Below are positions 1-64,000 of a stretch of 64,000 nt of DNA, piece after piece. This DNA is from Odoribacter sp. (GTDB taxonomy: Bacteria; Bacteroidota; Bacteroidia; Bacteroidales; Prolixibacteraceae), in assembly GCA_013824715.1 (NCBI GenBank), contig PNOH01000003.1:1-64000 (forward strand), given 5' to 3'. Each line of letters starts with the position of its first letter. The first letter of the stretch is position 1. A program made the position numbers and the translations under genes. Under the pieces are notes generated by a model. That model had not been told where the DNA came from. It did not search any database and saw nothing but the letters and a program-made list of their open reading frames with translations.

Positions 1-643
1 AAAAATGAAATTATCCATTTGGGAATTTTGTTTTTCAACTCAGGGCCTGACTCGAAGTCAGACCCTGAGTAACCGTAAAGTCACACCCTGAGTAATACTG
101 AAAATCGCACATGAGTTCATTTTTTAAAAGCGGTTTTGCTCCATCATGGCTTATGTTTCCAAAGCATATTAACTATTTTTGTGATAACCTTAAAAAAGCA
201 AGGATATAAAATCTGTATGCGAAAATACGAATTCAGAATCAAATCAATATACATGATACTTTAAGTATCTGAATACGACCATAATGAATCATTTTTATTA
301 TTTCGCCTTTTGTGATATTTGTCTTATATTTACTTATTGAACTTTCCGATGTTTTCTGGCACAGGCGTTTCCCGGAAAGGTTTGGCAGCTATTTTGCATT
401 TTGTTAATTTTTCTTTAGCTTCATCCCGAATTGCACCAATCTACACGAAAGCGACCTGAAAGAGGGGAAAGAAAAGCCGGGTAAAAAACGGCCATCAGGG
501 AAAGTCGAACGACCAATGGTATTATTGAGGGTTTGAAATTTTATGAATTGCAGAAATTAACCGGAAATATGGCAGCCGGTTAAAGGTTTTTGCTTCATAT
601 CCCGGGCCAAAGAATTTTGTTTTTGATTGGATTTGCAAAATAT
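1..643. other. Intergenic region upstream of the giant adhesin
   Basis: No convincing gene is visible here. A near-perfect inverted repeat (13-nt arms at 39-51 and 57-69, one mismatch, 5-nt loop) lies at the left edge. The half-site ACCCTGAGTAA recurs just downstream near 85-95, so this may be another short repeat or a terminator of a gene outside the window. A perfect 8-bp inverted repeat, TTAACCGG/CCGGTTAA, lies at 557-564 and 576-583, just ahead of the adhesin reading frame. The sequence between is AT-rich, as expected for a leader or promoter region. Confidence 0.5.
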
Positions 644-3600
644 ATGAACCTCATTCAGGAAATAATAACAGGCTTATTATGTCTTGTCGTTTACGTTGCC
701 CTATGGGAATTGACCCTGCGGAGCCGGCGAAACGAACCTTTTCTCCTTCGGAAAAATATCAAAATAGTTTTTAAGTCCCTCTGTTACGCAACTTCCGACT
801 TCATTTCTTCCAACATACAATCAAACGGGCAGTATCCGCGATTATTGCAAAAAGCCAAACGTTTTTATGAACCCATCACCCATTCTTTCCTTACGTTCTG
901 CAAATCCAACAGGAAAGAAAACCGAATCGAATACATTCATTTGGGTGGTTTCCTTGCTCCTGACGGGCAGAAACAGGCAAATTTAATACGTAGTTTTTTT
1001 GATTTTAATCCGGGTTTACTGCTTCGTTTGATTTGGAGACCAAGGGTTTTGGCGGTAGTGCTGATCTTGCTGGCATTTGCCAATGTGAATGGGGCAACAC
1101 GAACTGCATCTGTTTCCGGCAACTGGAGCAATCCGGCAACCTGGGGCGGCACTGTTCCTGTAGCTGGAGATGACGTGGAAATTGGCGATGGAGTTACGGT
1201 TACCATTGATGTTGATCCTCCGGCTTTGGCTTCTTTGACCATCGGAAAACTTGCTGCTGGAACTTTGCAGTATGAAAGTGGAAACGCACGAACAGTAACG
1301 GTTAACGGAATTGTTCGGATCAAACCGGGCAGCACATTCAGGAGCGCCCCTGCCGGATCGACCAGTACCATCACGACACATTCGTTGGTGGTTGGTCAAA
1401 GTTTGATTAACGATGGTACGCTCGATTTTAGCGCCACTGCAGGAGCAGGCGGTACCACAGCAAACGCTTCAGGTGCTGGTATTACCTTTACCGGGATACC
1501 CAATGAAACCTTTGACTGTTCAGCCGCGACTTTAACAAACCTGCGTCAGGTCAATGGTTTGATATTAAATAAAGGCACTTCAGCTTCATCAGTGCTTTCT
1601 TTCACTCCCGGAAATACGTTCCAGGTTTTATCTGATGGTTCCGCAAGCGCAAAGGGATTCCTGTCCATTTCGAACGGAACATTTAGCATTATCGGTTCCA
1701 ATACTTTTAGCAATCCTGTATTCAATAGCAATGGAAGTTATACAATTCCTTCAACAGGCGGATTGTGGCTCGGTAACTCCAATGCAACGATTATTGCAAT
1801 GGATGGTACCGTAACCAACCTTGGAGAACTGAAAATTACCACTGGAATCTACAATATCGGCATTTCTTCGGGAAACTCATCGGAAACCAACAGTAGTGGC
1901 AAGTTCATATTATTAGATGGCACTTTAAATATTGCTGGCAGGTTTAAAATCAGTGGAGGAAAAGGGACGATTTCAGGAGGAACTATGAACATTGCAACTA
2001 TAGGTCATGCAAGCGCCAGTGAAGGCGCTTTCCATGTGACTTTAAGTGCTGATCTTGATATCTCCGGGGGTCTGATCACATTTACCCGTCCCAACTCCAA
2101 TGCAGTTCCGTTCAACGACATTGAAATTTTGAATAGTACCGGAACAAAAACGATTACCGGTGGAACCTTCCAAATAGGAACTGCCACCACGCCTGCCGGA
2201 AGTACTTTTAAGGTAAACAGCGATATTCCACTTTATAATTTGACTGTTTTTAACAGCAATACCAAAGTTTCGCTGACCGACAACCTGACTGTAAATAATC
2301 AGCTTACCCTGAACGGGCAATTGTTGTTAAATGACAAAAATCTCACTTTAGGTATTACTGCACCATCAATTGCAGGCTCTCTGGGAGCCGCAGACGGAAT
2401 GGTTGTTGCAGGTCCCGGCGAAATCCGGAAAATGATTTCTGCTAATGGTTCCTTCACTTTCCCGGTTGGTGACGTTACCGGAACAGCAGATTACACACCT
2501 GTAACACTGAACTTTACCAGTGGGACTTATGCTGCCGGAGCGTATGCAACTGTAAAGGTTTTTAACTCAAGACACCCAAACAACAACAATGCAACCAATT
2601 TTCTAAATCGTTACTGGGCCGTTACCACTTCAGGAATCACCAATCCGGTTTACAATGTTAACGCAACTTATACCAATACTGATGCAACCGGAGATGTTAC
2701 AGGGTTTATCGTTGGAAGTTATTCTACTAACTGGTCGAAAATCATCGGTGCAACTTTTGGTTCAAATAATTTAACCATCACTGGTGCAACACAAGGTATA
2801 ACATTCACTGCCTTAAGCGAACCGACAATTACCATCACCAACGTTCCAAATCCTGCTTTTGTTTGCAACAACTCACCCATAACTTTAACATCTACCACCA
2901 CTGCAGACCCGGTAGCAACTTTTGCATGGACTTCAATTCCCGCAGGATTTACTGGTTCTACCCAAGATATTACCGTAACCCCAACCATCGCTGGCACTTA
3001 CAACGTAATGGTTACTGTAACTGATGGCAATGGGTTTACTGCTGAAGATGAAATTACTGTAAATATAAATCCTTTGCCAACAGCAACAATCTCTGGAACT
3101 ACTGCTGTTTGCCAGAATGCAATTGCTCCGAACGTAACTTTTACCGGTGCTACCGGAATAGCCCCCTTCACTTTTACCTATACGATCAATGGTGGATCGA
3201 ATCAGGCATTAGCCACCACCAGCGGAAACAGCGTTACTATTGCAGCGCCAACTGGCACAGCCGGAACTTTTACCTATTCCTTGGTTAGTGTTCAGGATGC
3301 CAGTTCCACAACTTGTTCGCAAAGTCAGGCAGGTACAGCAACCATCACGGTCAATCCGACACCAACAGTTACCAATGCCGCGAGTGCAAGCACCTGCAGC
3401 GGAACAGGTCCGAATATTGCATTGACAGCAAGTACACCGAGCAGTTTTTCCTGGACAATCGGAACAATAACTGGTAGCATCACGGGAGCCAGTGCCGGAT
3501 CAGGAGCAACGATCAATCAGGTTTTGACCAATCCAAGCAATGCAACAGCCGGCACCGTGCAATATGTCGTTACTCCAACTTCAACTACCGATTTATGTGC

Positions 3601-6600
3601 AGGGACGCCCTTTACCATTACCGTTACAGTTAAACCGATTCCTGTTGTAACGGCTACCCCTTCTTCTCAAACCTTTTGCACCGGTTCTTCAACTTCCATT
3701 TCGTTAACCAGTAGTGTTGTTGGAACCACCTTTGACTGGACTGTTGTTCAATCCGGAGTCTCTGGAGCATCTAACGGTTCAGGGGCAACAATTGTACAAA
3801 CGCTGACCGCAACCGGAGCCTATGCAGGAACTGCCACTTATTCGATTATACCAACTGCGAATGGTTGTGCAGGATTGCCTGTTACTGTTGTCATTACTGT
3901 TAATACTCCACCTGCTATCACTCTTGATATTGCTGATCATTCTACCTGTAAAGATGTGGTGGTAACTTTTACTGCCGGTGCAAGTGGAACACCTACACCC
4001 ACGGTACAGTGGTATGAAAACGGAAACCTCATGACTGGCCAAACCTCCATTACGCTAACCCTTACGGCAGCGCCAAATATGAATAATAATAAATACAAAG
4101 CTGTATTTACGAATATATGTGGAACTGCTACGACTACAGAAGCCAAACTAATCGTTGGGTCACCGTTAAATGTTGATGCAACAAATACTACTGTCATATC
4201 TTGTGATGGCAGCTCGGGTAGTGATGTTTATTTAACTGCTACTGCCAATGGAGGTAATGGGGTGCTTTTAGGGCAATGGTTGCGAAGTATAGATAATGGG
4301 GCTACCTGGCAAGTAATCCCGGGAACAACTGTTACAACCACGAATGGAAACCTTACTATCAATTATCAAATCTTAGGAGGTAACTCATCCTATTTGTATA
4401 AAGCTCAGTTTATTAATGGCGGATGTGCCGAAAGTTACAGCGGGATTCAAAAGTTAATTGTAGTCCCTAATTCCTCTATGACAAAACCTTCAGACCTGAC
4501 AGTCTGTAACGGACAACCTTCAACTGCTATCGATTTTGGTGCTTTGGCTCCAAACGCGAACTACTTCAATTGGACGAACAATAATACAAGTATTGGCCTT
4601 GGAGCAAGCGGTACTGTAACCACTACCTTCCCTTCTTTTACTGCAACTAATGCAACCGCAAACCCAATCACAGCAACGGTTACAGTATATCCAATGTACA
4701 CCGGTGGTACCAATCCTTGCCAGGGACTGCCTCAAACTTTTACCATCACAGTCAACCCAAGTCCAGCTGCTCCTGTTGGTGTTGATGGTGTCAGTTGTGG
4801 TCCGGGCACAGTTACGCTCACTACCTCAGGATGCACTGGTGGAACATTAAACTGGTACAATGCTGCAAGCGGGGGTTCGTTGATAGGTAACGGCAGTCCC
4901 TGGACAACCCCATTTCTGAATGCAACAACAGATTTTTGGGTATCCTGCACCATGAACAGTTGTGAAGGGCCAAGAACAAAAACAACTGTAATAATACGGC
5001 CTGTAGATCCGGGAACTATTGCTTCGAATCAATCCATTTGCTCCGGTACAGTTCCTGTTCTTTCAAGCTTAACGCCTGCAACTGGTGCTCCTAGTGTTAC
5101 TCTCGATATTCAGTGGGAAATGAGTACTGATGGTGGAAGCACATGGACTGCTATCGGCGGCGCAACATTCCAGTCATATAGTCCACCGGCTTTAACTCAA
5201 ACGACTTTGTACCATAGGAAGGTCACAGGTACGAAAGGAGGCCCTGGCTGGCCATGTATTGGATACTCCAATGTTGTTACTGTAACAGTTAATCCTACCC
5301 CAACTTGTTCAATAACTGGTTCTAATTCGGTTTGTTCTGGCTCGACCAATAGTTATACTTCAACAGTACTTCCTGCCGGAGGAACCGTAACCCATTTATG
5401 GACGATAACCCCCCTTGGTGCTGGTACAATTAGTGGTTCTAACACAGGCGCTACAGTTACTGTTATTGCAAATGCAGTATGTGCCACCTCAACTTTTACG
5501 ATTACCGACAATAGTTCCAGAGATGGATGTACAACCAGTTGCTCGCTGGTTGTTACGGTTAATCCGCCCCCACTTCCTGTATTTAATGCACCTCCCGGAA
5601 ATACCACCGTTGCTTGCGGAGCAATTCCAGCACCGTCCATATTGAGTTATACGAACAGTGGAACAGGAACTTGCCTCATAAGTGGTTCGGTTACATCAGT
5701 GCAGACATCTCCACCTGGCCCATGCGGTGGAACGGTAACCGAAACCTGGTCAGCAACAGATGCGTGCGGCAGGGCGCTTGCTCCGGTTTCAAGAATTATC
5801 ACGGTTAGCCCGGCCGCATTGCCAACGATGACTGTACTGGGGTCTGTAACAGTTGCATGTGGATCAGTACCCGCAGCGAGTACCATAGCTTATACCAATG
5901 GAGGAGCAGGAGGATGTTTAATCAGTGGAACATCCAATCTTTCCACGTTTTCAGCACAGGCACCTGCTGGTGCATGTGGCGGAACGATCACCGAAACCTG
6001 GACAGCAACCGATGCCTGCGGCAGAGCGCTTGCTCCGGTTTCAAGAATTATCACGATCAGCCCATCGGCTTTGCCAACAATGACTGCACCAGGCGACATC
6101 ACCGTAACTTGCGGTGCTGTACCTACTACGAGTACCTTAACTTATACGAATGGGTTAAGTGGAACATGTCTGATTACAGGCACTTCAACCACATCCACAT
6201 CCACATTTACGACACTTGCAAGTAATTGCGGCGGAACAATTACCGAAACATGGACTGCAACTGATGCTTGCAACAGGCCACTTGCAACTGTCTCAAGAAC
6301 AATAACGGTACAGGACAATAATAAACCTACGGTCACCGCCCAACCCCAAAATGGTTTTTCAGACTGCGTTTCAGTTGATCCGATGCTGGATGCCGGATTC
6401 ATAGCATGGTTGGCTAATCAGGGCGGAGCGACAGCAACTGATGATTGTGATAATGCACTTGATTGGACGAATAACAGCGCTACCCAAACCTGGGTTATCA
6501 ATCTGGTAAACCATACCAAAACCATAACAGTTACTTTTAAGGCAACCGACGATTGTACCAACTTTATTGAAACTTCACCAGCAACTTATACCTTGAATGA

Positions 6601-6898
6601 TGATCTGCCTCCAACCATAGATTGTCCCGTAAATTTAACTGGTACTGAGCCTGATCTGTTCGAAGATTTTGTTTCGGGCAATGGTTGTACCTGGATTCCA
6701 ACAACTATTCCTAACCCAACTTTTAATGATATATGTGGAGTAACAAAACTGACCTATGTTCTTTCAGGAGCTACTGTTGGCGTTAGTCCGGCAACAGGGT
6801 TTAATTATGTAAGTGGCGCTACGCTCAACTTAGGTATCACAACAGTAACCTACACGGCACATGATGCAGCGGGCAACAGCAGACAATTTCTGTGTTGA
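644..6898 (+). CDS. Giant secreted repeat protein (G8-like, PKD-like and HYR-like domains), N-terminal part, frameshifted
   Basis: This is probably a very large surface adhesin. A hydrophobic segment ending in AFANVNG, encoded near 1050-1090, looks like the real signal peptide, so the true start may be as late as a TTG at 1028; ATG 644 and TTG 590 are alternatives. After it comes a GNWSNPATWGG motif typical of G8-like N-termini (about 1090-1330), then a beta-helix-like region, then a string of PKD-like/Ig-like modules (about 2800-5300), and three closely similar HYR-like modules with CGGTxTETW and TDAC motifs (5580-6310). The frame ends at a TGA created by a frameshift at 6882/6883, and the protein continues in another frame in the next entry. 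The HYR modules are also similar at DNA level, which favours recombination. No enzymatic motif was seen, and binding or filament function is inferred from domain type only. Confidence 0.8.
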   Translation: MNLIQEIITGLLCLVVYVALWELTLRSRRNEPFLLRKNIKIVFKSLCYATSDFISSNIQSNGQYPRLLQKAKRFYEPITHSFLTFCKSNRKENRIEYIHLGGFLAPDGQKQANLIRSFFDFNPGLLLRLIWRPRVLAVVLILLAFANVNGATRTASVSGNWSNPATWGGTVPVAGDDVEIGDGVTVTIDVDPPALASLTIGKLAAGTLQYESGNARTVTVNGIVRIKPGSTFRSAPAGSTSTITTHSLVVGQSLINDGTLDFSATAGAGGTTANASGAGITFTGIPNETFDCSAATLTNLRQVNGLILNKGTSASSVLSFTPGNTFQVLSDGSASAKGFLSISNGTFSIIGSNTFSNPVFNSNGSYTIPSTGGLWLGNSNATIIAMDGTVTNLGELKITTGIYNIGISSGNSSETNSSGKFILLDGTLNIAGRFKISGGKGTISGGTMNIATIGHASASEGAFHVTLSADLDISGGLITFTRPNSNAVPFNDIEILNSTGTKTITGGTFQIGTATTPAGSTFKVNSDIPLYNLTVFNSNTKVSLTDNLTVNNQLTLNGQLLLNDKNLTLGITAPSIAGSLGAADGMVVAGPGEIRKMISANGSFTFPVGDVTGTADYTPVTLNFTSGTYAAGAYATVKVFNSRHPNNNNATNFLNRYWAVTTSGITNPVYNVNATYTNTDATGDVTGFIVGSYSTNWSKIIGATFGSNNLTITGATQGITFTALSEPTITITNVPNPAFVCNNSPITLTSTTTADPVATFAWTSIPAGFTGSTQDITVTPTIAGTYNVMVTVTDGNGFTAEDEITVNINPLPTATISGTTAVCQNAIAPNVTFTGATGIAPFTFTYTINGGSNQALATTSGNSVTIAAPTGTAGTFTYSLVSVQDASSTTCSQSQAGTATITVNPTPTVTNAASASTCSGTGPNIALTASTPSSFSWTIGTITGSITGASAGSGATINQVLTNPSNATAGTVQYVVTPTSTTDLCAGTPFTITVTVKPIPVVTATPSSQTFCTGSSTSISLTSSVVGTTFDWTVVQSGVSGASNGSGATIVQTLTATGAYAGTATYSIIPTANGCAGLPVTVVITVNTPPAITLDIADHSTCKDVVVTFTAGASGTPTPTVQWYENGNLMTGQTSITLTLTAAPNMNNNKYKAVFTNICGTATTTEAKLIVGSPLNVDATNTTVISCDGSSGSDVYLTATANGGNGVLLGQWLRSIDNGATWQVIPGTTVTTTNGNLTINYQILGGNSSYLYKAQFINGGCAESYSGIQKLIVVPNSSMTKPSDLTVCNGQPSTAIDFGALAPNANYFNWTNNNTSIGLGASGTVTTTFPSFTATNATANPITATVTVYPMYTGGTNPCQGLPQTFTITVNPSPAAPVGVDGVSCGPGTVTLTTSGCTGGTLNWYNAASGGSLIGNGSPWTTPFLNATTDFWVSCTMNSCEGPRTKTTVIIRPVDPGTIASNQSICSGTVPVLSSLTPATGAPSVTLDIQWEMSTDGGSTWTAIGGATFQSYSPPALTQTTLYHRKVTGTKGGPGWPCIGYSNVVTVTVNPTPTCSITGSNSVCSGSTNSYTSTVLPAGGTVTHLWTITPLGAGTISGSNTGATVTVIANAVCATSTFTITDNSSRDGCTTSCSLVVTVNPPPLPVFNAPPGNTTVACGAIPAPSILSYTNSGTGTCLISGSVTSVQTSPPGPCGGTVTETWSATDACGRALAPVSRIITVSPAALPTMTVLGSVTVACGSVPAASTIAYTNGGAGGCLISGTSNLSTFSAQAPAGACGGTITETWTATDACGRALAPVSRIITISPSALPTMTAPGDITVTCGAVPTTSTLTYTNGLSGTCLITGTSTTSTSTFTTLASNCGGTITETWTATDACNRPLATVSRTITVQDNNKPTVTAQPQNGFSDCVSVDPMLDAGFIAWLANQGGATATDDCDNALDWTNNSATQTWVINLVNHTKTITVTFKATDDCTNFIETSPATYTLNDDLPPTIDCPVNLTGTEPDLFEDFVSGNGCTWIPTTIPNPTFNDICGVTKLTYVLSGATVGVSPATGFNYVSGATLNLGITTVTYTAHDAAGNSRQFLC

Positions 6899-7675
6899 GG
6901 TATTTAGTGTTAGCTACCAAATAGATGCTGACCCGGTGGTATCGGTTCCGGTAGTAGTTGGGTCACCCATACCGCCGATCAGCCGGAGGTTTACAGTTGG
7001 GTTGCACACAATAACCTGGACAATTGTTAATGCCTCCGGAACACCTTATACTTGTACTCAGACGGTTACCGTAACCGACAGTCAACTTCCAACAATTACC
7101 TGTCCGGTAAGCAGTAACGTCACTGATCCTGATCTGTTCGAAGATTTTGTTTCGGGCAATGGCTGTATCTGGATTCCTGTAGGTATTCCTAACCCAACTT
7201 TTGGTGACAATTGTACTGTTGTTGCAGTTACTTATACGCTTTCAGGAGCTACTGTTGGCGTTAGTCCGGCAACAGGGTTTAATTATGTAAGTGGCGCTAC
7301 GCTCAACTTAGGTATCACAACAGTAACCTACACGGCACATGATGCAGCGGGCAACAGCAGTGCACCCTGTGCGATCAGGGTTTGGATTAAAAATATAGCC
7401 AATCCGCGATTTACAGTAACGTGTCCGGCAGGCACAGATAAAGACATTGTAGTTTCAGCCGAAACAGGAGTATGTGATGCAGCGGTAACAGTACCATCGC
7501 CTGTAATCGACAATTTCTGTGTTGAGGTATTTAGTGTTAGCTACCAAATAGATGCTGACCCGGTGGTATCGGTTCCGGTAGTAGTTGGGTCACCCATACC
7601 GCCGATCAGCCGGAGGTTTACAGTTGGGTTACACAATATAACCTGGACAATTATCAGTGCATCCGGAACACCTTA
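6653..7675 (+). repeat. 627-bp coding tandem duplication, first copy with a 149-bp deletion
   Basis: The stretch 6653-6882 recurs nearly identically at 7131-7360, and 6883 to about 7048 recurs at 7510 to about 7675. The second set is offset by 627 bp, but the first copies are only 478 bp apart because the 149 bp at 7361-7509 have no counterpart in copy 1. Since 149 is not divisible by three, the missing block causes the frameshift. The junction (…CAGCAG|ACAATTTC…) has at most one base of shared homology. Confidence 0.9.
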
Positions 7676-8789
7676 CACCTGTATCCAAAAGGTGACGGTT
7701 ACCGATATGCAACTTCCGTCCTTGACTTGCCCGGCAAGCAAGATTGTTGCAGCAGATAACGGGAAAAGCTTTGCATCAAATGTACAGGTACTTCCACCTA
7801 CCTACAGCGACAATTGCCCCAATGCGGTGTTGACCTGGATCATGACAGGAGAAACTACCGGAACCGGTACAGGCGACCCATCGGGTATAAACATTGTTCC
7901 AAGCCCCAACACGTTTAATGTGGGAGTTACCACCATTAGGTACACGTTGACCGATGTAAGTAACAACCCTGTTACCTGTTCGTTCACCATTACAGTTACC
8001 TCGCAACCCGACATTACCTGCTTGCTGGACATCGTTCACGATACCGACCCAGGAGAATGCAACTATACGGTTAACCCTGGAGCGCCTGTTTTGAACGACG
8101 GGGCACAACCCATTGACTGGACCTATACCATTGGCGGTGGATTACCTGTAACTTTTGTTGGAAGCATTGGAAATCCAGGTCCTCCAGACATTGGCGATTA
8201 CGATTTCCCGGTGGGGATTACAACCATTACCTGGACGGCGACCAATTCTTCGGGCAGCGATCAGTGTACGCAAACCGTTACAGTAGCCGATAATGAACCG
8301 CCAACATTCACCACAGCCAACACGGTAAGCTATTGTGTGGAAAATATCCAGAACGCGGTTTATAATCCGACTCCAAATCTTTCAATTACGCCGGAATATG
8401 ACGATTTAACTACACCGCGGCCCGAATACTACCGATTAACCGCAACAAGTAAACTTTTAGACCTCGATCCAGTGGCAAACAATTTTAACGATAACTGCTG
8501 TGCCGACAATTTATTGATCATTCACTGGGAAATTATTTTCGCCTCAACACCCAATCCTGCAACGGCTGCACATGAACTGGTTACAAAACCTGCCATACTT
8601 GGTCAAACAGGTCAACCCTCAGCTTATGGTGATATTGATTTCCCCGGCGATGGGGTGAATTTTACGGATATCATCCATCAGATAAACTACTGGCTGGAAG
8701 ATTGCAATGGAAATCCTGCCTCTAACCCAGTCATACATACAGTTAACATCATTATAAAACCACGGCCAAACGTAGTAAAAGTGCCATAA
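6861..8789 (+). CDS. Giant HYR-domain protein, C-terminal part after frameshift
   Basis: This frame continues the preceding protein. From about 6885 it encodes HYR-type modules (VTDxQLPTITCP, TWTATNSSGSDQCTQTVTV) up to a stop at 8789. The nominal N-terminus (ATG 6861) lies inside the previous repeat and is unlikely to be a natural start. Comparing the two copies of a 627-bp repeat shows that the first copy lacks 149 bp found at 7361-7509; restoring it would fuse both frames into one protein of about 2,770 residues. The C-terminus ends in a short basic tail and shows no recognisable T9SS type-A or type-B sorting domain, so its route to the surface is unclear. It may act together with the neighbouring sorted protein. 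It could also be an assembly collapse. Confidence 0.75.
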   Translation: MMQRATADNFCVEVFSVSYQIDADPVVSVPVVVGSPIPPISRRFTVGLHTITWTIVNASGTPYTCTQTVTVTDSQLPTITCPVSSNVTDPDLFEDFVSGNGCIWIPVGIPNPTFGDNCTVVAVTYTLSGATVGVSPATGFNYVSGATLNLGITTVTYTAHDAAGNSSAPCAIRVWIKNIANPRFTVTCPAGTDKDIVVSAETGVCDAAVTVPSPVIDNFCVEVFSVSYQIDADPVVSVPVVVGSPIPPISRRFTVGLHNITWTIISASGTPYTCIQKVTVTDMQLPSLTCPASKIVAADNGKSFASNVQVLPPTYSDNCPNAVLTWIMTGETTGTGTGDPSGINIVPSPNTFNVGVTTIRYTLTDVSNNPVTCSFTITVTSQPDITCLLDIVHDTDPGECNYTVNPGAPVLNDGAQPIDWTYTIGGGLPVTFVGSIGNPGPPDIGDYDFPVGITTITWTATNSSGSDQCTQTVTVADNEPPTFTTANTVSYCVENIQNAVYNPTPNLSITPEYDDLTTPRPEYYRLTATSKLLDLDPVANNFNDNCCADNLLIIHWEIIFASTPNPATAAHELVTKPAILGQTGQPSAYGDIDFPGDGVNFTDIIHQINYWLEDCNGNPASNPVIHTVNIIIKPRPNVVKVP

Positions 8790-9186
8790 TATTTAAACCC
8801 TAAAATAAAAAAGTATGAAACAAGAACTTAAAAAAGTAAAAAGCACTGAAAGCCAAAACCGGTTAAACATCAAGGATATTTGTACCGGTCGAATCAAAAT
8901 CGCAGGAAGTATAAACGCGAAAGTGCCTGCATCCAACGGTACTTCAAACATCTTCCTGATCCAAAACCAAGGGAAAGCGCCGCCAGGCCGCCCACGTAGT
9001 CCGGGCTTAGGCTTTGAGAAGCCCCCGGACAATAAGGCTGGCCCGCCTCGGGGCTTCCCCCTCTCTTTTCAAAGAGAGGGGCCAGGGGTGAGTTCGGCGC
9101 AAAGCCAAACTAATTATTCGATTGAAATACAACAAATTAATACAACTAAATATTCAAATTTTTACAAACATTTAATTTTTTTTATC
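8790..9186 (+). other. Intergenic region with a REP-like palindrome ahead of the 365-aa secreted protein
   Basis: A reading frame is open through this stretch from 8815 and fused to the next gene, but its product is low-complexity and lacks a signal peptide. I treat it as non-coding. It contains a strong hairpin with perfect 11-bp arms (9058-9068/9071-9081) followed by GGGGTGAG, resembling REP elements, and a second weaker GC-rich fold at 9001-9028 (CCGGGCTT…AAGCCCCCGG). An AT-rich leader (9110-9186) then precedes the ATG at 9187. Confidence 0.55.
9058..9081. repeat. REP-like palindrome
   Basis: Perfect 11-bp arms CCCCTCTCTTT/AAAGAGAGGGG with a 2-nt loop, followed by a GGGGTGAG foot. Palindrome plus GT/GG-rich foot is the usual form of REP elements mobilised by REP-associated tyrosine transposases, and a remnant of such a gene lies at 11583. 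Confidence 0.6.
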
Positions 9187-10284
9187 ATGAAAAAGCAAAT
9201 TTTAATTTTCACGGTTTTTGTATTGGCTCTTTTTGCCAGTACTAAGTCTTTTGCACAAGACCTTAATTACATCCCTGCTACAGCCTGCGCCCCTGTAACA
9301 GCTATACCCTGTGCAGTTGCAGACGCATTACACCCAATTCCTGGGAATACTTATACCTATACGGTAACAGTTGCTCCAGGTGTTACTACAGGCTATATTC
9401 AATGGTTTGCATATAATGCAACTACAACTGGTACTCTTATTACAGGGGGTTCAATGGCAGCTGCAATTGCAGCTGCAGAAGCTAATGGAGGAGCAAGTCA
9501 ATATCTTTTATCTGCTGGTGCAAATTATAATTTGACTACAAGCACAAGTAATTCAATTACTGCTTCTTGGCAATCTTTTGATGGCACTGCAAGACAAATA
9601 TTATTGGTAGCCTATGTTAAGGGAGAAGGTGGCTGTTCCGACAATATTGAAGTATTTCGTATTCAGCCAACTTTTTCATTTACTCTTGATATTGCAGGTT
9701 TAATGCCTTCAGGTGCATTGCCTGTTTCTGGAAATGCAGTTGAATGCGTAACTCCAGTTCAGTCGGCTGTTTATACTGCTCCAAATTTGACAATGGATTA
9801 TGGTGACAATTATGTATTCTTTACTGTAACCGCCGCAAATTTTGTTCATTCATGGACCCCAACATTTACGATCCCAACTAACACTACAGCAACTACTGTT
9901 GCTGTTTCAGATATTACATGGGCTTACCCAACTGAAGCTGTTAAAACTGCTCCTCTTGGAACATGGAATGCTGCGACTGCCCCTGTGTTGGCTGTGGCTG
10001 GTAGTGGAGCGGTTGGTGCTGGTGGTGAATGTATCATTGTTAGGGTACATTTGGATCATGGAGCCAACGAAAATGATGCTGCTGGTGCCATTACTATTGG
10101 TGTTGATGGTGTAATGTATAACGTCCCAACAACTAATTATGGTAATGCAGCTCTGCAAGATTTGGACCCTGGTGCAGCACCCGGACCATGTACCAATACT
10201 GTAACAGATGCAGCAACTTACGATCTAACTCCAAGACCTGCAATTACAACAACTGCTCCTCTCGTATTTGAAAATAAAAACTAA
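9187..10284 (+). CDS. Secreted 365-aa protein of adhesin/T9SS locus, function unknown
   Basis: The start is set at ATG 9187 because it gives a clean signal peptide (MKKQILIFTVFVLALFAS… ending SFAQ); the frame is open upstream but does not look coding. The mature part opens with a Cys-containing segment (DLNYIPATACAPVTAIPC) and a TYTYTVTV strand that resembles small Ig/PKD-like secreted proteins found in Bacteroidota beside gliding-type adhesins and PorP-like proteins. It is rich in Ala, Thr and Val and has several Cys. No T9SS sorting domain or catalytic motif is seen. Its position between the giant HYR protein and the PKD-like and sorted proteins suggests a structural or accessory role at the cell surface, which is inference. 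Confidence 0.75.
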   Translation: MKKQILIFTVFVLALFASTKSFAQDLNYIPATACAPVTAIPCAVADALHPIPGNTYTYTVTVAPGVTTGYIQWFAYNATTTGTLITGGSMAAAIAAAEANGGASQYLLSAGANYNLTTSTSNSITASWQSFDGTARQILLVAYVKGEGGCSDNIEVFRIQPTFSFTLDIAGLMPSGALPVSGNAVECVTPVQSAVYTAPNLTMDYGDNYVFFTVTAANFVHSWTPTFTIPTNTTATTVAVSDITWAYPTEAVKTAPLGTWNAATAPVLAVAGSGAVGAGGECIIVRVHLDHGANENDAAGAITIGVDGVMYNVPTTNYGNAALQDLDPGAAPGPCTNTVTDAATYDLTPRPAITTTAPLVFENKN

Positions 10285-10348
10285 TGTTTTGATCGAGTAT
10301 GTTTTTTCATGAAACCCTATACTTTTTCCGGTTGGAAGCCTCCCCCAA

Positions 10349-10365
10349 CCCCTCCACAGGAGGGG
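10349..10365. repeat. REP-like palindrome
   Basis: Arms CCCCTCC/GGAGGGG with a 3-nt loop in a G/C-rich context (CCTCCCCCAACCCCTCC). Same general plan as the elements at 9058, 10813 and 11109. Confidence 0.5.
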
Positions 10366-10600
10366 GGAAGGAAAGGCCGGCCGGGGAAAGGATGGTGGAT
10401 TTATTCTTCCCAAATCCTTTCGGGGTTTCGAACCACCGAAAGATAAGAAAGGAAAAAGCCCCCTTCCCAATTTCCTGCCTTTCGGCAGGAACTCCAAATG
10501 GGGGAAAGCTTGTGCTTCGAGCGAGAGGGTTGGTTGAAAAACAACAGTCCGGGATTTCAGATCACCGGAGCTATTCGAATTAGAACAAGAAAAATAAACA

Positions 10601-10640
10601 ATCCGCCGGGAGGCGGACAAGTGATGAATAACCAATATTC
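10601..10640 (+). repeat. CCGCC-hairpin plus GTGATGAATAACCAATATTC repeat, copy 1
   Basis: ATCCGCCGGGAGGCGGACAA (hairpin) is followed directly by GTGATGAATAACCAATATTC. Copy 2 is at 11014-11050 (hairpin and shortened tail). The tail alone recurs at 13328-13363, with a CCGCC hairpin shortly after at 13391-13410. Confidence 0.75.
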
Positions 10641-10812
10641 AATATCCAAACCGGAATCTGTTCGCAAACCGAACTTGAAACATGGAATTTGGAACTTGAA
10701 ACTTTTAATGAAAGGAGAAATGCCCATGAATAAAGGTCGGACGCCGGAAATCCAAAATTGCAAATCCATGGAAAAGTCCGGAGGAAAGCCAAAAAGAGAA
10801 GCCCCCTTCCTG

Positions 10813-10828
10813 TTCCCCCAAGGGGGAA
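10813..10828. repeat. REP-like palindrome
   Basis: Arms TTCCCCC/GGGGGAA with a 2-nt loop, followed by GGGGGAGAGGGTTCGG. It belongs to the set of G/C-rich hairpins in this island. Confidence 0.5.
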
Positions 10829-11013
10829 TGATGTCGCTTCGGGGGAGAGGGTTCGGTTGAAGAAGCGCCTCAATAAATGGGTGGATTGCAATGTCTTTCC
10901 ACCAGAGAATGATGATTGATGAGATACGGGTTTCGGGTTACGAACTCCGTGATCCGCCAAGTGGCGGACTGTGCATCGCCAAAAGGCGAATGTGTTTAAA
11001 AATAAAATAGCTA

Positions 11014-11050
11014 ATCCGCCAGGAGGCGGACAAGTGATGAATATTCAATA
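11014..11050 (+). repeat. CCGCC-hairpin plus GTGATGAATATTCAATA repeat, copy 2
   Basis: ATCCGCCAGGAGGCGGACAA followed by GTGATGAATATTCAATA matches copy 1 at 10601 with a small deletion in the tail. Confidence 0.75.
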
Positions 11051-11108
11051 TATCTGTCGGCCAAACAGGCAGGCCATAACCAGTGATGCTGATCGGAGCA
11101 TTCTTGCT

Positions 11109-11128
11109 CCCTCCCCCTGCGGGGAGGG
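11109..11128. repeat. REP-like palindrome
   Basis: Arms CCCTCCCC/GGGGAGGG with a 4-nt loop and a CTGGGGTGGGG foot. This is the best match in the window to a classical REP unit (hairpin plus GTGG-type foot). It sits 26 bp before the 30-bp array. Confidence 0.6.
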
Positions 11129-11154
11129 CTGGGGTGGGGCTATCCATAAAGGTC

Positions 11155-11394
11155 GGGGCGATCTATGGCGCACATCCGGTTCAAGGGGCGACCCGCCGGC
11201 AGTTTGCGAAGCTCGTGGCGATCCACCCTGGATGTACACTCCCAGAGGCGATCCTCCGATCAATACCGAACCGAGGGGCGATCCACCTGAATTAATCCGA
11301 ACCAGAGGTCATCCACCTGAGATCAGGAATGCGAGAGATGGGCCCACTGGGGCAAACGGAACGAGGGGCAAACCTCCGGAGATGAAAACCAGAA
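11155..11394 (+). repeat. Exact 30-bp-period array, 8 units, encoding RGDPP-type decapeptides
   Basis: Eight units begin at 11155, 11185, 11215, 11245, 11275, 11305, 11335 and 11365, with no drift in spacing. Each starts with a conserved core close to GGGGCGATCCACC, followed by about 17 variable bases. In one + frame the units read RGDLW, RGDPP, RGDPP, RGDPP, RGDPP, RGHPP, RDGPT and RGKPP, each plus five variable residues. The last three units are the most degenerate. The opposite strand is also open, reading GGSPL-type decapeptides across the better-conserved units. The conserved-core/variable-spacer layout recalls a repeat array, but the core is too short and degenerate for a CRISPR. Confidence 0.8.
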
Positions 11395-11582
11395 GAAACA
11401 ATTCTTTTAAAGAAGAATTGGTATTCAGGATATTAGCTGGTCCAATTGGGCCGCATGGGAGAGGTATGCCCGGACGGGAAGGGATAGTGAAACCACTTTC
11501 GGGGTCTGAAACCACCGAAAGGGTTGGAAGGGTTGAAAGGAAAGTTACCCCATCGGCGGTTTTACACCCCGAAGGAGGTTAT

Positions 11583-11954
11583 ATGACAAAAAAATATAAA
11601 CCTGAAACCCAGTTTTCACATCTTTTTAATTCATACGCCCAGGCTTATAATAAACGATTTGGTCGAACCGGAAGTCTGTTTCAACATCCTTTTAAACGAA
11701 AGCTTATTTCGCACGAACGGTATTTAAAACATGTGATTCTATACATCCATAATAATCCCGTCCACCATGGCTTTTGCAGTCAAGCTATGGAATATCCCTG
11801 GTCGAGTTATCTGAGTTGCATTTCAATAAAACCGACCAAATTGAAGCGTGATGCGGTGATAGGTTGGTTCGATAGTGATGCGAATTTTAAAAATGTACAC
11901 AATGAAAAAATTGATTTTGAAAAGATTGAAAAATGGCTCGGTATAAACGAATAA
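11583..11954 (+). pseudogene. REP-associated tyrosine transposase (RAYT), 5'-truncated remnant
   Basis: The 123-residue product matches the C-terminal half of Y1/IS200-like REP-associated transposases: QFSHLFNSYAQAYNKRFGRT (tyrosine region), GSLFQHPFKRK, then YIHNNPVHHG and YPWSSY blocks. The N-terminal part with the HUH metal-binding motif is absent; upstream sequence is the repeat island. An unusually good Shine-Dalgarno (AAGGAGGT, 11572-11579) stands just before ATG 11583, so the fragment might still be translated. RAYTs mobilise REP palindromes, and several REP-like hairpins lie within 2.5 kb, so this may be the decayed source of those elements. Without the HUH domain it should not be catalytically active by itself. 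Confidence 0.8.
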
Positions 11955-11973
11955 AAAAGAAATGAAACGAACA

Positions 11974-12008
11974 GATTGCTTCTCCCGAGAACTCGGGATC
12001 GCAATGAC
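11974..12008. repeat. GATTGCTTC…CGCAATGAC palindromic intergenic repeat
   Basis: GATTGC and GCAATGAC flank a CCCGAG-AA-CTCGGG hairpin. This pattern is a frequent interspersed palindrome in environmental genomes. It may also serve as a terminator-like fold after the transposase remnant. Confidence 0.5.
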
Positions 12009-12055
12009 GGGGAACAGAGCGCTAACCTTTGCCGGACATCAAAGGAAAAGACACA

Positions 12056-12139
12056 ATGGTCGAATTGAAAAAGTTGTTCGGGGGTTTATCGCTGTATCGG
12101 ACGGAATGGGACGCATGGATTGAAAAAGCATTAAACTGA
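12056..12139 (+). pseudogene. Possible gene fragment of 27 codons
   Basis: A short frame beginning MVELKKLFGGLSLYRTEWDA and closing at TGA 12139 has protein-like composition, unlike the flanking repeats. It could be the 3' stump of a gene lost to rearrangement or chance. The family is not recognised. Confidence 0.25.
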
Positions 12140-12193
12140 ACAGATAAAATACAGAGGAATGACAAAGGAAACAGGCAGAAAAAAAGAAGATAA

Positions 12194-13285
12194 ATGAATG
12201 ATTTTTTGCAAATAGTCCAATTGATTCAAGCCACACGCTACCGGGCTTTGATCTCAATAAACAGCGAGTTGGTAAATCTTTACTGGCAGGTTGGTCAATA
12301 CGTTTCAATGCGTTTGGAGAAAGCCTCCTGGGGTGATGGGACGGTGGCCGAATTGGCAGAATATATCAAAAAGCATCATCCAGAAATCAAAGGATTCGAC
12401 AAAAGGAACCTTTATCGCATGTGCAAGTTCTATCAATCCTATAACGATATGCTATTTGTCGCACCACTGGTGCGACAAATTCAAGAAGTTGATAATGAGC
12501 CGATAATAATTGTGTCACCACTGGAACCACAATTACAGGATACATCATCAGGCTTGAACGACTTAAGCGATATTCGAAACACCCTATTGGCTCAAATTAG
12601 CTGGTCGCATCATTTGATTATCATGGGGCGTTGCAAAACTGCGGATGAAAGGGAATATTATGTCCGGCTTTGCATCAGGGAACATTACAGCAAACGCGAA
12701 TTAGGCCGTCAAATCAATAGTTCAACATTTGAACGGGTGATGTTAGGCAATGCCAAATTACCCGAAAGCATCCGAAAATTGCCGCAGGAAATGACCAATG
12801 TTTTAAAAGACAGCTATGTATTTGAGTTCCTTAATTTGCCGGAACCTTATATTGAGAACGATCTGCGCAAGGCATTGCTGCACGAATTAAAGCAATTTAT
12901 TCTTGAATTGGGTCCCGACTATCTGTTTGTAGGAGAAGAGTTTCCAATTAAAGTTGGCAATCGCGATTTTCGGATCGATCTCGTGTTTTTTCATCGCACA
13001 TTACAGTGTCTGGCTGCTTTTGAGTTAAAAACAGACCGTTTCGAACCCGAATATCTGGGGAAAATAAATTTTTACCTTGAAGCGCTCGACCGCGATGTAC
13101 GCAAATCAAATGAAAATCCGAGTATTGGCGTGTTGCTATGTAAAGACCGGGACGAAGAAGTGGTGGAATATGCGATGAGCCGAAGCCTTAGCCCAACAAT
13201 GGTTGCCCGGTATCTGACACAAATGCCTGAAAAGAAATTATTGCAACAGAAACTGCACGAACTGTTTGAAAATGAGGAAAAATAA
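12194..13285 (+). CDS. DUF1016/YhcG-family PDDEXK nuclease
   Basis: The 363-aa product has the two-part structure of YhcG/DUF1016 proteins: a helical N-terminal domain (about 1-190; NLYWQVGQYVSMRL and KGFDKRNLYRMCKFYQSY) and a C-terminal PDDEXK-like nuclease domain (about 200-350). The nuclease core is visible as FRIDLVFFH followed by AAFELKTDRF, giving D…ExK. Such genes often travel with restriction-modification or other defence or mobile modules, but no methylase or specificity subunit is present here. It sits alone in the debris that interrupts the adhesin locus, consistent with arrival by transfer. Length is normal for the family and no damage is seen. Its biological role is not established. 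Confidence 0.88.
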   Translation: MNDFLQIVQLIQATRYRALISINSELVNLYWQVGQYVSMRLEKASWGDGTVAELAEYIKKHHPEIKGFDKRNLYRMCKFYQSYNDMLFVAPLVRQIQEVDNEPIIIVSPLEPQLQDTSSGLNDLSDIRNTLLAQISWSHHLIIMGRCKTADEREYYVRLCIREHYSKRELGRQINSSTFERVMLGNAKLPESIRKLPQEMTNVLKDSYVFEFLNLPEPYIENDLRKALLHELKQFILELGPDYLFVGEEFPIKVGNRDFRIDLVFFHRTLQCLAAFELKTDRFEPEYLGKINFYLEALDRDVRKSNENPSIGVLLCKDRDEEVVEYAMSRSLSPTMVARYLTQMPEKKLLQQKLHELFENEEK

Positions 13286-13327
13286 TATTGATTAATGTTT
13301 GTGGAGAATAAAAATGAAACAAAAAAA

Positions 13328-13424
13328 ATGATGAATAACCAATATTCAATAACCAAACCGAACACGGTTGTGCTACGGACCTGGAACTTGGTCCGCCATC
13401 TGGCGGATGGAATTTGAAACTTTT
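13328..13424. repeat. NNQYS-type repeat and CCGCC hairpin upstream of the PKD-like gene
   Basis: ATGATGAATAACCAATATTC (13328-13347) repeats the tail of the element at 10601. GAACTTG (13384) and GGAATTTGAAACTTTT (13409-13424) repeat sequence at 10684-10706, and CCGCCATCTGGCGG (13393-13406) is another CCGCC hairpin. The repeat runs to within a few bases of the next start codon. Confidence 0.65.
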
Positions 13425-13427
13425 GAG

Positions 13428-14099
13428 ATGAAGAAACTCTTGTACATAGCACGTTATCCGGCATTGGCAGCCCTGCTGCTTCTGCTGCTGGCTTTGGCTC
13501 CTGCCATGGCCCAGAACGTCGTGTACCAGGGCGAAACCACTACTTTAACAGTTGATCAAATGCCGGGCGATAGTTACTTCTGGGAAATTTATAGTGACGG
13601 AACAGTTAACTTTGCTACAGTGCCAGGAAATTGTCCGGTTACATCTGCTATTTTTGTGGGAGGCAATACCGGGACCAGTGTTGATGTTAAGTGGTTACAA
13701 CCTGGCATCTATTTCTTTAAAGTTACGGCGCAAGATATAACCGGCTGTACCAATAATATTAAAATAGGGATGGTCGAGGTGAAGCCATCGATACCAACAG
13801 CGGTACTGACACAACCTGATCCGGATTGGATATGTATTGGAGATCAGGCTTTTCTTGAAGTCACACTTACAGGGGTTGCTCCATGGGAATTTACCTATAC
13901 CGACGGGACCAGCTTCTGGACTGTGAAAAATATTGCCGGCGTAAGCTATCAGTTACAGCTTAGCCCTAAAGCAACAGCCCAATACTGGATAACCTCGGTG
14001 AAAGATATAAACGGGACAAACCCGGCGCCTTCGGCCCGCGTGTTGGTAGTTGTTAATCCGAAACCTGAAAGTTCAAAAATATACCAACATGAACCGTAG
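13428..14099 (+). CDS. Secreted PKD/Ig-like domain protein of the T9SS adhesin locus
   Basis: ATG 13428 is chosen because it starts a typical signal peptide (basic MKKLLYIARYPA, a Leu-rich core, then PAMAQ). The 223-aa product then has two beta-sandwich-like modules. The first (about 25-115) contains DSYFWEIYSDGT and QPGIYFFKVTAQDITGC, which is PKD-like. The second (about 120-215) contains PWEFTYTDGTSFWTV and YWITSVKDINGT. It ends without a sorting domain. Small proteins of this type commonly sit just before the large gliding-motility C-terminal-domain protein and PorP/SprF gene in Bacteroidota, as here, suggesting a partner or scaffold of that surface complex. This role is inferred from context. 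Confidence 0.8.
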   Translation: MKKLLYIARYPALAALLLLLLALAPAMAQNVVYQGETTTLTVDQMPGDSYFWEIYSDGTVNFATVPGNCPVTSAIFVGGNTGTSVDVKWLQPGIYFFKVTAQDITGCTNNIKIGMVEVKPSIPTAVLTQPDPDWICIGDQAFLEVTLTGVAPWEFTYTDGTSFWTVKNIAGVSYQLQLSPKATAQYWITSVKDINGTNPAPSARVLVVVNPKPESSKIYQHEP

Positions 14100-14451
14100 T
14101 GAAATTTTAAATGATGAATAAGGAGTGTTGAATTTTAAATGTTGAATTTTAAGTGTTGAAGAAGGAATGAGGAATGTTGAATTTTAAATGTTGAATTTTA
14201 AATTATGAATTAGGTGAATCAAGAGTTGAAGATAAAAGAATTTTAATTCCGAAGGCATGATAGGATTATAGCCAAATAATGTACAGAAAAGTTAAAATAC
14301 CGAAGGTATGGCATGATTATATCACCACTTCGTGGTTTAAGAGCGCTTTTTTAATCATTTTCTATAATCATAGCAACCCTTCGGGTTTGAAAATTCAACT
14401 CTTGATTCGCGTGAATGTTGAATAAGAAATAAGGAATAAGAATGGAGGAAT
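14100..14451. repeat. Intergenic repeats (TTGAATTTTAAATG direct repeats; CCGAAGG…ATGATTATA inverted pair)
   Basis: The first half carries direct repeats of GTTGAATTTTAAATGTTGAA (about 14127-14153 and 14175-14201). The second half carries CCGAAGG…ATGATTATA at 14300-14321 and its inverse TATAATCATAGCAACCCTTCGG at 14363-14384, a second pair of arms of one fold, with a related half-copy at about 14250-14272. A small hairpin CCACTTCGTGG lies between. No gene is visible. A GGAGGA sequence precedes ATG 14452. Confidence 0.65.
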
Positions 14452-17400
14452 ATGAGAGCGTATAAATACATATTTGCAATGGTACTTCTGATCGCTGCTT
14501 TACAGGTAGCCGGGCAGTCGTATGTGATTGATCAGGTATGTGTAGGCTCCGTCAGGCAATACCGGATCGAGGGAGAGGCCGGCTCTACCTACAATTGGTT
14601 ATTAAAGAATGATGTAACACAAGTCAATGTTCCGATTCCCAATTCTTCAGGAACACCTTTCACAAAAACAAACGGGAAGACCATTTACGGAAATGAAATC
14701 TCTATTGAATGGAAACAAACCGGCACGTTCAACCTGTCAACTGTCCAGACTTCATTGCTCGGATGCGACACCCTGGAACAGGGACTGGTGGAAGTATATG
14801 ATATACCCACAGTAATGGCAGGAACCCCCTTAACAGTCTGTATTGATATGAAGGTTGGCCTGACCACTGCTTTTGCAACGAATCACAGCAGTTTACTCTG
14901 GACCTCAAATGGAGACGGAACCTTTGACAATCCGCTTGCTTTGCATACCAGCTATAATATTGGCCCGAATGATGCAATTGCCGGCAGTGTGAAGCTTACG
15001 CTTACCGCACAGGGAAAAGGAAATGGTACATCGTGTAATCCGGTTTCTTCAACCTTAACTGCAACTTTAAAAATTATACCCAAACTGGTGATCAACAACC
15101 CTGCAGAAGTTTGCCTGCCAGTAACGGTTGATCTTAGAACAGCGATAGCAGCAGGCAGTGACTCTGATTTAAGCTTCGAATACTTTACTGATTCTTTGGC
15201 TACCATAACCCTGGCTAATTATATGGCCGTAAATAAAAGCGGCACTTATTACATCCGGGCTACCAGTAACTCAACCGGTTGCGCCGTAATGAAACCTGTA
15301 AAGGTTAAATTTACCAAACAAATTGTTCCTTCATTTGCACATATTCCTGAAGTTTGCCTGAACAGCGCCAATCCACCTGTTTTGCAGCCATCAGATTTTC
15401 AGGGAATCGGAGGCTCCTGGTTGCCCTCAGTCGTTCTGACGGATAAGCTGGGAAAATTTCCGTATAAATTTACGCCTGATCCGGGCCAATGTGCCAAAGA
15501 CACCACTTTCTGGATTGAAGTAAGTAATTCAATCAAGCCCGTATTTAACTTACCTGTCAGTTTGTGTTTGGGTGATGCACCTTTAAGCTTGCCAACTGTT
15601 TCAAGCAATGGTATTTCCGGGATTTGGAGCCCTGCCATTGTCAACGCCAGTTCAACCGGAATTTTCACATTTACCTTTACCCCTGATCCGGGACAGTGCG
15701 GTGTAACACTGTCCGTTCAAGTTACCATTACTCCTCCGGCAAGTCCGCCAACGTTTACATTCCCGGAAATTTGTGTAGGAAGTATTCCTCCTGCTTTGCC
15801 AACAAGATCGAATGAAGGAGTTACCGGCACCTGGAACCCGGCCATCATTTCAACGGCTACGGTTGGAATCATGAACTATACCTTCACCCCATTTTCAGGC
15901 CAGTGCCGGCAAATCCGAATCGAACCAATCGAAGTGATTGATAAAACTATACCTGTGTTCGATCAGCCTGGGCCACTCTGTTTGAATAGCGCCCCTGTCG
16001 TTTTACCAACTACTTCTAAAAACGGTATTACAGGAACATGGGCTCCTTCAACGGTTACAACCAATGTGCCGGGTAAATTCACCTTCACATTTGTTCCTGC
16101 ATCGAATTTGTGTGCAACGGGTTTGACTATGGATGTCGAAATTTATCAGGAGATAAAACTTGTCATTACAGCCGACCCATTACTGACCTTTGGGGGAACA
16201 ACCAATGTGACGGTAACCTCAACCGGAGGATCAGGAACCTACACTTCAGGAACAGGGACTTTTATCCGTTCAGCCGGATTGCACCCTTTTACTGTGACTG
16301 ATGATCATGGATGTTCAGGCTCAGGAACGGTATTTATTCAAAATCCTCAGGATTTGGATGTTACTACAACTGTTAAACCCATGAAGTGTGCCGGCTCTCT
16401 TGCTGAAGTTGCCGTAACTGTTACCGGAGGAACAGCTCCTTATACTTTCAGTTATACGGGCGGCGATCCTTCGTACATACCATTTAATTTGAATACCTTT
16501 CTGGTAAGGGCATCAGCTAATCCTTATGTATTTGCGGTTACCGACAGTAACGGATTGCGTGGAGAATCTCTTCCATTACTGATTAGCGACCCTCCCGGAT
16601 TTAAGCTGACAGATTCAATGACTGAACCATTGTGTTTCGGAGGGAGTGACGGAACGGTAACTGTTACCGCGACTGATTGGGTTGGAACAGTATCCTACCA
16701 GTGGAATGACCTGCTAAAACAAACTACTGCTACAGCTACCGGTTTAATAGCGGGAAGTTATACGGTAACTGTAACCGACGATTGTGGCCCGAAACAGTTA
16801 ACCCTCATGGTGACTGAACCGCAGGCAATTACCTTAACTGCCCTTGGAACCGGCAGCCAATGCCCTGGTTTTGATGGGAGTATTCAATTTGTAATTACTA
16901 ATATTCCCGATGGAATTTATAATATTTCACATTCGTCAGGACAATTTAATTCCGTCACATTTTCAGGAGGAAAATCTACCCCTATTTCGGCTGCTCCGGG
17001 CAGCTATACTGATTTGAAAATCTCATACAATGGCTGTATTTCTGCAAATGGGGTAAATGCTACAGTAAATCAGGCTCCTGTTCAGCTCACCGACTTTTTT
17101 GTTATTCATCCGACCTGTAAGGTTTCTTCCGGAGCAGTACTTATAACCAATCCCAAACCAAATTCAGGATTTGAATACCGTGTTGACAATGGTACCTATC
17201 AGGCTTCTGCAACTATTGCCGGATTAGCATCGGGTGTTCACCAGCTTTTAATCAGGAAGCTGAGTACAGGATGTGAAACTGACACAACGTTTACAATCAA
17301 CGCTCAACCAGTCACACCGGCTAATCCAACGGCCATCCCGGTTTCGGCAGTTTGTGAAACCAGCCCTGTGCAAACACTCCATGCCAATAGCGGTATTGCC

Positions 17401-19854
17401 CCTCCTCCTGCCGGGACTACCATTATCTGGTACGACAAAGCCACGGGGGGCAATGTTGTTGCTTCGCCAATCCTGAATAAGCCCGGAAGCGTAACTTACT
17501 TTGCCGAAGCAACCAATGGAATATGCACCAGCCCGGGCCGGACCCTGGTTACACTGAGTATAATTCCAATGCCTGTTGCCCCGGTAAGTTCAGGAGATTT
17601 GCAGGTATGTGTGAGTTCACCGGCTGTAATGCTCGATGCCCGGAATGCTATTCCCGCCGGAAGTAAAAATATGATTTGGTACGATAGCCCGGTTGGTGGT
17701 AATGTGGTGGCTTCACCGACATTAAACACCATAAAGACAGTCACTTATTATGCCGTAGAGTCAAATGGTATTTGTGCCAGCGCGCCACGTACCCCGGTAA
17801 AACTGACTATATATCCATTGCCCGCCAAACCTGTTGTGGCAATGGCTGCTATGCCTAAATGTACTGATACTTATGGCGTGATTGAAGTAAAAACCCCGAT
17901 AGGTCCTGAATATGTTTATAGTATTGACAACGGGCCTTATCAATCATCAACAGTTTTCAACAATAGCCCGGGAAGTCACTTTTTCAGGGTAAGAAATACC
18001 AATACCAAATGCGAGTCAGATACAACAGTTATTAAGGTCCCCGCGATACCACTTGTTCCAAAGATAAAAAAGCTTACTGCTGAAGATTGTATTTGTTTTG
18101 GTGATTCAGGCAGGATGAGTTTCGATTTTGAAAATGTTGCGGATGGAAGCTATGTAATCATCTATCTGGGAGGCAAATTTGAAAATGTTAAAGTATTGAA
18201 TGGTAAAGCTCAGTTTAAGGCCGTGGCCGGAAATTACAATGTACTGGCTATTGAAGCCAATGGATGTACTTCATCCGAAAATTGGAATGTAACAATTAAG
18301 CAACCCGACCGCATTTCGGTTAGCGCTGTTATTACTGAAATTGATTTAAAATCTCAAACGCAGAGCGCTATCAATATTAGTATTACCGGGGGAACAGGAT
18401 TCTATAAGACCATTTGGGCCCCTGATGCCACAATTTCATTCCCGGGAGCCACTACTGAAGATATTTCCAATTTAACTAACGGTAAATATTTAGTAACCGT
18501 TACTGACCAGAATGGTTGTCAATATCTGGATACGCTAATTATTCCAACACCTAATTTGCCACCAATCGCAACCAATGATGAGTTTTTTGCCGGATGTTCG
18601 GGAGTATCAGGAGATATAGTTTATGGCGATAACGGTTTCGGAAAGGATTATGATCCGGAAGGAGATACTCTTTTTGTTGACCGGACCCTGATTGAAATTC
18701 CGAAACACGGCACCTTAATCCTGAATCCTGATCAATCCGGAAAGTTTACCTATATGGCCGATCAGGGATATACCGGGACAGATCAATTCCAGTACGTAGT
18801 TTTTGATGTGAAGAAGAATACCAGTAACCCGGCCAAAGTTCTTATTCATGTCGTTTCTGATTTTGATTGCGACGGAATACAGGATGAACTCGATCCGGAT
18901 GCTGATGCCGATGGAATCCTGAATGTGGATGAAGTTTCTGCTGGTCAGGATTGGAAAACTGCCGATACCGACGGCGATGGCCACCCGAATTGGCTGGACA
19001 TTGACGCGGACAACGATGGGCTGGTAGATATTTATGAAGGGCAGAGCACGGCAGGGTATATTGCTCCATTGAACATGGATACCGATCACGACGGAATTGA
19101 TGATGCCTTTGATACCGATCAGGGCGGTACCCGCGTTATTCCGGTTGATACAGATTCCGCATTATCGGATGGAGACGGAATTCCTGATTTTCTGGATGCT
19201 GACTCGGATAATGACTGGGTGCCTGATTACATTGAAGGTCATGATTTAAATGCCGATGGCAAACCCGACTTTGCGCTTGGGGGAAAAGACGCTGATGCCG
19301 ATGGATTGGACGATGGATTTGATACCGTAAACAGGTTCGCTTCCCAAAATGCCAACATGACCGGGAGCAATGCTGCCATGCAGGATTTCGATGGCGACGG
19401 ACAGACTGACTGGCGTGATGAAAACGACGACAACGACCAGTACCTGACCCGTTTTGAAGATTTGAATGTGGATGGGAATTATAGCAACGATGATATGGAT
19501 TTTGACGGACATCCTGAATATCTGGATTATGGAAGGGATTGCGATTTGTTTATTCCTGAAGCATTCTCGCCAAACGAAGATAATATTCACGATTACTTCC
19601 AGATCTATTGTATTAATCACTTCCCGAATGCCAAAATGTATATTTTTGATCAGTTGGGAAATAAAATCTACGAGAAAGATCATTATGGAAATATGGAATT
19701 CTGGGGAACAGCCGACCGTGCATGGTGGGATGGAAGAACGGCCAATCGTTCAGCATCGGTAAATGATGGAAAAGTTATCCAGGGAACCTATTACTATGTT
19801 CTTCAGTTGGGCAATGGTGAAGTCAAAAAGAGTTTTGTATTTGTGTCGTATTAG
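14452..19854 (+). CDS. Large surface protein with SprB-like, Ig-like, TSP3-like repeats and T9SS type-B sorting domain
   Basis: The 1800-aa product has a signal peptide (MRAYKYIFAMVLLIAALQ…). Then come several repeats of about 80 residues containing NGITGTWxPxxV…FTFTPDPGQC (15310-16140), SprB-type repeats (GGTAPYTFSYTGG, GSYTVTVTDDCG; 16160-16830), Ig-like modules with the IIWYDKATGGNVVASP pattern (17390-17820), and a cadherin-like/Big_9-type module at about 18555-18850. A Ca-binding-type Asp-rich TSP3-like region (DxDxDGIxD; 18860-19520) follows. The last 105 residues (CDLFIPEAFSPNEDN… FDQLGNKIYEKDHY…GTYYYVLQL…FVFVSY) form the gliding-motility-associated type-B C-terminal domain, which directs export through T9SS. 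It is probably the exported partner of the PorP/SprF protein downstream. Confidence 0.92.
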   Translation: MRAYKYIFAMVLLIAALQVAGQSYVIDQVCVGSVRQYRIEGEAGSTYNWLLKNDVTQVNVPIPNSSGTPFTKTNGKTIYGNEISIEWKQTGTFNLSTVQTSLLGCDTLEQGLVEVYDIPTVMAGTPLTVCIDMKVGLTTAFATNHSSLLWTSNGDGTFDNPLALHTSYNIGPNDAIAGSVKLTLTAQGKGNGTSCNPVSSTLTATLKIIPKLVINNPAEVCLPVTVDLRTAIAAGSDSDLSFEYFTDSLATITLANYMAVNKSGTYYIRATSNSTGCAVMKPVKVKFTKQIVPSFAHIPEVCLNSANPPVLQPSDFQGIGGSWLPSVVLTDKLGKFPYKFTPDPGQCAKDTTFWIEVSNSIKPVFNLPVSLCLGDAPLSLPTVSSNGISGIWSPAIVNASSTGIFTFTFTPDPGQCGVTLSVQVTITPPASPPTFTFPEICVGSIPPALPTRSNEGVTGTWNPAIISTATVGIMNYTFTPFSGQCRQIRIEPIEVIDKTIPVFDQPGPLCLNSAPVVLPTTSKNGITGTWAPSTVTTNVPGKFTFTFVPASNLCATGLTMDVEIYQEIKLVITADPLLTFGGTTNVTVTSTGGSGTYTSGTGTFIRSAGLHPFTVTDDHGCSGSGTVFIQNPQDLDVTTTVKPMKCAGSLAEVAVTVTGGTAPYTFSYTGGDPSYIPFNLNTFLVRASANPYVFAVTDSNGLRGESLPLLISDPPGFKLTDSMTEPLCFGGSDGTVTVTATDWVGTVSYQWNDLLKQTTATATGLIAGSYTVTVTDDCGPKQLTLMVTEPQAITLTALGTGSQCPGFDGSIQFVITNIPDGIYNISHSSGQFNSVTFSGGKSTPISAAPGSYTDLKISYNGCISANGVNATVNQAPVQLTDFFVIHPTCKVSSGAVLITNPKPNSGFEYRVDNGTYQASATIAGLASGVHQLLIRKLSTGCETDTTFTINAQPVTPANPTAIPVSAVCETSPVQTLHANSGIAPPPAGTTIIWYDKATGGNVVASPILNKPGSVTYFAEATNGICTSPGRTLVTLSIIPMPVAPVSSGDLQVCVSSPAVMLDARNAIPAGSKNMIWYDSPVGGNVVASPTLNTIKTVTYYAVESNGICASAPRTPVKLTIYPLPAKPVVAMAAMPKCTDTYGVIEVKTPIGPEYVYSIDNGPYQSSTVFNNSPGSHFFRVRNTNTKCESDTTVIKVPAIPLVPKIKKLTAEDCICFGDSGRMSFDFENVADGSYVIIYLGGKFENVKVLNGKAQFKAVAGNYNVLAIEANGCTSSENWNVTIKQPDRISVSAVITEIDLKSQTQSAINISITGGTGFYKTIWAPDATISFPGATTEDISNLTNGKYLVTVTDQNGCQYLDTLIIPTPNLPPIATNDEFFAGCSGVSGDIVYGDNGFGKDYDPEGDTLFVDRTLIEIPKHGTLILNPDQSGKFTYMADQGYTGTDQFQYVVFDVKKNTSNPAKVLIHVVSDFDCDGIQDELDPDADADGILNVDEVSAGQDWKTADTDGDGHPNWLDIDADNDGLVDIYEGQSTAGYIAPLNMDTDHDGIDDAFDTDQGGTRVIPVDTDSALSDGDGIPDFLDADSDNDWVPDYIEGHDLNADGKPDFALGGKDADADGLDDGFDTVNRFASQNANMTGSNAAMQDFDGDGQTDWRDENDDNDQYLTRFEDLNVDGNYSNDDMDFDGHPEYLDYGRDCDLFIPEAFSPNEDNIHDYFQIYCINHFPNAKMYIFDQLGNKIYEKDHYGNMEFWGTADRAWWDGRTANRSASVNDGKVIQGTYYYVLQLGNGEVKKSFVFVSY

Positions 19855-20073
19855 TAAAAAGTGCCTAAAGTGAACTAAAGATTGGAGTGCCTAAAGTTTC
19901 GATGGTACCTCCACCATTGGCTCACCAAATGAAAGGAAAGCTAGGAACTCTTGAGCTGTCTGCCTTTAGCTCCGTAGGGGCGAAATATTTGTAGCCCGGG
20001 CTTCGACGTGAGCTCAGCCGAACGGCAAAACGACGAAGGAGTGACGCCCCGGGTATGAAAGAACGAAAAAAAA

Positions 20074-20121
20074 CCGTCCGCGCGAAAGGATTTTTCAAGG
20101 CATCAACCTCTTTTCGGACGG
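20074..20121 (+). repeat. CCGTCCG…CGGACGG element, copy 1
   Basis: A 48-bp element bounded by the inverted heptamer CCGTCCG/CGGACGG, with an internal GCGCGAAAGGATTTTTCAAG stretch. It aligns well with copy 3 (40646-40694, opposite orientation), including the internal CAAGGCA. Confidence 0.8.
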
Positions 20122-20195
20122 AATTGAATTCGTGATCAAAATTGTAGCTCCGTAGGAGCGAAATATGTATAGAAAACATCAATGACCGATGTCAG

Positions 20196-20241
20196 CCGTC
20201 CGCGAAATGACATTAGAAAAACGAACATTTTTTTCGGACGG
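20196..20241 (+). repeat. CCGTCCG…CGGACGG element, copy 2
   Basis: A 46-bp element with the same heptamer termini and CCGTCCGCG…GAAA opening; the interior is more diverged than in copies 1 and 3. Confidence 0.75.
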
Positions 20242-20281
20242 AATGGGTAAATTTGGTATTAAAAGGAAGTTAGTTAAATGA

Positions 20282-21220
20282 ATGGTTAGAAGGTTTATTC
20301 ATATTAATCTGTTGATTTTTTTCTTTTTGCTCGCAGTTCCGCAGGCAAAAGGACAGGAATTTCCATGGTCGTTGCAGTATATTTCGAATATGCATATGGT
20401 TAACCCCGCATTTGTTGGTATGTGGGATAAAGCAGGATTGTTAGTTTCAACCCGCCAGGATTATGCATCAATCAAAGGGGCAACCATGTATCAGCAATTT
20501 TCAATTCATTCGACAATAAAAAACCATTCGAGTGGGATAGGCCTTGATGTGATAAAAAGATATGTTGGTATTGAAAGGCAACTTTTTTTTACCGGCAATT
20601 ATGCTTTTCAAATCCGGCTCGATATGTATAATTATCTGCGCTTTGGGCTTAAAGCTGGCATTTTAAACTATGGCAACGATTTGACCAGGTACGATTTATA
20701 TCCGGATCATATTTCAGATCCTGAATTTCAGAATGATATTCAAAATTATAACATGACTGTGGTTGGTGTTGGAGGTGTATTTTTTAACGATCATTTATAC
20801 ATTAGCCTTTCTGCGCCACGTTTGATAAATAACACATTTAATGTAAATCGTAGTGGATATTCATCCATGCAGGAATTTAAAACAGTTTACCTGTCAGGAG
20901 GGTATGTCTTCAAAATGCCTCTGGGTATCCTGTTAAGACCAAATTTGCTGATAGTCGGAACAGCGGGCAGGTCAATCCACTTCGATGCAGCAGCCGTAGT
21001 GTATTTGCCAGCTAACCTTCAGTTAGGGCTGAATCTCCGGAGCAATGGCTCATCATGTCTATCAGGGCAATTTACTTTCTCAAATAATATAAGGATTGGT
21101 TTTGCGGCCGATTATGCAATTTATCAGGATATTCGAAAATTTCAGGTTGGGACCTATGAATTCCTGGTTGGATACGACTTTAATATATACCGGAAAGCAG
21201 GCAGGCCCAGTTATTTTTAA
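20282..21220 (+). CDS. PorP/SprF family outer-membrane protein of type IX secretion
   Basis: The 312-aa product has a signal peptide (MVRRFIHINLLIFFFLLAVP…KGQ) and the PorP/SprF hallmark just after it: QYISNMHMVNPAFVGMWD, followed by RQDYASIKGA and alternating amphipathic strands expected of a beta-barrel. Aromatic-rich segments (YAFQIRLDMYNYLRFGLKAGIL, shown in part as YLRFGLKAGI) and the closing YEFLVGYDFNIYRK fit the family, as does the length. PorP/SprF-like proteins act in secretion or surface anchoring of proteins bearing type-B sorting domains, and the gene lies directly downstream of such a protein. Repeat elements in the 427-bp gap suggest it may have its own promoter. Confidence 0.93.
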   Translation: MVRRFIHINLLIFFFLLAVPQAKGQEFPWSLQYISNMHMVNPAFVGMWDKAGLLVSTRQDYASIKGATMYQQFSIHSTIKNHSSGIGLDVIKRYVGIERQLFFTGNYAFQIRLDMYNYLRFGLKAGILNYGNDLTRYDLYPDHISDPEFQNDIQNYNMTVVGVGGVFFNDHLYISLSAPRLINNTFNVNRSGYSSMQEFKTVYLSGGYVFKMPLGILLRPNLLIVGTAGRSIHFDAAAVVYLPANLQLGLNLRSNGSSCLSGQFTFSNNIRIGFAADYAIYQDIRKFQVGTYEFLVGYDFNIYRKAGRPSYF

Positions 21221-21224
21221 TAAT

Positions 21225-23405
21225 TTAATTTCCCATCTCGGATAAGAACTTGATTCGCACCAGCCGGATATCATCTTCCGAATAATCATCTTCACCAAGT
21301 TCTTTGAGGGCGGCATCAATGCTATCATCTTCGGCTTCGCGGAAATATTCAAATATTTCTTCCTGATGTTCTTCATCAAGTGTTTCGTCTATGTAATAGT
21401 CAATGTTTATTTTCGTGCCCGAATTCACAATGGCTTCAAGTTCTGAAATTAATTCTTTCAGGTCGATACCTTTCGAATCAGCAATATCGTCGAGCGAAAT
21501 TTTACGGTCGATGCTTTGTATAATGCCTACTTTCATTTTCGATTTATTTGCAACACTTTTGACCACCATATCCTGTGGTCGGTCTATTTCGTTTTCCTCG
21601 ACATAGGCCATAATCAACTCGACAAACTCCTTTCCGTATCGTTTGGCCTTGCCTTCGCCAACACCCTGTATATATTTCAACTCTTCAAGCGTGATCGGAT
21701 ATTGCAGGGCCATATCGGCCAATGACGGATCCTGAAAAATGACAAACGGAGGCAATTTAAGCTTTTTCGAAATCTTTTTCCTCAGATCTTTGAGCATCGA
21801 GAATAATTCCGGATCGCCGGCGCCACTGGCCTGCGCTGCTGCCGCATTGGCTTCTTCCTCGATGGCATCATAGTCGTGGTTGCGAACCAACAGGAAGTCA
21901 ACAGGGTTTTCCAGGAAGTCGTAACCTTTTTGGGTCATTTTCAGCAAGCCATAATTTTCGATGTCTTTGCTGATCAGTCCGGCAATCATACTCTGCCTGA
22001 ATACGGCATTCCAGAATTTCTCACCGTGATCGTTACCCGAGCCAAATGCTTCGAGTTCGTAATGACGGAATGATTTAACAGCGGCTGTTTTTTTACCTGT
22101 CAGAACATCCGACAAATGTTCGGCCTTGTATTTTTCCTTAACTTCGATAATGGCTTCCAATGCCCGGCAAATTTCATCTTTGGCTTCAATCTGTTCTTTC
22201 GGGTTAATACAGTTGTCGCAGTTACCGCATGGTTCTTCCAGCTTCTCACCAAAATAATTCAGAAGGATGATGCGGCGGCATATAGCAGATTCAGCATAAG
22301 AAGCAGTATCGAGCAACAATTGGCGTCCGATTTCCTGTTCGGCTACCGGTTTCCCCTGCATAAACTTCTCAAGCTTCTGGATATCTTTGGCCGAATAGAG
22401 TGTGATACATTTACCTTCACCCCCATCACGCCCGGCACGTCCGGTTTCCTGGTAGTAGCCTTCCAGGCTTTTGGGGATATCGTAATGAATGACAAAGCGG
22501 ACGTCGGGTTTGTCTATTCCCATTCCAAAAGCGATGGTTGCCACAATCACATCAACGTCTTCCATCAGAAATTTATCCTGATTTCCTGAACGGGTTGCCG
22601 AGTCCATTCCTGCGTGATAAGCCAGGGCCTTTATGTTGTTTACAACAAGGGTTTCAGTCAATTCTTCTACTTTCTTTCGGCTAAGGCAATAAATAATTCC
22701 CGATTTCCCTTCATTTTCCTTGATGAATTTAATGATCTGGGATTCGGGTTTCGACTTTGGTTTTACCTCATAATAAAGATTGGGACGGTTGAACGATGCC
22801 TTGAATACATTCGCGTTCAACATTCCCAGTGTCTTTTGTATGTCGTGTTGTACTTTTGCTGTTGCTGTCGCGGTTAGTGCGATAAGCGGAGCGTTCCCAA
22901 TCTCCGAAACAATGGGTTTAATGCGCCGGTATTCAGGCCTGAAGTCGTGCCCCCATTCCGAAATACAGTGAGCCTCATCAATGGCATAAAAAGAAATTTT
23001 GACATTCTTCAGAAAATCAATATTGTCATCTTTGGTCAAACTTTCAGGAGCGACGTATAGTAATTTGGTTTTACCACTCATCACGTCATCGCGCACTTTT
23101 TGGGCAGCAGCCTTGGTAAGCGACGAATTTAAAAAATGGGCAATGCCATCTTCGGTGCCAAAACTCCGGATGGAATCAACCTGATTCTTCATTAAAGCAA
23201 TCAAAGGGGAAATAATGATGGCTGTCCCCTCCATAATAAGCGCCGGTAACTGGTAGCACAAAGATTTCCCTCCTCCCGTAGGCATCAATACAAACGTATC
23301 ATTGCCGCTCAGGACGCTTTTAATCACTTCTTCCTGTTGGCCTTTAAAACGATCAAATCCAAAATGTTTTAGGAGATGTTCAGTTAATATATATTCTATT
23401 CCCAT
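21225..23405 (-). CDS. recQ: ATP-dependent DNA helicase RecQ
   Basis: The 726-aa product is a full RecQ: Walker A MPTGGGKS (41-48), DEAH box (143-146) with the aromatic-rich loop CISEWGHDFRP, and helicase C-terminal motifs (IVATIAFGMGIDKPDVRFVIH and YYQETGRAGRDG, quoted in part). A zinc-binding module follows (CRRIILLNYFGE… CGNCDNC), then an RQC winged-helix region and an HRDC-like domain (about 540-615; QGVGEGKAKRYGKEF). The acidic C-terminal extension (EDDSIDAALKELGEDDYSED) is typical of Bacteroidota RecQ. It acts in recombination and restart of damaged forks. It converges with the PorP gene, with only 4 bp between stops, and is divergent from tatC. Confidence 0.97.
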   Translation of the reverse strand: MGIEYILTEHLLKHFGFDRFKGQQEEVIKSVLSGNDTFVLMPTGGGKSLCYQLPALIMEGTAIIISPLIALMKNQVDSIRSFGTEDGIAHFLNSSLTKAAAQKVRDDVMSGKTKLLYVAPESLTKDDNIDFLKNVKISFYAIDEAHCISEWGHDFRPEYRRIKPIVSEIGNAPLIALTATATAKVQHDIQKTLGMLNANVFKASFNRPNLYYEVKPKSKPESQIIKFIKENEGKSGIIYCLSRKKVEELTETLVVNNIKALAYHAGMDSATRSGNQDKFLMEDVDVIVATIAFGMGIDKPDVRFVIHYDIPKSLEGYYQETGRAGRDGGEGKCITLYSAKDIQKLEKFMQGKPVAEQEIGRQLLLDTASYAESAICRRIILLNYFGEKLEEPCGNCDNCINPKEQIEAKDEICRALEAIIEVKEKYKAEHLSDVLTGKKTAAVKSFRHYELEAFGSGNDHGEKFWNAVFRQSMIAGLISKDIENYGLLKMTQKGYDFLENPVDFLLVRNHDYDAIEEEANAAAAQASGAGDPELFSMLKDLRKKISKKLKLPPFVIFQDPSLADMALQYPITLEELKYIQGVGEGKAKRYGKEFVELIMAYVEENEIDRPQDMVVKSVANKSKMKVGIIQSIDRKISLDDIADSKGIDLKELISELEAIVNSGTKINIDYYIDETLDEEHQEEIFEYFREAEDDSIDAALKELGEDDYSEDDIRLVRIKFLSEMGN

Positions 23406-23574
23406 AAAAAAGACCGGTTAACAGACTAAAAAATAAATCACAATTTATATATGTATCCCGAAGGTATATAAAATAACTATCAAATTGCAATCCCTTTAAT
23501 TGAATTTAAATACTTTTGGCCCGCCTTTAAGTAAATTTAAGATATAGCATAACTTTTGAATTAGGATTATAAGC

Positions 23575-23582
23575 TATATTTG
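23575..23582 (+). promoter_or_regulatory. Bacteroidota -7 box (TATATTTG) upstream of tatC
   Basis: TATATTTG matches the TAnnTTTG consensus and lies 43 bp before the tatC ATG. A TTTTG at 23554-23558 could form the -33 element, although the spacing is slightly short. Confidence 0.55.
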
Positions 23583-23625
23583 TGCGAATTTATAAAACCC
23601 GGTCAGCCCAATTATTTCCTGAATC

Positions 23626-24489
23626 ATGTCTGAAGAAACCACCAGAGAAGAACAATCAACGAAGAAGAAAAACAAAAAGGCAGAAAGGACTGAAATGTCA
23701 TTTCTCGATCATTTGGAAGCTTTGAGATGGCACATCATCCGGTCAGTTATTGCTATTTTCGTTTTGGCAATCCTTGCATTTATTTACAGCGATTTCGTTT
23801 GGAATTCGATCATTTTAGCGCCAAAAAGTCCTGATTTCTGGACTAGCCGTATGGTGATAAAACTAAGCAGTATTTTTGGAATGCAGTCAAACGGGTTAAA
23901 CAGCCATCCCCTTCAACTCATCAATTTCAATATGTCGGGCCAATTTATGGTTGATGTATGGACGGCCATCATTGCTGGTTTTATTGCAGCATTTCCTTAT
24001 GTAGTCTATCAATTCTGGAGTTTCATCAGACCTGCGCTCTATGAAAATGAAAGAAAACATGCTTCAGGGGCAGTTGCTGTCATGTCGGGACTTTTTCTTA
24101 TTGGAGTTTTATTTGGTTATTATTTGATTGTACCCTTCTCTCTTGATTGGTTGGGCTCATACAGCATCAGCAAGGAAGTAGTTAATCAGATCAATATACT
24201 TTCATACATTAGTTCAGTGACTTCTATTGTGATAGCCGGAGGCGTATCTTTTGAATTGCCCGTTATCGTTTACTTCTTAAGCAGGGTAGGTTTACTCACA
24301 CCAAAATTTCTTCGGAAATACCGGAAGCACTCCTATGTCGTATTATTAATTGTAGCAGCAATTATTACGCCCCCGGATGTACTTAGCCAGATGCTGGTAG
24401 CTATTCCATTAGTTATTTTGTATGAGATAAGTATTGTTATCTCTTCACGGGTTGAAAAAGCCCGCCAACTCAAAATGGACGAAATTTAA
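23626..24489 (+). CDS. tatC: Sec-independent protein translocase TatC
   Basis: The 287-aa product begins with a charged, Lys/Glu-rich cytoplasmic extension (about 1-25), then the TatC signature MSFLDHLEALRWHIIRS and six hydrophobic segments, with conserved FPYVVYQFWSFIRPALYENER after the second. It exports folded proteins across the inner membrane with TatA/E. No tatA gene is in the window. It is followed after 12 bp by lptB, and the two are probably co-transcribed from the TATATTTG box. The length is slightly above the usual 250-260 residues because of the N-terminal tail and a loop insertion at about 65-110, common in this phylum. Confidence 0.97.
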   Translation: MSEETTREEQSTKKKNKKAERTEMSFLDHLEALRWHIIRSVIAIFVLAILAFIYSDFVWNSIILAPKSPDFWTSRMVIKLSSIFGMQSNGLNSHPLQLINFNMSGQFMVDVWTAIIAGFIAAFPYVVYQFWSFIRPALYENERKHASGAVAVMSGLFLIGVLFGYYLIVPFSLDWLGSYSISKEVVNQINILSYISSVTSIVIAGGVSFELPVIVYFLSRVGLLTPKFLRKYRKHSYVVLLIVAAIITPPDVLSQMLVAIPLVILYEISIVISSRVEKARQLKMDEI

Positions 24490-24501
24490 AACTGCGGTCA
24501 A

Positions 24502-25224
24502 ATGAAGCTTCGAGCAGAAAACATTGTAAAAAAGTACCGGAAACGAGCGGTTGTAAATGGGGTTTCGTTCGAAGTTAATCAAGGCGAAATTGTTGGGCTT
24601 CTTGGCCCTAACGGCGCTGGAAAAACCACTTCGTTCTACATGATTGTTGGTTTGATCAAGCCTTTATCGGGCAAGATTTTTATAGACGACGAGGAAATCA
24701 CCAATTTGCCCATCTATAAAAGGGCTCAGAAAGGAATTGGTTACCTGTCGCAGGAAGCCTCAGTTTTCAGGCAGATGAGCGTGGAAGACAACTTACTTTC
24801 AATACTCGAAATGACCAAATTACCGAAAGATTATCAACTTCAGAAAGTGGAAACCTTACTGACTGAATTTGGGCTTCAATATATCCGGAAAAGCAAAGGG
24901 TATCAGCTTTCCGGGGGTGAACGCCGTCGCACTGAGATTGCCCGGGCTTTGGCCATTGATCCGAAATTTATTTTACTTGACGAACCCTTTGCCGGGGTTG
25001 ACCCGATAGCAGTGGAAGATATTCAGCACATCGTAAAAACCCTTCGCGACAAAAACATTGGAGTATTGATTACCGATCATAACGTTCACGAAACACTCAA
25101 CATTACCGATCGCTCCTATCTTTTATATGAAGGCTCAATTATGAAAGCCGGTACCGCTGAAGAACTGGCTGCGGATGAGGAGGTCCGCCGTGTTTACCTG
25201 GGCCAGAATTTCGAGCTCCGGTAA
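24502..25224 (+). CDS. lptB: LPS export ABC transporter ATP-binding protein LptB
   Basis: The 240-aa product is a stand-alone ABC ATPase: Walker [10 protein letters not shown] (35-43), Q-loop region [15 protein letters not shown], signature LSGGERRR, Walker [14 protein letters not shown] and the switch His in ITDHNV. SVEDNL and RAYLLYEG-like segments (here [14 protein letters not shown]) are typical of LptB. It powers transport of lipopolysaccharide from the inner membrane through the LptFG-C-A-D machinery; the partner genes are not in the window. It lies 12 bp after tatC. The length matches the family exactly. Confidence 0.96.
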
Positions 25225-25294
25225 TTCGTATTTCTCCTGAATGTATCCTCCAAAAAGATTTCGAATCGCAGTTGTAGGTAATGAAAAATTCACA

Positions 25295-25302
25295 TACATT
25301 TG
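25295..25302 (+). promoter_or_regulatory. Bacteroidota -7 box (TACATTTG) of tRNA-Leu
   Basis: TACATTTG matches TAnnTTTG and ends 11 bp before the tRNA 5' end, the expected spacing for transcription starting just ahead of the mature tRNA. Confidence 0.65.
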
Positions 25303-25313
25303 CACCGCATTTA

Positions 25314-25395
25314 GCGGGCGTGGCGGAATTGGTAGACGTGCCAGACTTAGGATCTGGTGCCTTACGGCGTGGGGGTTCGAGTCCCTTCGCCCGCA
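25314..25395 (+). tRNA. tRNA-Leu (UAG anticodon)
   Basis: GCGGGCG at 25314-25320 pairs with CGCCCGC at 25388-25394; the D-arm (GGCGGAATTGGTAGACG) and T-arm (GGGGGTTCGAGTCCC) are normal. The anticodon arm CCAGA-CTTAGGA-TCTGG gives anticodon TAG, reading CUA. A long variable arm (TGCCTTACGGCGT) marks it as a class II tRNA, as expected for Leu. The 3' CCA is not encoded. Confidence 0.97.
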
Positions 25396-25407
25396 CAGCA
25401 AAAATAT

Positions 25408-25451
25408 AACCGCCTTGCTCTATCTGATAAAAGGATAAGCAAGCGGTTTTT
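25408..25451 (+). terminator. Intrinsic terminator after tRNA-Leu
   Basis: AACCGCCTTGCT (25408-25419) pairs with AGCAAGCGGTT (25438-25448) with one bulged base, and the stem ends in a T-run (25447-25451). Confidence 0.8.
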
Positions 25452-25537
25452 ATTAATTTAAAGCAACATATTTTGGATTCAGAGCTTTTCATGAGTTCTT
25501 CTTCCTTCCTCATTCCCAATAACTTTAAGTAAGAAAC

Positions 25538-26893
25538 ATGAATATTACCAGAGAAAACATCAACGAACTGAATGCAATACTTACGGTATCGGTTGATAAA
25601 AATGATTACGAGGCTACTGTAAATGATGTCCTGAAAAATCACCGGAAAAAAGCGAACATGCCGGGATTTCGTCCGGGAATGGTTCCCGCCGGTTTGATTA
25701 AAAAGATGTACGGAAAAGCAATTCTTGCTGAAGAAGTAAATAAAATACTTTCAAAAAGCCTGACCGGTTACATTTACGATGAAAAGCTGAATGTTTTGGG
25801 AGAACCGCTTCCAAACGAAGAAAAACAACCAACCATTGATTGGGAAAACCAGAGCGATTACAGCTTTGTTTTTGACATTGGCATAGCTCCCGCTTTTGAA
25901 GTAAAACTCGACAGTGAAACTACAATACCTTATTATAGCATTGCAGCCAGCGAAGATATGATCAGCAAACAATTGGATGCCTATGCAGGTCGTTCAGGCG
26001 AAAATAAGGTGGTTGATGCAGTTGAAGAAAAAGATACAGTTCGCGGAAATTTCGTTCAGTTGAATGATGAAGGAAACGAACTTGAAGATGGAATTAAAGC
26101 CGATCAGATAGTCATTGCCATCAATCTGATGAAAGACGAGGAAACCAAATCGTCGTTCATCGGTAAAAAAGCCGGCGATGTGATGGTTTTTGATCCAATT
26201 AAAGCATACGAAAACAAACACGAAGTCAGCCACATGCTTAATATTTCGCATGAAGAAGCTGAAAACCTTTCAGGAAATTTCAGTTTTACCATCTTAGAAG
26301 TTCTTCGTTTCGAAAAAGCAATACTGAACCAGGAATTATTTGATAAAATTTATGGTGAAGATTCAGGAATTACTACTGAAGAAGAATTCAAAGCAAAAGT
26401 TAAAGCTGAGTTGGAAGAAAACTTCATCTATTCAAGCAATTACAAATTTGCCCTCTATTGCCGCGATCATTTACTTAAATCTATTCAGTTCGATTTACCG
26501 GTAGCTTTCCTGAAACGCTGGATATTGGCCACCAACGAAAAAATGACTGTAGAACAGCTCGAAACCGACTTTGACAACTTTATGATTGACCTGAAATGGC
26601 AGTTAATTAAAGATAAAATTGTTAAAGACAACGACCTGAAAATAACCGAAGAAGATGTCCGCTCAATGGCCAAAGAGATGGCATTGGCGCAGTTCCGTCA
26701 GTATGGCCTGAATAATGTAAGCGATGAACACCTCGAAAATTACGCCAACCACATGTTGAAAAGTGAAGAAGAACGCCGCAAACTGGTTTCACGCAAACAG
26801 GAAGACGTAATTATTGCAACCATCAAAAACAAAGTCACTCTCGACATGAAGGAAATCAGCTATGACGAGTTTAACAAAATGCTTGAAAATTAA
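25538..26893 (+). CDS. tig: Trigger factor, ribosome-associated chaperone
   Basis: The 451-aa product begins MNITRENINELNAILTVSV and carries the ribosome-binding motif in the form ANMPGFRPGMVPAGLIKK (about 38-56). The ribosome-binding domain (1-115), a shortened PPIase-like region (about 140-245) and the helical C-terminal domain (250-445) follow in order. Trigger factor meets nascent chains at the ribosome exit tunnel. The gene precedes clpP and clpX, the classic tig-clpP-clpX order. A promoter box sits between tig and clpP, so clpPX may also be transcribed separately. The length is normal. Confidence 0.96.
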   Translation: MNITRENINELNAILTVSVDKNDYEATVNDVLKNHRKKANMPGFRPGMVPAGLIKKMYGKAILAEEVNKILSKSLTGYIYDEKLNVLGEPLPNEEKQPTIDWENQSDYSFVFDIGIAPAFEVKLDSETTIPYYSIAASEDMISKQLDAYAGRSGENKVVDAVEEKDTVRGNFVQLNDEGNELEDGIKADQIVIAINLMKDEETKSSFIGKKAGDVMVFDPIKAYENKHEVSHMLNISHEEAENLSGNFSFTILEVLRFEKAILNQELFDKIYGEDSGITTEEEFKAKVKAELEENFIYSSNYKFALYCRDHLLKSIQFDLPVAFLKRWILATNEKMTVEQLETDFDNFMIDLKWQLIKDKIVKDNDLKITEEDVRSMAKEMALAQFRQYGLNNVSDEHLENYANHMLKSEEERRKLVSRKQEDVIIATIKNKVTLDMKEISYDEFNKMLEN

Positions 26894-26926
26894 TTGAATG
26901 GTTGTATAGCCAAAAGCATATTTTTT

Positions 26927-26934
26927 TAACTTTG
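26927..26934 (+). promoter_or_regulatory. Bacteroidota -7 box (TAACTTTG) upstream of clpP
   Basis: TAACTTTG matches TAnnTTTG and lies about 76 bp upstream of the clpP start, within the 117-bp tig-clpP gap. Confidence 0.6.
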
Positions 26935-27010
26935 TGAAAGTTTGATTCTACCTTTCTCCGGAAAGGCATAAACGAATTTCACAATGTTTTTTTAAAAGGA
27001 GACCATTATT

Positions 27011-27685
27011 ATGAACGACGGAAGAGAATTTCAAAAATATGCAATCAAACATTTGGGCATTAGTAGCTTAAACCTGAATCGTTTCGATTCCATTTTAACC
27101 AACAGCCTTACTCCTTATATCATTGAAGAACGTCAGTTAAACGTTGCTTCGATGGACGTATTTTCAAGACTGATGATGGACCGCATCATTTTTCTGGGCA
27201 CGCCTATCGACGATTACATTGCAAACATCGTTCAGGCACAGTTGTTGTTTCTCGAATCGGCTGACCCCAGCAAAGACATTATCATTTATTTCAATACTCC
27301 AGGAGGCTCGGTACATGCTGGTTTGGGCATCTACGATACCATGCAGTACATTTCATCCGATATTTCTACCGTATGCACCGGTATGGCAGCCTCGATGGGC
27401 GCCGTTTTGCTTACTGCCGGTGAAAAAGGGAAACGTTCGGCATTGAAACATTCACGCATAATGATTCATCAACCTATGGGCGGCGCTTCAGGACAGGCTT
27501 CCGACATTGAAATAACTGCTCGCGAGATCATGAAACTCAAGAAGGAATTGTACGAAATCATTGCCGCTCACAGTGGTAAAACGTATATTGAGGTTGAAAA
27601 AGATGCCGACCGCGATTATTGGATGACCTCAAGCGAAGCTAAGGAATACGGGATGATTGACGAAGTTTTGATCAGGCATAAATAG
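27011..27685 (+). CDS. clpP: ATP-dependent Clp protease proteolytic subunit
   Basis: The 224-aa product is a serine peptidase with catalytic Ser128 in GMAASMGA and His153 in MIHQPMGG; the Asp lies further on. The oxyanion glycine-rich strand (YFNTPGGSVHAGLGIYDTMQ) and IFLGTPIDD are also family marks. The N-terminus is about 25 residues longer than E. coli ClpP, common in this phylum and probably a propeptide. It forms the barrel that degrades proteins delivered by ClpX, encoded 30 bp downstream. Confidence 0.97.
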   Translation: MNDGREFQKYAIKHLGISSLNLNRFDSILTNSLTPYIIEERQLNVASMDVFSRLMMDRIIFLGTPIDDYIANIVQAQLLFLESADPSKDIIIYFNTPGGSVHAGLGIYDTMQYISSDISTVCTGMAASMGAVLLTAGEKGKRSALKHSRIMIHQPMGGASGQASDIEITAREIMKLKKELYEIIAAHSGKTYIEVEKDADRDYWMTSSEAKEYGMIDEVLIRHK

Positions 27686-27715
27686 GACGCTGCATAAACA
27701 AAATATACTTTGAAA

Positions 27716-28936
27716 ATGAAAATGGATAAATGTTCCTTTTGTGGACGCGTAAAGAAGGAGGTAAACTTGCTGATTGCCGGTATGGAAGGACATATTTGCG
27801 ATAATTGTGTGGAGCAGGCACATGCAATCGTTGAAGAGGAACTTAAAAAAAACGAAGGTTTCGATACGAATGGTATAATACTGATGAAACCAAAGGAAAT
27901 TAAAAATTTTCTGGATCAGTATGTGATTGGGCAGGACCAGGCAAAAAAAATATTGGCAGTGGCTGTTTACAACCATTACAAACGCCTCAATCAACCAGTA
28001 TCTGCCGACGAAACAGAAATCGAAAAGTCAAATATTATTCTTGTTGGTGAAACCGGTACCGGAAAAACTCTTTTAGCGCGCACCATTGCCAAAATGCTTC
28101 ATGTTCCTTTTACCATTGTTGACGCCACTGTTTTAACCGAGGCCGGCTATGTCGGCGAAGATATCGAAAGTTTGCTCACCCGTTTGCTGCAGGTTGCCGA
28201 TTACAATGTGGAAGCTGCCGAGCGTGGAATTGTATTCATTGACGAAATAGACAAAATTGCGCGAAAAGGAGATAACCCTTCCATTACCCGCGATGTTTCG
28301 GGCGAGGGCGTTCAGCAGGGGCTGCTTAAATTACTCGAAGGCTCAATCGTGAATGTTCCACCACAGGGCGGACGTAAACATCCTGAACAGAAAATGATTG
28401 CCATCAATACCAAAAACATCCTGTTTATTTGTGGCGGGGCTTTCGATGGTATCGAAAAAAAGATTGCACACCGGCTGAATACTAAAATAGTTGGTTATGG
28501 CGCTCAGATGAAAGCCGATCATCTCGACCGTAATAATATGTTGCAATATATTGCGCCCCAGGATTTAAAAGCATTTGGGCTAATTCCTGAAATCATTGGC
28601 CGTATTCCGGTATTAACTTATCTGGAACCACTCGACCGTAAAGCCCTGCGCAATATCCTGACCGAACCCAGGAATTCGCTGATCAAGCAATACGTGAAAT
28701 TATTTAAGCTCGACGATATTGAATTGAGTTTCGATGAAAAAGCCCTTGAGTTCATTGTTGATAAGGCTGTAGAGTTCAGACTTGGCGCTCGGGGCCTTCG
28801 GGCCATTTGTGAAAACATTATGGTTGATGCCATGTTTGACACACCTTCAGACCATGTCAGTAAAATGAAGATCAGCCTTGAATATGCTCAGGAAAAAATT
28901 GACGGAGCAAGCGCTGTGCGCTTAAAGGCAAGCTAA
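27716..28936 (+). CDS. clpX: ATP-dependent Clp protease ATP-binding subunit ClpX
   Basis: The start at ATG 27716 gives [13 protein letters not shown] 27722 (MDKCSFCG) is equally plausible. The zinc-binding domain shows CSFC and CDNC pairs (within the first 35 residues). The AAA+ core has Walker A GETGTGKT, pore-loop GYVGED, Walker [14 protein letters not shown], the sensor region [14 protein letters not shown], and the C-terminal arginine sensor GARGLR. It unfolds substrates and feeds them into ClpP. The product of about 406 residues is of normal length. Confidence 0.97.
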
Positions 28937-28946
28937 TGGATGCCAC

Positions 28947-29180
28947 ATGGAAGAACTGATTTTTTCAAAAGGAGATTTTATCCGGGTTGATGGAATTAAT
29001 GCGGTAGTCGTTGGGACTGAAGAAGATGACGATATTCCGCATGACCACATCGCCATTTTTTTTGGATCAGAAATAGCCAAACGAGAATCGGAAGGCGGAG
29101 AAGGAAATGACAGGCCAATAGTATGGATTGTGCCCATCGACATTTGCGAAGATGGATTGGAACCTGAATACAGGGAGTAA
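28947..29180 (+). CDS. Small acidic protein of unknown function downstream of clpX
   Basis: The 77-aa frame starts 11 bp after the clpX stop and shows biased, protein-like composition: GDFIRVDGINAVVVGTEEDD, then a HIAIFFG stretch, and PIVWIVPIDICEDG near the end. It is strongly acidic with no signal peptide or membrane segment. The beta-rich, short pattern could be a small barrel fold, but I do not recognise a family. Position and spacing suggest co-transcription with clpX. It could be an adaptor or simply a passenger; no function is claimed. Confidence 0.65.
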   Translation: MEELIFSKGDFIRVDGINAVVVGTEEDDDIPHDHIAIFFGSEIAKRESEGGEGNDRPIVWIVPIDICEDGLEPEYRE

Positions 29181-29193
29181 TATGGTTCGACAA

Positions 29194-30336
29194 TCATTTA
29201 ATAAGTTCGCCTGCCCATAGTTTTTGGAGAAAAATATTCCATGGTAAAATAAGGATGTTGTCAATCTGTCGGGGGAAAGGGTCGTTCGTGATCAGGATTG
29301 ATTTTTTTACCGGATATTCCTCGGCAAAGTGTCGTAACCCACTCAAATGACGTTGATTTGCGTTTTCGGTGGCTTTTACCTCAATCGCAACTTCATGGTC
29401 GCCCAAAACAAAGTCAATTTCCAATTGCGATGCTGTACGCCAGTAGCTAACCGGATAGTTCAGGTCGGAATACGAACTGTGCGCATAAATTTCCTGATAG
29501 ATGAAATGTTCAAACGCTTTCCCGAATGCTTCGCTTCCTTGCTCGATTTTCCCTCGTTTGAGCAGATAATTAGCTATCCCGATGTCGAAAAAATAGAATT
29601 TTGGAGCAAGTATAACCCTCCGCTTTGGCTTTTTTTGAAAAGAAGGAAGGAATCGTCCAGTCAGGGTGTCTTCCAAAATCTGAAAATATTCGCGGACAGT
29701 AGGAGAACTCACTCCACAATCTGAAGCAATATTCGAGAAGTTTACAATTTCTCCGTTTGAAAAAGCGGTTGCTTCCAAAAATCGGGAAAACGAGGTGATA
29801 TTCCTGATTTTGGCTTCGGCCATGATTTCGTCCTTCAAGTAACTGCCGATGTATGAAGACATCAGTTTTTGAGGATTTGCAGAAAGATAATGGCGGGGCA
29901 ACAATCCATTGTTAATCGCGCGTAGCAATTCAAAATCTGGTATTTCCTGACTGATTAGCGGAAAAAGTTCATAACGAAGCGCCCGGCCACCCAAAAGGTT
30001 TGCGCCGGATCTTAAAATCTTCCGTGGGCTTGATCCACTTAAAACAAACCTCGTCCGGTTATTTTCGATCAACCAATGAATTTCATTCAGTAACTCCGGA
30101 ATCCGCTGGATTTCATCAATGATGACAGGGGTTTTTCGGGAATCGGCCAGAATAATCTCACGAAGTTGTGCCGGGTTTCGTTGAAGCCTTTCGAAAACTT
30201 CGGTTTGCAAGAGGTCGAACCACAACGAATCGGGGAAAAATTCTTTTAACAAAGTGCTTTTCCCCGTTTGTCTTGCGCCCCATAAAAAAAGGCTTTCATG
30301 ACCACTTCCCTGAAATATTTGTTTGCGAATATACAT
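29194..30336 (-). CDS. AAA+ ATPase with C-terminal DUF4143 domain
   Basis: The 380-aa product has Walker A GARQTGKS (20-27), Walker B PVIIDEIQRIP (about 70-80) and sensor FVLSGSSPRKI, followed by the DUF4143 domain in its C-terminal half (RRVILAPKFYFFDIGIANYL and LEIDFVLGDHEVAIEVKA). The last motif resembles a PDDEXK-like nuclease core (D…ExK). These proteins are abundant in Bacteroidota and archaea and often behave as mobile, duplicated genes; the biochemical role is not established. It stands alone, facing clpX. AT-rich upstream DNA (30337-30420) contains TTATCAGG/CCTGATAA-type inverted sequence that could be an operator. Confidence 0.9.
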   Translation of the reverse strand: MYIRKQIFQGSGHESLFLWGARQTGKSTLLKEFFPDSLWFDLLQTEVFERLQRNPAQLREIILADSRKTPVIIDEIQRIPELLNEIHWLIENNRTRFVLSGSSPRKILRSGANLLGGRALRYELFPLISQEIPDFELLRAINNGLLPRHYLSANPQKLMSSYIGSYLKDEIMAEAKIRNITSFSRFLEATAFSNGEIVNFSNIASDCGVSSPTVREYFQILEDTLTGRFLPSFQKKPKRRVILAPKFYFFDIGIANYLLKRGKIEQGSEAFGKAFEHFIYQEIYAHSSYSDLNYPVSYWRTASQLEIDFVLGDHEVAIEVKATENANQRHLSGLRHFAEEYPVKKSILITNDPFPRQIDNILILPWNIFLQKLWAGELIK

Positions 30337-30432
30337 GATAATTTAAAGTAATAGTTTAATATATCCTGATAATATAAAGTAAAGATAGGATATAATTAGT
30401 ATATATGCAAGATTATCAGATTTTTATTCTAA

Positions 30433-31464
30433 TTATTTCCAAACTTCTTCCTGAAGCCAAATTACCGGATGCCGCACCGGAAGATTCCGGATAACTTCGG
30501 GATGGGTTGGATTGGCAGGCAAACGCAGAAAGGCACTGATGTATTCTTCATTCTGATAGGCTAATCCGGCAAATAATAGTGAAGACTGGCGTACCGGCCA
30601 TTCGTCCCAAATGTAAATGTCCTTGGCAAAGGGCCATTTCGATTTGTCGGCGATGTACGGATAAATGTATTCCATTCCTTTTTTCAGGTTTTTTCCATCC
30701 GGAGTTTGAAATTCCCACAAATTATCTTCCGGAGTAGAAAGAATCTTGGCCAGGTTGCATATAGCGTCGATGTTGAAAAGCGAATAGCCGTAAGGTTTGG
30801 TACGCCTTAATTCCTGCGGAAAGCTGCCGTCTTCGTCCATTTGTGAAGGAAGGAATACGGTTTTGAAACGATCAGTGCACATTTTCCTGACTTCCTCATT
30901 TCCGGTCAGATCAGCCATTGCTGCGGCAGTAACGGCCCAGCAGATGCCGTGGTTGTTTTTGGCATTCATTTCGTCGATGCCATATTGGTGGGTAGTCATC
31001 CAGTTCAGGAATTCGCTGAACCAGACTTTGATTTTCGCCGCATCTTTCTCCGAAATGGCGTTTCCCTCAATCAGAATTTTGGCCGATTGTGCTACTTCAA
31101 CCAAATGGTACGCATCAATTAAGCCGATTCCGCGACCGGTAAATCGGCCCCAGATGGCTTGGGCATAAAGCATGTTTGGATTCATTCGGGTTTCCGGATT
31201 TACAAACCACGCGTCGAGGTGCTTCAAAACCCGATCGGCATATTTCTGTTTCCCGGTCAGAATCCAGGCCGAGGTTAGTGTGGCGGCGATTTCGCTAAGG
31301 CGGATCATGGCATGGCGATGTTCCACAAAATTCTCAGGATTGGTTTGCCCGTCTTTCTGGATGTATGGGCCAGTCGGATTGGCCGGATCGGGCCACCAAT
31401 AGTCGCCCTCCGAGTAAAAATCATTTTTCCCGCCGGCACTGCGTTTGCACGATGATGCGGTCAC
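30433..31464 (-). CDS. Alginate lyase family protein, open part after an in-frame stop
   Basis: The 343-aa open part matches the alginate-lyase-like all-alpha fold family (PF05426): RSAGGKNDFYSEGDYWWPDP, YIQKDGQTNPENFVEHR, TRMNPNMLYAQ, GRGIGLIDAYHL and NAKNNHGICWA (catalytic Asn/His region). The nominal GTG start cuts into a conserved block (PVTVTASSCKRSAGG), so it is not the natural beginning. Reading upstream in the same frame crosses a single TAG (31480-31482) and then gives 59 codons of normal protein with a signal peptide (next entry). The gene is therefore broken by a nonsense codon, read through, or affected by a sequencing error. The substrate would be a uronic-acid polysaccharide, not necessarily alginate. 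Confidence 0.85.
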   Translation of the reverse strand: MTASSCKRSAGGKNDFYSEGDYWWPDPANPTGPYIQKDGQTNPENFVEHRHAMIRLSEIAATLTSAWILTGKQKYADRVLKHLDAWFVNPETRMNPNMLYAQAIWGRFTGRGIGLIDAYHLVEVAQSAKILIEGNAISEKDAAKIKVWFSEFLNWMTTHQYGIDEMNAKNNHGICWAVTAAAMADLTGNEEVRKMCTDRFKTVFLPSQMDEDGSFPQELRRTKPYGYSLFNIDAICNLAKILSTPEDNLWEFQTPDGKNLKKGMEYIYPYIADKSKWPFAKDIYIWDEWPVRQSSLLFAGLAYQNEEYISAFLRLPANPTHPEVIRNLPVRHPVIWLQEEVWK

Positions 31465-31659
31465 CGTAACCGGATTTTCCTACATCATTTGTTCAGCCCT
31501 TTCGATAGTTTCATTCCTGACATTATCAATGACTTGTTTGACAAGTTTGCTCATCGGCTGTGAATATGCAGGTATCCTTTCTCCTCGATTTGTACGTGAA
31601 ATTGCCTGATAGGAAATTTGGCTCAGGACTAAGGATAAGATCAAAAGGATATATTTCAA
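31465..31659 (-). pseudogene. N-terminal segment of the alginate lyase gene, separated by amber TAG
   Basis: In the same frame as the entry at 30433-31464, TTG 31659 begins a signal peptide (MKYILLILSLVLSQISYQA), followed by about 40 residues (…MSKLVKQVIDNVRNETIERA…EQMM), then TAG, then ENPVTVTASSC, which enters the conserved domain. No frameshift is needed. One base change, such as CAG or AAG to TAG, explains the interruption. Confidence 0.8.
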
Positions 31660-31840
31660 TATTGTCAGGAATTAAATAGTTTTGGTTTTTCGAAAGGGTG
31701 AAAGTAGCGAATAATGAAATTGATTGCCCTGCCTGCAAAAACATTTTCTTTTCCGGGGACGATTTTTGTTATCTTCGCAGGCCTGATTTATTTCAACTAA
31801 TCGCACTAATCAGGAAATGGTCAATTGAAAAACACTCTCC

Positions 31841-32752
31841 ATGAAGTACCCGCAAAAAAAATCAGAATTCCGCCCCGAAAAATTAAAAGAGATTGCTGTA
31901 AAGGTGTCGGGGCCTACTGAATTGCTCAAATTCCTGATTGAGAAATTTCCGGAGAAAAGCCGCACAGCCATCAAACTGATGCTGGCGCATAAACAGGTCA
32001 GCGTGGGGGATTTGGTAACTACCCAATTCGACTTTCCGCTGAATCGGGGACAGATCGTTTATCTCAACAAAAAGAAATCGGAAGAAAAAATCCGTTTCAG
32101 AGATTTGAAGATTGTGCATGAAGATGTTGATTTGATCGTTGTTGAAAAAGGGAGTGGATTGTCCTCTGTAGCTTCTGAAAAAGAGAATGTAAAGTCGGCA
32201 CAAAGCCTATTGACTGAATATGTCAGGAAATTTGATCTGAAGAACCAGGTATATGTTATCCATAGGCTTGATCGTGATACTTCGGGGCTGATGATGTTTG
32301 CAAAGAGCAAAAAAGTACAGGAAGCATTGCAGAAAGAATGGAGCGATTCATTAATCGAGGACACTTATGTGGTAGTTGTTGAGGGAGTTGTAGAGAAGTT
32401 GGAAGGTAGCATAACTTCCTGGCTGAAAGAAAATAAAGCTTTTCAGGTAATTTCGAGCCAGACTCCGGACGATGGACAAAAAGCAGTAACTCATTACAAA
32501 GTATTAAAAATCAGCAAACTGTTTTCTTTATTGGAAGTTAAGCCGGAAACCAGTCGTAAAAATCAGATCAGGGTACACTTGAAAGATATGGGATTTCCCA
32601 TTGCTGGCGATAAAAAATATGGTGGCAAGCTTAATCCGGTTGGCCAGATTGGATTGCACTGCAAAGTTTTGTCGCTGAAGCATCCGGTAACAGGAAAAAC
32701 GTTGCGTATCGAAAGCCCCATTCCGGGAAAATTTATGAAGCTGTTCAGGTAA
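31841..32752 (+). CDS. RluA-family pseudouridine synthase
   Basis: The 303-aa product has an N-terminal S4-like RNA-binding region (about 25-75; KSRTAIKLMLAHKQVSVGD) and the RluA catalytic motif HRLDRDTSG with Asp144. Further family blocks are EDTYVVVVEG, KPETSRKNQIRVHL and FPIAGDKKYGG. It converts specific uridines in rRNA or tRNA to pseudouridine; which RluA paralogue it represents cannot be fixed from the motifs. A TATCTTCG sequence at about 31769 is a weak variant of the -7 box. It precedes tRNA-Gly by 61 bp. Confidence 0.93.
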   Translation: MKYPQKKSEFRPEKLKEIAVKVSGPTELLKFLIEKFPEKSRTAIKLMLAHKQVSVGDLVTTQFDFPLNRGQIVYLNKKKSEEKIRFRDLKIVHEDVDLIVVEKGSGLSSVASEKENVKSAQSLLTEYVRKFDLKNQVYVIHRLDRDTSGLMMFAKSKKVQEALQKEWSDSLIEDTYVVVVEGVVEKLEGSITSWLKENKAFQVISSQTPDDGQKAVTHYKVLKISKLFSLLEVKPETSRKNQIRVHLKDMGFPIAGDKKYGGKLNPVGQIGLHCKVLSLKHPVTGKTLRIESPIPGKFMKLFR

Positions 32753-32793
32753 AATATCTTTTAAAAACATAACCACTCAAAGCTTAGAATTCT

Positions 32794-32801
32794 TATTTTT
32801 G
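32794..32801 (+). promoter_or_regulatory. Bacteroidota -7 box (TATTTTTG) of tRNA-Gly
   Basis: TATTTTTG matches TAnnTTTG and ends 12 bp before the tRNA 5' end, the same geometry as at tRNA-Leu. Confidence 0.65.
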
Positions 32802-32813
32802 GGCAATCAATAA

Positions 32814-32885
32814 GCGGGAGTAGCTCAGTGGTAGAGCATCAGCTTCCCAAGCTGAGGGTCGCGGGTTCGACCCCCGTTTCCCGCT
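32814..32885 (+). tRNA. tRNA-Gly (CCC anticodon)
   Basis: GCGGGAG (32814-32820) pairs with TTCCCGC (32878-32884). The D-arm TAGCTCAGTGGTAGAGCA and T-arm GCGGGTTCGACCCCCG are normal (one mismatch-tolerant pair). Anticodon arm CAGC-TTCCCAA-GCTG gives anticodon CCC, reading GGG. The 3' CCA is not encoded. Confidence 0.96.
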
Positions 32886-32894
32886 CGGTGAAAT

Positions 32895-32931
32895 AAAGAG
32901 AGTTAGATTAATTTCCGGCTCTCTTTTTTTT
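32895..32931 (+). terminator. Intrinsic terminator after tRNA-Gly
   Basis: AAAGAGAG (32895-32902) pairs perfectly with CTCTCTTT (32919-32926) across a 16-nt loop, and a run of eight Ts ends at 32931. Confidence 0.85.
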
Positions 32932-33008
32932 GCCTGCAAGATTTTAGTGGAATGAAAATTCAACCTAATTCCTTAATTTTAGACCTTAAACGGTTAAAAG
33001 CTTTCAGT

Positions 33009-34352
33009 ATGAAACGATCTGTAAAAATCATTCTTGTAATTGTTGTTATCGTATTGCTGGCCGGCGCTTATTTCGGGTATCAAGTCTATCAAACTATAAT
33101 GGGAAGCGAGCCTATATCCGGGAAACAGGAAAATATTCCAGTACCAATGGCCCCGACACCTCAAATCACAACCGGAATTGCAGATTGGACAAACTGGAGG
33201 GGTTCAAACTTTGAAGGGAAAAGCGCCTTCACCGGCATCCGGACCGATTGGTCGAAAGGCTTGGAAAAACTTTGGCAGGTGAACTATCTGTGTCAGGATA
33301 AGTCCACTGCTTCGTGGTCATCTCCGGTTGTTCAGGGGAACCGGTTAATCGTTCCGGGCAGGGACGAGAAAAATGATTTGATATTTTGCATCAATGCCGA
33401 TATCGGTGAGATGATCTGGATGGGTTCCTATGAATCGGTGACAGGATCCAGCCATGGTCCCGGTTCGCGTGCAACACCATTTATAAATGAGGATCGGGTT
33501 TATACTTTTGGTCGTAGTGGTGACCTGGTATGCTGGCAATTGGAAGACGGGAAACTTCTCTGGCGCAAAAATGTAAAGGAAGCAGGCGGCATTGAGCCAA
33601 CCTGGGGCTATTCATCCACACCACTTGTTTTGGACGACAAAGTTATTGTACAGGGCGGTGGTAGCGCACTGGTTATTGCCTACAATAAACTAACGGGCGA
33701 TTTACTCTGGAAATCAATGGAAGGAGAAGCAGGGTATGCTGCCGCAATTACGATGGAAATTGAAGGTGAAGTGAAATTGCTCATTTACCATGGAACTGGA
33801 TTGTCGTGCCTGAATCCTTCCGATGGAAAGAACTTGTGGACTGCGCCCTGGGCAACCGAATATTTCGTGAATGCGACTACGCCAATTGTTTCCAATGATA
33901 TCATTTTTCATTCTTCCGGATACAAAATGGGATGTGAAGCTTTAAAGGTTACCAAAAGTGGCTATTCGGTGCTTTGGAAGAACAATCTGTTGGAAGCTCA
34001 GCATACTGATCCGGTTTTGATTGATGGATACATTTATGGATATTCCGGCGAAAGTTCCCGGAATAATGGACAATTTAAATGCATTGAACTGGCCAGTGGC
34101 AAAGAAATGTGGAGTACCACCCTGATTGGACAGGGAACAACAACCTTTGCTGATGGCCATTTATTTTGTCTGGATATCAAAGGAAACTTATTCCTTGTTA
34201 AACCTGAACCCTCAGGCTTTGTAAAAGTTGGTGAGATTAAAGCGGCTATCGGGGATGTAAAAAATCCGGCATGGACAGTCCCTGTGGTCGCCAATGGCAA
34301 ATTGTATCTTCGTTATTTGCAGCAACTGGTTTGTTATAAGCTGGATGATTAA
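33009..34352 (+). CDS. PQQ-like beta-propeller repeat protein, membrane-anchored or secreted
   Basis: ATG 33009 is preferred over the in-frame ATG 32952 because it starts directly with an anchor or signal sequence (MKRSVKIILVIVVIVLLAGAY, partly quoted). The remaining 415 or so residues are BamB/PQQ-like propeller blades: WTNWRGSNFEGKS, VVQGNRLIVPGRDEKNDLIF, LVCWQLEDGKLLWRK, VIAYNKLTGDLLWKSMEGE and ELASGKEMWSTTLIGQGT. The tryptophan-docking pattern (A-x-D-xx-G-xxxW) repeats about seven times. No catalytic residues of PQQ dehydrogenases were seen, so a binding or scaffold role is more likely. The gene seems monocistronic. Confidence 0.88.
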   Translation: MKRSVKIILVIVVIVLLAGAYFGYQVYQTIMGSEPISGKQENIPVPMAPTPQITTGIADWTNWRGSNFEGKSAFTGIRTDWSKGLEKLWQVNYLCQDKSTASWSSPVVQGNRLIVPGRDEKNDLIFCINADIGEMIWMGSYESVTGSSHGPGSRATPFINEDRVYTFGRSGDLVCWQLEDGKLLWRKNVKEAGGIEPTWGYSSTPLVLDDKVIVQGGGSALVIAYNKLTGDLLWKSMEGEAGYAAAITMEIEGEVKLLIYHGTGLSCLNPSDGKNLWTAPWATEYFVNATTPIVSNDIIFHSSGYKMGCEALKVTKSGYSVLWKNNLLEAQHTDPVLIDGYIYGYSGESSRNNGQFKCIELASGKEMWSTTLIGQGTTTFADGHLFCLDIKGNLFLVKPEPSGFVKVGEIKAAIGDVKNPAWTVPVVANGKLYLRYLQQLVCYKLDD

Positions 34353-34392
34353 TTTCTGACTCTTTTTTATGTAATATGAAACTTTCTTACGA

Positions 34393-34400
34393 TAGTTTTG
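34393..34400 (+). promoter_or_regulatory. Bacteroidota -7 box (TAGTTTTG)
   Basis: TAGTTTTG matches TAnnTTTG and lies 25 bp before ATG 34426, supporting that start over the upstream alternative at 34405. Confidence 0.6.
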
Positions 34401-34425
34401 TATTTTGTCATTCTATATTTCAATT

Positions 34426-35880
34426 ATGAGCAAAGCAAAACTTCTGATCTTTTTTCTGAGCATTTTTTTACTGGGCGATTTAACTTACTCATTTTTGCAA
34501 TATTACTATACACCTCTTGATGGTGATATTTCAGCGGGTGTGGTTCCGTCTGCACATGTTCAACAGGTGTTGGACGATCCATTTGGGTTTCATCTGTTAA
34601 GCACCGGGGAGAAACACGTCAACCCCAATCGGTTTTTTGCACATTTTCTATTTATGGAATACATGCAGAAAGTTCCGCTTTGGTTGCAAAACCTGACTGA
34701 TCCGATTACTTCGGTATATTTATCATGCGCATTCATGAAAATACTGATCCATTTTCTACTTTTATTTCTGCTATCGGCTTTAATATCGGGGACCAGAAAC
34801 ATATTGGATAAGAAATTTCTGATCTGTGCAGCTTTAATCATTCCATTTATTCAGGCGAACGGTTATTGGGGGCATATGGGCATCAATGACAGGTCGACCA
34901 CCTATACTTTTTTCTATGCACTTCCGGTGATACTATTAATGGTCTTCCTGATGCCTTTTTATTCGATGGTCTTCCTGAAAGAAATTCAGATGCCCAATGT
35001 TATAAGAACAGTGTTCCTGTTTGCTTTGGCCATTATTTTACCATTGAGCGGCCCGCTTATTCCAGGGCTTGTGCTGATTGTTGCCGGATTAATTGGCATT
35101 CATTATTTGCGGTATTTTAGTTGGGCTGATCATTCCATTTCAACTGACGGCTTGCTTTCCGGATTTCGAAAAATACCTGCACCAATCTATATATTTCTTA
35201 TCCCTATTTGCTTGGTCAGCCTGTATTCTCTTTTTCTGGGAAGGTTCGATCTCAATTATACCAGCGAAACGATTCCTTTAGCAGATCGGTATATGAGATT
35301 GCCTCTGGGAATATATTACCAGATCAGTCAATCACTTGGCGTGCCATTGTTGCTAATAATCATTGGGTTAAATGTATTCCTAATAAAAAAGCGATTCTAC
35401 ACTCCAGAAGGAAAGAAGATTATTGGCGCTTTAAAATGGATCGGAATTTTTTCAGCAGTTTATATCTTTTTATTGCCTTTGGGTGGCTACAGACCATACC
35501 GTCCAAATATTCTCCGCTATGATACATTTATGCCGGTCACAATTGCATTGTTGTATTTCTACGGATTGTCAACTAATTTTCTGATTGGAAGTCTGAAATT
35601 TCGGGCAAAAAAAGTATACATGGTTGGACTCCTTGCATTTTTTGCCATATACATGAATGCTGACCGGCTTGAGACAGATAAATACTACTGTGAGCGTAAT
35701 GCTTTGGTTTATTTAGCCAACTCAACTGATAAAATTACTTTGTTGCCAACCAATTGCAATGTTATGTCGTGGGACCATTTTGATAATCCCAAATGGTCAG
35801 AAAAGAATGCCATCATGTTGAAATATTGGAGAATAACCAAGGATGTTAAGCTGTATTATCATCCTGGTGATCAAAAATAA
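34426..35880 (+). CDS. Polytopic membrane protein of unknown function
   Basis: The 484-aa product has roughly ten hydrophobic segments spread over residues 8-420, starting MSKAKLLIFFLSIFLLGDLTY and ending in a soluble C-terminal tail (YYCERNALVYLANSTDKITLLP…). A large loop between helices 1 and 2 contains DGDISAGVVPSAHVQQVLDD. The layout resembles dolichol-type glycosyltransferases or O-antigen polymerases, but no DD/DxD-type motif is certain, so I assign no activity. The promoter box 25 bp upstream and a 212-bp gap after it suggest a single-gene unit. Confidence 0.75.
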   Translation: MSKAKLLIFFLSIFLLGDLTYSFLQYYYTPLDGDISAGVVPSAHVQQVLDDPFGFHLLSTGEKHVNPNRFFAHFLFMEYMQKVPLWLQNLTDPITSVYLSCAFMKILIHFLLLFLLSALISGTRNILDKKFLICAALIIPFIQANGYWGHMGINDRSTTYTFFYALPVILLMVFLMPFYSMVFLKEIQMPNVIRTVFLFALAIILPLSGPLIPGLVLIVAGLIGIHYLRYFSWADHSISTDGLLSGFRKIPAPIYIFLIPICLVSLYSLFLGRFDLNYTSETIPLADRYMRLPLGIYYQISQSLGVPLLLIIIGLNVFLIKKRFYTPEGKKIIGALKWIGIFSAVYIFLLPLGGYRPYRPNILRYDTFMPVTIALLYFYGLSTNFLIGSLKFRAKKVYMVGLLAFFAIYMNADRLETDKYYCERNALVYLANSTDKITLLPTNCNVMSWDHFDNPKWSEKNAIMLKYWRITKDVKLYYHPGDQK

Positions 35881-36031
35881 GCCCTTTGGATTTCCAAACC
35901 TTTACTCTTATTATTCTTTTCTGAATATAAAGAATTGTCCGGTCTGCTTCCTGTAGATTATCAAATTGCCTGAAACAGCAAAATTTCACGCGTTGTCAGG
36001 AAGATAATTCCAGTCAGATTTTGTTTTTTTG

Positions 36032-36039
36032 TAACTTTG
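36032..36039 (+). promoter_or_regulatory. Bacteroidota -7 box (TAACTTTG) upstream of dapL
   Basis: TAACTTTG matches TAnnTTTG and lies 53 bp before the dapL start codon. Confidence 0.6.
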
Positions 36040-36092
36040 AACCTTCCGAAATCTGATTATTCAGTGATAAAATCATTTCAAAAAAATATATA

Positions 36093-37322
36093 ATGGCATT
36101 GATTAACGAAAATTACCTGAAACTTCAGGCTGGTTATTTATTCCCGGAAATTGGACGCAGAGTGCGCGAATTTGTGGCTGCTAATCCGGAAAAAAAAGTA
36201 ATACGGATGGGTATTGGCGATGTAACCCAACCGTTGGTTCCTGCTGTGGTAAAGGCTTTCCACGAAGGTGTTGAAGACATGGCCAACGCTGAAACATTCA
36301 AAGGTTACGGACCCGAACAGGGATACGATTTTCTGCGCGAAGCCATCGCTCTGAACGATTACCAAAGCCGGGGAGTAGATATTTCGGCTGACGATATATT
36401 TGTTTCTGACGGTTCGAAATGTGACACCGGAAACATTCAGGAGGTATTTGGCGCTGCGAACAAAATTGCCATTTGCGATCCGGTTTACCCGGTATATGCC
36501 GACACCACAGTTATGTCGGGCAAAACAGGAAACATACAATCGAATGGTTATTTCGAAGGAATTATTTATATGCCCTGCAACGAGGCAAACGGTTTTATTC
36601 CTGAATTGCCCACGGAACGCCCGGATCTGATTTTTCTTTGTTTTCCGAATAATCCAACCGGAACAGTTGCTTCGAAGGAAGAACTGACCAAATGGGTGAA
36701 TTATGCCCGGGCCAACAAATGCGTCATTCTTTATGATGCGGCTTACGAGGCTTTCATTACCGACGATTCCATTCCTCATTCCATTTTCGAAATTGAAGGT
36801 GCGAAAGAAGTAGCGCTCGAATTCCGAAGCTTTTCCAAAACTGCAGGTTTCACCGGAACCCGTTGTGCATTCACTGTCATTCCAAAAGAACTGAAAGCCT
36901 ACGATAGCAACGGAAATGCCCATCCAGTAAAACCATTATGGAACCGCCGTCATACGACCAAGTTCAATGGAGTTTCGTATCCGGTGCAGAAAGCAGCCGC
37001 TGCTATTTATACTGAAGACGGTAAAAAACAGGTGAAGGAAGTAATTAATTACTACCTCGAAAACGCGCGCATCATGCGCGAAAGCCTGAAAGAAAACGGA
37101 TTCACTGTGTTTGGTGGAGTAAATGCGCCTTATGTTTGGGTGAAAACTCCTAACGCGATGAAATCGTGGGATTTCTTCGACAAACTATTAATTGAAGCCA
37201 ATGTGGTAGGCACGCCCGGTTCAGGATTCGGCCCTTCCGGCGAAGGTTATTTCAGGTTTTCGGCCTTTGCCGATCGTGACCATGTGTTGGAAGCAATGGA
37301 TCGGGTTCTGAATCTGAAATAA
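36093..37322 (+). CDS. dapL: LL-diaminopimelate aminotransferase
   Basis: The 409-aa class I aminotransferase carries the DapL-specific N-terminus ([20 protein letters not shown]), GIGDVTQPL, the [15 protein letters not shown] block, [18 protein letters not shown] and the PLP-binding lysine K249 in [14 protein letters not shown]. It converts tetrahydrodipicolinate directly to LL-diaminopimelate, bypassing the succinylase/acetylase steps of lysine and peptidoglycan synthesis. The length is exactly typical. It has its own promoter box and a terminator just downstream, so it appears monocistronic; no other dap genes are in the window. Confidence 0.96.
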
Positions 37323-37382
37323 AGTATTTATCGGGAATTCAGTTGTATAAGTCTGTTAAAACCAGTTAACGAATGTTAGCAT

Positions 37383-37408
37383 TACCTGCTTATTGCAGGT
37401 ATTTTTTT
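37383..37408 (+). terminator. Intrinsic terminator after dapL
   Basis: TACCTGC (37383-37389) pairs perfectly with GCAGGTA (37395-37401) over a 5-nt loop, followed by seven Ts. Confidence 0.85.
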
Positions 37409-37415
37409 ACTTTTG
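37408..37415 (+). promoter_or_regulatory. Bacteroidota -7 box (TACTTTTG)
   Basis: TACTTTTG matches TAnnTTTG and overlaps the end of the dapL terminator. It lies 21 bp before ATG 37437, which argues that ATG 37437 is the true start of the next gene and that the repeat after it is translated. Confidence 0.6.
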
Positions 37416-37436
37416 CCTGAAGGGTATGATATATCA

Positions 37437-38351
37437 ATGAAATACAGAAAACTGGTGCCAGGTATAAAAAACAAAGTCGGAAGTCGGAAGTCAGAAGTCG
37501 GAAGTCGGAAGTCAGAAGTCGGAAGTCGGAAGTCAGAAGTCGGAAGTCGGAAGTCGGGAAATACTATTCAGAAGTATTTAAATAGATTCCTGATTTCCGG
37601 GTTAATTTCCGGCAAAACTCTTTTTTTTATTTTGTTCCTGATTCCTGTTTACTTGTTTTCACAGGAGCCAGAAGAGATTGACCCGATGCCAATCAGGCTT
37701 AAAGGACAAATCTTAAATTTGGAGGATGAAACTCCGGTGCCTTTTGCAACAATCCTTAATTTCAGGACACATGGAAGCGTAATTGCCGACGATCAGGGCC
37801 GCTTTACCATCGAAATGATGAATGTTGACAGTCTGGCAATTTCTTCCCTCGGATTTTCAAAAATCACAGCACGCGTGCCAGCCAACTATAGCGAGATGAA
37901 TGTACTGATTATCTACGCCAAACCCATCCGGTTTTCACTGCAGGAAGTCAAAGTTCAGGGTGACAAACAAAAGGTTAATCTGGATGGACTTCCGCCATCT
38001 AAAAAATTAGATATTGACCCAGCCCTCCGCGGAGATGCGTACAACAAAAAGCCTCCAATTCTAGCTGTATTTGTTAATCCTGCAAGTTATCTTCAATACT
38101 ATCTCAGTAAAAGTGAGCGTGACAAGCGTGAAACCCGGAAAGCGATTCTTACTGAGAAACAGTGGAATGCCTTGTCGGAGTATTACAATAAAAAGCTGGT
38201 GATGGAATTAACCGGGCTTAATGAGCCACAAGCTGATTGGTTCATGATGTACATAAACAGCAAAGACCTGTTGAGCCAAATGAAGACCGAATATGATGCC
38301 CGTGCTATTATCAGGGAACAGTTTAAAATCTATAAGGAAGAAGGTCATTGA
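37437..38351 (+). CDS. CarboxypepD_reg-like domain protein with tandem-repeat leader
   Basis: The 304-aa product starts MKYRKLVPGIKNK, runs through a repeat-encoded basic stretch (VGSRKSE units), and then a hydrophobic signal core (TLFFILFLIPVYLFSQE). Residues about 85-165 form a carboxypeptidase-regulatory-like beta-sandwich (IRLKGQILNLEDETPVPFAT, SVIADDQGRF, LAISSLGFSK), often used for surface or periplasmic anchoring in Bacteroidota. The C-terminal half (about 200-300) is helical and charged, with no family recognised. The seven-residue repeat lies inside the n-region of the signal peptide, which is unusual; the short promoter-start distance leaves no better start. Confidence 0.82.
   Translation: MKYRKLVPGIKNKVGSRKSEVGSRKSEVGSRKSEVGSRKSGNTIQKYLNRFLISGLISGKTLFFILFLIPVYLFSQEPEEIDPMPIRLKGQILNLEDETPVPFATILNFRTHGSVIADDQGRFTIEMMNVDSLAISSLGFSKITARVPANYSEMNVLIIYAKPIRFSLQEVKVQGDKQKVNLDGLPPSKKLDIDPALRGDAYNKKPPILAVFVNPASYLQYYLSKSERDKRETRKAILTEKQWNALSEYYNKKLVMELTGLNEPQADWFMMYINSKDLLSQMKTEYDARAIIREQFKIYKEEGH
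37473..37558 (+). repeat. GTCGGAAGTC(A)GAA tandem repeat inside a coding leader
   Basis: About four 21-bp units of GAAGTCGGAAGTCAGAAGTC type repeat in frame, each encoding VGSRKSE. The same sequence family, inverted, occurs at 58967-59040 and in a shorter form at 58519-58555. Confidence 0.85.
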
Positions 38352-38410
38352 TCGAAACTTCACTAAATTTTACGACCTTTGCTGTATTATAATCATTAAA
38401 CAGGAAAACA

Positions 38411-39190
38411 TTGAAAGCTCTCACCAGAAAAAAGGTAATTGTACTTAAGAAAAAACAGACAGAGATCAAACCAACCGATGACGGACTCATCAGGTTAAAC
38501 AAATACATTTCGAATGCAGGTATTTGTTCGCGGCGCGATGCGGATAAATTAATTGGCGAAGGACTAGTCAAAGTAAATGGTGAAGTGGTTACCGAATTGG
38601 GTAGAAAAGTATCGTTGAGCGACGATATCCAGTTTGATGGAAACCGACTGAATCCGGAGAAAAAAGTCTATCTGCTGCTGAATAAACCCCGTGGTTATGC
38701 TACCACAGTTGACGATCCGCATGTTGAGCGAACGGTGATGCAACTCATTCAGAATGCCTGTCCGGAACGGGTTTATCCGGTAGGAAGGCTCGATATGCAA
38801 ACCACTGGCGTCCTGCTGTTCACCAATGATGGAGAACTGGCAACAAAATTGACACATCCGAGTTACGAAAGGGCAAAGGTATATCATGTTCAGCTCGACA
38901 AAGATTTCCTTCAGGAAGATGTAGCGAAAATTGCTAACGGAATCGAACTCGAAGACGGATTTATTGCTGCCGACGATATTCAACTCATCAATCCTAAAGA
39001 TTTTAAACAGGTAGGCATCGAAATTCATTCAGGGAAAAACCGGATTGTACGCCGTATTTTTAACCATCTTGGTTATCAGGTTGAAAAGCTCGACCGGGTA
39101 GTTTTCGCGGGACTTACCAAAAAGGATTTACCAAGAGGCCGGTACCGGTTTCTTACTTCTCAGGAAATTAATTTCCTGAAGATGAGTTGA
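38411..39190 (+). CDS. RsuA/RluB-family pseudouridine synthase
   Basis: The 259-aa product starts at TTG 38411; an in-frame stop lies 12 bp upstream and no ATG is available before the domain. A basic N-terminal tail leads into an S4 domain (about 27-75; IRLNKYISNAGICSRRDADK) and the RsuA/RluB catalytic domain with VYPVGRLDMQTTGVLL, where Asp128 is the nucleophile. Further marks are LLNKPRGY and HSGKNRIVRRIFNHLG. It modifies a uridine of rRNA, probably in 23S rRNA as for RluB, although RluE/RsuA cannot be excluded. It is followed after 39 bp by the sigma factor gene. Confidence 0.93.
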   Translation: MKALTRKKVIVLKKKQTEIKPTDDGLIRLNKYISNAGICSRRDADKLIGEGLVKVNGEVVTELGRKVSLSDDIQFDGNRLNPEKKVYLLLNKPRGYATTVDDPHVERTVMQLIQNACPERVYPVGRLDMQTTGVLLFTNDGELATKLTHPSYERAKVYHVQLDKDFLQEDVAKIANGIELEDGFIAADDIQLINPKDFKQVGIEIHSGKNRIVRRIFNHLGYQVEKLDRVVFAGLTKKDLPRGRYRFLTSQEINFLKMS

Positions 39191-39229
39191 TGTAATGAAA
39201 TTCACTTTCGCAGACTAATCAACCACAAG

Positions 39230-39718
39230 TTGGAAAAAGAATTTTTACAAATTATCACTGAAAATCAGGGAATCATTCATAAGGTTTGTTCCATCTATTG
39301 CGATTTGGAGGAAGACCGGCGTGATTTATTTCAGGAAATTTTGGTGCAGTTGTGGAAATCCTATCCTTCATTCAGGTCTGAATCAAAATTCTCGACCTGG
39401 ATGTACCGGGTTGCGCTGAATACGGCCATAACCAGTTTCAAAAAAGACAAGCGTCAGCCTGATAAGACAGGTGTTTCGTTTGAGAATTTGCAGTTAGCTG
39501 AAGAATTGTACGATTCAGGGACTGAGGATCAGATTAAAATGTTGAACCAGGCAGTTTCGAATTTAACTGGTATCGAAAAATCGATCATTTTGTTGTTTCT
39601 CGAAGATAAAAAGTACGAAGAAATTGCTGAGATAACAGGCATCACCCAAAATTATGTCAGGGTAAAAATGAACAGGATCAAGAAGAAGTTGAAATTGTTA
39701 ATGAATCAGGAAGAATAG
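39230..39718 (+). CDS. ECF-type RNA polymerase sigma-70 factor
   Basis: The 162-aa product, from TTG 39230, has sigma region 2 (DLFQEILVQLWKSYPSFR and FSTWMYRVALNTAIT) and region 4 (LTGIEKSIILLFLEDKKYEE and IAEITGITQNYVRVKMNRIKK) joined by a short linker, as expected of an ECF sigma factor. Its stop is immediately followed by the ATG of a membrane protein (TAGATG), so the two are translationally coupled. The pairing implies regulation by that partner. The signal and target promoters are not visible in the sequence. Confidence 0.93.
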   Translation: MEKEFLQIITENQGIIHKVCSIYCDLEEDRRDLFQEILVQLWKSYPSFRSESKFSTWMYRVALNTAITSFKKDKRQPDKTGVSFENLQLAEELYDSGTEDQIKMLNQAVSNLTGIEKSIILLFLEDKKYEEIAEITGITQNYVRVKMNRIKKKLKLLMNQEE

Positions 39719-40411
39719 ATGGAATTAAAGGATTTAAAATCGGCGTGGGATACATATTCTTCACAGGAGGTGGATAAGCATCGGCTTGGAAAGGAAAATA
39801 TTCACTCGTTGCTAAAAAACCGGACTAAGTCGCTAATGGACAGGATTGACCGTAATATCCGGATTGGGATGATTATACTTCTTGTATTTATTGGATATAT
39901 CCTTGCTGATGATTTCTTCTTTTCGAAAATCCTGATCACCGCACCCATTGAATATCCGGGATGGTTAGTCCCGATAGATGTTTTCACGAATGTTTTGATT
40001 ATAACAACTTACCTTTTTTTTGTACTTCGTTACTTTCGCATTAAACGAAATTTTTCTGCTGATACTCAGCTCAAAGATCTCCTCTCCGGAATTTTGGAAA
40101 CCTTGCAAACTTACCGCCGAATGTTCTATCTGGCTGTTATTATTCTTCTGTTGAATATGGTGGTAAGCTTCACCGCTGGGCTTTATCAGGGAATTAAATT
40201 GAACGCAGATTCGTTAAGTGGTGGAATGGAAAGTCTTACCATGTCTAAAGTATTGATAATTATTGGGATTGGCCTTGCTTTTTTAATTCCATTGATTGCC
40301 GGAACTTTTTTATTTCTCCGCTGGGGTTTTAATAAACTTTACGGCCGCTATCTCATCAAACTGAACGAAACTTTACTTGAACTTGATGAGTCAGGAAATA
40401 TTGAATTATAG
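39719..40411 (+). CDS. Membrane protein coupled to the ECF sigma factor, possible anti-sigma factor
   Basis: The 230-aa product has a soluble N-terminal segment (about 1-45; LKSAWDTYSSQEVDKHRL), then four hydrophobic segments (about 50-65, 80-100, 135-160, 180-205) and a cytoplasmic tail. Its ATG abuts the sigma factor stop. The WDTYSSQE N-terminus resembles the short cytoplasmic sigma-binding regions of membrane proteins paired with ECF factors in Bacteroidota, but no zinc-binding anti-sigma motif (HxxxCxxC) is present. An anti-sigma role is thus inferred from coupling only. Confidence 0.8.
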   Translation: MELKDLKSAWDTYSSQEVDKHRLGKENIHSLLKNRTKSLMDRIDRNIRIGMIILLVFIGYILADDFFFSKILITAPIEYPGWLVPIDVFTNVLIITTYLFFVLRYFRIKRNFSADTQLKDLLSGILETLQTYRRMFYLAVIILLLNMVVSFTAGLYQGIKLNADSLSGGMESLTMSKVLIIIGIGLAFLIPLIAGTFLFLRWGFNKLYGRYLIKLNETLLELDESGNIEL

Positions 40412-40645
40412 CCTGAGGTAAATAATTCTTATTAACTGTTTAAAAAAATATTTTTGTTCCGTTATGAATAAAAGGTATATAGAATGAATTCATAACAGTT
40501 TGTCTTTTAATCAACATTTTTACCGACATATTTTTCCTACGGGAAATTTTTCAACAGTCTCTTGGTTTTTTCAATACAAATTACTAAAGTAAAAATCGGA
40601 TCTATGACGGATAGTGTGGGTAGAAGTAGGATTCTTTTGGCTATT

Positions 40646-40694
40646 CCGTCCGAAGGAATGTTTTTTGCCTTGAGAATCACTTTCTCGCGGACGG
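40646..40694 (-). repeat. CCGTCCG…CGGACGG element, copy 3 (inverted)
   Basis: A 49-bp element whose reverse complement begins CCGTCCGCGAGAAAGTGATT and retains TCAAGGCA, aligning with copy 1 at 20074-20121. Confidence 0.8.
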
Positions 40695-40717
40695 TTTCTT
40701 TCACCTATTTCTACTTT

Positions 40718-40791
40718 CTATAAATATTCTGCCCTGCTGGGGCATAGCTAACCCAATGGGTATAAGTGCCAGAGGCATGGAATATTTGTAG
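40718..40791. repeat. ATATT-bounded repeat of the CGTAGGAGCGAAATAT family
   Basis: Imperfect terminal inverted repeats CTATAAATATTC/GAATATTTGTAG enclose a 50-bp segment with GCCCTGCTGGGGC and ACCCAATGGGT hairpins. The GAAATATTTGTAG end is shared with 19981-19993. Confidence 0.65.
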
Positions 40792-41044
40792 AACAATGAT
40801 CAGCCACAACGCCCTTCGTGCCGTAGGTACGAAACAATTCCATTTCAAAATCTACTCCAACATTCAATCCTTAGGGTTTCAGATAAAATAATTCATTCGG
40901 TTTTAAACGTATTGGTTTACCTACTCGAATCGTCATAGAGCCTAAAGGGTCAAATAAATTCACTGCTCCGGTACTTTTTTGTTGTTATGTTGAACTTTTC
41001 AAATTATCTGATTGTTAATCAGCTACAACATAACAACCATCGCT

Positions 41045-41503
41045 ATGCAGTCCTCCGCAAAAACAGTAGAAGAATACATCGCTCAGGTTCCAGATAACCA
41101 GCGCGAAGCAATAATCATACTTCGGAAGACAATTCTTGAAAATATTCCTGAAGGATTTTCAGAAGAAATGAGCTACGGAATGATCGGTTATGTGGTTCCT
41201 CACCGTATTTATCCGAACGGATACAAGAGTGATCCGAAATTACCTTTGCCTTTTCTGAACCTTGCCGCGCAAAAGAACTTTATTGCCCTTTACCACATGG
41301 GTATATACGCCAATACCGAATTACTGAACTGGTTCACCGATGAATTTCCAAAACACAGCAAACTAAAACTGGACATGGGGAAAGGCTGCATACGCTTTAA
41401 AAAAGTTGACGAGATTCCTTATGCATTAATTGGTGAGCTTGTAAAAAAGATGGAAGTTGATGATTGGATTAATCAATACAAATCGCTCTATCTAAAATCA
41501 TAA
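41045..41503 (+). CDS. DUF1801 (YdhG-like) domain protein
   Basis: The start at ATG 41045 is preferred over the in-frame upstream TTG because it begins at the domain edge. The 152-aa product has TVEEYIAQVPDNQREAIIILRKTI, then SEEMSYGMIGYVVPHRIYP and FLNLAAQKNFIALYHMGIY, and ends with CIRFKKVDEIPYALIGELV (partly quoted), the typical layout of DUF1801/YdhG-like alpha-beta proteins. The biochemical role is unknown for the family. It is directly followed, after its stop, by a fragment of another gene (next entry). Confidence 0.85.
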   Translation: MQSSAKTVEEYIAQVPDNQREAIIILRKTILENIPEGFSEEMSYGMIGYVVPHRIYPNGYKSDPKLPLPFLNLAAQKNFIALYHMGIYANTELLNWFTDEFPKHSKLKLDMGKGCIRFKKVDEIPYALIGELVKKMEVDDWINQYKSLYLKS

Positions 41504-41505
41504 AA

Positions 41506-41631
41506 TGGGGTTTTAACGGTGAAATGAAATACCCGATGAATTTGATGATGCTTTTTATGGATATGGAAAAACAGCTCGCTCCTGATTTACAAAACGGTTT
41601 AGACAACCTGAAAACATTACTTGAACAGTAA
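41506..41631 (+). pseudogene. 3' stump of an SRPBCC (polyketide-cyclase-like) gene
   Basis: Right after the DUF1801 stop, one frame reads WGFNGEMKYPMNLMMLFMDM followed by EKQLAPDLQNGLDNLKTLLE and a TAA at 41631. The pattern (WxF…MxYPxNLMxLFMxMEK…F/L-xxGLxNLKxxLE) matches the last 40 or so residues of SRPBCC/Bet-v1-like proteins of Bacteroidota. No SRPBCC N-terminus is present upstream, so the gene seems to have been lost by a deletion that ended beside the DUF1801 gene. Confidence 0.7.
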
Positions 41632-41691
41632 TGCTTTGTTAATTCATCCAACCGGCTTTTGAAGGTTTTGTCTTTAACTGATTTAATTGAT

Positions 41692-41699
41692 TACCTTTG
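41692..41699 (+). promoter_or_regulatory. Bacteroidota -7 box (TACCTTTG) upstream of era
   Basis: TACCTTTG matches TAnnTTTG and lies 33 bp before ATG 41733. Confidence 0.6.
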
Positions 41700-41732
41700 C
41701 GCAGATTTTTTAAAACCTTCATTCAGACATAA

Positions 41733-42617
41733 ATGGCACATAAATCCGGATTTGTAAACATCATCGGAAACCCCAATGTTGGAAAATCAACCATCATGAA
41801 CGTACTGGTTGGCGAGCGTTTGTCAATCATTACTTCAAAAATGCAAACTACCCGCCACCGCATAAAAGGTATCGTGAATGGCGAGGATTTCCAGATTGTT
41901 TATTCGGACACTCCCGGAATCCTGAAACCGAATTACAAACTTCAGGAAACCATGATGAAGTTTGTGAACACGGCGCTGATTGATGCTGATGTGATTTTGT
42001 ACGTGACCGATGTGATTGAGTCGCCCGGAAAGAATGAAGAATACGTCGAACGCATCAAAAGTTCAGAAGCTGCTGTTATTGTGCTGATTAATAAAATAGA
42101 CCTCTCCACTCAGGAAAAGGTAATGCAGCTTTACAATTACTGGCACGAAAAATTACCGCTTGCTCACGTATATGCCATTTCGGCTACCGAAAAGTTTAAT
42201 GTGGCTGAAATATTTGATCATATTCTTGAATTGTTGCCCGAAGGTCCGGCCTATTTCCCGAAAGACGAAATGACCGACCGAAACGAACGCTTTTTTGTGA
42301 GCGAGATTATCCGCGAAAAGATATTGCTGAATTACGACAAGGAAGTTCCGTACTCGGTCGAAGTTGAGGTGGAGCAGTTCAAAGAGGAAGATAAAATCCT
42401 GAACCTGATGTGCGTGATCCATGTCAATCGCGAGAGCCAGAAAGGCATTATCATCGGGCATCAGGGGAGCGCCCTGAAAAGGGTGGGGACAGAAGCCCGT
42501 CTGGATATGGAAGAGTTTTTCCAGAAAAAAGTATTCCTTCAGCTCTTTGTGAAGGTTAACAAGGATTGGCGCGACAAAGACCGGTCATTAGGTGGTTTTG
42601 GGTACGATATGGAGTAG
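41733..42617 (+). CDS. era: GTPase Era, ribosome assembly factor
   Basis: The 294-aa product has the G1 motif GNPNVGKST (12-20), effector-loop TTRHRIKGI, G3 DTPG, G4 NKID and G5 SATE, followed by the KH RNA-binding domain with GIIIGHQGSALKRVGTEAR (C-terminal 90 residues). Era binds the 3' end of 16S rRNA and assists 30S maturation. The gene has its own -7 box. It is followed after 165 bp by der, the other assembly GTPase; the gap carries a palindromic repeat. Confidence 0.97.
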   Translation: MAHKSGFVNIIGNPNVGKSTIMNVLVGERLSIITSKMQTTRHRIKGIVNGEDFQIVYSDTPGILKPNYKLQETMMKFVNTALIDADVILYVTDVIESPGKNEEYVERIKSSEAAVIVLINKIDLSTQEKVMQLYNYWHEKLPLAHVYAISATEKFNVAEIFDHILELLPEGPAYFPKDEMTDRNERFFVSEIIREKILLNYDKEVPYSVEVEVEQFKEEDKILNLMCVIHVNRESQKGIIIGHQGSALKRVGTEARLDMEEFFQKKVFLQLFVKVNKDWRDKDRSLGGFGYDME

Positions 42618-42659
42618 CGAAGTAATCAGTTTGCAGTCGCGGTTGGCAAAAAAAATGAT

Positions 42660-42718
42660 GCGAGTTTCGGGCTGCGAGTTTCGTGTAACCCGTAACACGC
42701 ATCTCGCAACTCGCAACG
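42660..42718. repeat. GCGAGTTGCGAGATACGGGTT-family palindrome between era and der
   Basis: GCGAGTTTCGGGCTGCGAGTTTCG… folds on …CATCTCGCAACTCGCAAC. Relatives occur at 10923-10944, 51063-51133 and 52302-52336. Confidence 0.75.
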
Positions 42719-42782
42719 GGAATTGATATTTAGGAAGTTAATTATGAGAATCCCTAAAAGAGGGACAGAAAGAGAGAAATAA

Positions 42783-44090
42783 ATGAGTAACATAATTGCA
42801 ATTGTAGGAAGGCCAAATGTTGGGAAATCAACCCTTTTTAACCGCTTGACCGAATCAAGAAAAGCCATCGTTGACGAATCTTCGGGCGTAACCCGCGACC
42901 GTCAGTATGGAAAAGGTGTATGGAACGGAATTGATTTTTCGGTGATTGATACCGGAGGATATGCGGTTATTGCTGAAGATGTTTTTGAAGGCGAAATCCG
43001 CAAACAGGTGATGCTGGCTATCGAAGAATCGGATGTGATTTTATTTGTCGTTGATGTTGAGAACGGGGTCACCGACATGGACGAAGAGGTGGCAACAGTG
43101 TTGCGCCGCTCAACCAAAAAAGTATTTATTGTTGTGAATAAAGTTGATAATAATTCAAGGATTATTGACTCGCATGAGTTTTATTCACTCGGGTTGGGTG
43201 AATTATACTGCATCTCATCAATGACTGGTAGTGGTACCGGCGAATTGCTCGATGCCATTGTAAAGGAATTTCCGAAAGATGCGCCCGAACAAACCGAGGA
43301 CAATATTCCTCACTTCGCGATTATTGGACGCCCCAATGTGGGTAAATCATCGTTTATCAATGCACTTACCGGAGTGGAGGGCAATATTGTGACCGACATT
43401 GCAGGTACTACACGCGATTCAATCCACACACGGTACAATAAATTTGGCCACGATTTTTATTTGGTTGATACAGCCGGATTGCGTAAACGCACCAAAGTCA
43501 AGGAGGATGTTGAATTTTACTCGACTATGCGTTCCATCCGTGCCATCGAAGATTCGGATGTTTGTTTGCTGATACTTGATGCTACACGCGGCATGGAATC
43601 TCAGGATGTATCTATTTTCCATCTGATCGACCGCAACAAAAAAGGCCTGGTCATTCTGGTTAATAAATGGGATTTGGTTGAGAAGGACAATTCAAGTACC
43701 ATTGAATTTACAAAAACAATCAGGGAACGGATTGCTCCGTTTGTTGATGTGCCGATCCTATTCATTTCTGCCCTTTCAAAACAAAGAATCCTGAAAGCGC
43801 TTGAAACAGCCGTGGAAGTTTATGAAAACCGGAGCCGGAAAATAAGAACTTCGGAGTTGAATGACGTAATGCTGAAAGCCATTGAAGCGTATCCGCCACC
43901 CGCAATAAAAGGTAAATTCGTCAAGATTAAATATGTGACCCAGTTACCGAGCAAAACACCAAGTTTCGCTTTTTTTGCCAACTTGCCTCAGTATGTTAAG
44001 GAACCTTACCGCCGTTATCTGGAGAATAAAGTACGCGAAAACTTTAATTTTTCCGGAGTTCCGATTCAGATTTTCATGCGGAAAAAGTAA
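42783..44090 (+). CDS. der: Ribosome biogenesis GTPase Der (EngA)
   Basis: The 435-aa product has two consecutive G domains: the first with GRPNVGKST (8-16), DTGGY and NKVD; the second with GRPNVGKSS (about 181-189), DTAGLRKR and NKWD. A C-terminal KH-like domain (about 350-435; [20 protein letters not shown], partly quoted) completes the family layout. Der is needed for 50S subunit assembly. It follows era, probably with its own start of transcription given the intervening palindrome. The length and motifs are complete. Confidence 0.97.
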
Positions 44091-44113
44091 ATCGAAAATA
44101 TTTGCAGTCAATT

Positions 44114-45913
44114 TCAAGACAGCACCAACGGAAGAATGAAATAAAAGGTACAGCCTTCACCCGGAATGTTTTTACTTTCAACGCCTACTTCCCCGTTAAG
44201 TTTTTCAATGATACGCTTAACAATCGAAAGTCCCAACCCGGTTCCTTCCGCTTTTAGCATGTCGAGCCTGGTAAATTTATTGAAAAGTGAAGACATTTCA
44301 TCTTCCGAGAGTCCCTTCCCATTATCTTTTATCCAGAATTTTACCTTTCCACCAGCGGGCAATTCGCTGCCCAATTCGATTACCGGGGGAGTTCCTCCAT
44401 ATTTGAGGGAGTTACTGATGTAATTGATCCAGACTTCTTCGAGCCATGCCCCGTAGCCCAAAACATCAGGCCAGGATTTTGGCAATGTAATTTGTGCAGA
44501 TTTTTCATTAATGATATCCTTTAGCCGGGAAATAGAATCCAACACCACTTTTTGCATCTTTATTCGTCGGGTCTGAATATCCTGTTGCCGGACTGAGGCC
44601 AGGGTGAGCAGTTCTTTGGTAATATGCATGGTTTTAGTGGCCGATTGATTGATCAAATCGTTAATTTCGAGGATATCTTCATCAGGGAGGCTGCCGAATC
44701 CGGATTTGATCAGATTGCTTGCTGAGACAATAGCTCCAAGCATATTTTTTAAATCGTGGGCAACAGTATGTGAGAAGGCATCCAGATCAACAATTAGTTT
44801 TTCTTTCTCCTTAATTTCGTTGGTTAGCCTGATATTGTTTAACCTGATGCCCTCTTCGGCCCGGATGCGGCGGGTAATGTCTTTGATGACTACCAAACAT
44901 CCATTTTGTTGTTTGTGATGATCGTAAAGCGTTGTTGATTGAACATCGAAATATTGCATTTCCCCATTAAATTCGCGCGATATTTCAGTCTGGTACTCAT
45001 CATGAAGGATAATCTCCTTAATCAATGCTTCGCGATGTGGAAATACCTGTTCTGCCATTTTCCCGATTAATTCTTTTTGGTCTGTGTCAATCAGTTTTCT
45101 TAAAACCGGGTTGTAATCAGCGATTCTCAGCGATTTGTCAAGAATCAGAATTCCATCCGGGATAATATCAATAAGCTTATTACGTGCGAACGGCACCAAA
45201 TCGAACATTTTATACCGGGAGATATTAATTGCGATCAGAATTCCGGTAACCAGAAAGGTAAATGGAGTCCAATCGAATCCTGGAACAGGATTTAGCTGGA
45301 AGACATAAATCAGGTTACCAATTGGCGGAAAAAGTGAAGCAATAAACAGTAAAGTGATTTGTTTTTTGTAAAATGCAGATAACCTGAAATATAAAAGAAA
45401 AACCTTTATGATTCCGGTCATTAATGTCAGGTACGAGAAAACAAAAATTATCCAGAAGAACGGACCGTAAACATAGTCAGTGGCATTTGTTTCCGGATTA
45501 ATTGAAAAACTTTTCCAATGAAGGAAATGCAACTCGTTGGTGAACGGAGAAATCAGTAAGAATGTGGCAATTGAATAGAGCGCAATGACGAATTTTTTAT
45601 TCCGAAATCGTTCGGAAGAAGAAAACTCCAGTGAAAAGAAAAAGAATGATACCGGGCAATATACGATTCCTAAATAAGAAAATTTCGACCACATGATCTT
45701 GGTCTCGATATCAGTGGCGGCAAACTCGAAAGCATAGGTAAATGCCCAGATCGAGGTGGCAACCTGCCAAATCAACCAATATTTTACTCCGGGAGTTTCC
45801 CGAAAACGAATGAGAAAGAAAAATGTGATGATTCCAATCAATCCACCGATCAGTAAAAGCAGAAAAAGCGGTGTGATCGTATAGTTGCTCAGGTTAAAAC
45901 TAAGGTTATTCAT
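44114..45913 (-). CDS. Sensor histidine kinase with N-terminal 7TM domain and PAS domain
   Basis: The 599-aa product begins with seven hydrophobic segments (about 10-240) of the 7TMR-HISK_N type (YWLIWQVATSIWAFTYAFEF, LGIVYCPVSFFFFSLEF). A PAS domain follows (about 250-360; ILILDKSLRIADYNPVLRKL), then a short coiled coil and the HisKA dimerisation domain with the phospho-accepting His in FSHTVAHDLKNMLG, and an HATPase domain (YISNSLKYGG, IKDNGKGLSEDEM, GTGLGLSIVKRIIEKLNGEV). No response regulator is adjacent. It is the last gene of a four-gene minus-strand operon, 2 bp after mntP. The ligand is unknown. Confidence 0.92.
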   Translation of the reverse strand: MNNLSFNLSNYTITPLFLLLLIGGLIGIITFFFLIRFRETPGVKYWLIWQVATSIWAFTYAFEFAATDIETKIMWSKFSYLGIVYCPVSFFFFSLEFSSSERFRNKKFVIALYSIATFLLISPFTNELHFLHWKSFSINPETNATDYVYGPFFWIIFVFSYLTLMTGIIKVFLLYFRLSAFYKKQITLLFIASLFPPIGNLIYVFQLNPVPGFDWTPFTFLVTGILIAINISRYKMFDLVPFARNKLIDIIPDGILILDKSLRIADYNPVLRKLIDTDQKELIGKMAEQVFPHREALIKEIILHDEYQTEISREFNGEMQYFDVQSTTLYDHHKQQNGCLVVIKDITRRIRAEEGIRLNNIRLTNEIKEKEKLIVDLDAFSHTVAHDLKNMLGAIVSASNLIKSGFGSLPDEDILEINDLINQSATKTMHITKELLTLASVRQQDIQTRRIKMQKVVLDSISRLKDIINEKSAQITLPKSWPDVLGYGAWLEEVWINYISNSLKYGGTPPVIELGSELPAGGKVKFWIKDNGKGLSEDEMSSLFNKFTRLDMLKAEGTGLGLSIVKRIIEKLNGEVGVESKNIPGEGCTFYFILPLVLS

Positions 45914-45915
45914 AC

Positions 45916-46479
45916 TTATAAATTTAATAAATGCTCAATGAGGATTTTTGTTCCAATCAGGATCAGGATCAGGCCTCCAAGTATTTCGGCGAACCGGTTA
46001 AATGTTGGCCCGGTTTTTTTTCCAAGCAGGATGCCAAGCATTGATGCGATAAACGTGACCAGGCCTATAATAGTTACAGGCAGTAAAATTTTTTCGAGCA
46101 AGGTGGCGAAGCTGAAACCCACAGCTAATGCGTCAATACTGGTAGCCAGCGACAGCAATATAATTACCCTGATGTGTAAAGGATTTTTAATTTCGCGCGA
46201 TTCGGAACTCATAAAACTCTCGATAATCATTTTTCCGCCAATCAGGCTTAACAACCCAAACGCGATCCAGTGGTCAACCGGTTCGATCAGTGTTTTCATG
46301 CTGTTTCCCAGCAGCCAGCCGATCAAAGGCATAATCGCCTGAAACAATGCTAAAAACACGGCAATTTTTGCTGCCTGAAAAAAACGGATACGGGGAAGGT
46401 TTAATCCGCTGCAAACCGAAACTGCAAATGAATCGAACGATAAACCGATTGCAAGAAAAGTGACTGTTAAAATTTCCAT
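45916..46479 (-). CDS. mntP: Manganese efflux pump MntP
   Basis: The 187-aa product has six transmembrane segments and the MntP motifs AIGLSFDSFAVSVCSGL near the N-terminus and ATSIDALAVGFSFA in the second half, each carrying the membrane Asp used for Mn2+. It exports excess manganese from the cytoplasm. Its start overlaps the end of the upstream acyltransferase by 13 bp, so it is translationally linked to it. No yybP-ykoY-type leader is visible, as expected for an internal operon gene. Confidence 0.95.
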   Translation of the reverse strand: MEILTVTFLAIGLSFDSFAVSVCSGLNLPRIRFFQAAKIAVFLALFQAIMPLIGWLLGNSMKTLIEPVDHWIAFGLLSLIGGKMIIESFMSSESREIKNPLHIRVIILLSLATSIDALAVGFSFATLLEKILLPVTIIGLVTFIASMLGILLGKKTGPTFNRFAEILGGLILILIGTKILIEHLLNL

Positions 46480-47813
46480 CCGTTCAGAATTATTAGGTCA
46501 ACCAACTCCGTTCGCTGCTTCACCAATTGGTTTAACTTGTTCCGGTCGGTTTTATTCCCCGCCAAAAATAGCAAATCATCTAGATTATTCTGATAAAATC
46601 CAAGTAACTGCCAGGCACATTTTCCGGCAAAGGGCATCAGTATAAATGCTGAAACTGCTGTTACCCACGAATTGGTGAGTGCCAGTAACAATGCGGCTTC
46701 CATCAGGTAGGCAATTGGAAAGATGATCAATCCGGTTACAAAATTGAAAGTGCTCAGAAAAGTGATGTTTTTTACTTTCCGGCGCAGGATTTTGCGGGGT
46801 ACATAAAAAGGAACAGAATTGAAGATAAATCCAAAAGCAAAAACCGGCAGGGTTAATATAATGGCAAAAAAACTGGTCAAAAATCCAGGCCAACCGACAT
46901 TCGAAATTCTTTCAATTTGATCATCCGATGCATTCGCCTCTTTCAAGGTTCTGAAATATCCTTTCGATTTTTCAATGAGTACACCGAATTTCTCCGGATC
47001 GCTCCCTTCTAACAGTTCCAATTTTTTGATCAGTTCCTTGTCGGCATAAAACATCTGAAGGTATTTGTTTTTGCTGAAGAAATGTGATTTCGAACAGGTT
47101 TTACCGGCTACCTGTTTCAGTTCTTCGTATTCATGATAATTTTTTTTACTGTTTATCTGTAAAGTTAAGGGTACGATCCGGCTATAAATATCATCGCGCA
47201 GGCTTAGCATCGCTTTTTGCGGGTTCTCTTCGTATTCATCGTTGTACTTTTCAATACTGATGGGCTCGCCATATTCAATTATTAACGAACGGTTGAATGC
47301 CCAGTAATGGTCGTAATAAATTCCAACCGGAACAATCTGCAGATTCAGCGTGAAATGATTCTTCGCTTCGGCTTCGAGGGCGATACGGGGAATCGCTTTT
47401 TTGTGGGGAAGCATCTGACGGCGGCCCGAATGGGCAGCTTCAGGAAAAAGCGCCACCGTTTGTTTGTTTTCCAGAAGCTGAGTGACCTGCTGAAAAATTT
47501 GTTCGTTGTTCGAAAGATTGTCTTTTCCGTCACGAATCCGGTAAACCGGTAATAATTTCAGGTATTTTAATATCGGACTGGCAGTTTTTGATTTGAAAAT
47601 ATCAGCCCGGGCCAGCCACAACGTTTGATATTTATTGGTGCATGATACCGCCAGAGGATCCATCAGCGCATTTTGGTGATTGGGTGCAAAAATGATTGGT
47701 TTTCCTTCGGGAATCAAATGCTGCCCGCTTACAACAATTCGTTTGTGGGTCAGCCATAAAGCAAACTTCATGTAAGTCCTGATTATTTCGTATCCAACCG
47801 ACCAGTTTTTCAT
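46467..47813 (-). CDS. Lysophospholipid/glycerol-phosphate acyltransferase family protein
   Basis: The 448-aa product carries a PlsC-type acyltransferase domain in residues about 25-230. Block I is FAPNHQNALMDPLA (His and Asp spaced one residue wider than HX4D), and the third block is VALFPEAAHSGRR. The C-terminal half (about 290-400) has two to four hydrophobic segments (FLTSFFAIILTLPVFAFGFI, partly quoted). The two-part layout matches large membrane-associated acyltransferases of Bacteroidota that probably act in phospholipid or aminolipid synthesis; the exact acceptor is unknown. It is the second gene of the minus-strand operon. Confidence 0.9.
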   Translation of the reverse strand: MKNWSVGYEIIRTYMKFALWLTHKRIVVSGQHLIPEGKPIIFAPNHQNALMDPLAVSCTNKYQTLWLARADIFKSKTASPILKYLKLLPVYRIRDGKDNLSNNEQIFQQVTQLLENKQTVALFPEAAHSGRRQMLPHKKAIPRIALEAEAKNHFTLNLQIVPVGIYYDHYWAFNRSLIIEYGEPISIEKYNDEYEENPQKAMLSLRDDIYSRIVPLTLQINSKKNYHEYEELKQVAGKTCSKSHFFSKNKYLQMFYADKELIKKLELLEGSDPEKFGVLIEKSKGYFRTLKEANASDDQIERISNVGWPGFLTSFFAIILTLPVFAFGFIFNSVPFYVPRKILRRKVKNITFLSTFNFVTGLIIFPIAYLMEAALLLALTNSWVTAVSAFILMPFAGKCAWQLLGFYQNNLDDLLFLAGNKTDRNKLNQLVKQRTELVDLIILNGWKF

Positions 47814-47814
47814 T

Positions 47815-48759
47815 TCAGGCGAGTACAGGTTTTCTTGACCAGAAAAATGCGATAGTCAATCCGCTGATAATGTGCCAGACTCCCCACCAGGCAGCAATGA
47901 TAACCATTCCGCCTAATTCCATTTCAGGAGGAAAAATTTTGGGATTAAACATGAGAGCCAAAGCCAGGCCTGAATTTTGAATGCCTGTCTCGATGGAGAT
48001 GGTCCGTTGATCTATAAAGGGAAGTTTCATTATTTTGCTGAAGAAATAAGCGGTAGCTAATGCCAATCCATTGTGCAATAACACGATGATGAAAACAAGA
48101 TGTACATAGCTTGTAAATTGCGAGAAATTAGCCGAAAGCAGGGCGATGACCATCAGGACAAAAAATAACAGTGAACCCCGGTTGATTGGCTTTTTTATTT
48201 TTTTGGTCAGGCGAGGAAACTTTTTTGCCACCAAGAGCCCAATAATTACAGGAATGCCAAGTAAAATAAAAACAGTTTGAAACATTTGGATTTTATCAAT
48301 TTCCAGAGGCCTGACAAGGCTAGCTGCTCCCTGGGCATTATAAAAATCGATGTAAATATTTCCCCACAGGGCAAAATTAAAAGGGGTAAAAAAGATGGCG
48401 GCCATAGTAGAAATGGCGGTTAGACTAACCGAAAGCGCCACATTTGCCTGCGCAATGGAACTGATGAAGTTTGAAATATTTCCGCCCGGGCATGCTGCGA
48501 CCAGTATCATTCCTAATGCTACGGAAGGTGTAGGGTTAAGCAAAAGAACCAGTAGAAAGGTGAATGCCGGCAACAAAAAAGTCTGGCTGATAAATCCCAC
48601 AACGACCGATTTGGGGTTTCTCAGCATATCTTTGAAGTGAATTGTTTTGATGTCGAGCGCAACACCAAACATGATAAAGGAGAGTGCAATATTCAGGAAA
48701 AATAACCCGGAGGGTGAAAAATTCAGGCGGACATGGTCAAGTACTTCGAGAGAATTCAT
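47815..48759 (-). CDS. Bile acid:sodium symporter (BASS) family transporter
   Basis: ATG 48759 gives MNSLEVLDHVRLNF; in-frame ATGs at 48762 and 48771 are alternatives. The roughly 314-residue product has about nine or ten transmembrane segments. BASS marks include MFGVALDI near the start, AACPGGNISNFISSIAQANVAL (partly quoted) in the Na+-binding crossover region, and ETGIQNSGLALAL in the second half. It is a secondary transporter of organic anions or related solutes; the substrate cannot be inferred. The first gene of the operon, it precedes the acyltransferase by 1 bp. Confidence 0.92.
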   Translation of the reverse strand: MNSLEVLDHVRLNFSPSGLFFLNIALSFIMFGVALDIKTIHFKDMLRNPKSVVVGFISQTFLLPAFTFLLVLLLNPTPSVALGMILVAACPGGNISNFISSIAQANVALSVSLTAISTMAAIFFTPFNFALWGNIYIDFYNAQGAASLVRPLEIDKIQMFQTVFILLGIPVIIGLLVAKKFPRLTKKIKKPINRGSLLFFVLMVIALLSANFSQFTSYVHLVFIIVLLHNGLALATAYFFSKIMKLPFIDQRTISIETGIQNSGLALALMFNPKIFPPEMELGGMVIIAAWWGVWHIISGLTIAFFWSRKPVLA

Positions 48760-48801
48760 CATAAAAGTCACTTATTTAGTGAAGTTAGAGGCCTTAAAAG
48801 T

Positions 48802-48844
48802 AAAAAACTATGGATTAAACGAAAGCGTTCATCCATAGTTTTTT
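48802..48844 (-). terminator. Intrinsic terminator between alkaline phosphatase and BASS gene
   Basis: A perfect 14-bp inverted repeat (AAAAAACTATGGAT, 48802-48815; ATCCATAGTTTTTT, 48831-48844) with an inner ACG/CGT pairing gives a hairpin with T-runs on both strands. It would terminate transcription of the upstream minus-strand alkaline phosphatase. Confidence 0.85.
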
Positions 48845-48866
48845 CGAAATGATTCCCCGGACCGGA

Positions 48867-50018
48867 TTAAAACCCCAACAGAGTCATAATCTTTTTTGCA
48901 ATATCTGTATTTTCCATGATCCCGGTAAAATTTTCAGCCCCCGGACCGTATGCAAATACAGGGACCATTGTGGCAGTGTGGTCGCCGGTTGGAAAAGCTC
49001 CTTTTACCATACCGGTTTTCATGTTACCGCCAACTAAAGCAAAACCGCCGGTTTCATGGTCGGCAGTTACAATAATTAATGTTTCCCGGTCGTTGGCTGC
49101 AAATTCAAGCGCCTTGCCAATGGCCTGATCGAAATCCAACATTTCTCTCACAATATAGCCGGTGTTTTTTTGATGGCCGCCCCAGTCAATTTGTGAACCT
49201 TCGATCATGATAAAAAAGCCTTTCTTGTTCTGGTCCAAAATATGAAGAGCAGTTTTTGTGGACAACGGAAGGTCCATTTTACGCTTTGGAACCACTTCAT
49301 TGTGTTCGTCGGCTGTAAGTCCGGCGAGTTTCCCGGATTTGACTTCTGCAATTTCGTCCATATCTCGCAATACCTGATAGCCTTTTTGTTTAAGCTCACT
49401 GGCGAGGTCGCGTTTGTCTTTACGTTCGGTAAAATGTTTGTACCCACCGCCGATAAACACGTCTATATCTGTTTTCAGGAAGTCGGCAGCAATATCCTCG
49501 TAACTTCCACGGCTTCCCTGATGCGCAATGTACGAAGCAGGAGTGGCATGGGTGATAGCCGATGTGGAAACCAGCCCGGTTGCCAAACCTTTCTCTTCAG
49601 CCATTTCAAGAATGGTTTTTATGGCTACCGTATCGGTATTTACCCCGATTGCCCCGTTGTAAGTTTTTTGTCCGGCAGAAAGCGCTGTTCCTCCGGCACC
49701 TGAGTCTGTAATATAATTGTTTGAAGATTGTGTTTTCGAAAACCCGATATGTTTAAAGTTATCGAGGAAAAGGTGACCGCCATTAGCTGTCAGTCCGGCA
49801 AAAATCTGGGAAGTTCCCATTCCATCGCCAATCATCATGATAATATTTTTAGGCTTTTTAGCCTTAAATTTCTGAGCGTAGGTTTTTACTTCATAAGGTT
49901 TTCCGCCCTGATATGTTTTGGTCGAATCTTCGGCTGAAACCGATTTGTAGGTTTCCTGGCCGTAAAGTTGCTGAATGCCTAGAGCCAGAACCAGAATAAG
50001 GATTGATTTTAAATTCAT
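48867..50018 (-). CDS. Secreted alkaline phosphatase
   Basis: The 383-aa product has a signal peptide (MNLKSILILVLALGIQQLYGQ) and all main PhoA-family sites: metal-binding MMIGDGMG, the nucleophile Ser106 in ITDSGAGGTALSAG, IEGSQIDWGGH, TADHETGGFAL and a late HTATMVPVF motif. It hydrolyses phosphomonoesters in the periplasm or outside the cell. It lacks the Arg after the catalytic Ser (DSGAGG instead of DSAxxR), a known variant of the family. A CAAAAATA box (50078-50085) upstream on the minus strand is a candidate promoter; no Pho box is evident. Confidence 0.95.
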   Translation of the reverse strand: MNLKSILILVLALGIQQLYGQETYKSVSAEDSTKTYQGGKPYEVKTYAQKFKAKKPKNIIMMIGDGMGTSQIFAGLTANGGHLFLDNFKHIGFSKTQSSNNYITDSGAGGTALSAGQKTYNGAIGVNTDTVAIKTILEMAEEKGLATGLVSTSAITHATPASYIAHQGSRGSYEDIAADFLKTDIDVFIGGGYKHFTERKDKRDLASELKQKGYQVLRDMDEIAEVKSGKLAGLTADEHNEVVPKRKMDLPLSTKTALHILDQNKKGFFIMIEGSQIDWGGHQKNTGYIVREMLDFDQAIGKALEFAANDRETLIIVTADHETGGFALVGGNMKTGMVKGAFPTGDHTATMVPVFAYGPGAENFTGIMENTDIAKKIMTLLGF

Positions 50019-50077
50019 AGTGTTGTTATAAATGGATAAACACGAACAAAAGAGGTTTTCCTGGAAAATAAGAGTGA

Positions 50078-50085
50078 CAAAAATA
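50078..50085 (-). promoter_or_regulatory. Bacteroidota -7 box (TATTTTTG on minus strand) upstream of alkaline phosphatase
   Basis: CAAAAATA on the + strand is TATTTTTG on the minus strand, 60 bp before the start codon. Confidence 0.5.
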
Positions 50086-50140
50086 GCGATCTTAAATTTT
50101 TAATTGATACAAAAGGATTAAAAGTTTGTGACATTTTCTC

Positions 50141-51022
50141 TTACACCTCTATCCCGAACAAAATCCTGACCAGATAACCCAATCCGAAGGAAATAAGTCC
50201 AACCACAGTACTCAATACGACCATTTCGGTGAATCGTTTCCTGAAAGGCTGATCGTTGGCCACCGAAATGTAATAAGTGAACAGGAAGACGATCAGGATT
50301 GAATCAAACAATGCGACCAGCAAAGCGATGAAAGGAGAAGTGAAAATCAGATAGGGGGCAACTAAAAACACAACGGCAATCACATAGGCAATACCTGTAA
50401 ACACTGCTGATTTAATAGCCAGGTCATTTTTACCTTCAGTTTTGTTCGATAAATATTCGGATGAAGACATCGAAAGCGCTCCTGCAATTCCGGTGATGAT
50501 TCCGGCCAGGGCAACCAGTTTAGTGTTTTGAAGTGCAAAAGTTAAGCCCGCCAGTGTCCCCAGAATTTCGACCAGGGCATCATTCAGTCCAAGCACAATC
50601 GAACCCATGTATTTCAGGTGTTCTTCCTGAATGAGCCCCAATAATTCTTTTTCATGTTTGTTTTCATCTTCCGCAACGGTCAAAGCTTCGGGCACTTCTG
50701 TGGCGATCAGGGCATAGTTTATCTGGGCTTTTTCTTCGCCTTTTTCCATGAGCTTCAGTCCAAAAGTAAGCCCGAAAATCTTCGAAATCAGGTAATATTT
50801 ACGGATTTCCCATTGACTGGGAGAAACCTCCTTGTTGGTATATGCCGACCAGATTTTATAGTGTTTCAGTTCGTCTTCGGCAATTTCCTTCAGAACCTTT
50901 CTGTTGTGCATATCTTTTGTCTGTTCAGCCAGTTTCAAATAGATATGGTACTCCGTAATTTCTTCGCGCTGTGCGTAAATTAGTTGCTGACGTATTTCAG
51001 GTGATATGGGTTTTTTGATCAT
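50141..51022 (-). CDS. Ferritin-like/VIT1 fusion, probable metal exporter (MbfA-like)
   Basis: The 293-aa product fuses an N-terminal four-helix ferritin-like domain (about 1-135) to a C-terminal VIT1/CCC1 transporter domain (about 136-290). The ferritin part shows paired Glu/His metal ligands (EEITEYHIYLKLAEQT, EIAEDELKHYKIW, EDENKHEKELL). The membrane part has IVLGLNDALVEILGTLAGLT and SMSSSEYLSNKTEG, the VIT motifs, and about five hydrophobic segments. Fusions of this kind (MbfA and relatives) are thought to sense and export iron or manganese. It is alone on its strand, with repeat DNA upstream. Confidence 0.92.
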   Translation of the reverse strand: MIKKPISPEIRQQLIYAQREEITEYHIYLKLAEQTKDMHNRKVLKEIAEDELKHYKIWSAYTNKEVSPSQWEIRKYYLISKIFGLTFGLKLMEKGEEKAQINYALIATEVPEALTVAEDENKHEKELLGLIQEEHLKYMGSIVLGLNDALVEILGTLAGLTFALQNTKLVALAGIITGIAGALSMSSSEYLSNKTEGKNDLAIKSAVFTGIAYVIAVVFLVAPYLIFTSPFIALLVALFDSILIVFLFTYYISVANDQPFRKRFTEMVVLSTVVGLISFGLGYLVRILFGIEV

Positions 51023-51059
51023 TTTGCTATAAGGATTGAAGGATTGAAGTACTGAAGGA

Positions 51060-51134
51060 TTGATTTATTGATTCGGGTTGCGGGTTTCTTGATACGAGTT
51101 ACCTTACTCGTAACCCGCATCCTGCAACTCGCAA
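51060..51134. repeat. GCGAGTTGCGAG-family palindrome upstream of the ferritin/VIT1 gene
   Basis: GGGTTGCGGGTTTCTTGATACGAGTT and its partner TACTCGTAACCCGCATCCTG (partial quotes) are followed by CAACTCGCAAC. It is a relative of the units at 42660 and 52302. Confidence 0.7.
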
Positions 51135-51177
51135 CAATTTTTCTGCCAACTGCGACTGAAAACTGACCACTCCCAAG

Positions 51178-51624
51178 TCATTTTATCCATTCAAACATCT
51201 GGTAATGCTCAGCGGTCATGCCAAGATGTTCGTAAACTCCATGTGCCGGAATGTTTGTTTTATCGGCGTACAAACGGATTCCCCTCAAGTCTGGATTGCT
51301 GTTGACCCTGGTCTGAATGTGTTTATAAAGTTGGCTGAATATGCTTCGTTTGCGATATTCGGGCTTCACATAAACCGATTGAATCCAAAGTACAGTTCCG
51401 TTGCGCCAGTCGCTCCATTCAAAGGTTGTAAGTAACGAACCAACTACCTTTCCTTCGGTTTCGGCCACGTAATAAATGCCCTTCGACGAATCTTTAAAAA
51501 CGGCTGCAACACCTTTTATAACGGTAGGTTCGTGAAGCTGAAGCTGTTCGGTTTCCATGGCCATTGCCAGTTGAAACTCAACTATACTTGATGAATCTTT
51601 TTCGTTTGCCTGTCGGATTATCAT
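51178..51624 (-). CDS. GNAT family N-acetyltransferase
   Basis: ATG 51624 is chosen because the domain starts right there (MIIRQANEKDSSSIVEFQ); longer frames upstream would overlap yjjX. The 148-aa product has the GNAT core: GIYYVAETEGKVVGSLLTTF, WIQSVYVKPEYRKRSIFSQL (acetyl-CoA loop variant R/Q-x-x-G/A is modified to RKRSIFS) and a C-terminal ADKTNIPAHGVYEHLGM with the usual Asn and Tyr. The substrate is unknown. It is divergent from yjjX with about 146 bp between the starts. Confidence 0.9.
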   Translation of the reverse strand: MIIRQANEKDSSSIVEFQLAMAMETEQLQLHEPTVIKGVAAVFKDSSKGIYYVAETEGKVVGSLLTTFEWSDWRNGTVLWIQSVYVKPEYRKRSIFSQLYKHIQTRVNSNPDLRGIRLYADKTNIPAHGVYEHLGMTAEHYQMFEWIK

Positions 51625-51770
51625 TTGTTTATGAGTTATTGGAATTGCTAAATTAAGAAAATAGTCTTGCTCAGTTGAAACTGACCTGACAATAAACCTG
51701 AAACAGTTGGAAGAGTTCAAAGGGAAGTCTGGTTTTTTCGTATTTTCGACTTCAAATTGATTTATCCAAT

Positions 51771-52298
51771 ATGATAAAAATAGTTGTTGCATCTAAAAAT
51801 CCCGTAAAGCTCGACGCGGTAAAAGAAGGATTGTCGTTTTTTCTAAATCAACAGGTTGATGTACTTGGCGTATCAGTCGGAAGTGGAGTTTCGGATCAGC
51901 CGATGAGTGATCTGGAAACTTTGCAGGGAGCAGAAACAAGAGTAAAAAATACTCAGATTCAATTCCCTGATTATGATTTTTATGTTGGAGTTGAGGGAGG
52001 GGTGGAAGAATCTGTTTCCGGATTGATGGCATTTGCCTGGATTGTGATTAGCAACGGTACAACAACAGGAAAAGCCCGTACTGCCGGATTTTTTCTACCT
52101 CCACAGGTAGGTGTGTTGGTGCATCAGGGATTTGAGTTGGGTGATGCTGACGATATGGTTTTTGACAAAAAGAATTCGAAGCAGCAAAATGGTGCTGTTG
52201 GTCTGCTGACCAACGATGTGATTACCCGGAAATCGCTTTACATGCCAGCGGTACAAATGGCTTTTATCCCGTTTCTAAATCCGGGCTTGTATCCGTAA
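51771..52298 (+). CDS. Inosine/xanthosine triphosphatase (YjjX-like, DUF84)
   Basis: The 175-aa product has IKIVVASKNPVKLDAVKEG, SGVSDQPMSDLETLQGAETR and the FYVGVEGGVEES motif of DUF84 (YjjX) proteins, which hydrolyse non-canonical purine nucleoside triphosphates and so keep them out of nucleic acids. The C-terminal NGAVGLLTNDVITRKSLY also fits. Its 3' end overlaps, on the opposite strand, the aberrant tail of the HepT-like gene, and a palindromic repeat begins 4 bp after its stop. Confidence 0.92.
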   Translation: MIKIVVASKNPVKLDAVKEGLSFFLNQQVDVLGVSVGSGVSDQPMSDLETLQGAETRVKNTQIQFPDYDFYVGVEGGVEESVSGLMAFAWIVISNGTTTGKARTAGFFLPPQVGVLVHQGFELGDADDMVFDKKNSKQQNGAVGLLTNDVITRKSLYMPAVQMAFIPFLNPGLYP

Positions 52299-52596
52299 AA
52301 GTTGCGAGTTGCGCGATACGGGTTGCGGGTTGCACCCCAAAATATTCGTGTGAAACTTTATTTCGCAACAAATACATTTCGTCCCACGGAACTTCCGGAT
52401 ATTTTATCTTCACCTCGATTGGCAAATTCTTTGAAGCCTCACCTATTATTTCAAAGTTGCGAATTACCGCATCAACTGTTTTGTAATCTCTTTTAAACTC
52501 GGGGAAAGTGGAATCTTCAAGATATTCAGCAATTCGCGACATTGCAGTTTGGATGTCAGAAAGATACATTAAATATGCTCGGTTTTCTTTTTTCAC
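52264..52596 (-). CDS. hepT: HepT-like (DUF86) toxin with repeat-derived, aberrant C-terminus
   Basis: Residues 1-88 are a normal HepT/HEPN domain (YLMYLSDIQTAMSRIAEYL, AVIRNFEIIGEASKNLP) and include the RNase motif Rx4HxY in LRNKVSHEYFG. After residue 88 the family normally continues with a Trp/Leu-rich helix of about 20-25 residues; here there is instead PATRIAQLATFTDTSP, translated from the GCGAGTTGCG repeat and from antisense yjjX. The protein has probably lost its final helix. Its ATG lies next to the mntA stop, typical of MntA-HepT operons, where the antitoxin adenylylates the toxin at the motif Tyr. Confidence 0.82.
   Translation of the reverse strand: MKKENRAYLMYLSDIQTAMSRIAEYLEDSTFPEFKRDYKTVDAVIRNFEIIGEASKNLPIEVKIKYPEVPWDEMYLLRNKVSHEYFGVQPATRIAQLATFTDTSPDLETG
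52302..52336. repeat. GCGAGTTGCGAG-family unit inside the hepT 3' end
   Basis: GTTGCGAGTTGCGCGATACG and GGGTTGCGGGTTGC are adjacent; the family recurs at 10923, 42660 and 51060. It coincides with the point where HepT similarity is lost. Confidence 0.75.
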
Positions 52597-52887
52597 TTAC
52601 ACGTAATTTACTTGATTCAAAATGTTTTCTTTGATTTGTTCTTTTAGTGCATTTTTTGTAACCAAGTCAATTTTTCGACCAAAGACTTTTTCGAGATAAA
52701 TTTCAAGAGTGAAAATTTTCCAGCCAATTGGTCTTTCCAGTTCTACCAGAATATCAATGTCACTGTCTTCTGAATATGAATTATCGGCAAAGGAACCAAA
52801 GAGTCCTATTTTCCTGACAGCAAATTGTGTCTTGAGTTCGGGTTTCAGTTCCTTAAGTTTTGATAATATGTCCGTCTTTGTTATCAT
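52597..52887 (-). CDS. mntA: MntA-like nucleotidyltransferase antitoxin
   Basis: The 96-aa product is a minimal nucleotidyltransferase with IGLFGSFADNSYSEDSDIDI, which fits the GSx10DxD signature exactly, followed by a third acidic residue in the KIDLVTK strand. MntA proteins neutralise HepT by adding AMP to the toxin Tyr. The gene overlaps or abuts hepT, and a TATATTTG box (minus strand) ends only 5 bp before its ATG, so the message could be leaderless. The antitoxin looks intact, whereas the toxin C-terminus is changed. Confidence 0.9.
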   Translation of the reverse strand: MITKTDILSKLKELKPELKTQFAVRKIGLFGSFADNSYSEDSDIDILVELERPIGWKIFTLEIYLEKVFGRKIDLVTKNALKEQIKENILNQVNYV

Positions 52888-52891
52888 TTCT

Positions 52892-52899
52892 CAAATATA
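52892..52899 (-). promoter_or_regulatory. Bacteroidota -7 box (TATATTTG) abutting mntA
   Basis: CAAATATA on the + strand is TATATTTG on the minus strand. It begins 5 bp upstream of the mntA ATG, implying a leaderless transcript if used. Confidence 0.45.
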
Positions 52900-53020
52900 A
52901 CTATTCCATTAATGATCTGAAAGATAATTTTTTCACTTGATTTGTGTGGGTGATGCGATTTTTAACCGCATTTTCGATGTATGCTATGAATGGAAGTTAA
53001 TAATTTCCACACCCGATTTT

Positions 53021-53365
53021 TTACTGATTCTGCAATTCTTCCCAATATTCAACAGCACGGCGTGTATGAGGAATTACAATGGTTCCGCCGACCAGATTGG
53101 CTACCGAAAATATTTCAAAAACCTCTTCTGTAGTCACTCCAAGTTCATAACATTTTCCAAGGTGATATTTCACACAATCGTCGCAGCGGAGTACCATGGA
53201 TGAAACCAATCCCAGCATTTCCTTGGTTTTGGTACTCAAAGCGCCATCCTGATAAGTTAAGGTGTCTGCACTATAAATACGTTTTAATACTTTGTTGTCG
53301 GCCGCCATGATTTTTTCGTTCATCCTGGTGCGGTAGCTGTTAAAATCGTCAATTAATTTTCCCAT
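53021..53365 (-). CDS. AhpD-like/carboxymuconolactone decarboxylase family protein
   Basis: The 114-aa product is helical throughout and has the AhpD redox motif CxxCxxxH as C61-DD-C64-VKY-H68, in RCDDCVKYHLGKCYELGV. TKEMLGLVSSMVL before it and EVFEIFSVANLVGGTIVIPH after it are typical of the CMD/AhpD family. Such proteins form trimers or hexamers and many act as alkylhydroperoxidase-type reductants; the substrate is unknown. It is a single gene with a 356-bp empty region upstream. Confidence 0.92.
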   Translation of the reverse strand: MGKLIDDFNSYRTRMNEKIMAADNKVLKRIYSADTLTYQDGALSTKTKEMLGLVSSMVLRCDDCVKYHLGKCYELGVTTEEVFEIFSVANLVGGTIVIPHTRRAVEYWEELQNQ

Positions 53366-53721
53366 GTTTCTCAGATTATTCCATTCATGAATGGTTTTTT
53401 CGGATATGCAAATTTGACTATTTTTCAGGAATTATCAAGTGAGGAAGTTTTAGTATTCAGTGTTCATCCGAAGTTTCAGCAGAACGCCTGCCAAAGTGAT
53501 GAGTTGGGGAGGCCCGAAAACACAAAATTAACATTCAGGAAAAAATCTTTTCAACTGAGTTGTAATTTGAATGACATTAACGATGAAAAATGCAGATAGA
53601 AGGTTTGTAAATCAATCGTTTTAAAGTAATTTTCCGTCAGAAAATCAGAAACTTCAGGTTGATTCCCAATTTATTGTTGTGCCATTAAAATCTTATATTT
53701 GCAAACTCAAAAACTGATCGT
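53366..53721. other. Intergenic region between divergent AhpD-like and SPOR genes
   Basis: No gene is supported. A CCATTC-AT-GAATGG palindrome followed by six Ts (53381-53400) is terminator-like in + orientation although no + gene ends there. A TATATTTG box (53694-53701) serves the SPOR gene. Confidence 0.55.
53694..53701 (+). promoter_or_regulatory. Bacteroidota -7 box (TATATTTG) upstream of the SPOR gene
   Basis: TATATTTG matches TAnnTTTG and lies 20 bp before ATG 53722. Confidence 0.65.
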
Positions 53722-54216
53722 ATGAGGTATTTGTGTTGTGTCATCTTCTGTTTATTACTTTGGAGTTCGCTGGGATATGCTCAGAAAGATTCGCTTGGGC
53801 TGATCTCAGGTTTTTCAAGCCAAAGTGCAAAAATGGAAGAACTGCTCAGAAAACTGCCAGTCAGACAAGACCCCCGAATCACTGATTTACTCCTACGGCA
53901 TTCACAAATTAACCAAAGGAAGCGCGGAACTGATGGTTTTCGGCTCGAAATATTTTTCAGTTCCGAAAGCCGTGCCCGTGAACAGTCTGCCAGGGTCAGG
54001 AATGAGTTTAATCTTATTTTTCCGACGATTCCCAGCTACCTGCTGTTTCAAACGCCCAATTTTAAAGTGCGGATCGGCGACTTCCGCAACAAAAGTGAAG
54101 CGCTGAAAACAAAGGCATATATCGCCTCGAAATATCCAAATGCTTTTATAGTAAAAGACTTTATCCGGTTTCCGGAGCTTTATCCGGAATCTGTAGAACA
54201 AACCGAAGAACAATGA
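53722..54216 (+). CDS. SPOR-domain envelope protein
   Basis: The 164-aa product has a signal peptide (MRYLCCVIFCLLLWSSLGYAQ) and a C-terminal SPOR-like domain (about 70-155): GFRLEIFFSSESRAREQSAR, then FPTIPSYLLFQTPNFKVRIG and FRNKSEALKTKAYI. SPOR domains bind denuded peptidoglycan glycan at division sites. The last codons overlap the start of the downstream amidophosphoribosyltransferase by 4 bp, so the two are translationally coupled although no functional link is obvious. Confidence 0.88.
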   Translation: MRYLCCVIFCLLLWSSLGYAQKDSLGLISGFSSQSAKMEELLRKLPVRQDPRITDLLLRHSQINQRKRGTDGFRLEIFFSSESRAREQSARVRNEFNLIFPTIPSYLLFQTPNFKVRIGDFRNKSEALKTKAYIASKYPNAFIVKDFIRFPELYPESVEQTEEQ

Positions 54217-56111
54217 GCGAATTGATTAAACATGAGTGCGGAATAGCATTGATCAGGCTACGTAAACCACTGGAATATTACAAGGAAAAATACGGCACCT
54301 GGCAATATGGCCTCAATAAGCTGTACCTGCTTATGGAAAAGCAGCACAACCGCGGTCAGGATGGCGCAGGGATTGTTAATGTAAAAATGGAACTTGAACC
54401 CGGTCAGGAGTACATCAACCGTCATCGCTCGATTGAACAAAACCCGATAAAAAATATCTTCGACAAGGTTGCCAAGGGAATTAAAAAGGCTGAAAAAAAT
54501 AAGCCTAAAGATGCTGATATCAGGTGGGTTTACGAGAATGTTCCTTTTTCAGGCGAGGTTTATCTCGGTCATTTGCGTTATGGAACTTTCGGGCAGAACA
54601 GCATTGAATTTGTGCATCCGGTAATGCGCCAGAACAACTGGAAATCGCGTACTTTAGCGCTTGCAGGTAATTTTAACCTCACCAATACCGATGAGCTTTT
54701 TCAAAAACTAATCTCACTTGGGCAACATCCGAAGGCTTACACCGATACCGTAACAATTCTTGAAAAAGTGGGGCACTTCCTTGAAGAGGAAAACCAGTTG
54801 CACTTCAGGCAATACAAGAACGAAGGCTATTCGAACCGCGAAATATCTCCCCTGATCGAAAAAAATCTGGACGTTCAGAAAGTACTCGAAAATGCCAGTA
54901 AAGATTGGGATGGCGGTTATGCCATTGCCGGTATGTTTGGTCATGGCGATGCTTTTGTGATGCGCGACCCCTGGGGAATCCGCCCCGCATTTTATTATTA
55001 CGACGACGAAATTGTAGTGGTTGCTTCCGAACGCCCGGTGATCCAGACTGTGCTGAACGTGAAGGCCGAAAGCGTTTCTGAAGTTAAACCCGGAGAAGCC
55101 CTGATCATCAAAAAAGACGGATCGGTTTCCAGTAAAATGATCCGGGTGCCGCATACCCGCCGCTCCTGTTCGTTCGAACGCATCTACTTTTCGCGCGGAA
55201 GCGACAAAGATATTTATCAGGAACGCAAAAAGCTCGGACGTTTATTATCGCCGGCTATCCTGAAATTGATCAACTACGACATCGAAAATACCGTATTTTC
55301 TTATATCCCGAATACCTCTGAAACAGCTTTCTACGGCCTGGTTCAGGGCGTTCGTCAATATTGTGTTGACTGGAAAATCAAACAACTGAAAGACCGGAAT
55401 GGCAACCTGACCAATGAGGAATTGGAAACAATTCTTTCGGTTGAACCCCGGGTCGAAAAACTGGCCATCAAAGACGTGAAACTGCGCACCTTTATTGCCG
55501 ATGATGCCAGTCGCGACGACCTGGTTGCCCATGTATATGATGTCACTTATGGCATTATCCGGGAAAATACAGATACCATGGTGATTATCGATGATTCGAT
55601 TGTGCGTGGTACTACACTCAAGAAAAGTATCCTGAAAATTCTGGACCGCCTGCACCCGAAGAAAATTATCATCATTTCGTCTGCCCCGCAAATCCGATAT
55701 CCCGACTGCTATGGAATAGATATGGCTGTACTCGACAAGTTTATTGCGTTTAATGCCACAATTCAGTTGCTGAAAGACACCAATCAGGAACAAGTCATTG
55801 ACGAGGTTTACCGCAAATGCAAGGAACAGGAAAACCTGCCCAAAGAGGAAATCGTTAACTACGTAAAAGAAATATACAAACCGTTTAAGGCCGAAGACGT
55901 ATCTGCGAAAATTGCTGAACTGCTTAAGCCAGACGACTGCAATGCCGAGGTTGAAATTATCTACCAGACCATCGAAAACCTTCACGAGGCCTGCCCGAAC
56001 GATACTGGCGACTGGTACTTCACAGGAAACTATCCGACACCGGGCGGAAATAAGGTCGTGAATACCTCATTTATCAATTACGTGGAAGGCAAGGATGGGA
56101 GAGCGTACTAA
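54213..56111 (+). CDS. Long amidophosphoribosyltransferase paralogue (PurF-like, class II amidotransferase)
   Basis: The 632-aa product starts MSELIKHECGIALIRL; Cys9 would become the catalytic N-terminal nucleophile after removal of a short propeptide. The class II glutaminase domain (about 9-280; KQHNRGQDGAG, GHLRYGTFG, ALAGNFNLTN) precedes a phosphoribosyltransferase domain with the PRPP loop VIIDDSIVRGTT. It is about 130 residues longer than canonical PurF, with an insert at about 65-115 and a C-terminal extension (EVEIIYQTIENLHEACPNDT); such long paralogues are common in Bacteroidota. The reaction is likely PRPP plus glutamine to phosphoribosylamine or a related amination. It converges with, and overlaps by 4 bp, the oxidoreductase gene. 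Confidence 0.9.
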   Translation: MSELIKHECGIALIRLRKPLEYYKEKYGTWQYGLNKLYLLMEKQHNRGQDGAGIVNVKMELEPGQEYINRHRSIEQNPIKNIFDKVAKGIKKAEKNKPKDADIRWVYENVPFSGEVYLGHLRYGTFGQNSIEFVHPVMRQNNWKSRTLALAGNFNLTNTDELFQKLISLGQHPKAYTDTVTILEKVGHFLEEENQLHFRQYKNEGYSNREISPLIEKNLDVQKVLENASKDWDGGYAIAGMFGHGDAFVMRDPWGIRPAFYYYDDEIVVVASERPVIQTVLNVKAESVSEVKPGEALIIKKDGSVSSKMIRVPHTRRSCSFERIYFSRGSDKDIYQERKKLGRLLSPAILKLINYDIENTVFSYIPNTSETAFYGLVQGVRQYCVDWKIKQLKDRNGNLTNEELETILSVEPRVEKLAIKDVKLRTFIADDASRDDLVAHVYDVTYGIIRENTDTMVIIDDSIVRGTTLKKSILKILDRLHPKKIIIISSAPQIRYPDCYGIDMAVLDKFIAFNATIQLLKDTNQEQVIDEVYRKCKEQENLPKEEIVNYVKEIYKPFKAEDVSAKIAELLKPDDCNAEVEIIYQTIENLHEACPNDTGDWYFTGNYPTPGGNKVVNTSFINYVEGKDGRAY

Positions 56112-57535
56112 AGAAGTTCCAAGTTCCGGGTTTCAGGTTCCAAGTTTGGTTCGTTGGCAAGTATCCTTCGGGCAATCAATACTCCGTTTACCGAGGCCTG
56201 CATCAATCCACGGGTAATTCCTGCGCCGTCGCCACCAAAATAAAGGTTCTTTACTGAAGGGCTTTGGAAGCTCTGATCAACCTTGATAATGTTCGAATAA
56301 AATTTTACTTCCACTCCGTACAGCAAAGTTTCGTCGCTGGCCAAACCCGGACTGACTTTATCGAGCGACCTGATCATTTCAATGATATCCATCAGAATGC
56401 GATGTGGCAAAACCAGGCTTAAATCGCCGGGTACCGCATCTTTCAGGGTTGGGATTATATTGTTTCGATAAAGTCGCTCAGAAGTAGTTCGCCGCCCCCT
56501 GACCAAATCGCCAAACCGCTGTACCAGAATTTTATTGCGGGTAAGCATATTGGCCAACCTGGCAATATGATGGCCATACTCAATGGGGGCGTTAAAAGGC
56601 TCGGTAAATTTTTGGGAAACCAGCAGGGCAAAATTCGTATTATCACTTTTCAGGTTTTTATAGCTGTGCCCGTTTACAACAGCCAGATGCCCATCGTAGT
56701 ATTCGGATGAAACAAAGCCTCCGGGATTGGAACAGAAAGTCCGGACTTTATCATCGAAAGTCCGTGTATAATGGATCAGTTTCGCTTCGTAAAAGTTTTC
56801 GTTAATCTCCTGCATAATTTCGTTCCGGCATTCAAGCCGCACGCCAATGTCAACAATGCCAACTTCTGTTGGGATGTGTTGTTTTTCACATTGCTGCATC
56901 AGCCAGTTCGAACCTTCACGGCCAACAGCTACCACAACATGATCAGCCAAATATTCTTTTTTGGCGGTTTTTACCCCTGAAATTTTCTGATCATTGATAA
57001 TGAAATCCGTAACGGCTGAATTGAACTTAACCTCGACATGACTGCCTGTCAGGTGTTCGAAAAGGGCGCGATAAAGTTCCTGGATTTTTTCAGTTCCCAG
57101 ATGACGGACGGGGCATTGCACCAGCTTCAAATTGGCTTCAATTGATTTCCGGCGTATTTCGCGCATAGCAGGAGTTTCGGTTTCTCCATGAATTTCGGGG
57201 GCCGCGCCAAATTTTAAATAAATATCATCGGTGTACCGAATCATTTCACAGGTCGCTTCAACTCCAATATAGTCGGGAAGTGTGCCTCCAACTTCGTGCG
57301 AAAGTGATAATTTGCCATCGGAGAATGCTCCTGCGCCTGCCCATCCGGTTGTAATCGAACAGGGTTTGCAATCGATGCAAGTTCCGCCATTGGTGTGTTT
57401 CGGACATTTTCGCTTGTAAATGTCGCGGCCTTTTTCCAGTATCAGGATTTTCAAATCCTGGCGCTCCCTGACCAGTTCGTAGGCCGTAAAGATTCCGGCA
57501 GGACCAGCGCCTACAATAATTACATCGTATTTCAT
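56108..57535 (-). CDS. FAD-dependent oxidoreductase (COG2509-like) with a repeat-derived tail
   Basis: The 475-aa product has an N-terminal Rossmann FAD motif (MKYDVIIVGAGPAGIFTAYE), a Cys-rich segment (CPKHTNGGTCIDCKPC) and GWAGAGAFSDGKLSLS, typical of the uncharacterised NAD(P)/FAD dehydrogenases of COG2509. The second dinucleotide-binding end is LYFGGDGAGITRGLMQASVN, after which the family usually stops within a few residues. Here the last 15 residues (NEPNLEPETRNLELL) translate a TTCCAAGTTCCGGGTTTCAG repeat (56111-56150) that resembles intergenic sequence at 10.7 and 13.4 kb. The substrate is unknown. Confidence 0.9.
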   Translation of the reverse strand: MKYDVIIVGAGPAGIFTAYELVRERQDLKILILEKGRDIYKRKCPKHTNGGTCIDCKPCSITTGWAGAGAFSDGKLSLSHEVGGTLPDYIGVEATCEMIRYTDDIYLKFGAAPEIHGETETPAMREIRRKSIEANLKLVQCPVRHLGTEKIQELYRALFEHLTGSHVEVKFNSAVTDFIINDQKISGVKTAKKEYLADHVVVAVGREGSNWLMQQCEKQHIPTEVGIVDIGVRLECRNEIMQEINENFYEAKLIHYTRTFDDKVRTFCSNPGGFVSSEYYDGHLAVVNGHSYKNLKSDNTNFALLVSQKFTEPFNAPIEYGHHIARLANMLTRNKILVQRFGDLVRGRRTTSERLYRNNIIPTLKDAVPGDLSLVLPHRILMDIIEMIRSLDKVSPGLASDETLLYGVEVKFYSNIIKVDQSFQSPSVKNLYFGGDGAGITRGLMQASVNGVLIARRILANEPNLEPETRNLELL

Positions 57536-57543
57536 ACGTTTTT

Positions 57544-57924
57544 TCAGGCTTCAAGCATCGCCTGATATTCGGCGGCGCTCAGCAAGTCGTTAAGTTCATC
57601 CGGATTGCACATGGCAATTTTGATTAACCAACCTGCTCCGAAAGCATCTTTGTTAATGAGTTCAGGTGAAGATTCAAGGTCGGGGTTAATTTCAAGAACT
57701 TCGCCCCCGACAGGCATAAACAGGTCTGAAACTGTTTTTACTGCTTCAATGGTTCCGAAAGTTTCGCCTTTGTCGAGCATTTCTCCAAGGGTTTCGATTT
57801 CAACGAAAACAATGTCACCCAATTCACCCTGAGCGAATGAGGTAATTCCAACTGTAGCAACATCACCTTCAACACTAATCCACTCGTGTTCATTGGTGTA
57901 CTTTAAATTTTCCGGCAACTTCAT
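57544..57924 (-). CDS. gcvH: Glycine cleavage system H protein
   Basis: The 126-aa product begins at ATG 57924, which fits the promoter box 30 bp upstream; a longer frame (to 57981) is less likely. It shows KYTNEHEWISVEGDVATVGI, GDIVFVEIETLGE, and the lipoylated Lys63 in GTIEAVKTVSDLFMP. The H protein carries the aminomethyl group between P, T and L proteins. gcvT and gcvP are not in the window, as is usual for dispersed gcv genes in Bacteroidota. It lies 9 bp upstream of the oxidoreductase on the same strand. Confidence 0.96.
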   Translation of the reverse strand: MKLPENLKYTNEHEWISVEGDVATVGITSFAQGELGDIVFVEIETLGEMLDKGETFGTIEAVKTVSDLFMPVGGEVLEINPDLESSPELINKDAFGAGWLIKIAMCNPDELNDLLSAAEYQAMLEA

Positions 57925-57954
57925 TTTATCTGTTTTATTCGGTTTATCCTGAAC

Positions 57955-57962
57955 CAAAAGTA
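57955..57962 (-). promoter_or_regulatory. Bacteroidota -7 box (TACTTTTG on minus strand) of gcvH
   Basis: CAAAAGTA on the + strand is TACTTTTG on the minus strand, 30 bp before ATG 57924. It supports this start over the upstream ATG 57981. Confidence 0.6.
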
Positions 57963-58053
57963 ATACAATTTTTTTATTCAATCCTTTAACAAAAGTCAGG
58001 CTTATTCATTATTGCTGAAGTTTTACTAATTTGCAGAACTAATTTTGAATTCA

Positions 58054-58476
58054 ATGATTCAAATTCAAATATCTGACTTATCGGCACTTGGTGAATCAGC
58101 AAAATTGTTGCTGAATGCTTTCCCTGAGGATCGCGTGTTTGCTTTTTATGGAGCAATGGGAGCGGGTAAAACAACCTTCATTAAAGCCCTTTGCCGCGAG
58201 CTAGGCTCAACTGATTATGTCACCAGCCCTTCTTTTGCACTTATTAACGAGTACTCTACTACTAATGAATCAATAATTTATCACTTTGATTTTTACCGCA
58301 TTAAAAAAATTGAAGAAGCATTTGATCTGGGTTACGAAGACTATATTTATAGTGGCAATTATTGCTTTATCGAATGGCCTGAAATGATTGAACCTTTATT
58401 GCCTGAAGGAATCGTTGAGGTTCGGATCAGGGAGGCAGAGAAGGGTGTCAGGCTTGTCGAGGCAAAGAAAGTGTAA
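58054..58476 (+). CDS. tsaE: tRNA threonylcarbamoyladenosine biosynthesis ATPase TsaE
   Basis: ATG 58054 begins MIQIQISDLSALGESAKLLL; an upstream TTG is possible. The 140-aa product has Walker A YGAMGAGKTTFIKALC (33-41 core), PSFALINEY, HFDFYRI, the GYEDYIYSGNYCFIEWPEMI block and LPEGIVEVRI. TsaE is the ATPase of the t6A37 tRNA modification pathway with TsaB and TsaD. In Bacteroidota it often lies just upstream of ald; here a repeat-flanked four-helix-bundle gene separates the two. Confidence 0.95.
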   Translation: MIQIQISDLSALGESAKLLLNAFPEDRVFAFYGAMGAGKTTFIKALCRELGSTDYVTSPSFALINEYSTTNESIIYHFDFYRIKKIEEAFDLGYEDYIYSGNYCFIEWPEMIEPLLPEGIVEVRIREAEKGVRLVEAKKV

Positions 58477-58518
58477 ATATTGGATCGGTGTTCGTATAAG
58501 CAGGCAATGATGTGAGGG

Positions 58519-58555
58519 AGTCGGAAGACCGAAGACCGGAGTCGGAAGTTGGAAG
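58519..58555 (+). repeat. Left arm of the GAAGTCGG repeat flanking the four-helix-bundle gene
   Basis: GTCGGAAGACCGAAGACCGG followed by AGTCGGAAGTTGG. The part CCGGAGTCGGAAGTT (58536-58550) is perfectly inverted at 58967-58981. Confidence 0.8.
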
Positions 58556-58601
58556 AATTAGTTTGCTTTGAAAGAGAATTTTCAAAAATACAGAAGTTGA
58601 G

Positions 58602-58955
58602 ATGGATTTCAAATTTGAAAAGCTAACTATTTGGCAGAAAGCAATGGATTTTGGTGAAAATATAAATCAATTGACGTGGAAGTTTTCGAAAGAGGAGATT
58701 TACAATCTTTCATCTCAAATAAGGAGAGCTGGGGACTCAATTGCTTTAAATATTTCGGAAGGTTCAATTGGGCAAACCAATCTGGAATTTAAAAAGTTTA
58801 TTGGTTATTCCATTCGCTCATTGGCAGAGGTAGTAACCTGTTTGCACAAGGCAAAAAGAAGAGAATATATTTCAGAAGAAGAATTCATAACGCATTATGA
58901 GTTTGCTTTTAATCTTATGAATATGATGGTCGCTTTTAAAGAGAAAATAAGATGA
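58602..58955 (+). CDS. Four-helix-bundle protein (23S rRNA intervening-sequence protein family)
   Basis: The 117-aa product matches the four-helix-bundle/23S-IVP family (PF05635): FEKLTIWQKAMDFGENINQL, SSQIRRAGDSIALNISEGS, KKFIGYSIRSLAEVVTCLHK and ALNLMNMMVAFKEKIR-like end (here FNLMNMMVAFKEKIR). In Leptospira and others such genes sit inside 23S rRNA inserts between inverted repeats; in Bacteroidota they are scattered in many copies. Here it stands between tsaE and ald, with GAAGTCGG-type inverted repeats on both sides, which suggests the gene plus arms moved as a unit. Molecular function is unknown. Confidence 0.92.
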   Translation: MDFKFEKLTIWQKAMDFGENINQLTWKFSKEEIYNLSSQIRRAGDSIALNISEGSIGQTNLEFKKFIGYSIRSLAEVVTCLHKAKRREYISEEEFITHYEFAFNLMNMMVAFKEKIR

Positions 58956-58966
58956 AAGTTGATATT

Positions 58967-59040
58967 AACTTCCGACTCCGGACTCCGGACTTCGGACTTC
59001 TGACTTCGGACTTCTGACTTCGGACTTCGGTCTTCTGACT
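58967..59040 (-). repeat. Right arm of the GAAGTCGG repeat flanking the four-helix-bundle gene
   Basis: AACTTCCGACTCCGGACTCC followed by several GGACTTCGGACTTCTGACTT units. It is the inverse of the left arm at 58519-58555 and the same family as the coding repeat at 37473-37558. Confidence 0.85.
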
Positions 59041-59088
59041 ATTTATTTTTAATTCAAATGCCTTTAATCTATTTTGAACCATAAACCT

Positions 59089-60309
59089 ATGACTGAAAAA
59101 GAACGATTAACCGAACAATCTGCTTCAGGGTCAACGTATATGTTGCCCAAGGAAGAAATGCTTGAAATCAGGAGAAAAGGGAAAAAAATCAGGATTGGCA
59201 TTCCATCTGATTTGGAAAAAGTTGAGTACAGGGTTCCGTTAACCCCACAGGCAGTAGAGTTGCTTGTTTCTTATGGCCACGAAATACTGGTACAAAAAGA
59301 AGCCGGAAAAGCTGCCAGTTATACCGACGAAGAGTACCGTGAGGCTGGAGCTGTGGTCATGAACGACCGGAAAGAAATATTTGAATGTGATATCGTGTTG
59401 CGCGTTTCACCGTTTGACGAAACTGAGATTGATTTACTGAAAGGACATCAGGCACTGATTTCGAATTTGCAGATTAACGCGCAGTGTCCGAATTCAATCG
59501 CGAAGCTCTTACAAAAGAAAGTAACCAATATTGCTTATGAATATTTGGAAGATGAAGAGGGGAGTAAACCGGTTGTTCAATTAATGAGCCAGATTTCAGG
59601 AAGCACATCCATCATGCTGTTTAACGAGTACATGAGTAAATCGCACAATGGTAAAGGCGTTCTGTTGGGAAGTGTTACAGGAATTTCACCTACCGAACTG
59701 GTTATCCTGGGCTCGGGCACTGCCGCTGAATTTGCTGCGCGGGCAGCGCTTGGTTTGGGCGCCATGGTGAAAGTCTTCGACGATAATATCAGCTCATTGC
59801 GCAAATTGGAAGATAAACTTCAACAATCCATATTTACATCTGTTTTCTATCCAAAAGTCATGAAGAAGGCTCTTAAATCGGCCGATGCCGTATTGGGCGC
59901 CATGCCTGTTGGAATGCCTCCTTCCTTTCGGATCACAGAGGATATGGTAAAAAAAATGAAACCGGGATCAGTCATTATTGACCTGAATGTGAGCCAGGGT
60001 GGCTGTTTTGAAACTTCGCAATGTTCCGACCTGAACAATCCTTCGTTTATTAAGCATGAGGTTGTACATTATTGCGTTCCCAACCTTCCGGCGATTGTGT
60101 CGCGCACAGCATCAATTGCATTAAGTAATGTGTTGATTCCAATACTTATCGCGATTGGCGAAATCGGTGGGATTGATAACTACATTAAAAATTCGAAGAG
60201 CTTCCGAAAAGGTGTTTATATTTACAACGGAATTTTAACGAATGCGGCGCTTGCCGATAAGTTTTACCTGCCATACAAAGACATAGATTTGTTGTTGGCG
60301 GTATATTAA
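59089..60309 (+). CDS. ald: Alanine dehydrogenase
   Basis: ATG 59089 is preferred over TTG 59074. The 406-aa product belongs to the alanine dehydrogenase/PNT N-terminal family: RIGIPSDLEKVEYRVPLTPQ, then a Rossmann domain with VTGISPTELVILGSGTAAEF, VKVFDDNISSLRKLEDKL, DAVLGAMPVGMPPSFRIT and VIIDLNVSQGGCFETS. It reversibly converts L-alanine to pyruvate and ammonia with NAD. An N-terminal extension of about 35 residues precedes the catalytic domain, as in other Bacteroidota forms. It is probably derived from the tsaE-ald pair interrupted by the IVP cassette. Confidence 0.93.
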   Translation: MTEKERLTEQSASGSTYMLPKEEMLEIRRKGKKIRIGIPSDLEKVEYRVPLTPQAVELLVSYGHEILVQKEAGKAASYTDEEYREAGAVVMNDRKEIFECDIVLRVSPFDETEIDLLKGHQALISNLQINAQCPNSIAKLLQKKVTNIAYEYLEDEEGSKPVVQLMSQISGSTSIMLFNEYMSKSHNGKGVLLGSVTGISPTELVILGSGTAAEFAARAALGLGAMVKVFDDNISSLRKLEDKLQQSIFTSVFYPKVMKKALKSADAVLGAMPVGMPPSFRITEDMVKKMKPGSVIIDLNVSQGGCFETSQCSDLNNPSFIKHEVVHYCVPNLPAIVSRTASIALSNVLIPILIAIGEIGGIDNYIKNSKSFRKGVYIYNGILTNAALADKFYLPYKDIDLLLAVY

Positions 60310-60341
60310 AAACATTTGGATAAACTTGTTAAAAACAGATT

Positions 60342-60548
60342 ATGAAAATATTGGTAGACATCAGGGATAATAAGGCTGATTTTGTCATGGAACTGCTTAA
60401 TAGCCTTTCATTTGTAAAAGCTCACCGCATAACCGATGAAAAGGCTCAGTTGCTTGAAGAAATTAAAGAAGCTGTAGAAAATGTCAAATTAGTGAAGCAG
60501 GGAAAGCAAAAAGCTAAAACATTAAATGAGCTTCTCAATGAGTTTTAG
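60342..60548 (+). CDS. Orphan antitoxin-like protein of a RelE/ParE-type module
   Basis: The 68-aa product begins MKILVDIRDNKADFVMELLN and continues with SFVKAHRITDEKAQLLEEIK, a helical antitoxin pattern common in Bacteroidota type II modules. Its stop overlaps an ATG at 60538 that would begin a RelE/ParE-type toxin (MSFSVVTI…), the usual overlapping arrangement, but that toxin is collapsed (next entry). The antitoxin itself appears intact, and might repress the module's promoter or protect against a related toxin elsewhere. Confidence 0.75.
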   Translation: MKILVDIRDNKADFVMELLNSLSFVKAHRITDEKAQLLEEIKEAVENVKLVKQGKQKAKTLNELLNEF

Positions 60549-60625
60549 TGTTGTTACCATACGACAAGTCAGAAAAAACTGATATTTCTGATAACGATAT
60601 CAGGGAATTGCTGGCTTTTATTTAG
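60538..60625 (+). pseudogene. Collapsed RelE/ParE-type toxin
   Basis: From ATG 60538 one frame reads MSFSVVT, the usual start of these toxins, then runs into IRQVRKN and a stop at 60582. A second frame (60548-60625) reads LLPYDKSEKTDISDNDIREL and ends at a stop; it resembles the last 25 residues of the same family (IYDKSEKxxISDxEIxEL). The central two thirds, with the catalytic residues, are missing and the ends are out of frame, so the toxin is dead. Confidence 0.7.
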
Positions 60626-60676
60626 TCTTTGCCTTGATTATTGTTCCGGATGTAGCATCTATACGGAAAAACTTAG

Positions 60677-62617
60677 TTAATCCTCAACCAACATCAGCAT
60701 TGAAATACCGGATACCCTGATTTCAGTTCCTGACACAAATTCAGTACTGTCAAGATTGATTTTTGTATCCCTCGCCACAATCCTCCAGGGAATATGCTCC
60801 ATCAACTTAAATGTAATTGCATCAGGATTCCCATTGAACACAAGGAGGATAGTTCTCCATTCATCTTCGTTGGCATGATTCACCAATACATAAGATGCTA
60901 CCCCGGGATGATAATCAGACGAAAAAACAAGGTGATTTCGTATCTGGTATGCCGATTTCATCCTGAAAGCCGGATGCTTTTTTCTGAGATCAATCAAGGA
61001 CTGATAATATCTGAAAATCTGATGTGATGTGCTTTTTCGGCTCCAATCGATCTGATTGATGCTATCGGGCGATTTGTACGAGTTGAAATCTCCATTTTTT
61101 GTCCGGTTCATTTCAATTCCTGCGTGCAGAAATGGAATCCCCTGCGAAGTCAGTATCAAGGCTCCGGCCAGCATTACCATACTGTTCAGTTCGTCCTCGC
61201 TTGACTCAGGACAACTTAAAGCCAGCTTATCGTAGAGCGTATAATTATCGTGACACGAGGCATAATTAATGCATTGCCAGGGTTCGGTAGCCCAGGGCGA
61301 TTTAGAATGTTCCACATAACCATAAACAATCTGGGGATGGAAGCAGGCTCCTGCTATTCCGAACTTGATGTTTTCTTCCTGAATGGTCTGGCCACTTACG
61401 AAACCTTTGCTCTGGCTATTGAAACTGTTCCCTTTTATCCCATTCCGGAAATCGTCGTTAAAAACGGCAATCCGGAATAAATGCGACACATTGGTTTTTA
61501 CTGCCCTCCAGGTCTCTTCCATCGGACTTTTATCGGCTGCCCAACCTTCTCCATAAATAAGTATTGAAGGCGAAATGGAGTCCATATTAGTCCGGATCAG
61601 ATTCATGGTTTCCAGATCGTAAATTCCCATCAGGTCGAAGCGAAAACCATCGGCGTGAAATTCCGTTGCCCAGTAGCGGAGCGAATCTATGATGTATTTT
61701 CGGACCATATTCCGCTCGGTGGCCACTTCGTTACCGCAACCGCTTGCATTCGAAAATGTTCCGTTCGATTTTTGCCGGTAATAATATCCCGGAACAGTTT
61801 GGTTAAAAGGCGACCTTCGGGTATAGAAAGTGTGGTTGTACACTACATCGAAGATAACTCCAATTCCAGCCCTATGGAGCGATTGAACGAGCATTTTAAG
61901 TTCCAGAATCCGCGAAATATTATTGGGGTTGGTCGAATAACTGCCTTCGGGAGAATTAAAATTCTGGGGATCGTAACCCCAATTGTACGACTTGTCTGGC
62001 GCTTGTTCGTCAACCGTGGCAAAATCATAGACTGGTAAAAGATGGACATGTGTAATGCCAAGCTCAACCAAATGGTCAATCCCGGTTTTTAATCCCTGGG
62101 GCGAAATTGTCCCCGTTTCGGTAAAGGCCAGGTATTTTCCCTTGTTTTGCATTCCTGAAGTTGGCGAAATCGAAAAATCGCGTACATGCAACTCATAGAT
62201 AATGGTTTCGGTAGCATTGACACTTTCAATTCGGGTATCCATTTCCCATCCTTCAGGATTGGTTTTTTCAGGATTAAAGATTAACCCGCGATGTCCGTTC
62301 AACCCAACAGCACGGACTTCCGGGCCGGGGGTTTCATTTAGCCAGTTTCCATCATTTATTCTGATGGTATAGTAATATCCTTCTAAATTGCCGTTCAGGC
62401 GAATGATCCATGTGCCGCTTTCAGCCTTTTCGAACAGATCGATCCGAATGGCTGAGCCACCTTGTCCCTGCCGGTATATGCGCAGTTCAACCTGAATGGC
62501 TGTTGGCGCCCATATACGGATTGTTGTTCGTTCTTTCGACCAGTAAACACCCAAATCATCACCAGAATAACCGGGATACGAATTAAAATCATTGCTGTTA
62601 AATCGCCAATCTCTCAT
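60677..62617 (-). CDS. pulA: Type I pullulanase
   Basis: The 646-aa product has an N-terminal CBM48-type beta-sandwich (about 10-125; RIWAPTAIQVELRIYRQGQG) and a GH13 barrel with the pullulanase signature YNWGYDP (211-217). Barrel sites include GVIFDVVYNHTF, the nucleophile Asp in GFRFDLMGIYD, the acid Glu in ILIYGEGWAADKS, and the third Asp in NYASCHDNYTLYDK. It cuts alpha-1,6 bonds in glycogen, pullulan or branched starch fragments. There is no signal peptide, so it is probably cytoplasmic and acts in glycogen or imported-dextrin breakdown. The length is normal for the type I family. Confidence 0.94.
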   Translation of the reverse strand: MRDWRFNSNDFNSYPGYSGDDLGVYWSKERTTIRIWAPTAIQVELRIYRQGQGGSAIRIDLFEKAESGTWIIRLNGNLEGYYYTIRINDGNWLNETPGPEVRAVGLNGHRGLIFNPEKTNPEGWEMDTRIESVNATETIIYELHVRDFSISPTSGMQNKGKYLAFTETGTISPQGLKTGIDHLVELGITHVHLLPVYDFATVDEQAPDKSYNWGYDPQNFNSPEGSYSTNPNNISRILELKMLVQSLHRAGIGVIFDVVYNHTFYTRRSPFNQTVPGYYYRQKSNGTFSNASGCGNEVATERNMVRKYIIDSLRYWATEFHADGFRFDLMGIYDLETMNLIRTNMDSISPSILIYGEGWAADKSPMEETWRAVKTNVSHLFRIAVFNDDFRNGIKGNSFNSQSKGFVSGQTIQEENIKFGIAGACFHPQIVYGYVEHSKSPWATEPWQCINYASCHDNYTLYDKLALSCPESSEDELNSMVMLAGALILTSQGIPFLHAGIEMNRTKNGDFNSYKSPDSINQIDWSRKSTSHQIFRYYQSLIDLRKKHPAFRMKSAYQIRNHLVFSSDYHPGVASYVLVNHANEDEWRTILLVFNGNPDAITFKLMEHIPWRIVARDTKINLDSTEFVSGTEIRVSGISMLMLVED

Positions 62618-62649
62618 TTAATTTCTGTTTTTCGATTTTTTTCTGTGAT

Positions 62650-63198
62650 TTATGTAACCAAACTTTTCCGGAGTTTTACTTTGTTCGATTTCCATTGGCG
62701 GCCATCAACATCCGATACCAAAATCCGGGCCCAGTAAAATGATTTAATGGACCGGTCGTACTGATGAAATGTTGAGGTTTCAATTCGTAACTGGTGCGCT
62801 TTTCCCGGATAAATAAACATCGGATAGATTGGCTGGCCGCTTATTCCGCTCAGTTTGAACCGCCGTTTGGTCCATATTTTCCGGAATTCCAGCACCGGGG
62901 AGTCAATATCGGCATCGTTTTTTCCTACGTTACGGATGGTCATGGTCAACACCTGCGGACGTAAAGGCTTGTCTTTTTCGAGCAATATTTCGAGCTTAAC
63001 TATTTTGAAAAATCTCGAAAGTTTAATCGGTTTGATGTTCCTGGTCATACGGTAGATAAAGGCTGAAAACACAACCAGAAAGGGGATGGCCATTATGAGG
63101 ATAATCCAAACAAGGGTTTCCTTCTCAACTCCTTCGGCCAATTGCGAAATGAAGGCGGGTAAACTCAGCATAATCAGTAAAAAATTCCCTTTGATCAT
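62650..63198 (-). CDS. Small membrane protein of unknown function
   Basis: The 182-aa product has two hydrophobic segments (about 5-20 and 28-50; ETLVWIILIMAIPFLVVFSA), then a soluble beta-rich C-terminal part with LTMTIRNVGKNDADIDSPVL, SFYWARILVSDVDGRQW and KSNKVKLRKS. The latter resembles Ig-like or arrestin-like sandwiches but I do not recognise a family. It lies 32 bp from pullulanase on the same strand and may be co-transcribed. No function is assigned. Confidence 0.75.
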   Translation of the reverse strand: MIKGNFLLIMLSLPAFISQLAEGVEKETLVWIILIMAIPFLVVFSAFIYRMTRNIKPIKLSRFFKIVKLEILLEKDKPLRPQVLTMTIRNVGKNDADIDSPVLEFRKIWTKRRFKLSGISGQPIYPMFIYPGKAHQLRIETSTFHQYDRSIKSFYWARILVSDVDGRQWKSNKVKLRKSLVT

Positions 63199-63229
63199 TT
63201 GGTTTTTTTATTCGTCACCAAAAATAGAA

Positions 63230-63256
63230 AAAGTCCTGCGATAATTGCAGGACTTT
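63230..63256 (-). terminator. Intrinsic terminator after the LytTR regulator gene
   Basis: AAAGTCCTGC (63230-63239) pairs perfectly with GCAGGACTTT (63247-63256) across a 7-nt loop; on the minus strand a T-run follows, as expected for the end of the LytTR transcript. Confidence 0.85.
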
Positions 63257-63288
63257 ATTTGATTCGGTTGATATGGTATGGAGCTTGA

Positions 63289-64000
63289 TTAAAAATGCAG
63301 CACTTCCTTAATTTTTTTATATCCGGTTTTGCTCACTTTGAGTTTGGTCTTGTCTTTATCTTTCAGGATAACGATATATGATTCTTTCTCGTATTGCTGA
63401 ATTTCGGCGATGTTGTCAACCTGAACGATGTAGGAGCGGTGAATGCGTATGAAATTTTTCGGATCGAGGTTGTTCTCGAAATACTTCATGGTTTTCTGTT
63501 TCATGTGTCGTCCTTCATGGGTGTATATCATCACATAATCGTCGAGCGATTCAATGTAGCGGATTTTATCAACCGTGATGATGTGTATTTTATGCCGGTC
63601 TTTCACCACAACCCGATCTATAAACTCCTGGCCGGGATGCAAATTGGTAAGTTCTTCGAGTTTTTCCGAACTATCTTCCCCGCTCAGAATACGGTGTTGC
63701 ACCTTTTCGATGGCTGCCAGCATACGGTCTTTTGAGAAGGGTTTCAACAAATAATCGACGGCATTCAGCTCAAATGCTTTCAGTGCGTATTGATCGTACG
63801 CAGTGGTAAAAATAATCTGCGGTTTATAATCGAGTAACTCTATCATTTCGAATCCGGTAATTTTGGGCATTTGGATATCCAGAAAAACCAGATCGGGTTT
63901 TTTCTCGTTAATGGCTTTCACTCCGTCAAATCCGTTTTCACATTCACCGATCACCTCAATGTCGGGATGATCTTTCAGGTACGAACGTAACAGGTTGCGG
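63289..64000 (-). CDS. LytTR-family response regulator, 5' end outside the window
   Basis: The visible 237 or so residues comprise most of a receiver domain and a full LytTR DNA-binding domain. The receiver shows KKPDLVFLDIQMPKITGFEM (phospho-accepting Asp), TTAYDQYALKAFELNAVDYL and the conserved Lys in LLKPFSKDR. The LytTR domain (about 120 to the end) shows IHIITVDKIRYIESLDDYVM, MKQKTMKYFENNL and IRIHRSYIVQVDNI. Upstream codons continue to the window edge (RNLLRSYLKDHPDIEVIGEC), so the true start and the conserved acidic pair lie beyond 64000. Its histidine kinase is probably next to it outside the window. Confidence 0.93.
   Translation of the reverse strand, partial: RNLLRSYLKDHPDIEVIGECENGFDGVKAINEKKPDLVFLDIQMPKITGFEMIELLDYKPQIIFTTAYDQYALKAFELNAVDYLLKPFSKDRMLAAIEKVQHRILSGEDSSEKLEELTNLHPGQEFIDRVVVKDRHKIHIITVDKIRYIESLDDYVMIYTHEGRHMKQKTMKYFENNLDPKNFIRIHRSYIVQVDNIAEIQQYEKESYIVILKDKDKTKLKVSKTGYKKIKEVLHF

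Follow-up and report, generated by a model that had tools for sequence, protein, structure and literature searches.

A ten-codon repeat ahead of a CHU_C adhesin operon in Prolixibacteraceae that probably belongs to a small protein gene

A tandem array with an exact 30-nt period, lying ahead of an adhesin operon in a genome assigned to Odoribacter sp. (Prolixibacteraceae), raises the question of what is being repeated. The initial annotation of this DNA offered three answers: a decayed protein repeat with RGD motifs, a DNA-binding array, or an unrecognised repeat element. From analysis of the surrounding 64,000-nt stretch (the window) and of related genomes, we consider it probable that the array forms the repetitive part of a gene for a small protein, which fronts an operon for a secreted protein, a CHU_C adhesin and PorP.

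The array as a coding repeat

Eight in-frame units occupy positions 11154-11393 of the forward strand, rather than 11155-11394 as first assigned, and the register is strictly 30 nt across all eight units with no indels. Each unit consists of ten codons, R-G-D-P-P-x5, and the RGDPP-type decapeptides described earlier are borne out over the full array: RGDLWRTSGS, RGDPPAVCEA, RGDPPWMYTP and RGDPPINTEP in units 1-4, and RGDPPELIRT, RGHPPEIRNA, RDGPTGANGT and RGKPPEMKTR in units 5-8. As had been noted, the 5' half of the unit is conserved (MGN GGN GAY CCN CCN) and the 3' half is variable. The claim of a core recurring without drift holds for the register but not for the core itself, which reads RGDLW in unit 1, RGHPP in unit 6, RDGPT in unit 7 and RGKPP in unit 8. 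The array is real, as its identity at lag 30 (101 of 210 positions in its best 210-nt stretch) exceeds anything seen in first-order Markov simulations, which peaked at 86 over 60 windows of 64 kb and at 83 over 300 runs that kept the local composition. Tandem Repeats Finder gives only 2.6 copies, an undercount explained by the divergence of the units. The window also holds short tandem repeats with a 7-nt unit (AAGTCGG, ACTTCGG), at 37474-37557 and 58968-59040.

Comparison among relatives establishes that the ten-codon units are constrained as protein (R-G-D/H/K/N-P) at an orthologous place, and it argues firmly that the repeat is one of protein, not of DNA or RNA. The unit length is a multiple of three and one frame runs open through all units, 240 nt without a stop or indel in the window; the open frame is an unbiased indicator in the window only, since the units of the relatives were chosen by that frame. 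We pooled 20 units from five species (eight from the window, four from L022, three each from L020 and L063, and two from L024). L080, L025, L028 and L023 did not contribute to this set, nor did the first unit of L024, which is divergent, or its later parts. In codons 1-4 of the pooled units, identity is 0.90-1.00 at position 2 and 0.26-0.46 at position 3, and the arginine codons alternate between AGR and CGN. For the second proline codon, identity is 0.65 at both of its first two positions; each of the other four core codons scores higher at position 2. Variation in the core tracks the genetic code: pN/pS in the plus frame is 0.31 for the eight window units and 0.23 for all 20, and none of 300 column-order shuffles reached so low a value in either set, although unit comparisons inside one array are not independent. 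When letters were shuffled within columns, core amino-acid identity in the plus frame gave a z of 2.8, the highest of the six frames, followed by 2.0.

The same pattern is found between genera. At the end of the array, the window (RGHPPEIRNARDGPT) and L080 (RGDPPEIWNNRDGPF) share 11 of 15 residues, nine of them encoded by a different codon. Six anchored segment pairs across genera, which share sequences and hence are not independent, give a pS of 0.67, a pN of 0.22 and a ratio of 0.32; a seventh pair was skipped for unequal length. Even the variable parts are partly kept between genera (e.g., EIRNA/EIWNN). The protein-repeat option of the initial annotation is thus sustained by constraint at codon positions, by synonymous exchange and by the repeat being conserved in place in other species.

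That annotation had also described the array as open on both strands. The plus frame is open from 10953 to 11954 (first listed start GTG at 10971) and holds REP-like DNA, the array and a transposase remnant, but the minus frame that reads GGSPL-type peptides is broken inside the window array by a TGA arising from the RGHP unit (frame -1: ISGG*PLVRI). The remaining four frames through the array carry two to three stops each. The synonymous versus non-synonymous comparison that had been proposed for the two frames finds the plus frame constrained and the GGSPL frame (minus frame 1) also low (0.36 in the window, 0.27 for 20 units); the two frames share their wobble positions. Over the units of eight loci, the GGSPL frame has stops in four (the window, L020, L063 and L028) and is open in L022, L024, L025 and L080, and a minus-strand gene was rejected on these stops. 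Since they decide half of the loci, the choice of strand also depends on the plus-strand starts and on N-terminal likeness.

Genomic setting and relatives

The cluster around the array runs, in order, through a giant PKD/HYR adhesin, a secreted protein, the repeat ORF, a second secreted protein here called A1, a CHU_C adhesin and PorP/SprF. The giant adhesin is present as two overlapping frames (590-6898 and 6861-8789), possibly a frameshift or assembly error. On the forward strand follow the upstream neighbor of the array, a secreted protein ending in FENKN (8815-10284, own start 9187); A1 (13434-14099), next downstream among the conserved genes, for which orthologues were aligned; an 1800-aa adhesin with a CHU_C type IX sorting domain, Ig_7 and an SprB repeat (14452-19854); and a PorP/SprF type IX secretion membrane protein (20282-21220).

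Further conserved features lie in the gaps of this cluster. A second small Pro/Gly/Arg-rich ORF (8815-9186, forward strand), with the core GKAPPGRPRSPG at 8971-9006, is found at ten loci, two of them variant (SNIFLIQNKGKGPPGRxRSPG; core GKGPPGRxRSPG); its third codon positions are variable, and it is fused in frame to the secreted-protein gene in the window and in L062. Between the secreted-protein gene and the array lie two elements on the forward strand, T1 and T2. T1 (TTTTTCATGAAACCCTATACTTTTTCCGG, 10303-10331) recurs at the same place in relatives (L020 5046, L063 3074, L022 4596, L080 2722); it has one copy per genome and, when up to two mismatches are allowed, is present in four of 140 genomes of the family. 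Its longer form TTTTTCATGAAACCCTATACTTTTTCCGGTTGG (10303-10335) is identical over 33 bases in the window, L020 and L063, despite A1 proteins that are 53-55% identical to that of the window in the latter two. T2 (10710-10792) is a block around TTTGCAAATCCATTGAAT, whose flanking CCGGA/TCCGG could pair as judged by eye, with sites at L020 5179, L022 4919, L063 3799 and L021 4466. Its reading frame is not conserved and shifts in L063, so its conservation is at the DNA or RNA level. The gaps of these adhesin operons are thus home to a number of conserved small ORFs and to DNA elements present in single copy, none of which matches a searched family library.

No second array was found in the source genome by DNA, protein or profile searches, and the remaining DNA matches there were either weak or due to the REP-like element (11101-11141). 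Copies do occur at the same place in related genomes. A protein search of 101 genomes returned ten genomes with a match at E 0.1 or better: that of the window, four of the same genus (E < 0.002) and five weaker ones (L015-L019, E 0.002-0.1), three of which contain stops. All four same-genus matches lie between the secreted-protein gene and the A1-type gene, codirectional with both. Scanning named genomes with the A1 protein yielded nine loci, six of which have the repeat ORF, including two Mariniphaga MAGs (L025, with two copies, and L028) and Sunxiuqinia elliptica (L023). An eight-member profile matched strongly in nine of 140 genomes of the family; the single new find was G148 (L080), as eight of the nine matched genomes had supplied the profile. 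At all nine loci the ORF has the same place and strand before an A1-type gene; L023, L025 and L028 had been found via the A1 gene and the other six had not.

The A1-type gene is present in 49 of the 140 family genomes. Of 25 A1 loci checked by motif and by eye, four (G172, G147, G143 and G148) were members already known. Three others, G150, G171 and G173, have a single-unit relative of the ORF preceding A1, and G045 has a weaker one. Within the genus, the array is found in five of the ten genomes with a strong A1 orthologue, that of the window included. It was not seen in the other five (G014, G016, G017, G020 and G021), of which G020 has a contig that ends about 470 nt past its nuclease gene, too early to judge absence. 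Wider samples, 393 genomes from the order and 395 from the phylum, yielded just the genome of the window and one chance match, and the repeat ORF would thus appear confined to Prolixibacteraceae as far as sampled. The chance match, G761 (E 0.0017), is antisense to a 587-aa ORF, which we take to be isoleucyl-tRNA synthetase, and has no 30-nt period. A match in G164 (E 0.05) was dropped for its internal stops.

Unit number ranges from 1 to 13 across relatives and differs in whole 30-nt steps with the frame unbroken, and may change through in-frame slippage or unequal crossing-over. The longest array belongs to L080, where an ORF of 179 aa starts at its own ATG and contains 12 units (13 if an RDGP unit is counted), near-identical to one another, unlike the old, diverged units elsewhere. 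Small ORF copies stand in tandem in two Mariniphaga-like genomes (L080 3238-3432 and 3710-4249; L025 4804 and about 5130). Directly behind the 12-unit ORF, L080 4246-4692 encodes a 23S rRNA intervening-sequence-type protein (PF05635).

The predicted product and the window copy

The relatives' ORFs begin MQNNRYGP, MGNNRNGP, MVNNKHGP or MINNRGGP, or more loosely MKSNQSSP, MKNKQYGP or MTNNNRGK, and three of five of their first ATGs have an A at -3, a base that favors initiation in Flavobacterium johnsoniae (PMC6847099). Beyond the units there is a short tail, with a GRGMP/GRSMP stretch in some relatives only: in the window it lies at 11457-11471, within the C-terminal segment that follows the array (11394-11489, forward strand), its counterparts are HGRGMS in L020 and NGRSMP in L080, and in L024 it is out of frame. 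The pI exceeds 9 in seven of ten products and is 4.9 in the 12-unit product. AlphaFold models of five sequences, with a mean pLDDT of 57.8, a pTM of 0.14 and one four-residue helix, suggest a product without a predicted fold. The repeat protein has no match in Pfam, NCBIfam or the PDB and no convincing one in PHROG, where the best match of the L080 product covers 21 residues at E 0.0024 and is not annotated with a function; a phage origin is unsupported, PHROG being the sole collection behind that result. None of the titles listed in a literature search, which covered mainly open-access journal papers, concerns this repeat. An integrin-type reading of the RGD motif is not upheld: the D gives way to H, N, K, A or E among units and relatives, and the N-termini MQNNRYGP and MGNNRNGP of intact relatives are not signal-peptide-like as judged by eye. 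On present comparisons this is an unclassified small-protein family, but of an ordinary kind. With it, type IX adhesin loci would gain a family in which species differ in repeat number by whole decapeptides.

The window copy departs from this picture at both ends. Upstream, a REP-like element (11101-11141, forward strand) abuts the gene of the array at the point where that gene starts in relatives; the element stops at 11141, at the relatives' first codons, leaving IHKGRGD, of which IHKG (11142-11153, forward strand) is the remnant of an N-terminal segment seen in relatives as SPHKGRGDPR and GPHVGRGHPR. Four further places in the genome match the element at E < 1e-3, and in each the match ends at query base 42. 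Downstream, the frame enters the C-terminal half of a REP-associated tyrosine transposase (11586-11954, forward strand), which matches positions 82-146 of the 146 of NCBIfam NF047646 at E 3.6e-11 with 43.1 bits against a cut-off of 80, and is thus a remnant rather than a whole domain. Both flanking features named in the initial annotation are therefore present. Over 116 aa, the remnant shares 65.5% identity with a 236-aa frame that occupies this gap in G017. G017 has no array and was alone among the loci compared in having such a match. A YhcG-type PDDEXK nuclease gene (12194-13285, forward strand) is also inserted in the gap and is shared, at 84% identity, with G020; together with the related frame in G017, this indicates that the gap collects insertions. 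With REP-like DNA lying over the start and the frame continuing into the transposase remnant, the window copy is probably fused or damaged. A REP-like stretch also lies inside the repeat frame of L024 and, with the native start gone in the window, suggests that the gene tolerates damage. The description of the array as decayed thus fits both ends of the window copy but not the array, whose codons are open and constrained. We propose that the insertion of REP-like DNA removed the native start here and that the in-frame transposase remnant marks a gene that has been fused or is nearing loss.

Competing accounts and known systems

In the account we prefer, the product would be a short repeat protein, disordered and mostly basic, encoded in the leader region of the adhesin operon and acting with or on that operon. 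A possible though unlikely alternative is that the ORF is a translated leader acting in cis, in which ribosomes slowed at DPP motifs tune the adhesin operon downstream, a second Pro-Gly ORF doing likewise for the upstream gene. A ribosome footprint is about 30 nt, about the spacing of the DPP motifs. The constancy of place and strand before the same gene at nine of nine loci is consistent with such a role, as are the conserved PPG-bearing ORF that also fronts the previous gene and the presence of T1 and T2 in the same gap, single-copy where found and in the same order in four species. DPP and PPG are both named as arrest motifs (PMC6544042; for EF-P, PMC11611912). Against this, the second proline is poorly conserved (0.65), PP is absent from two of ten products and so does not run through all members, and the distance to the downstream gene varies, with another gene standing between the repeat ORF and A1 in the window and in L080. 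A more specific form, in which serial DPP sites 30 nt apart, numbering 1 to 13, set adhesin output, seems improbable. A small disordered protein expressed together with the adhesins ranks, in our view, slightly ahead of an adhesin-tuning translated leader.

It is quite unlikely that the array is a neutral remnant of a once larger repeat protein. The REP-like overlay of the start and the fusion to the transposase remnant in the window would fit such a history, but 240 nt free of stops and indels, with constrained codons, would not, and relatives have short versions with their own starts. A DNA or RNA element open by chance, whether a protein-binding array, a structured RNA or a REP-type repeat, is very improbable. 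The adjoining T1 and T2 are conserved as DNA, but variation in the array falls at third codon positions and at the synonymous first positions of AGR/CGN. Its predicted folding does not surpass that of shuffles (z of +1.26 and +0.56 for the two window strands, +0.10 for L080 and -1.31 for L022), no Rfam family matches, and no further copy was found in the genome; we discarded on these grounds both the DNA-binding array and the unrecognised repeat element. A multi-core precursor of a modified peptide, with RGDPP as conserved recognition part and the five variable residues as core, is scarcely credible, as the scanned neighbor genes match no modifying-enzyme family and the variable parts are partly kept between genera.

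Set beside known systems, the small protein gene resembles the EF-P-dependent diprolyl leader peptides (PMC6544042) in being a short ORF before an operon with DPP or PPG motifs. Unlike them, it has many serial motifs, PP is not universal and the distance to the next gene is not fixed. The REP/RAYT system (NF047646) is represented by the REP-like DNA and RAYT remnant that flank the window array. The array itself, however, is not a REP. In the Borg elements of archaea, the length of the repeat unit is reportedly a multiple of three. These elements have in-frame coding tandem repeats that create disordered regions (PMC9879509). The present repeat likewise has a multiple-of-three unit within an ORF, a variable copy number and no predicted fold. 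Unlike the Borg repeats, it occupies one locus, among chromosomal-type flanking genes; outside L080, its units are old and have diverged instead of being near-identical; and it is kept by place across genera.
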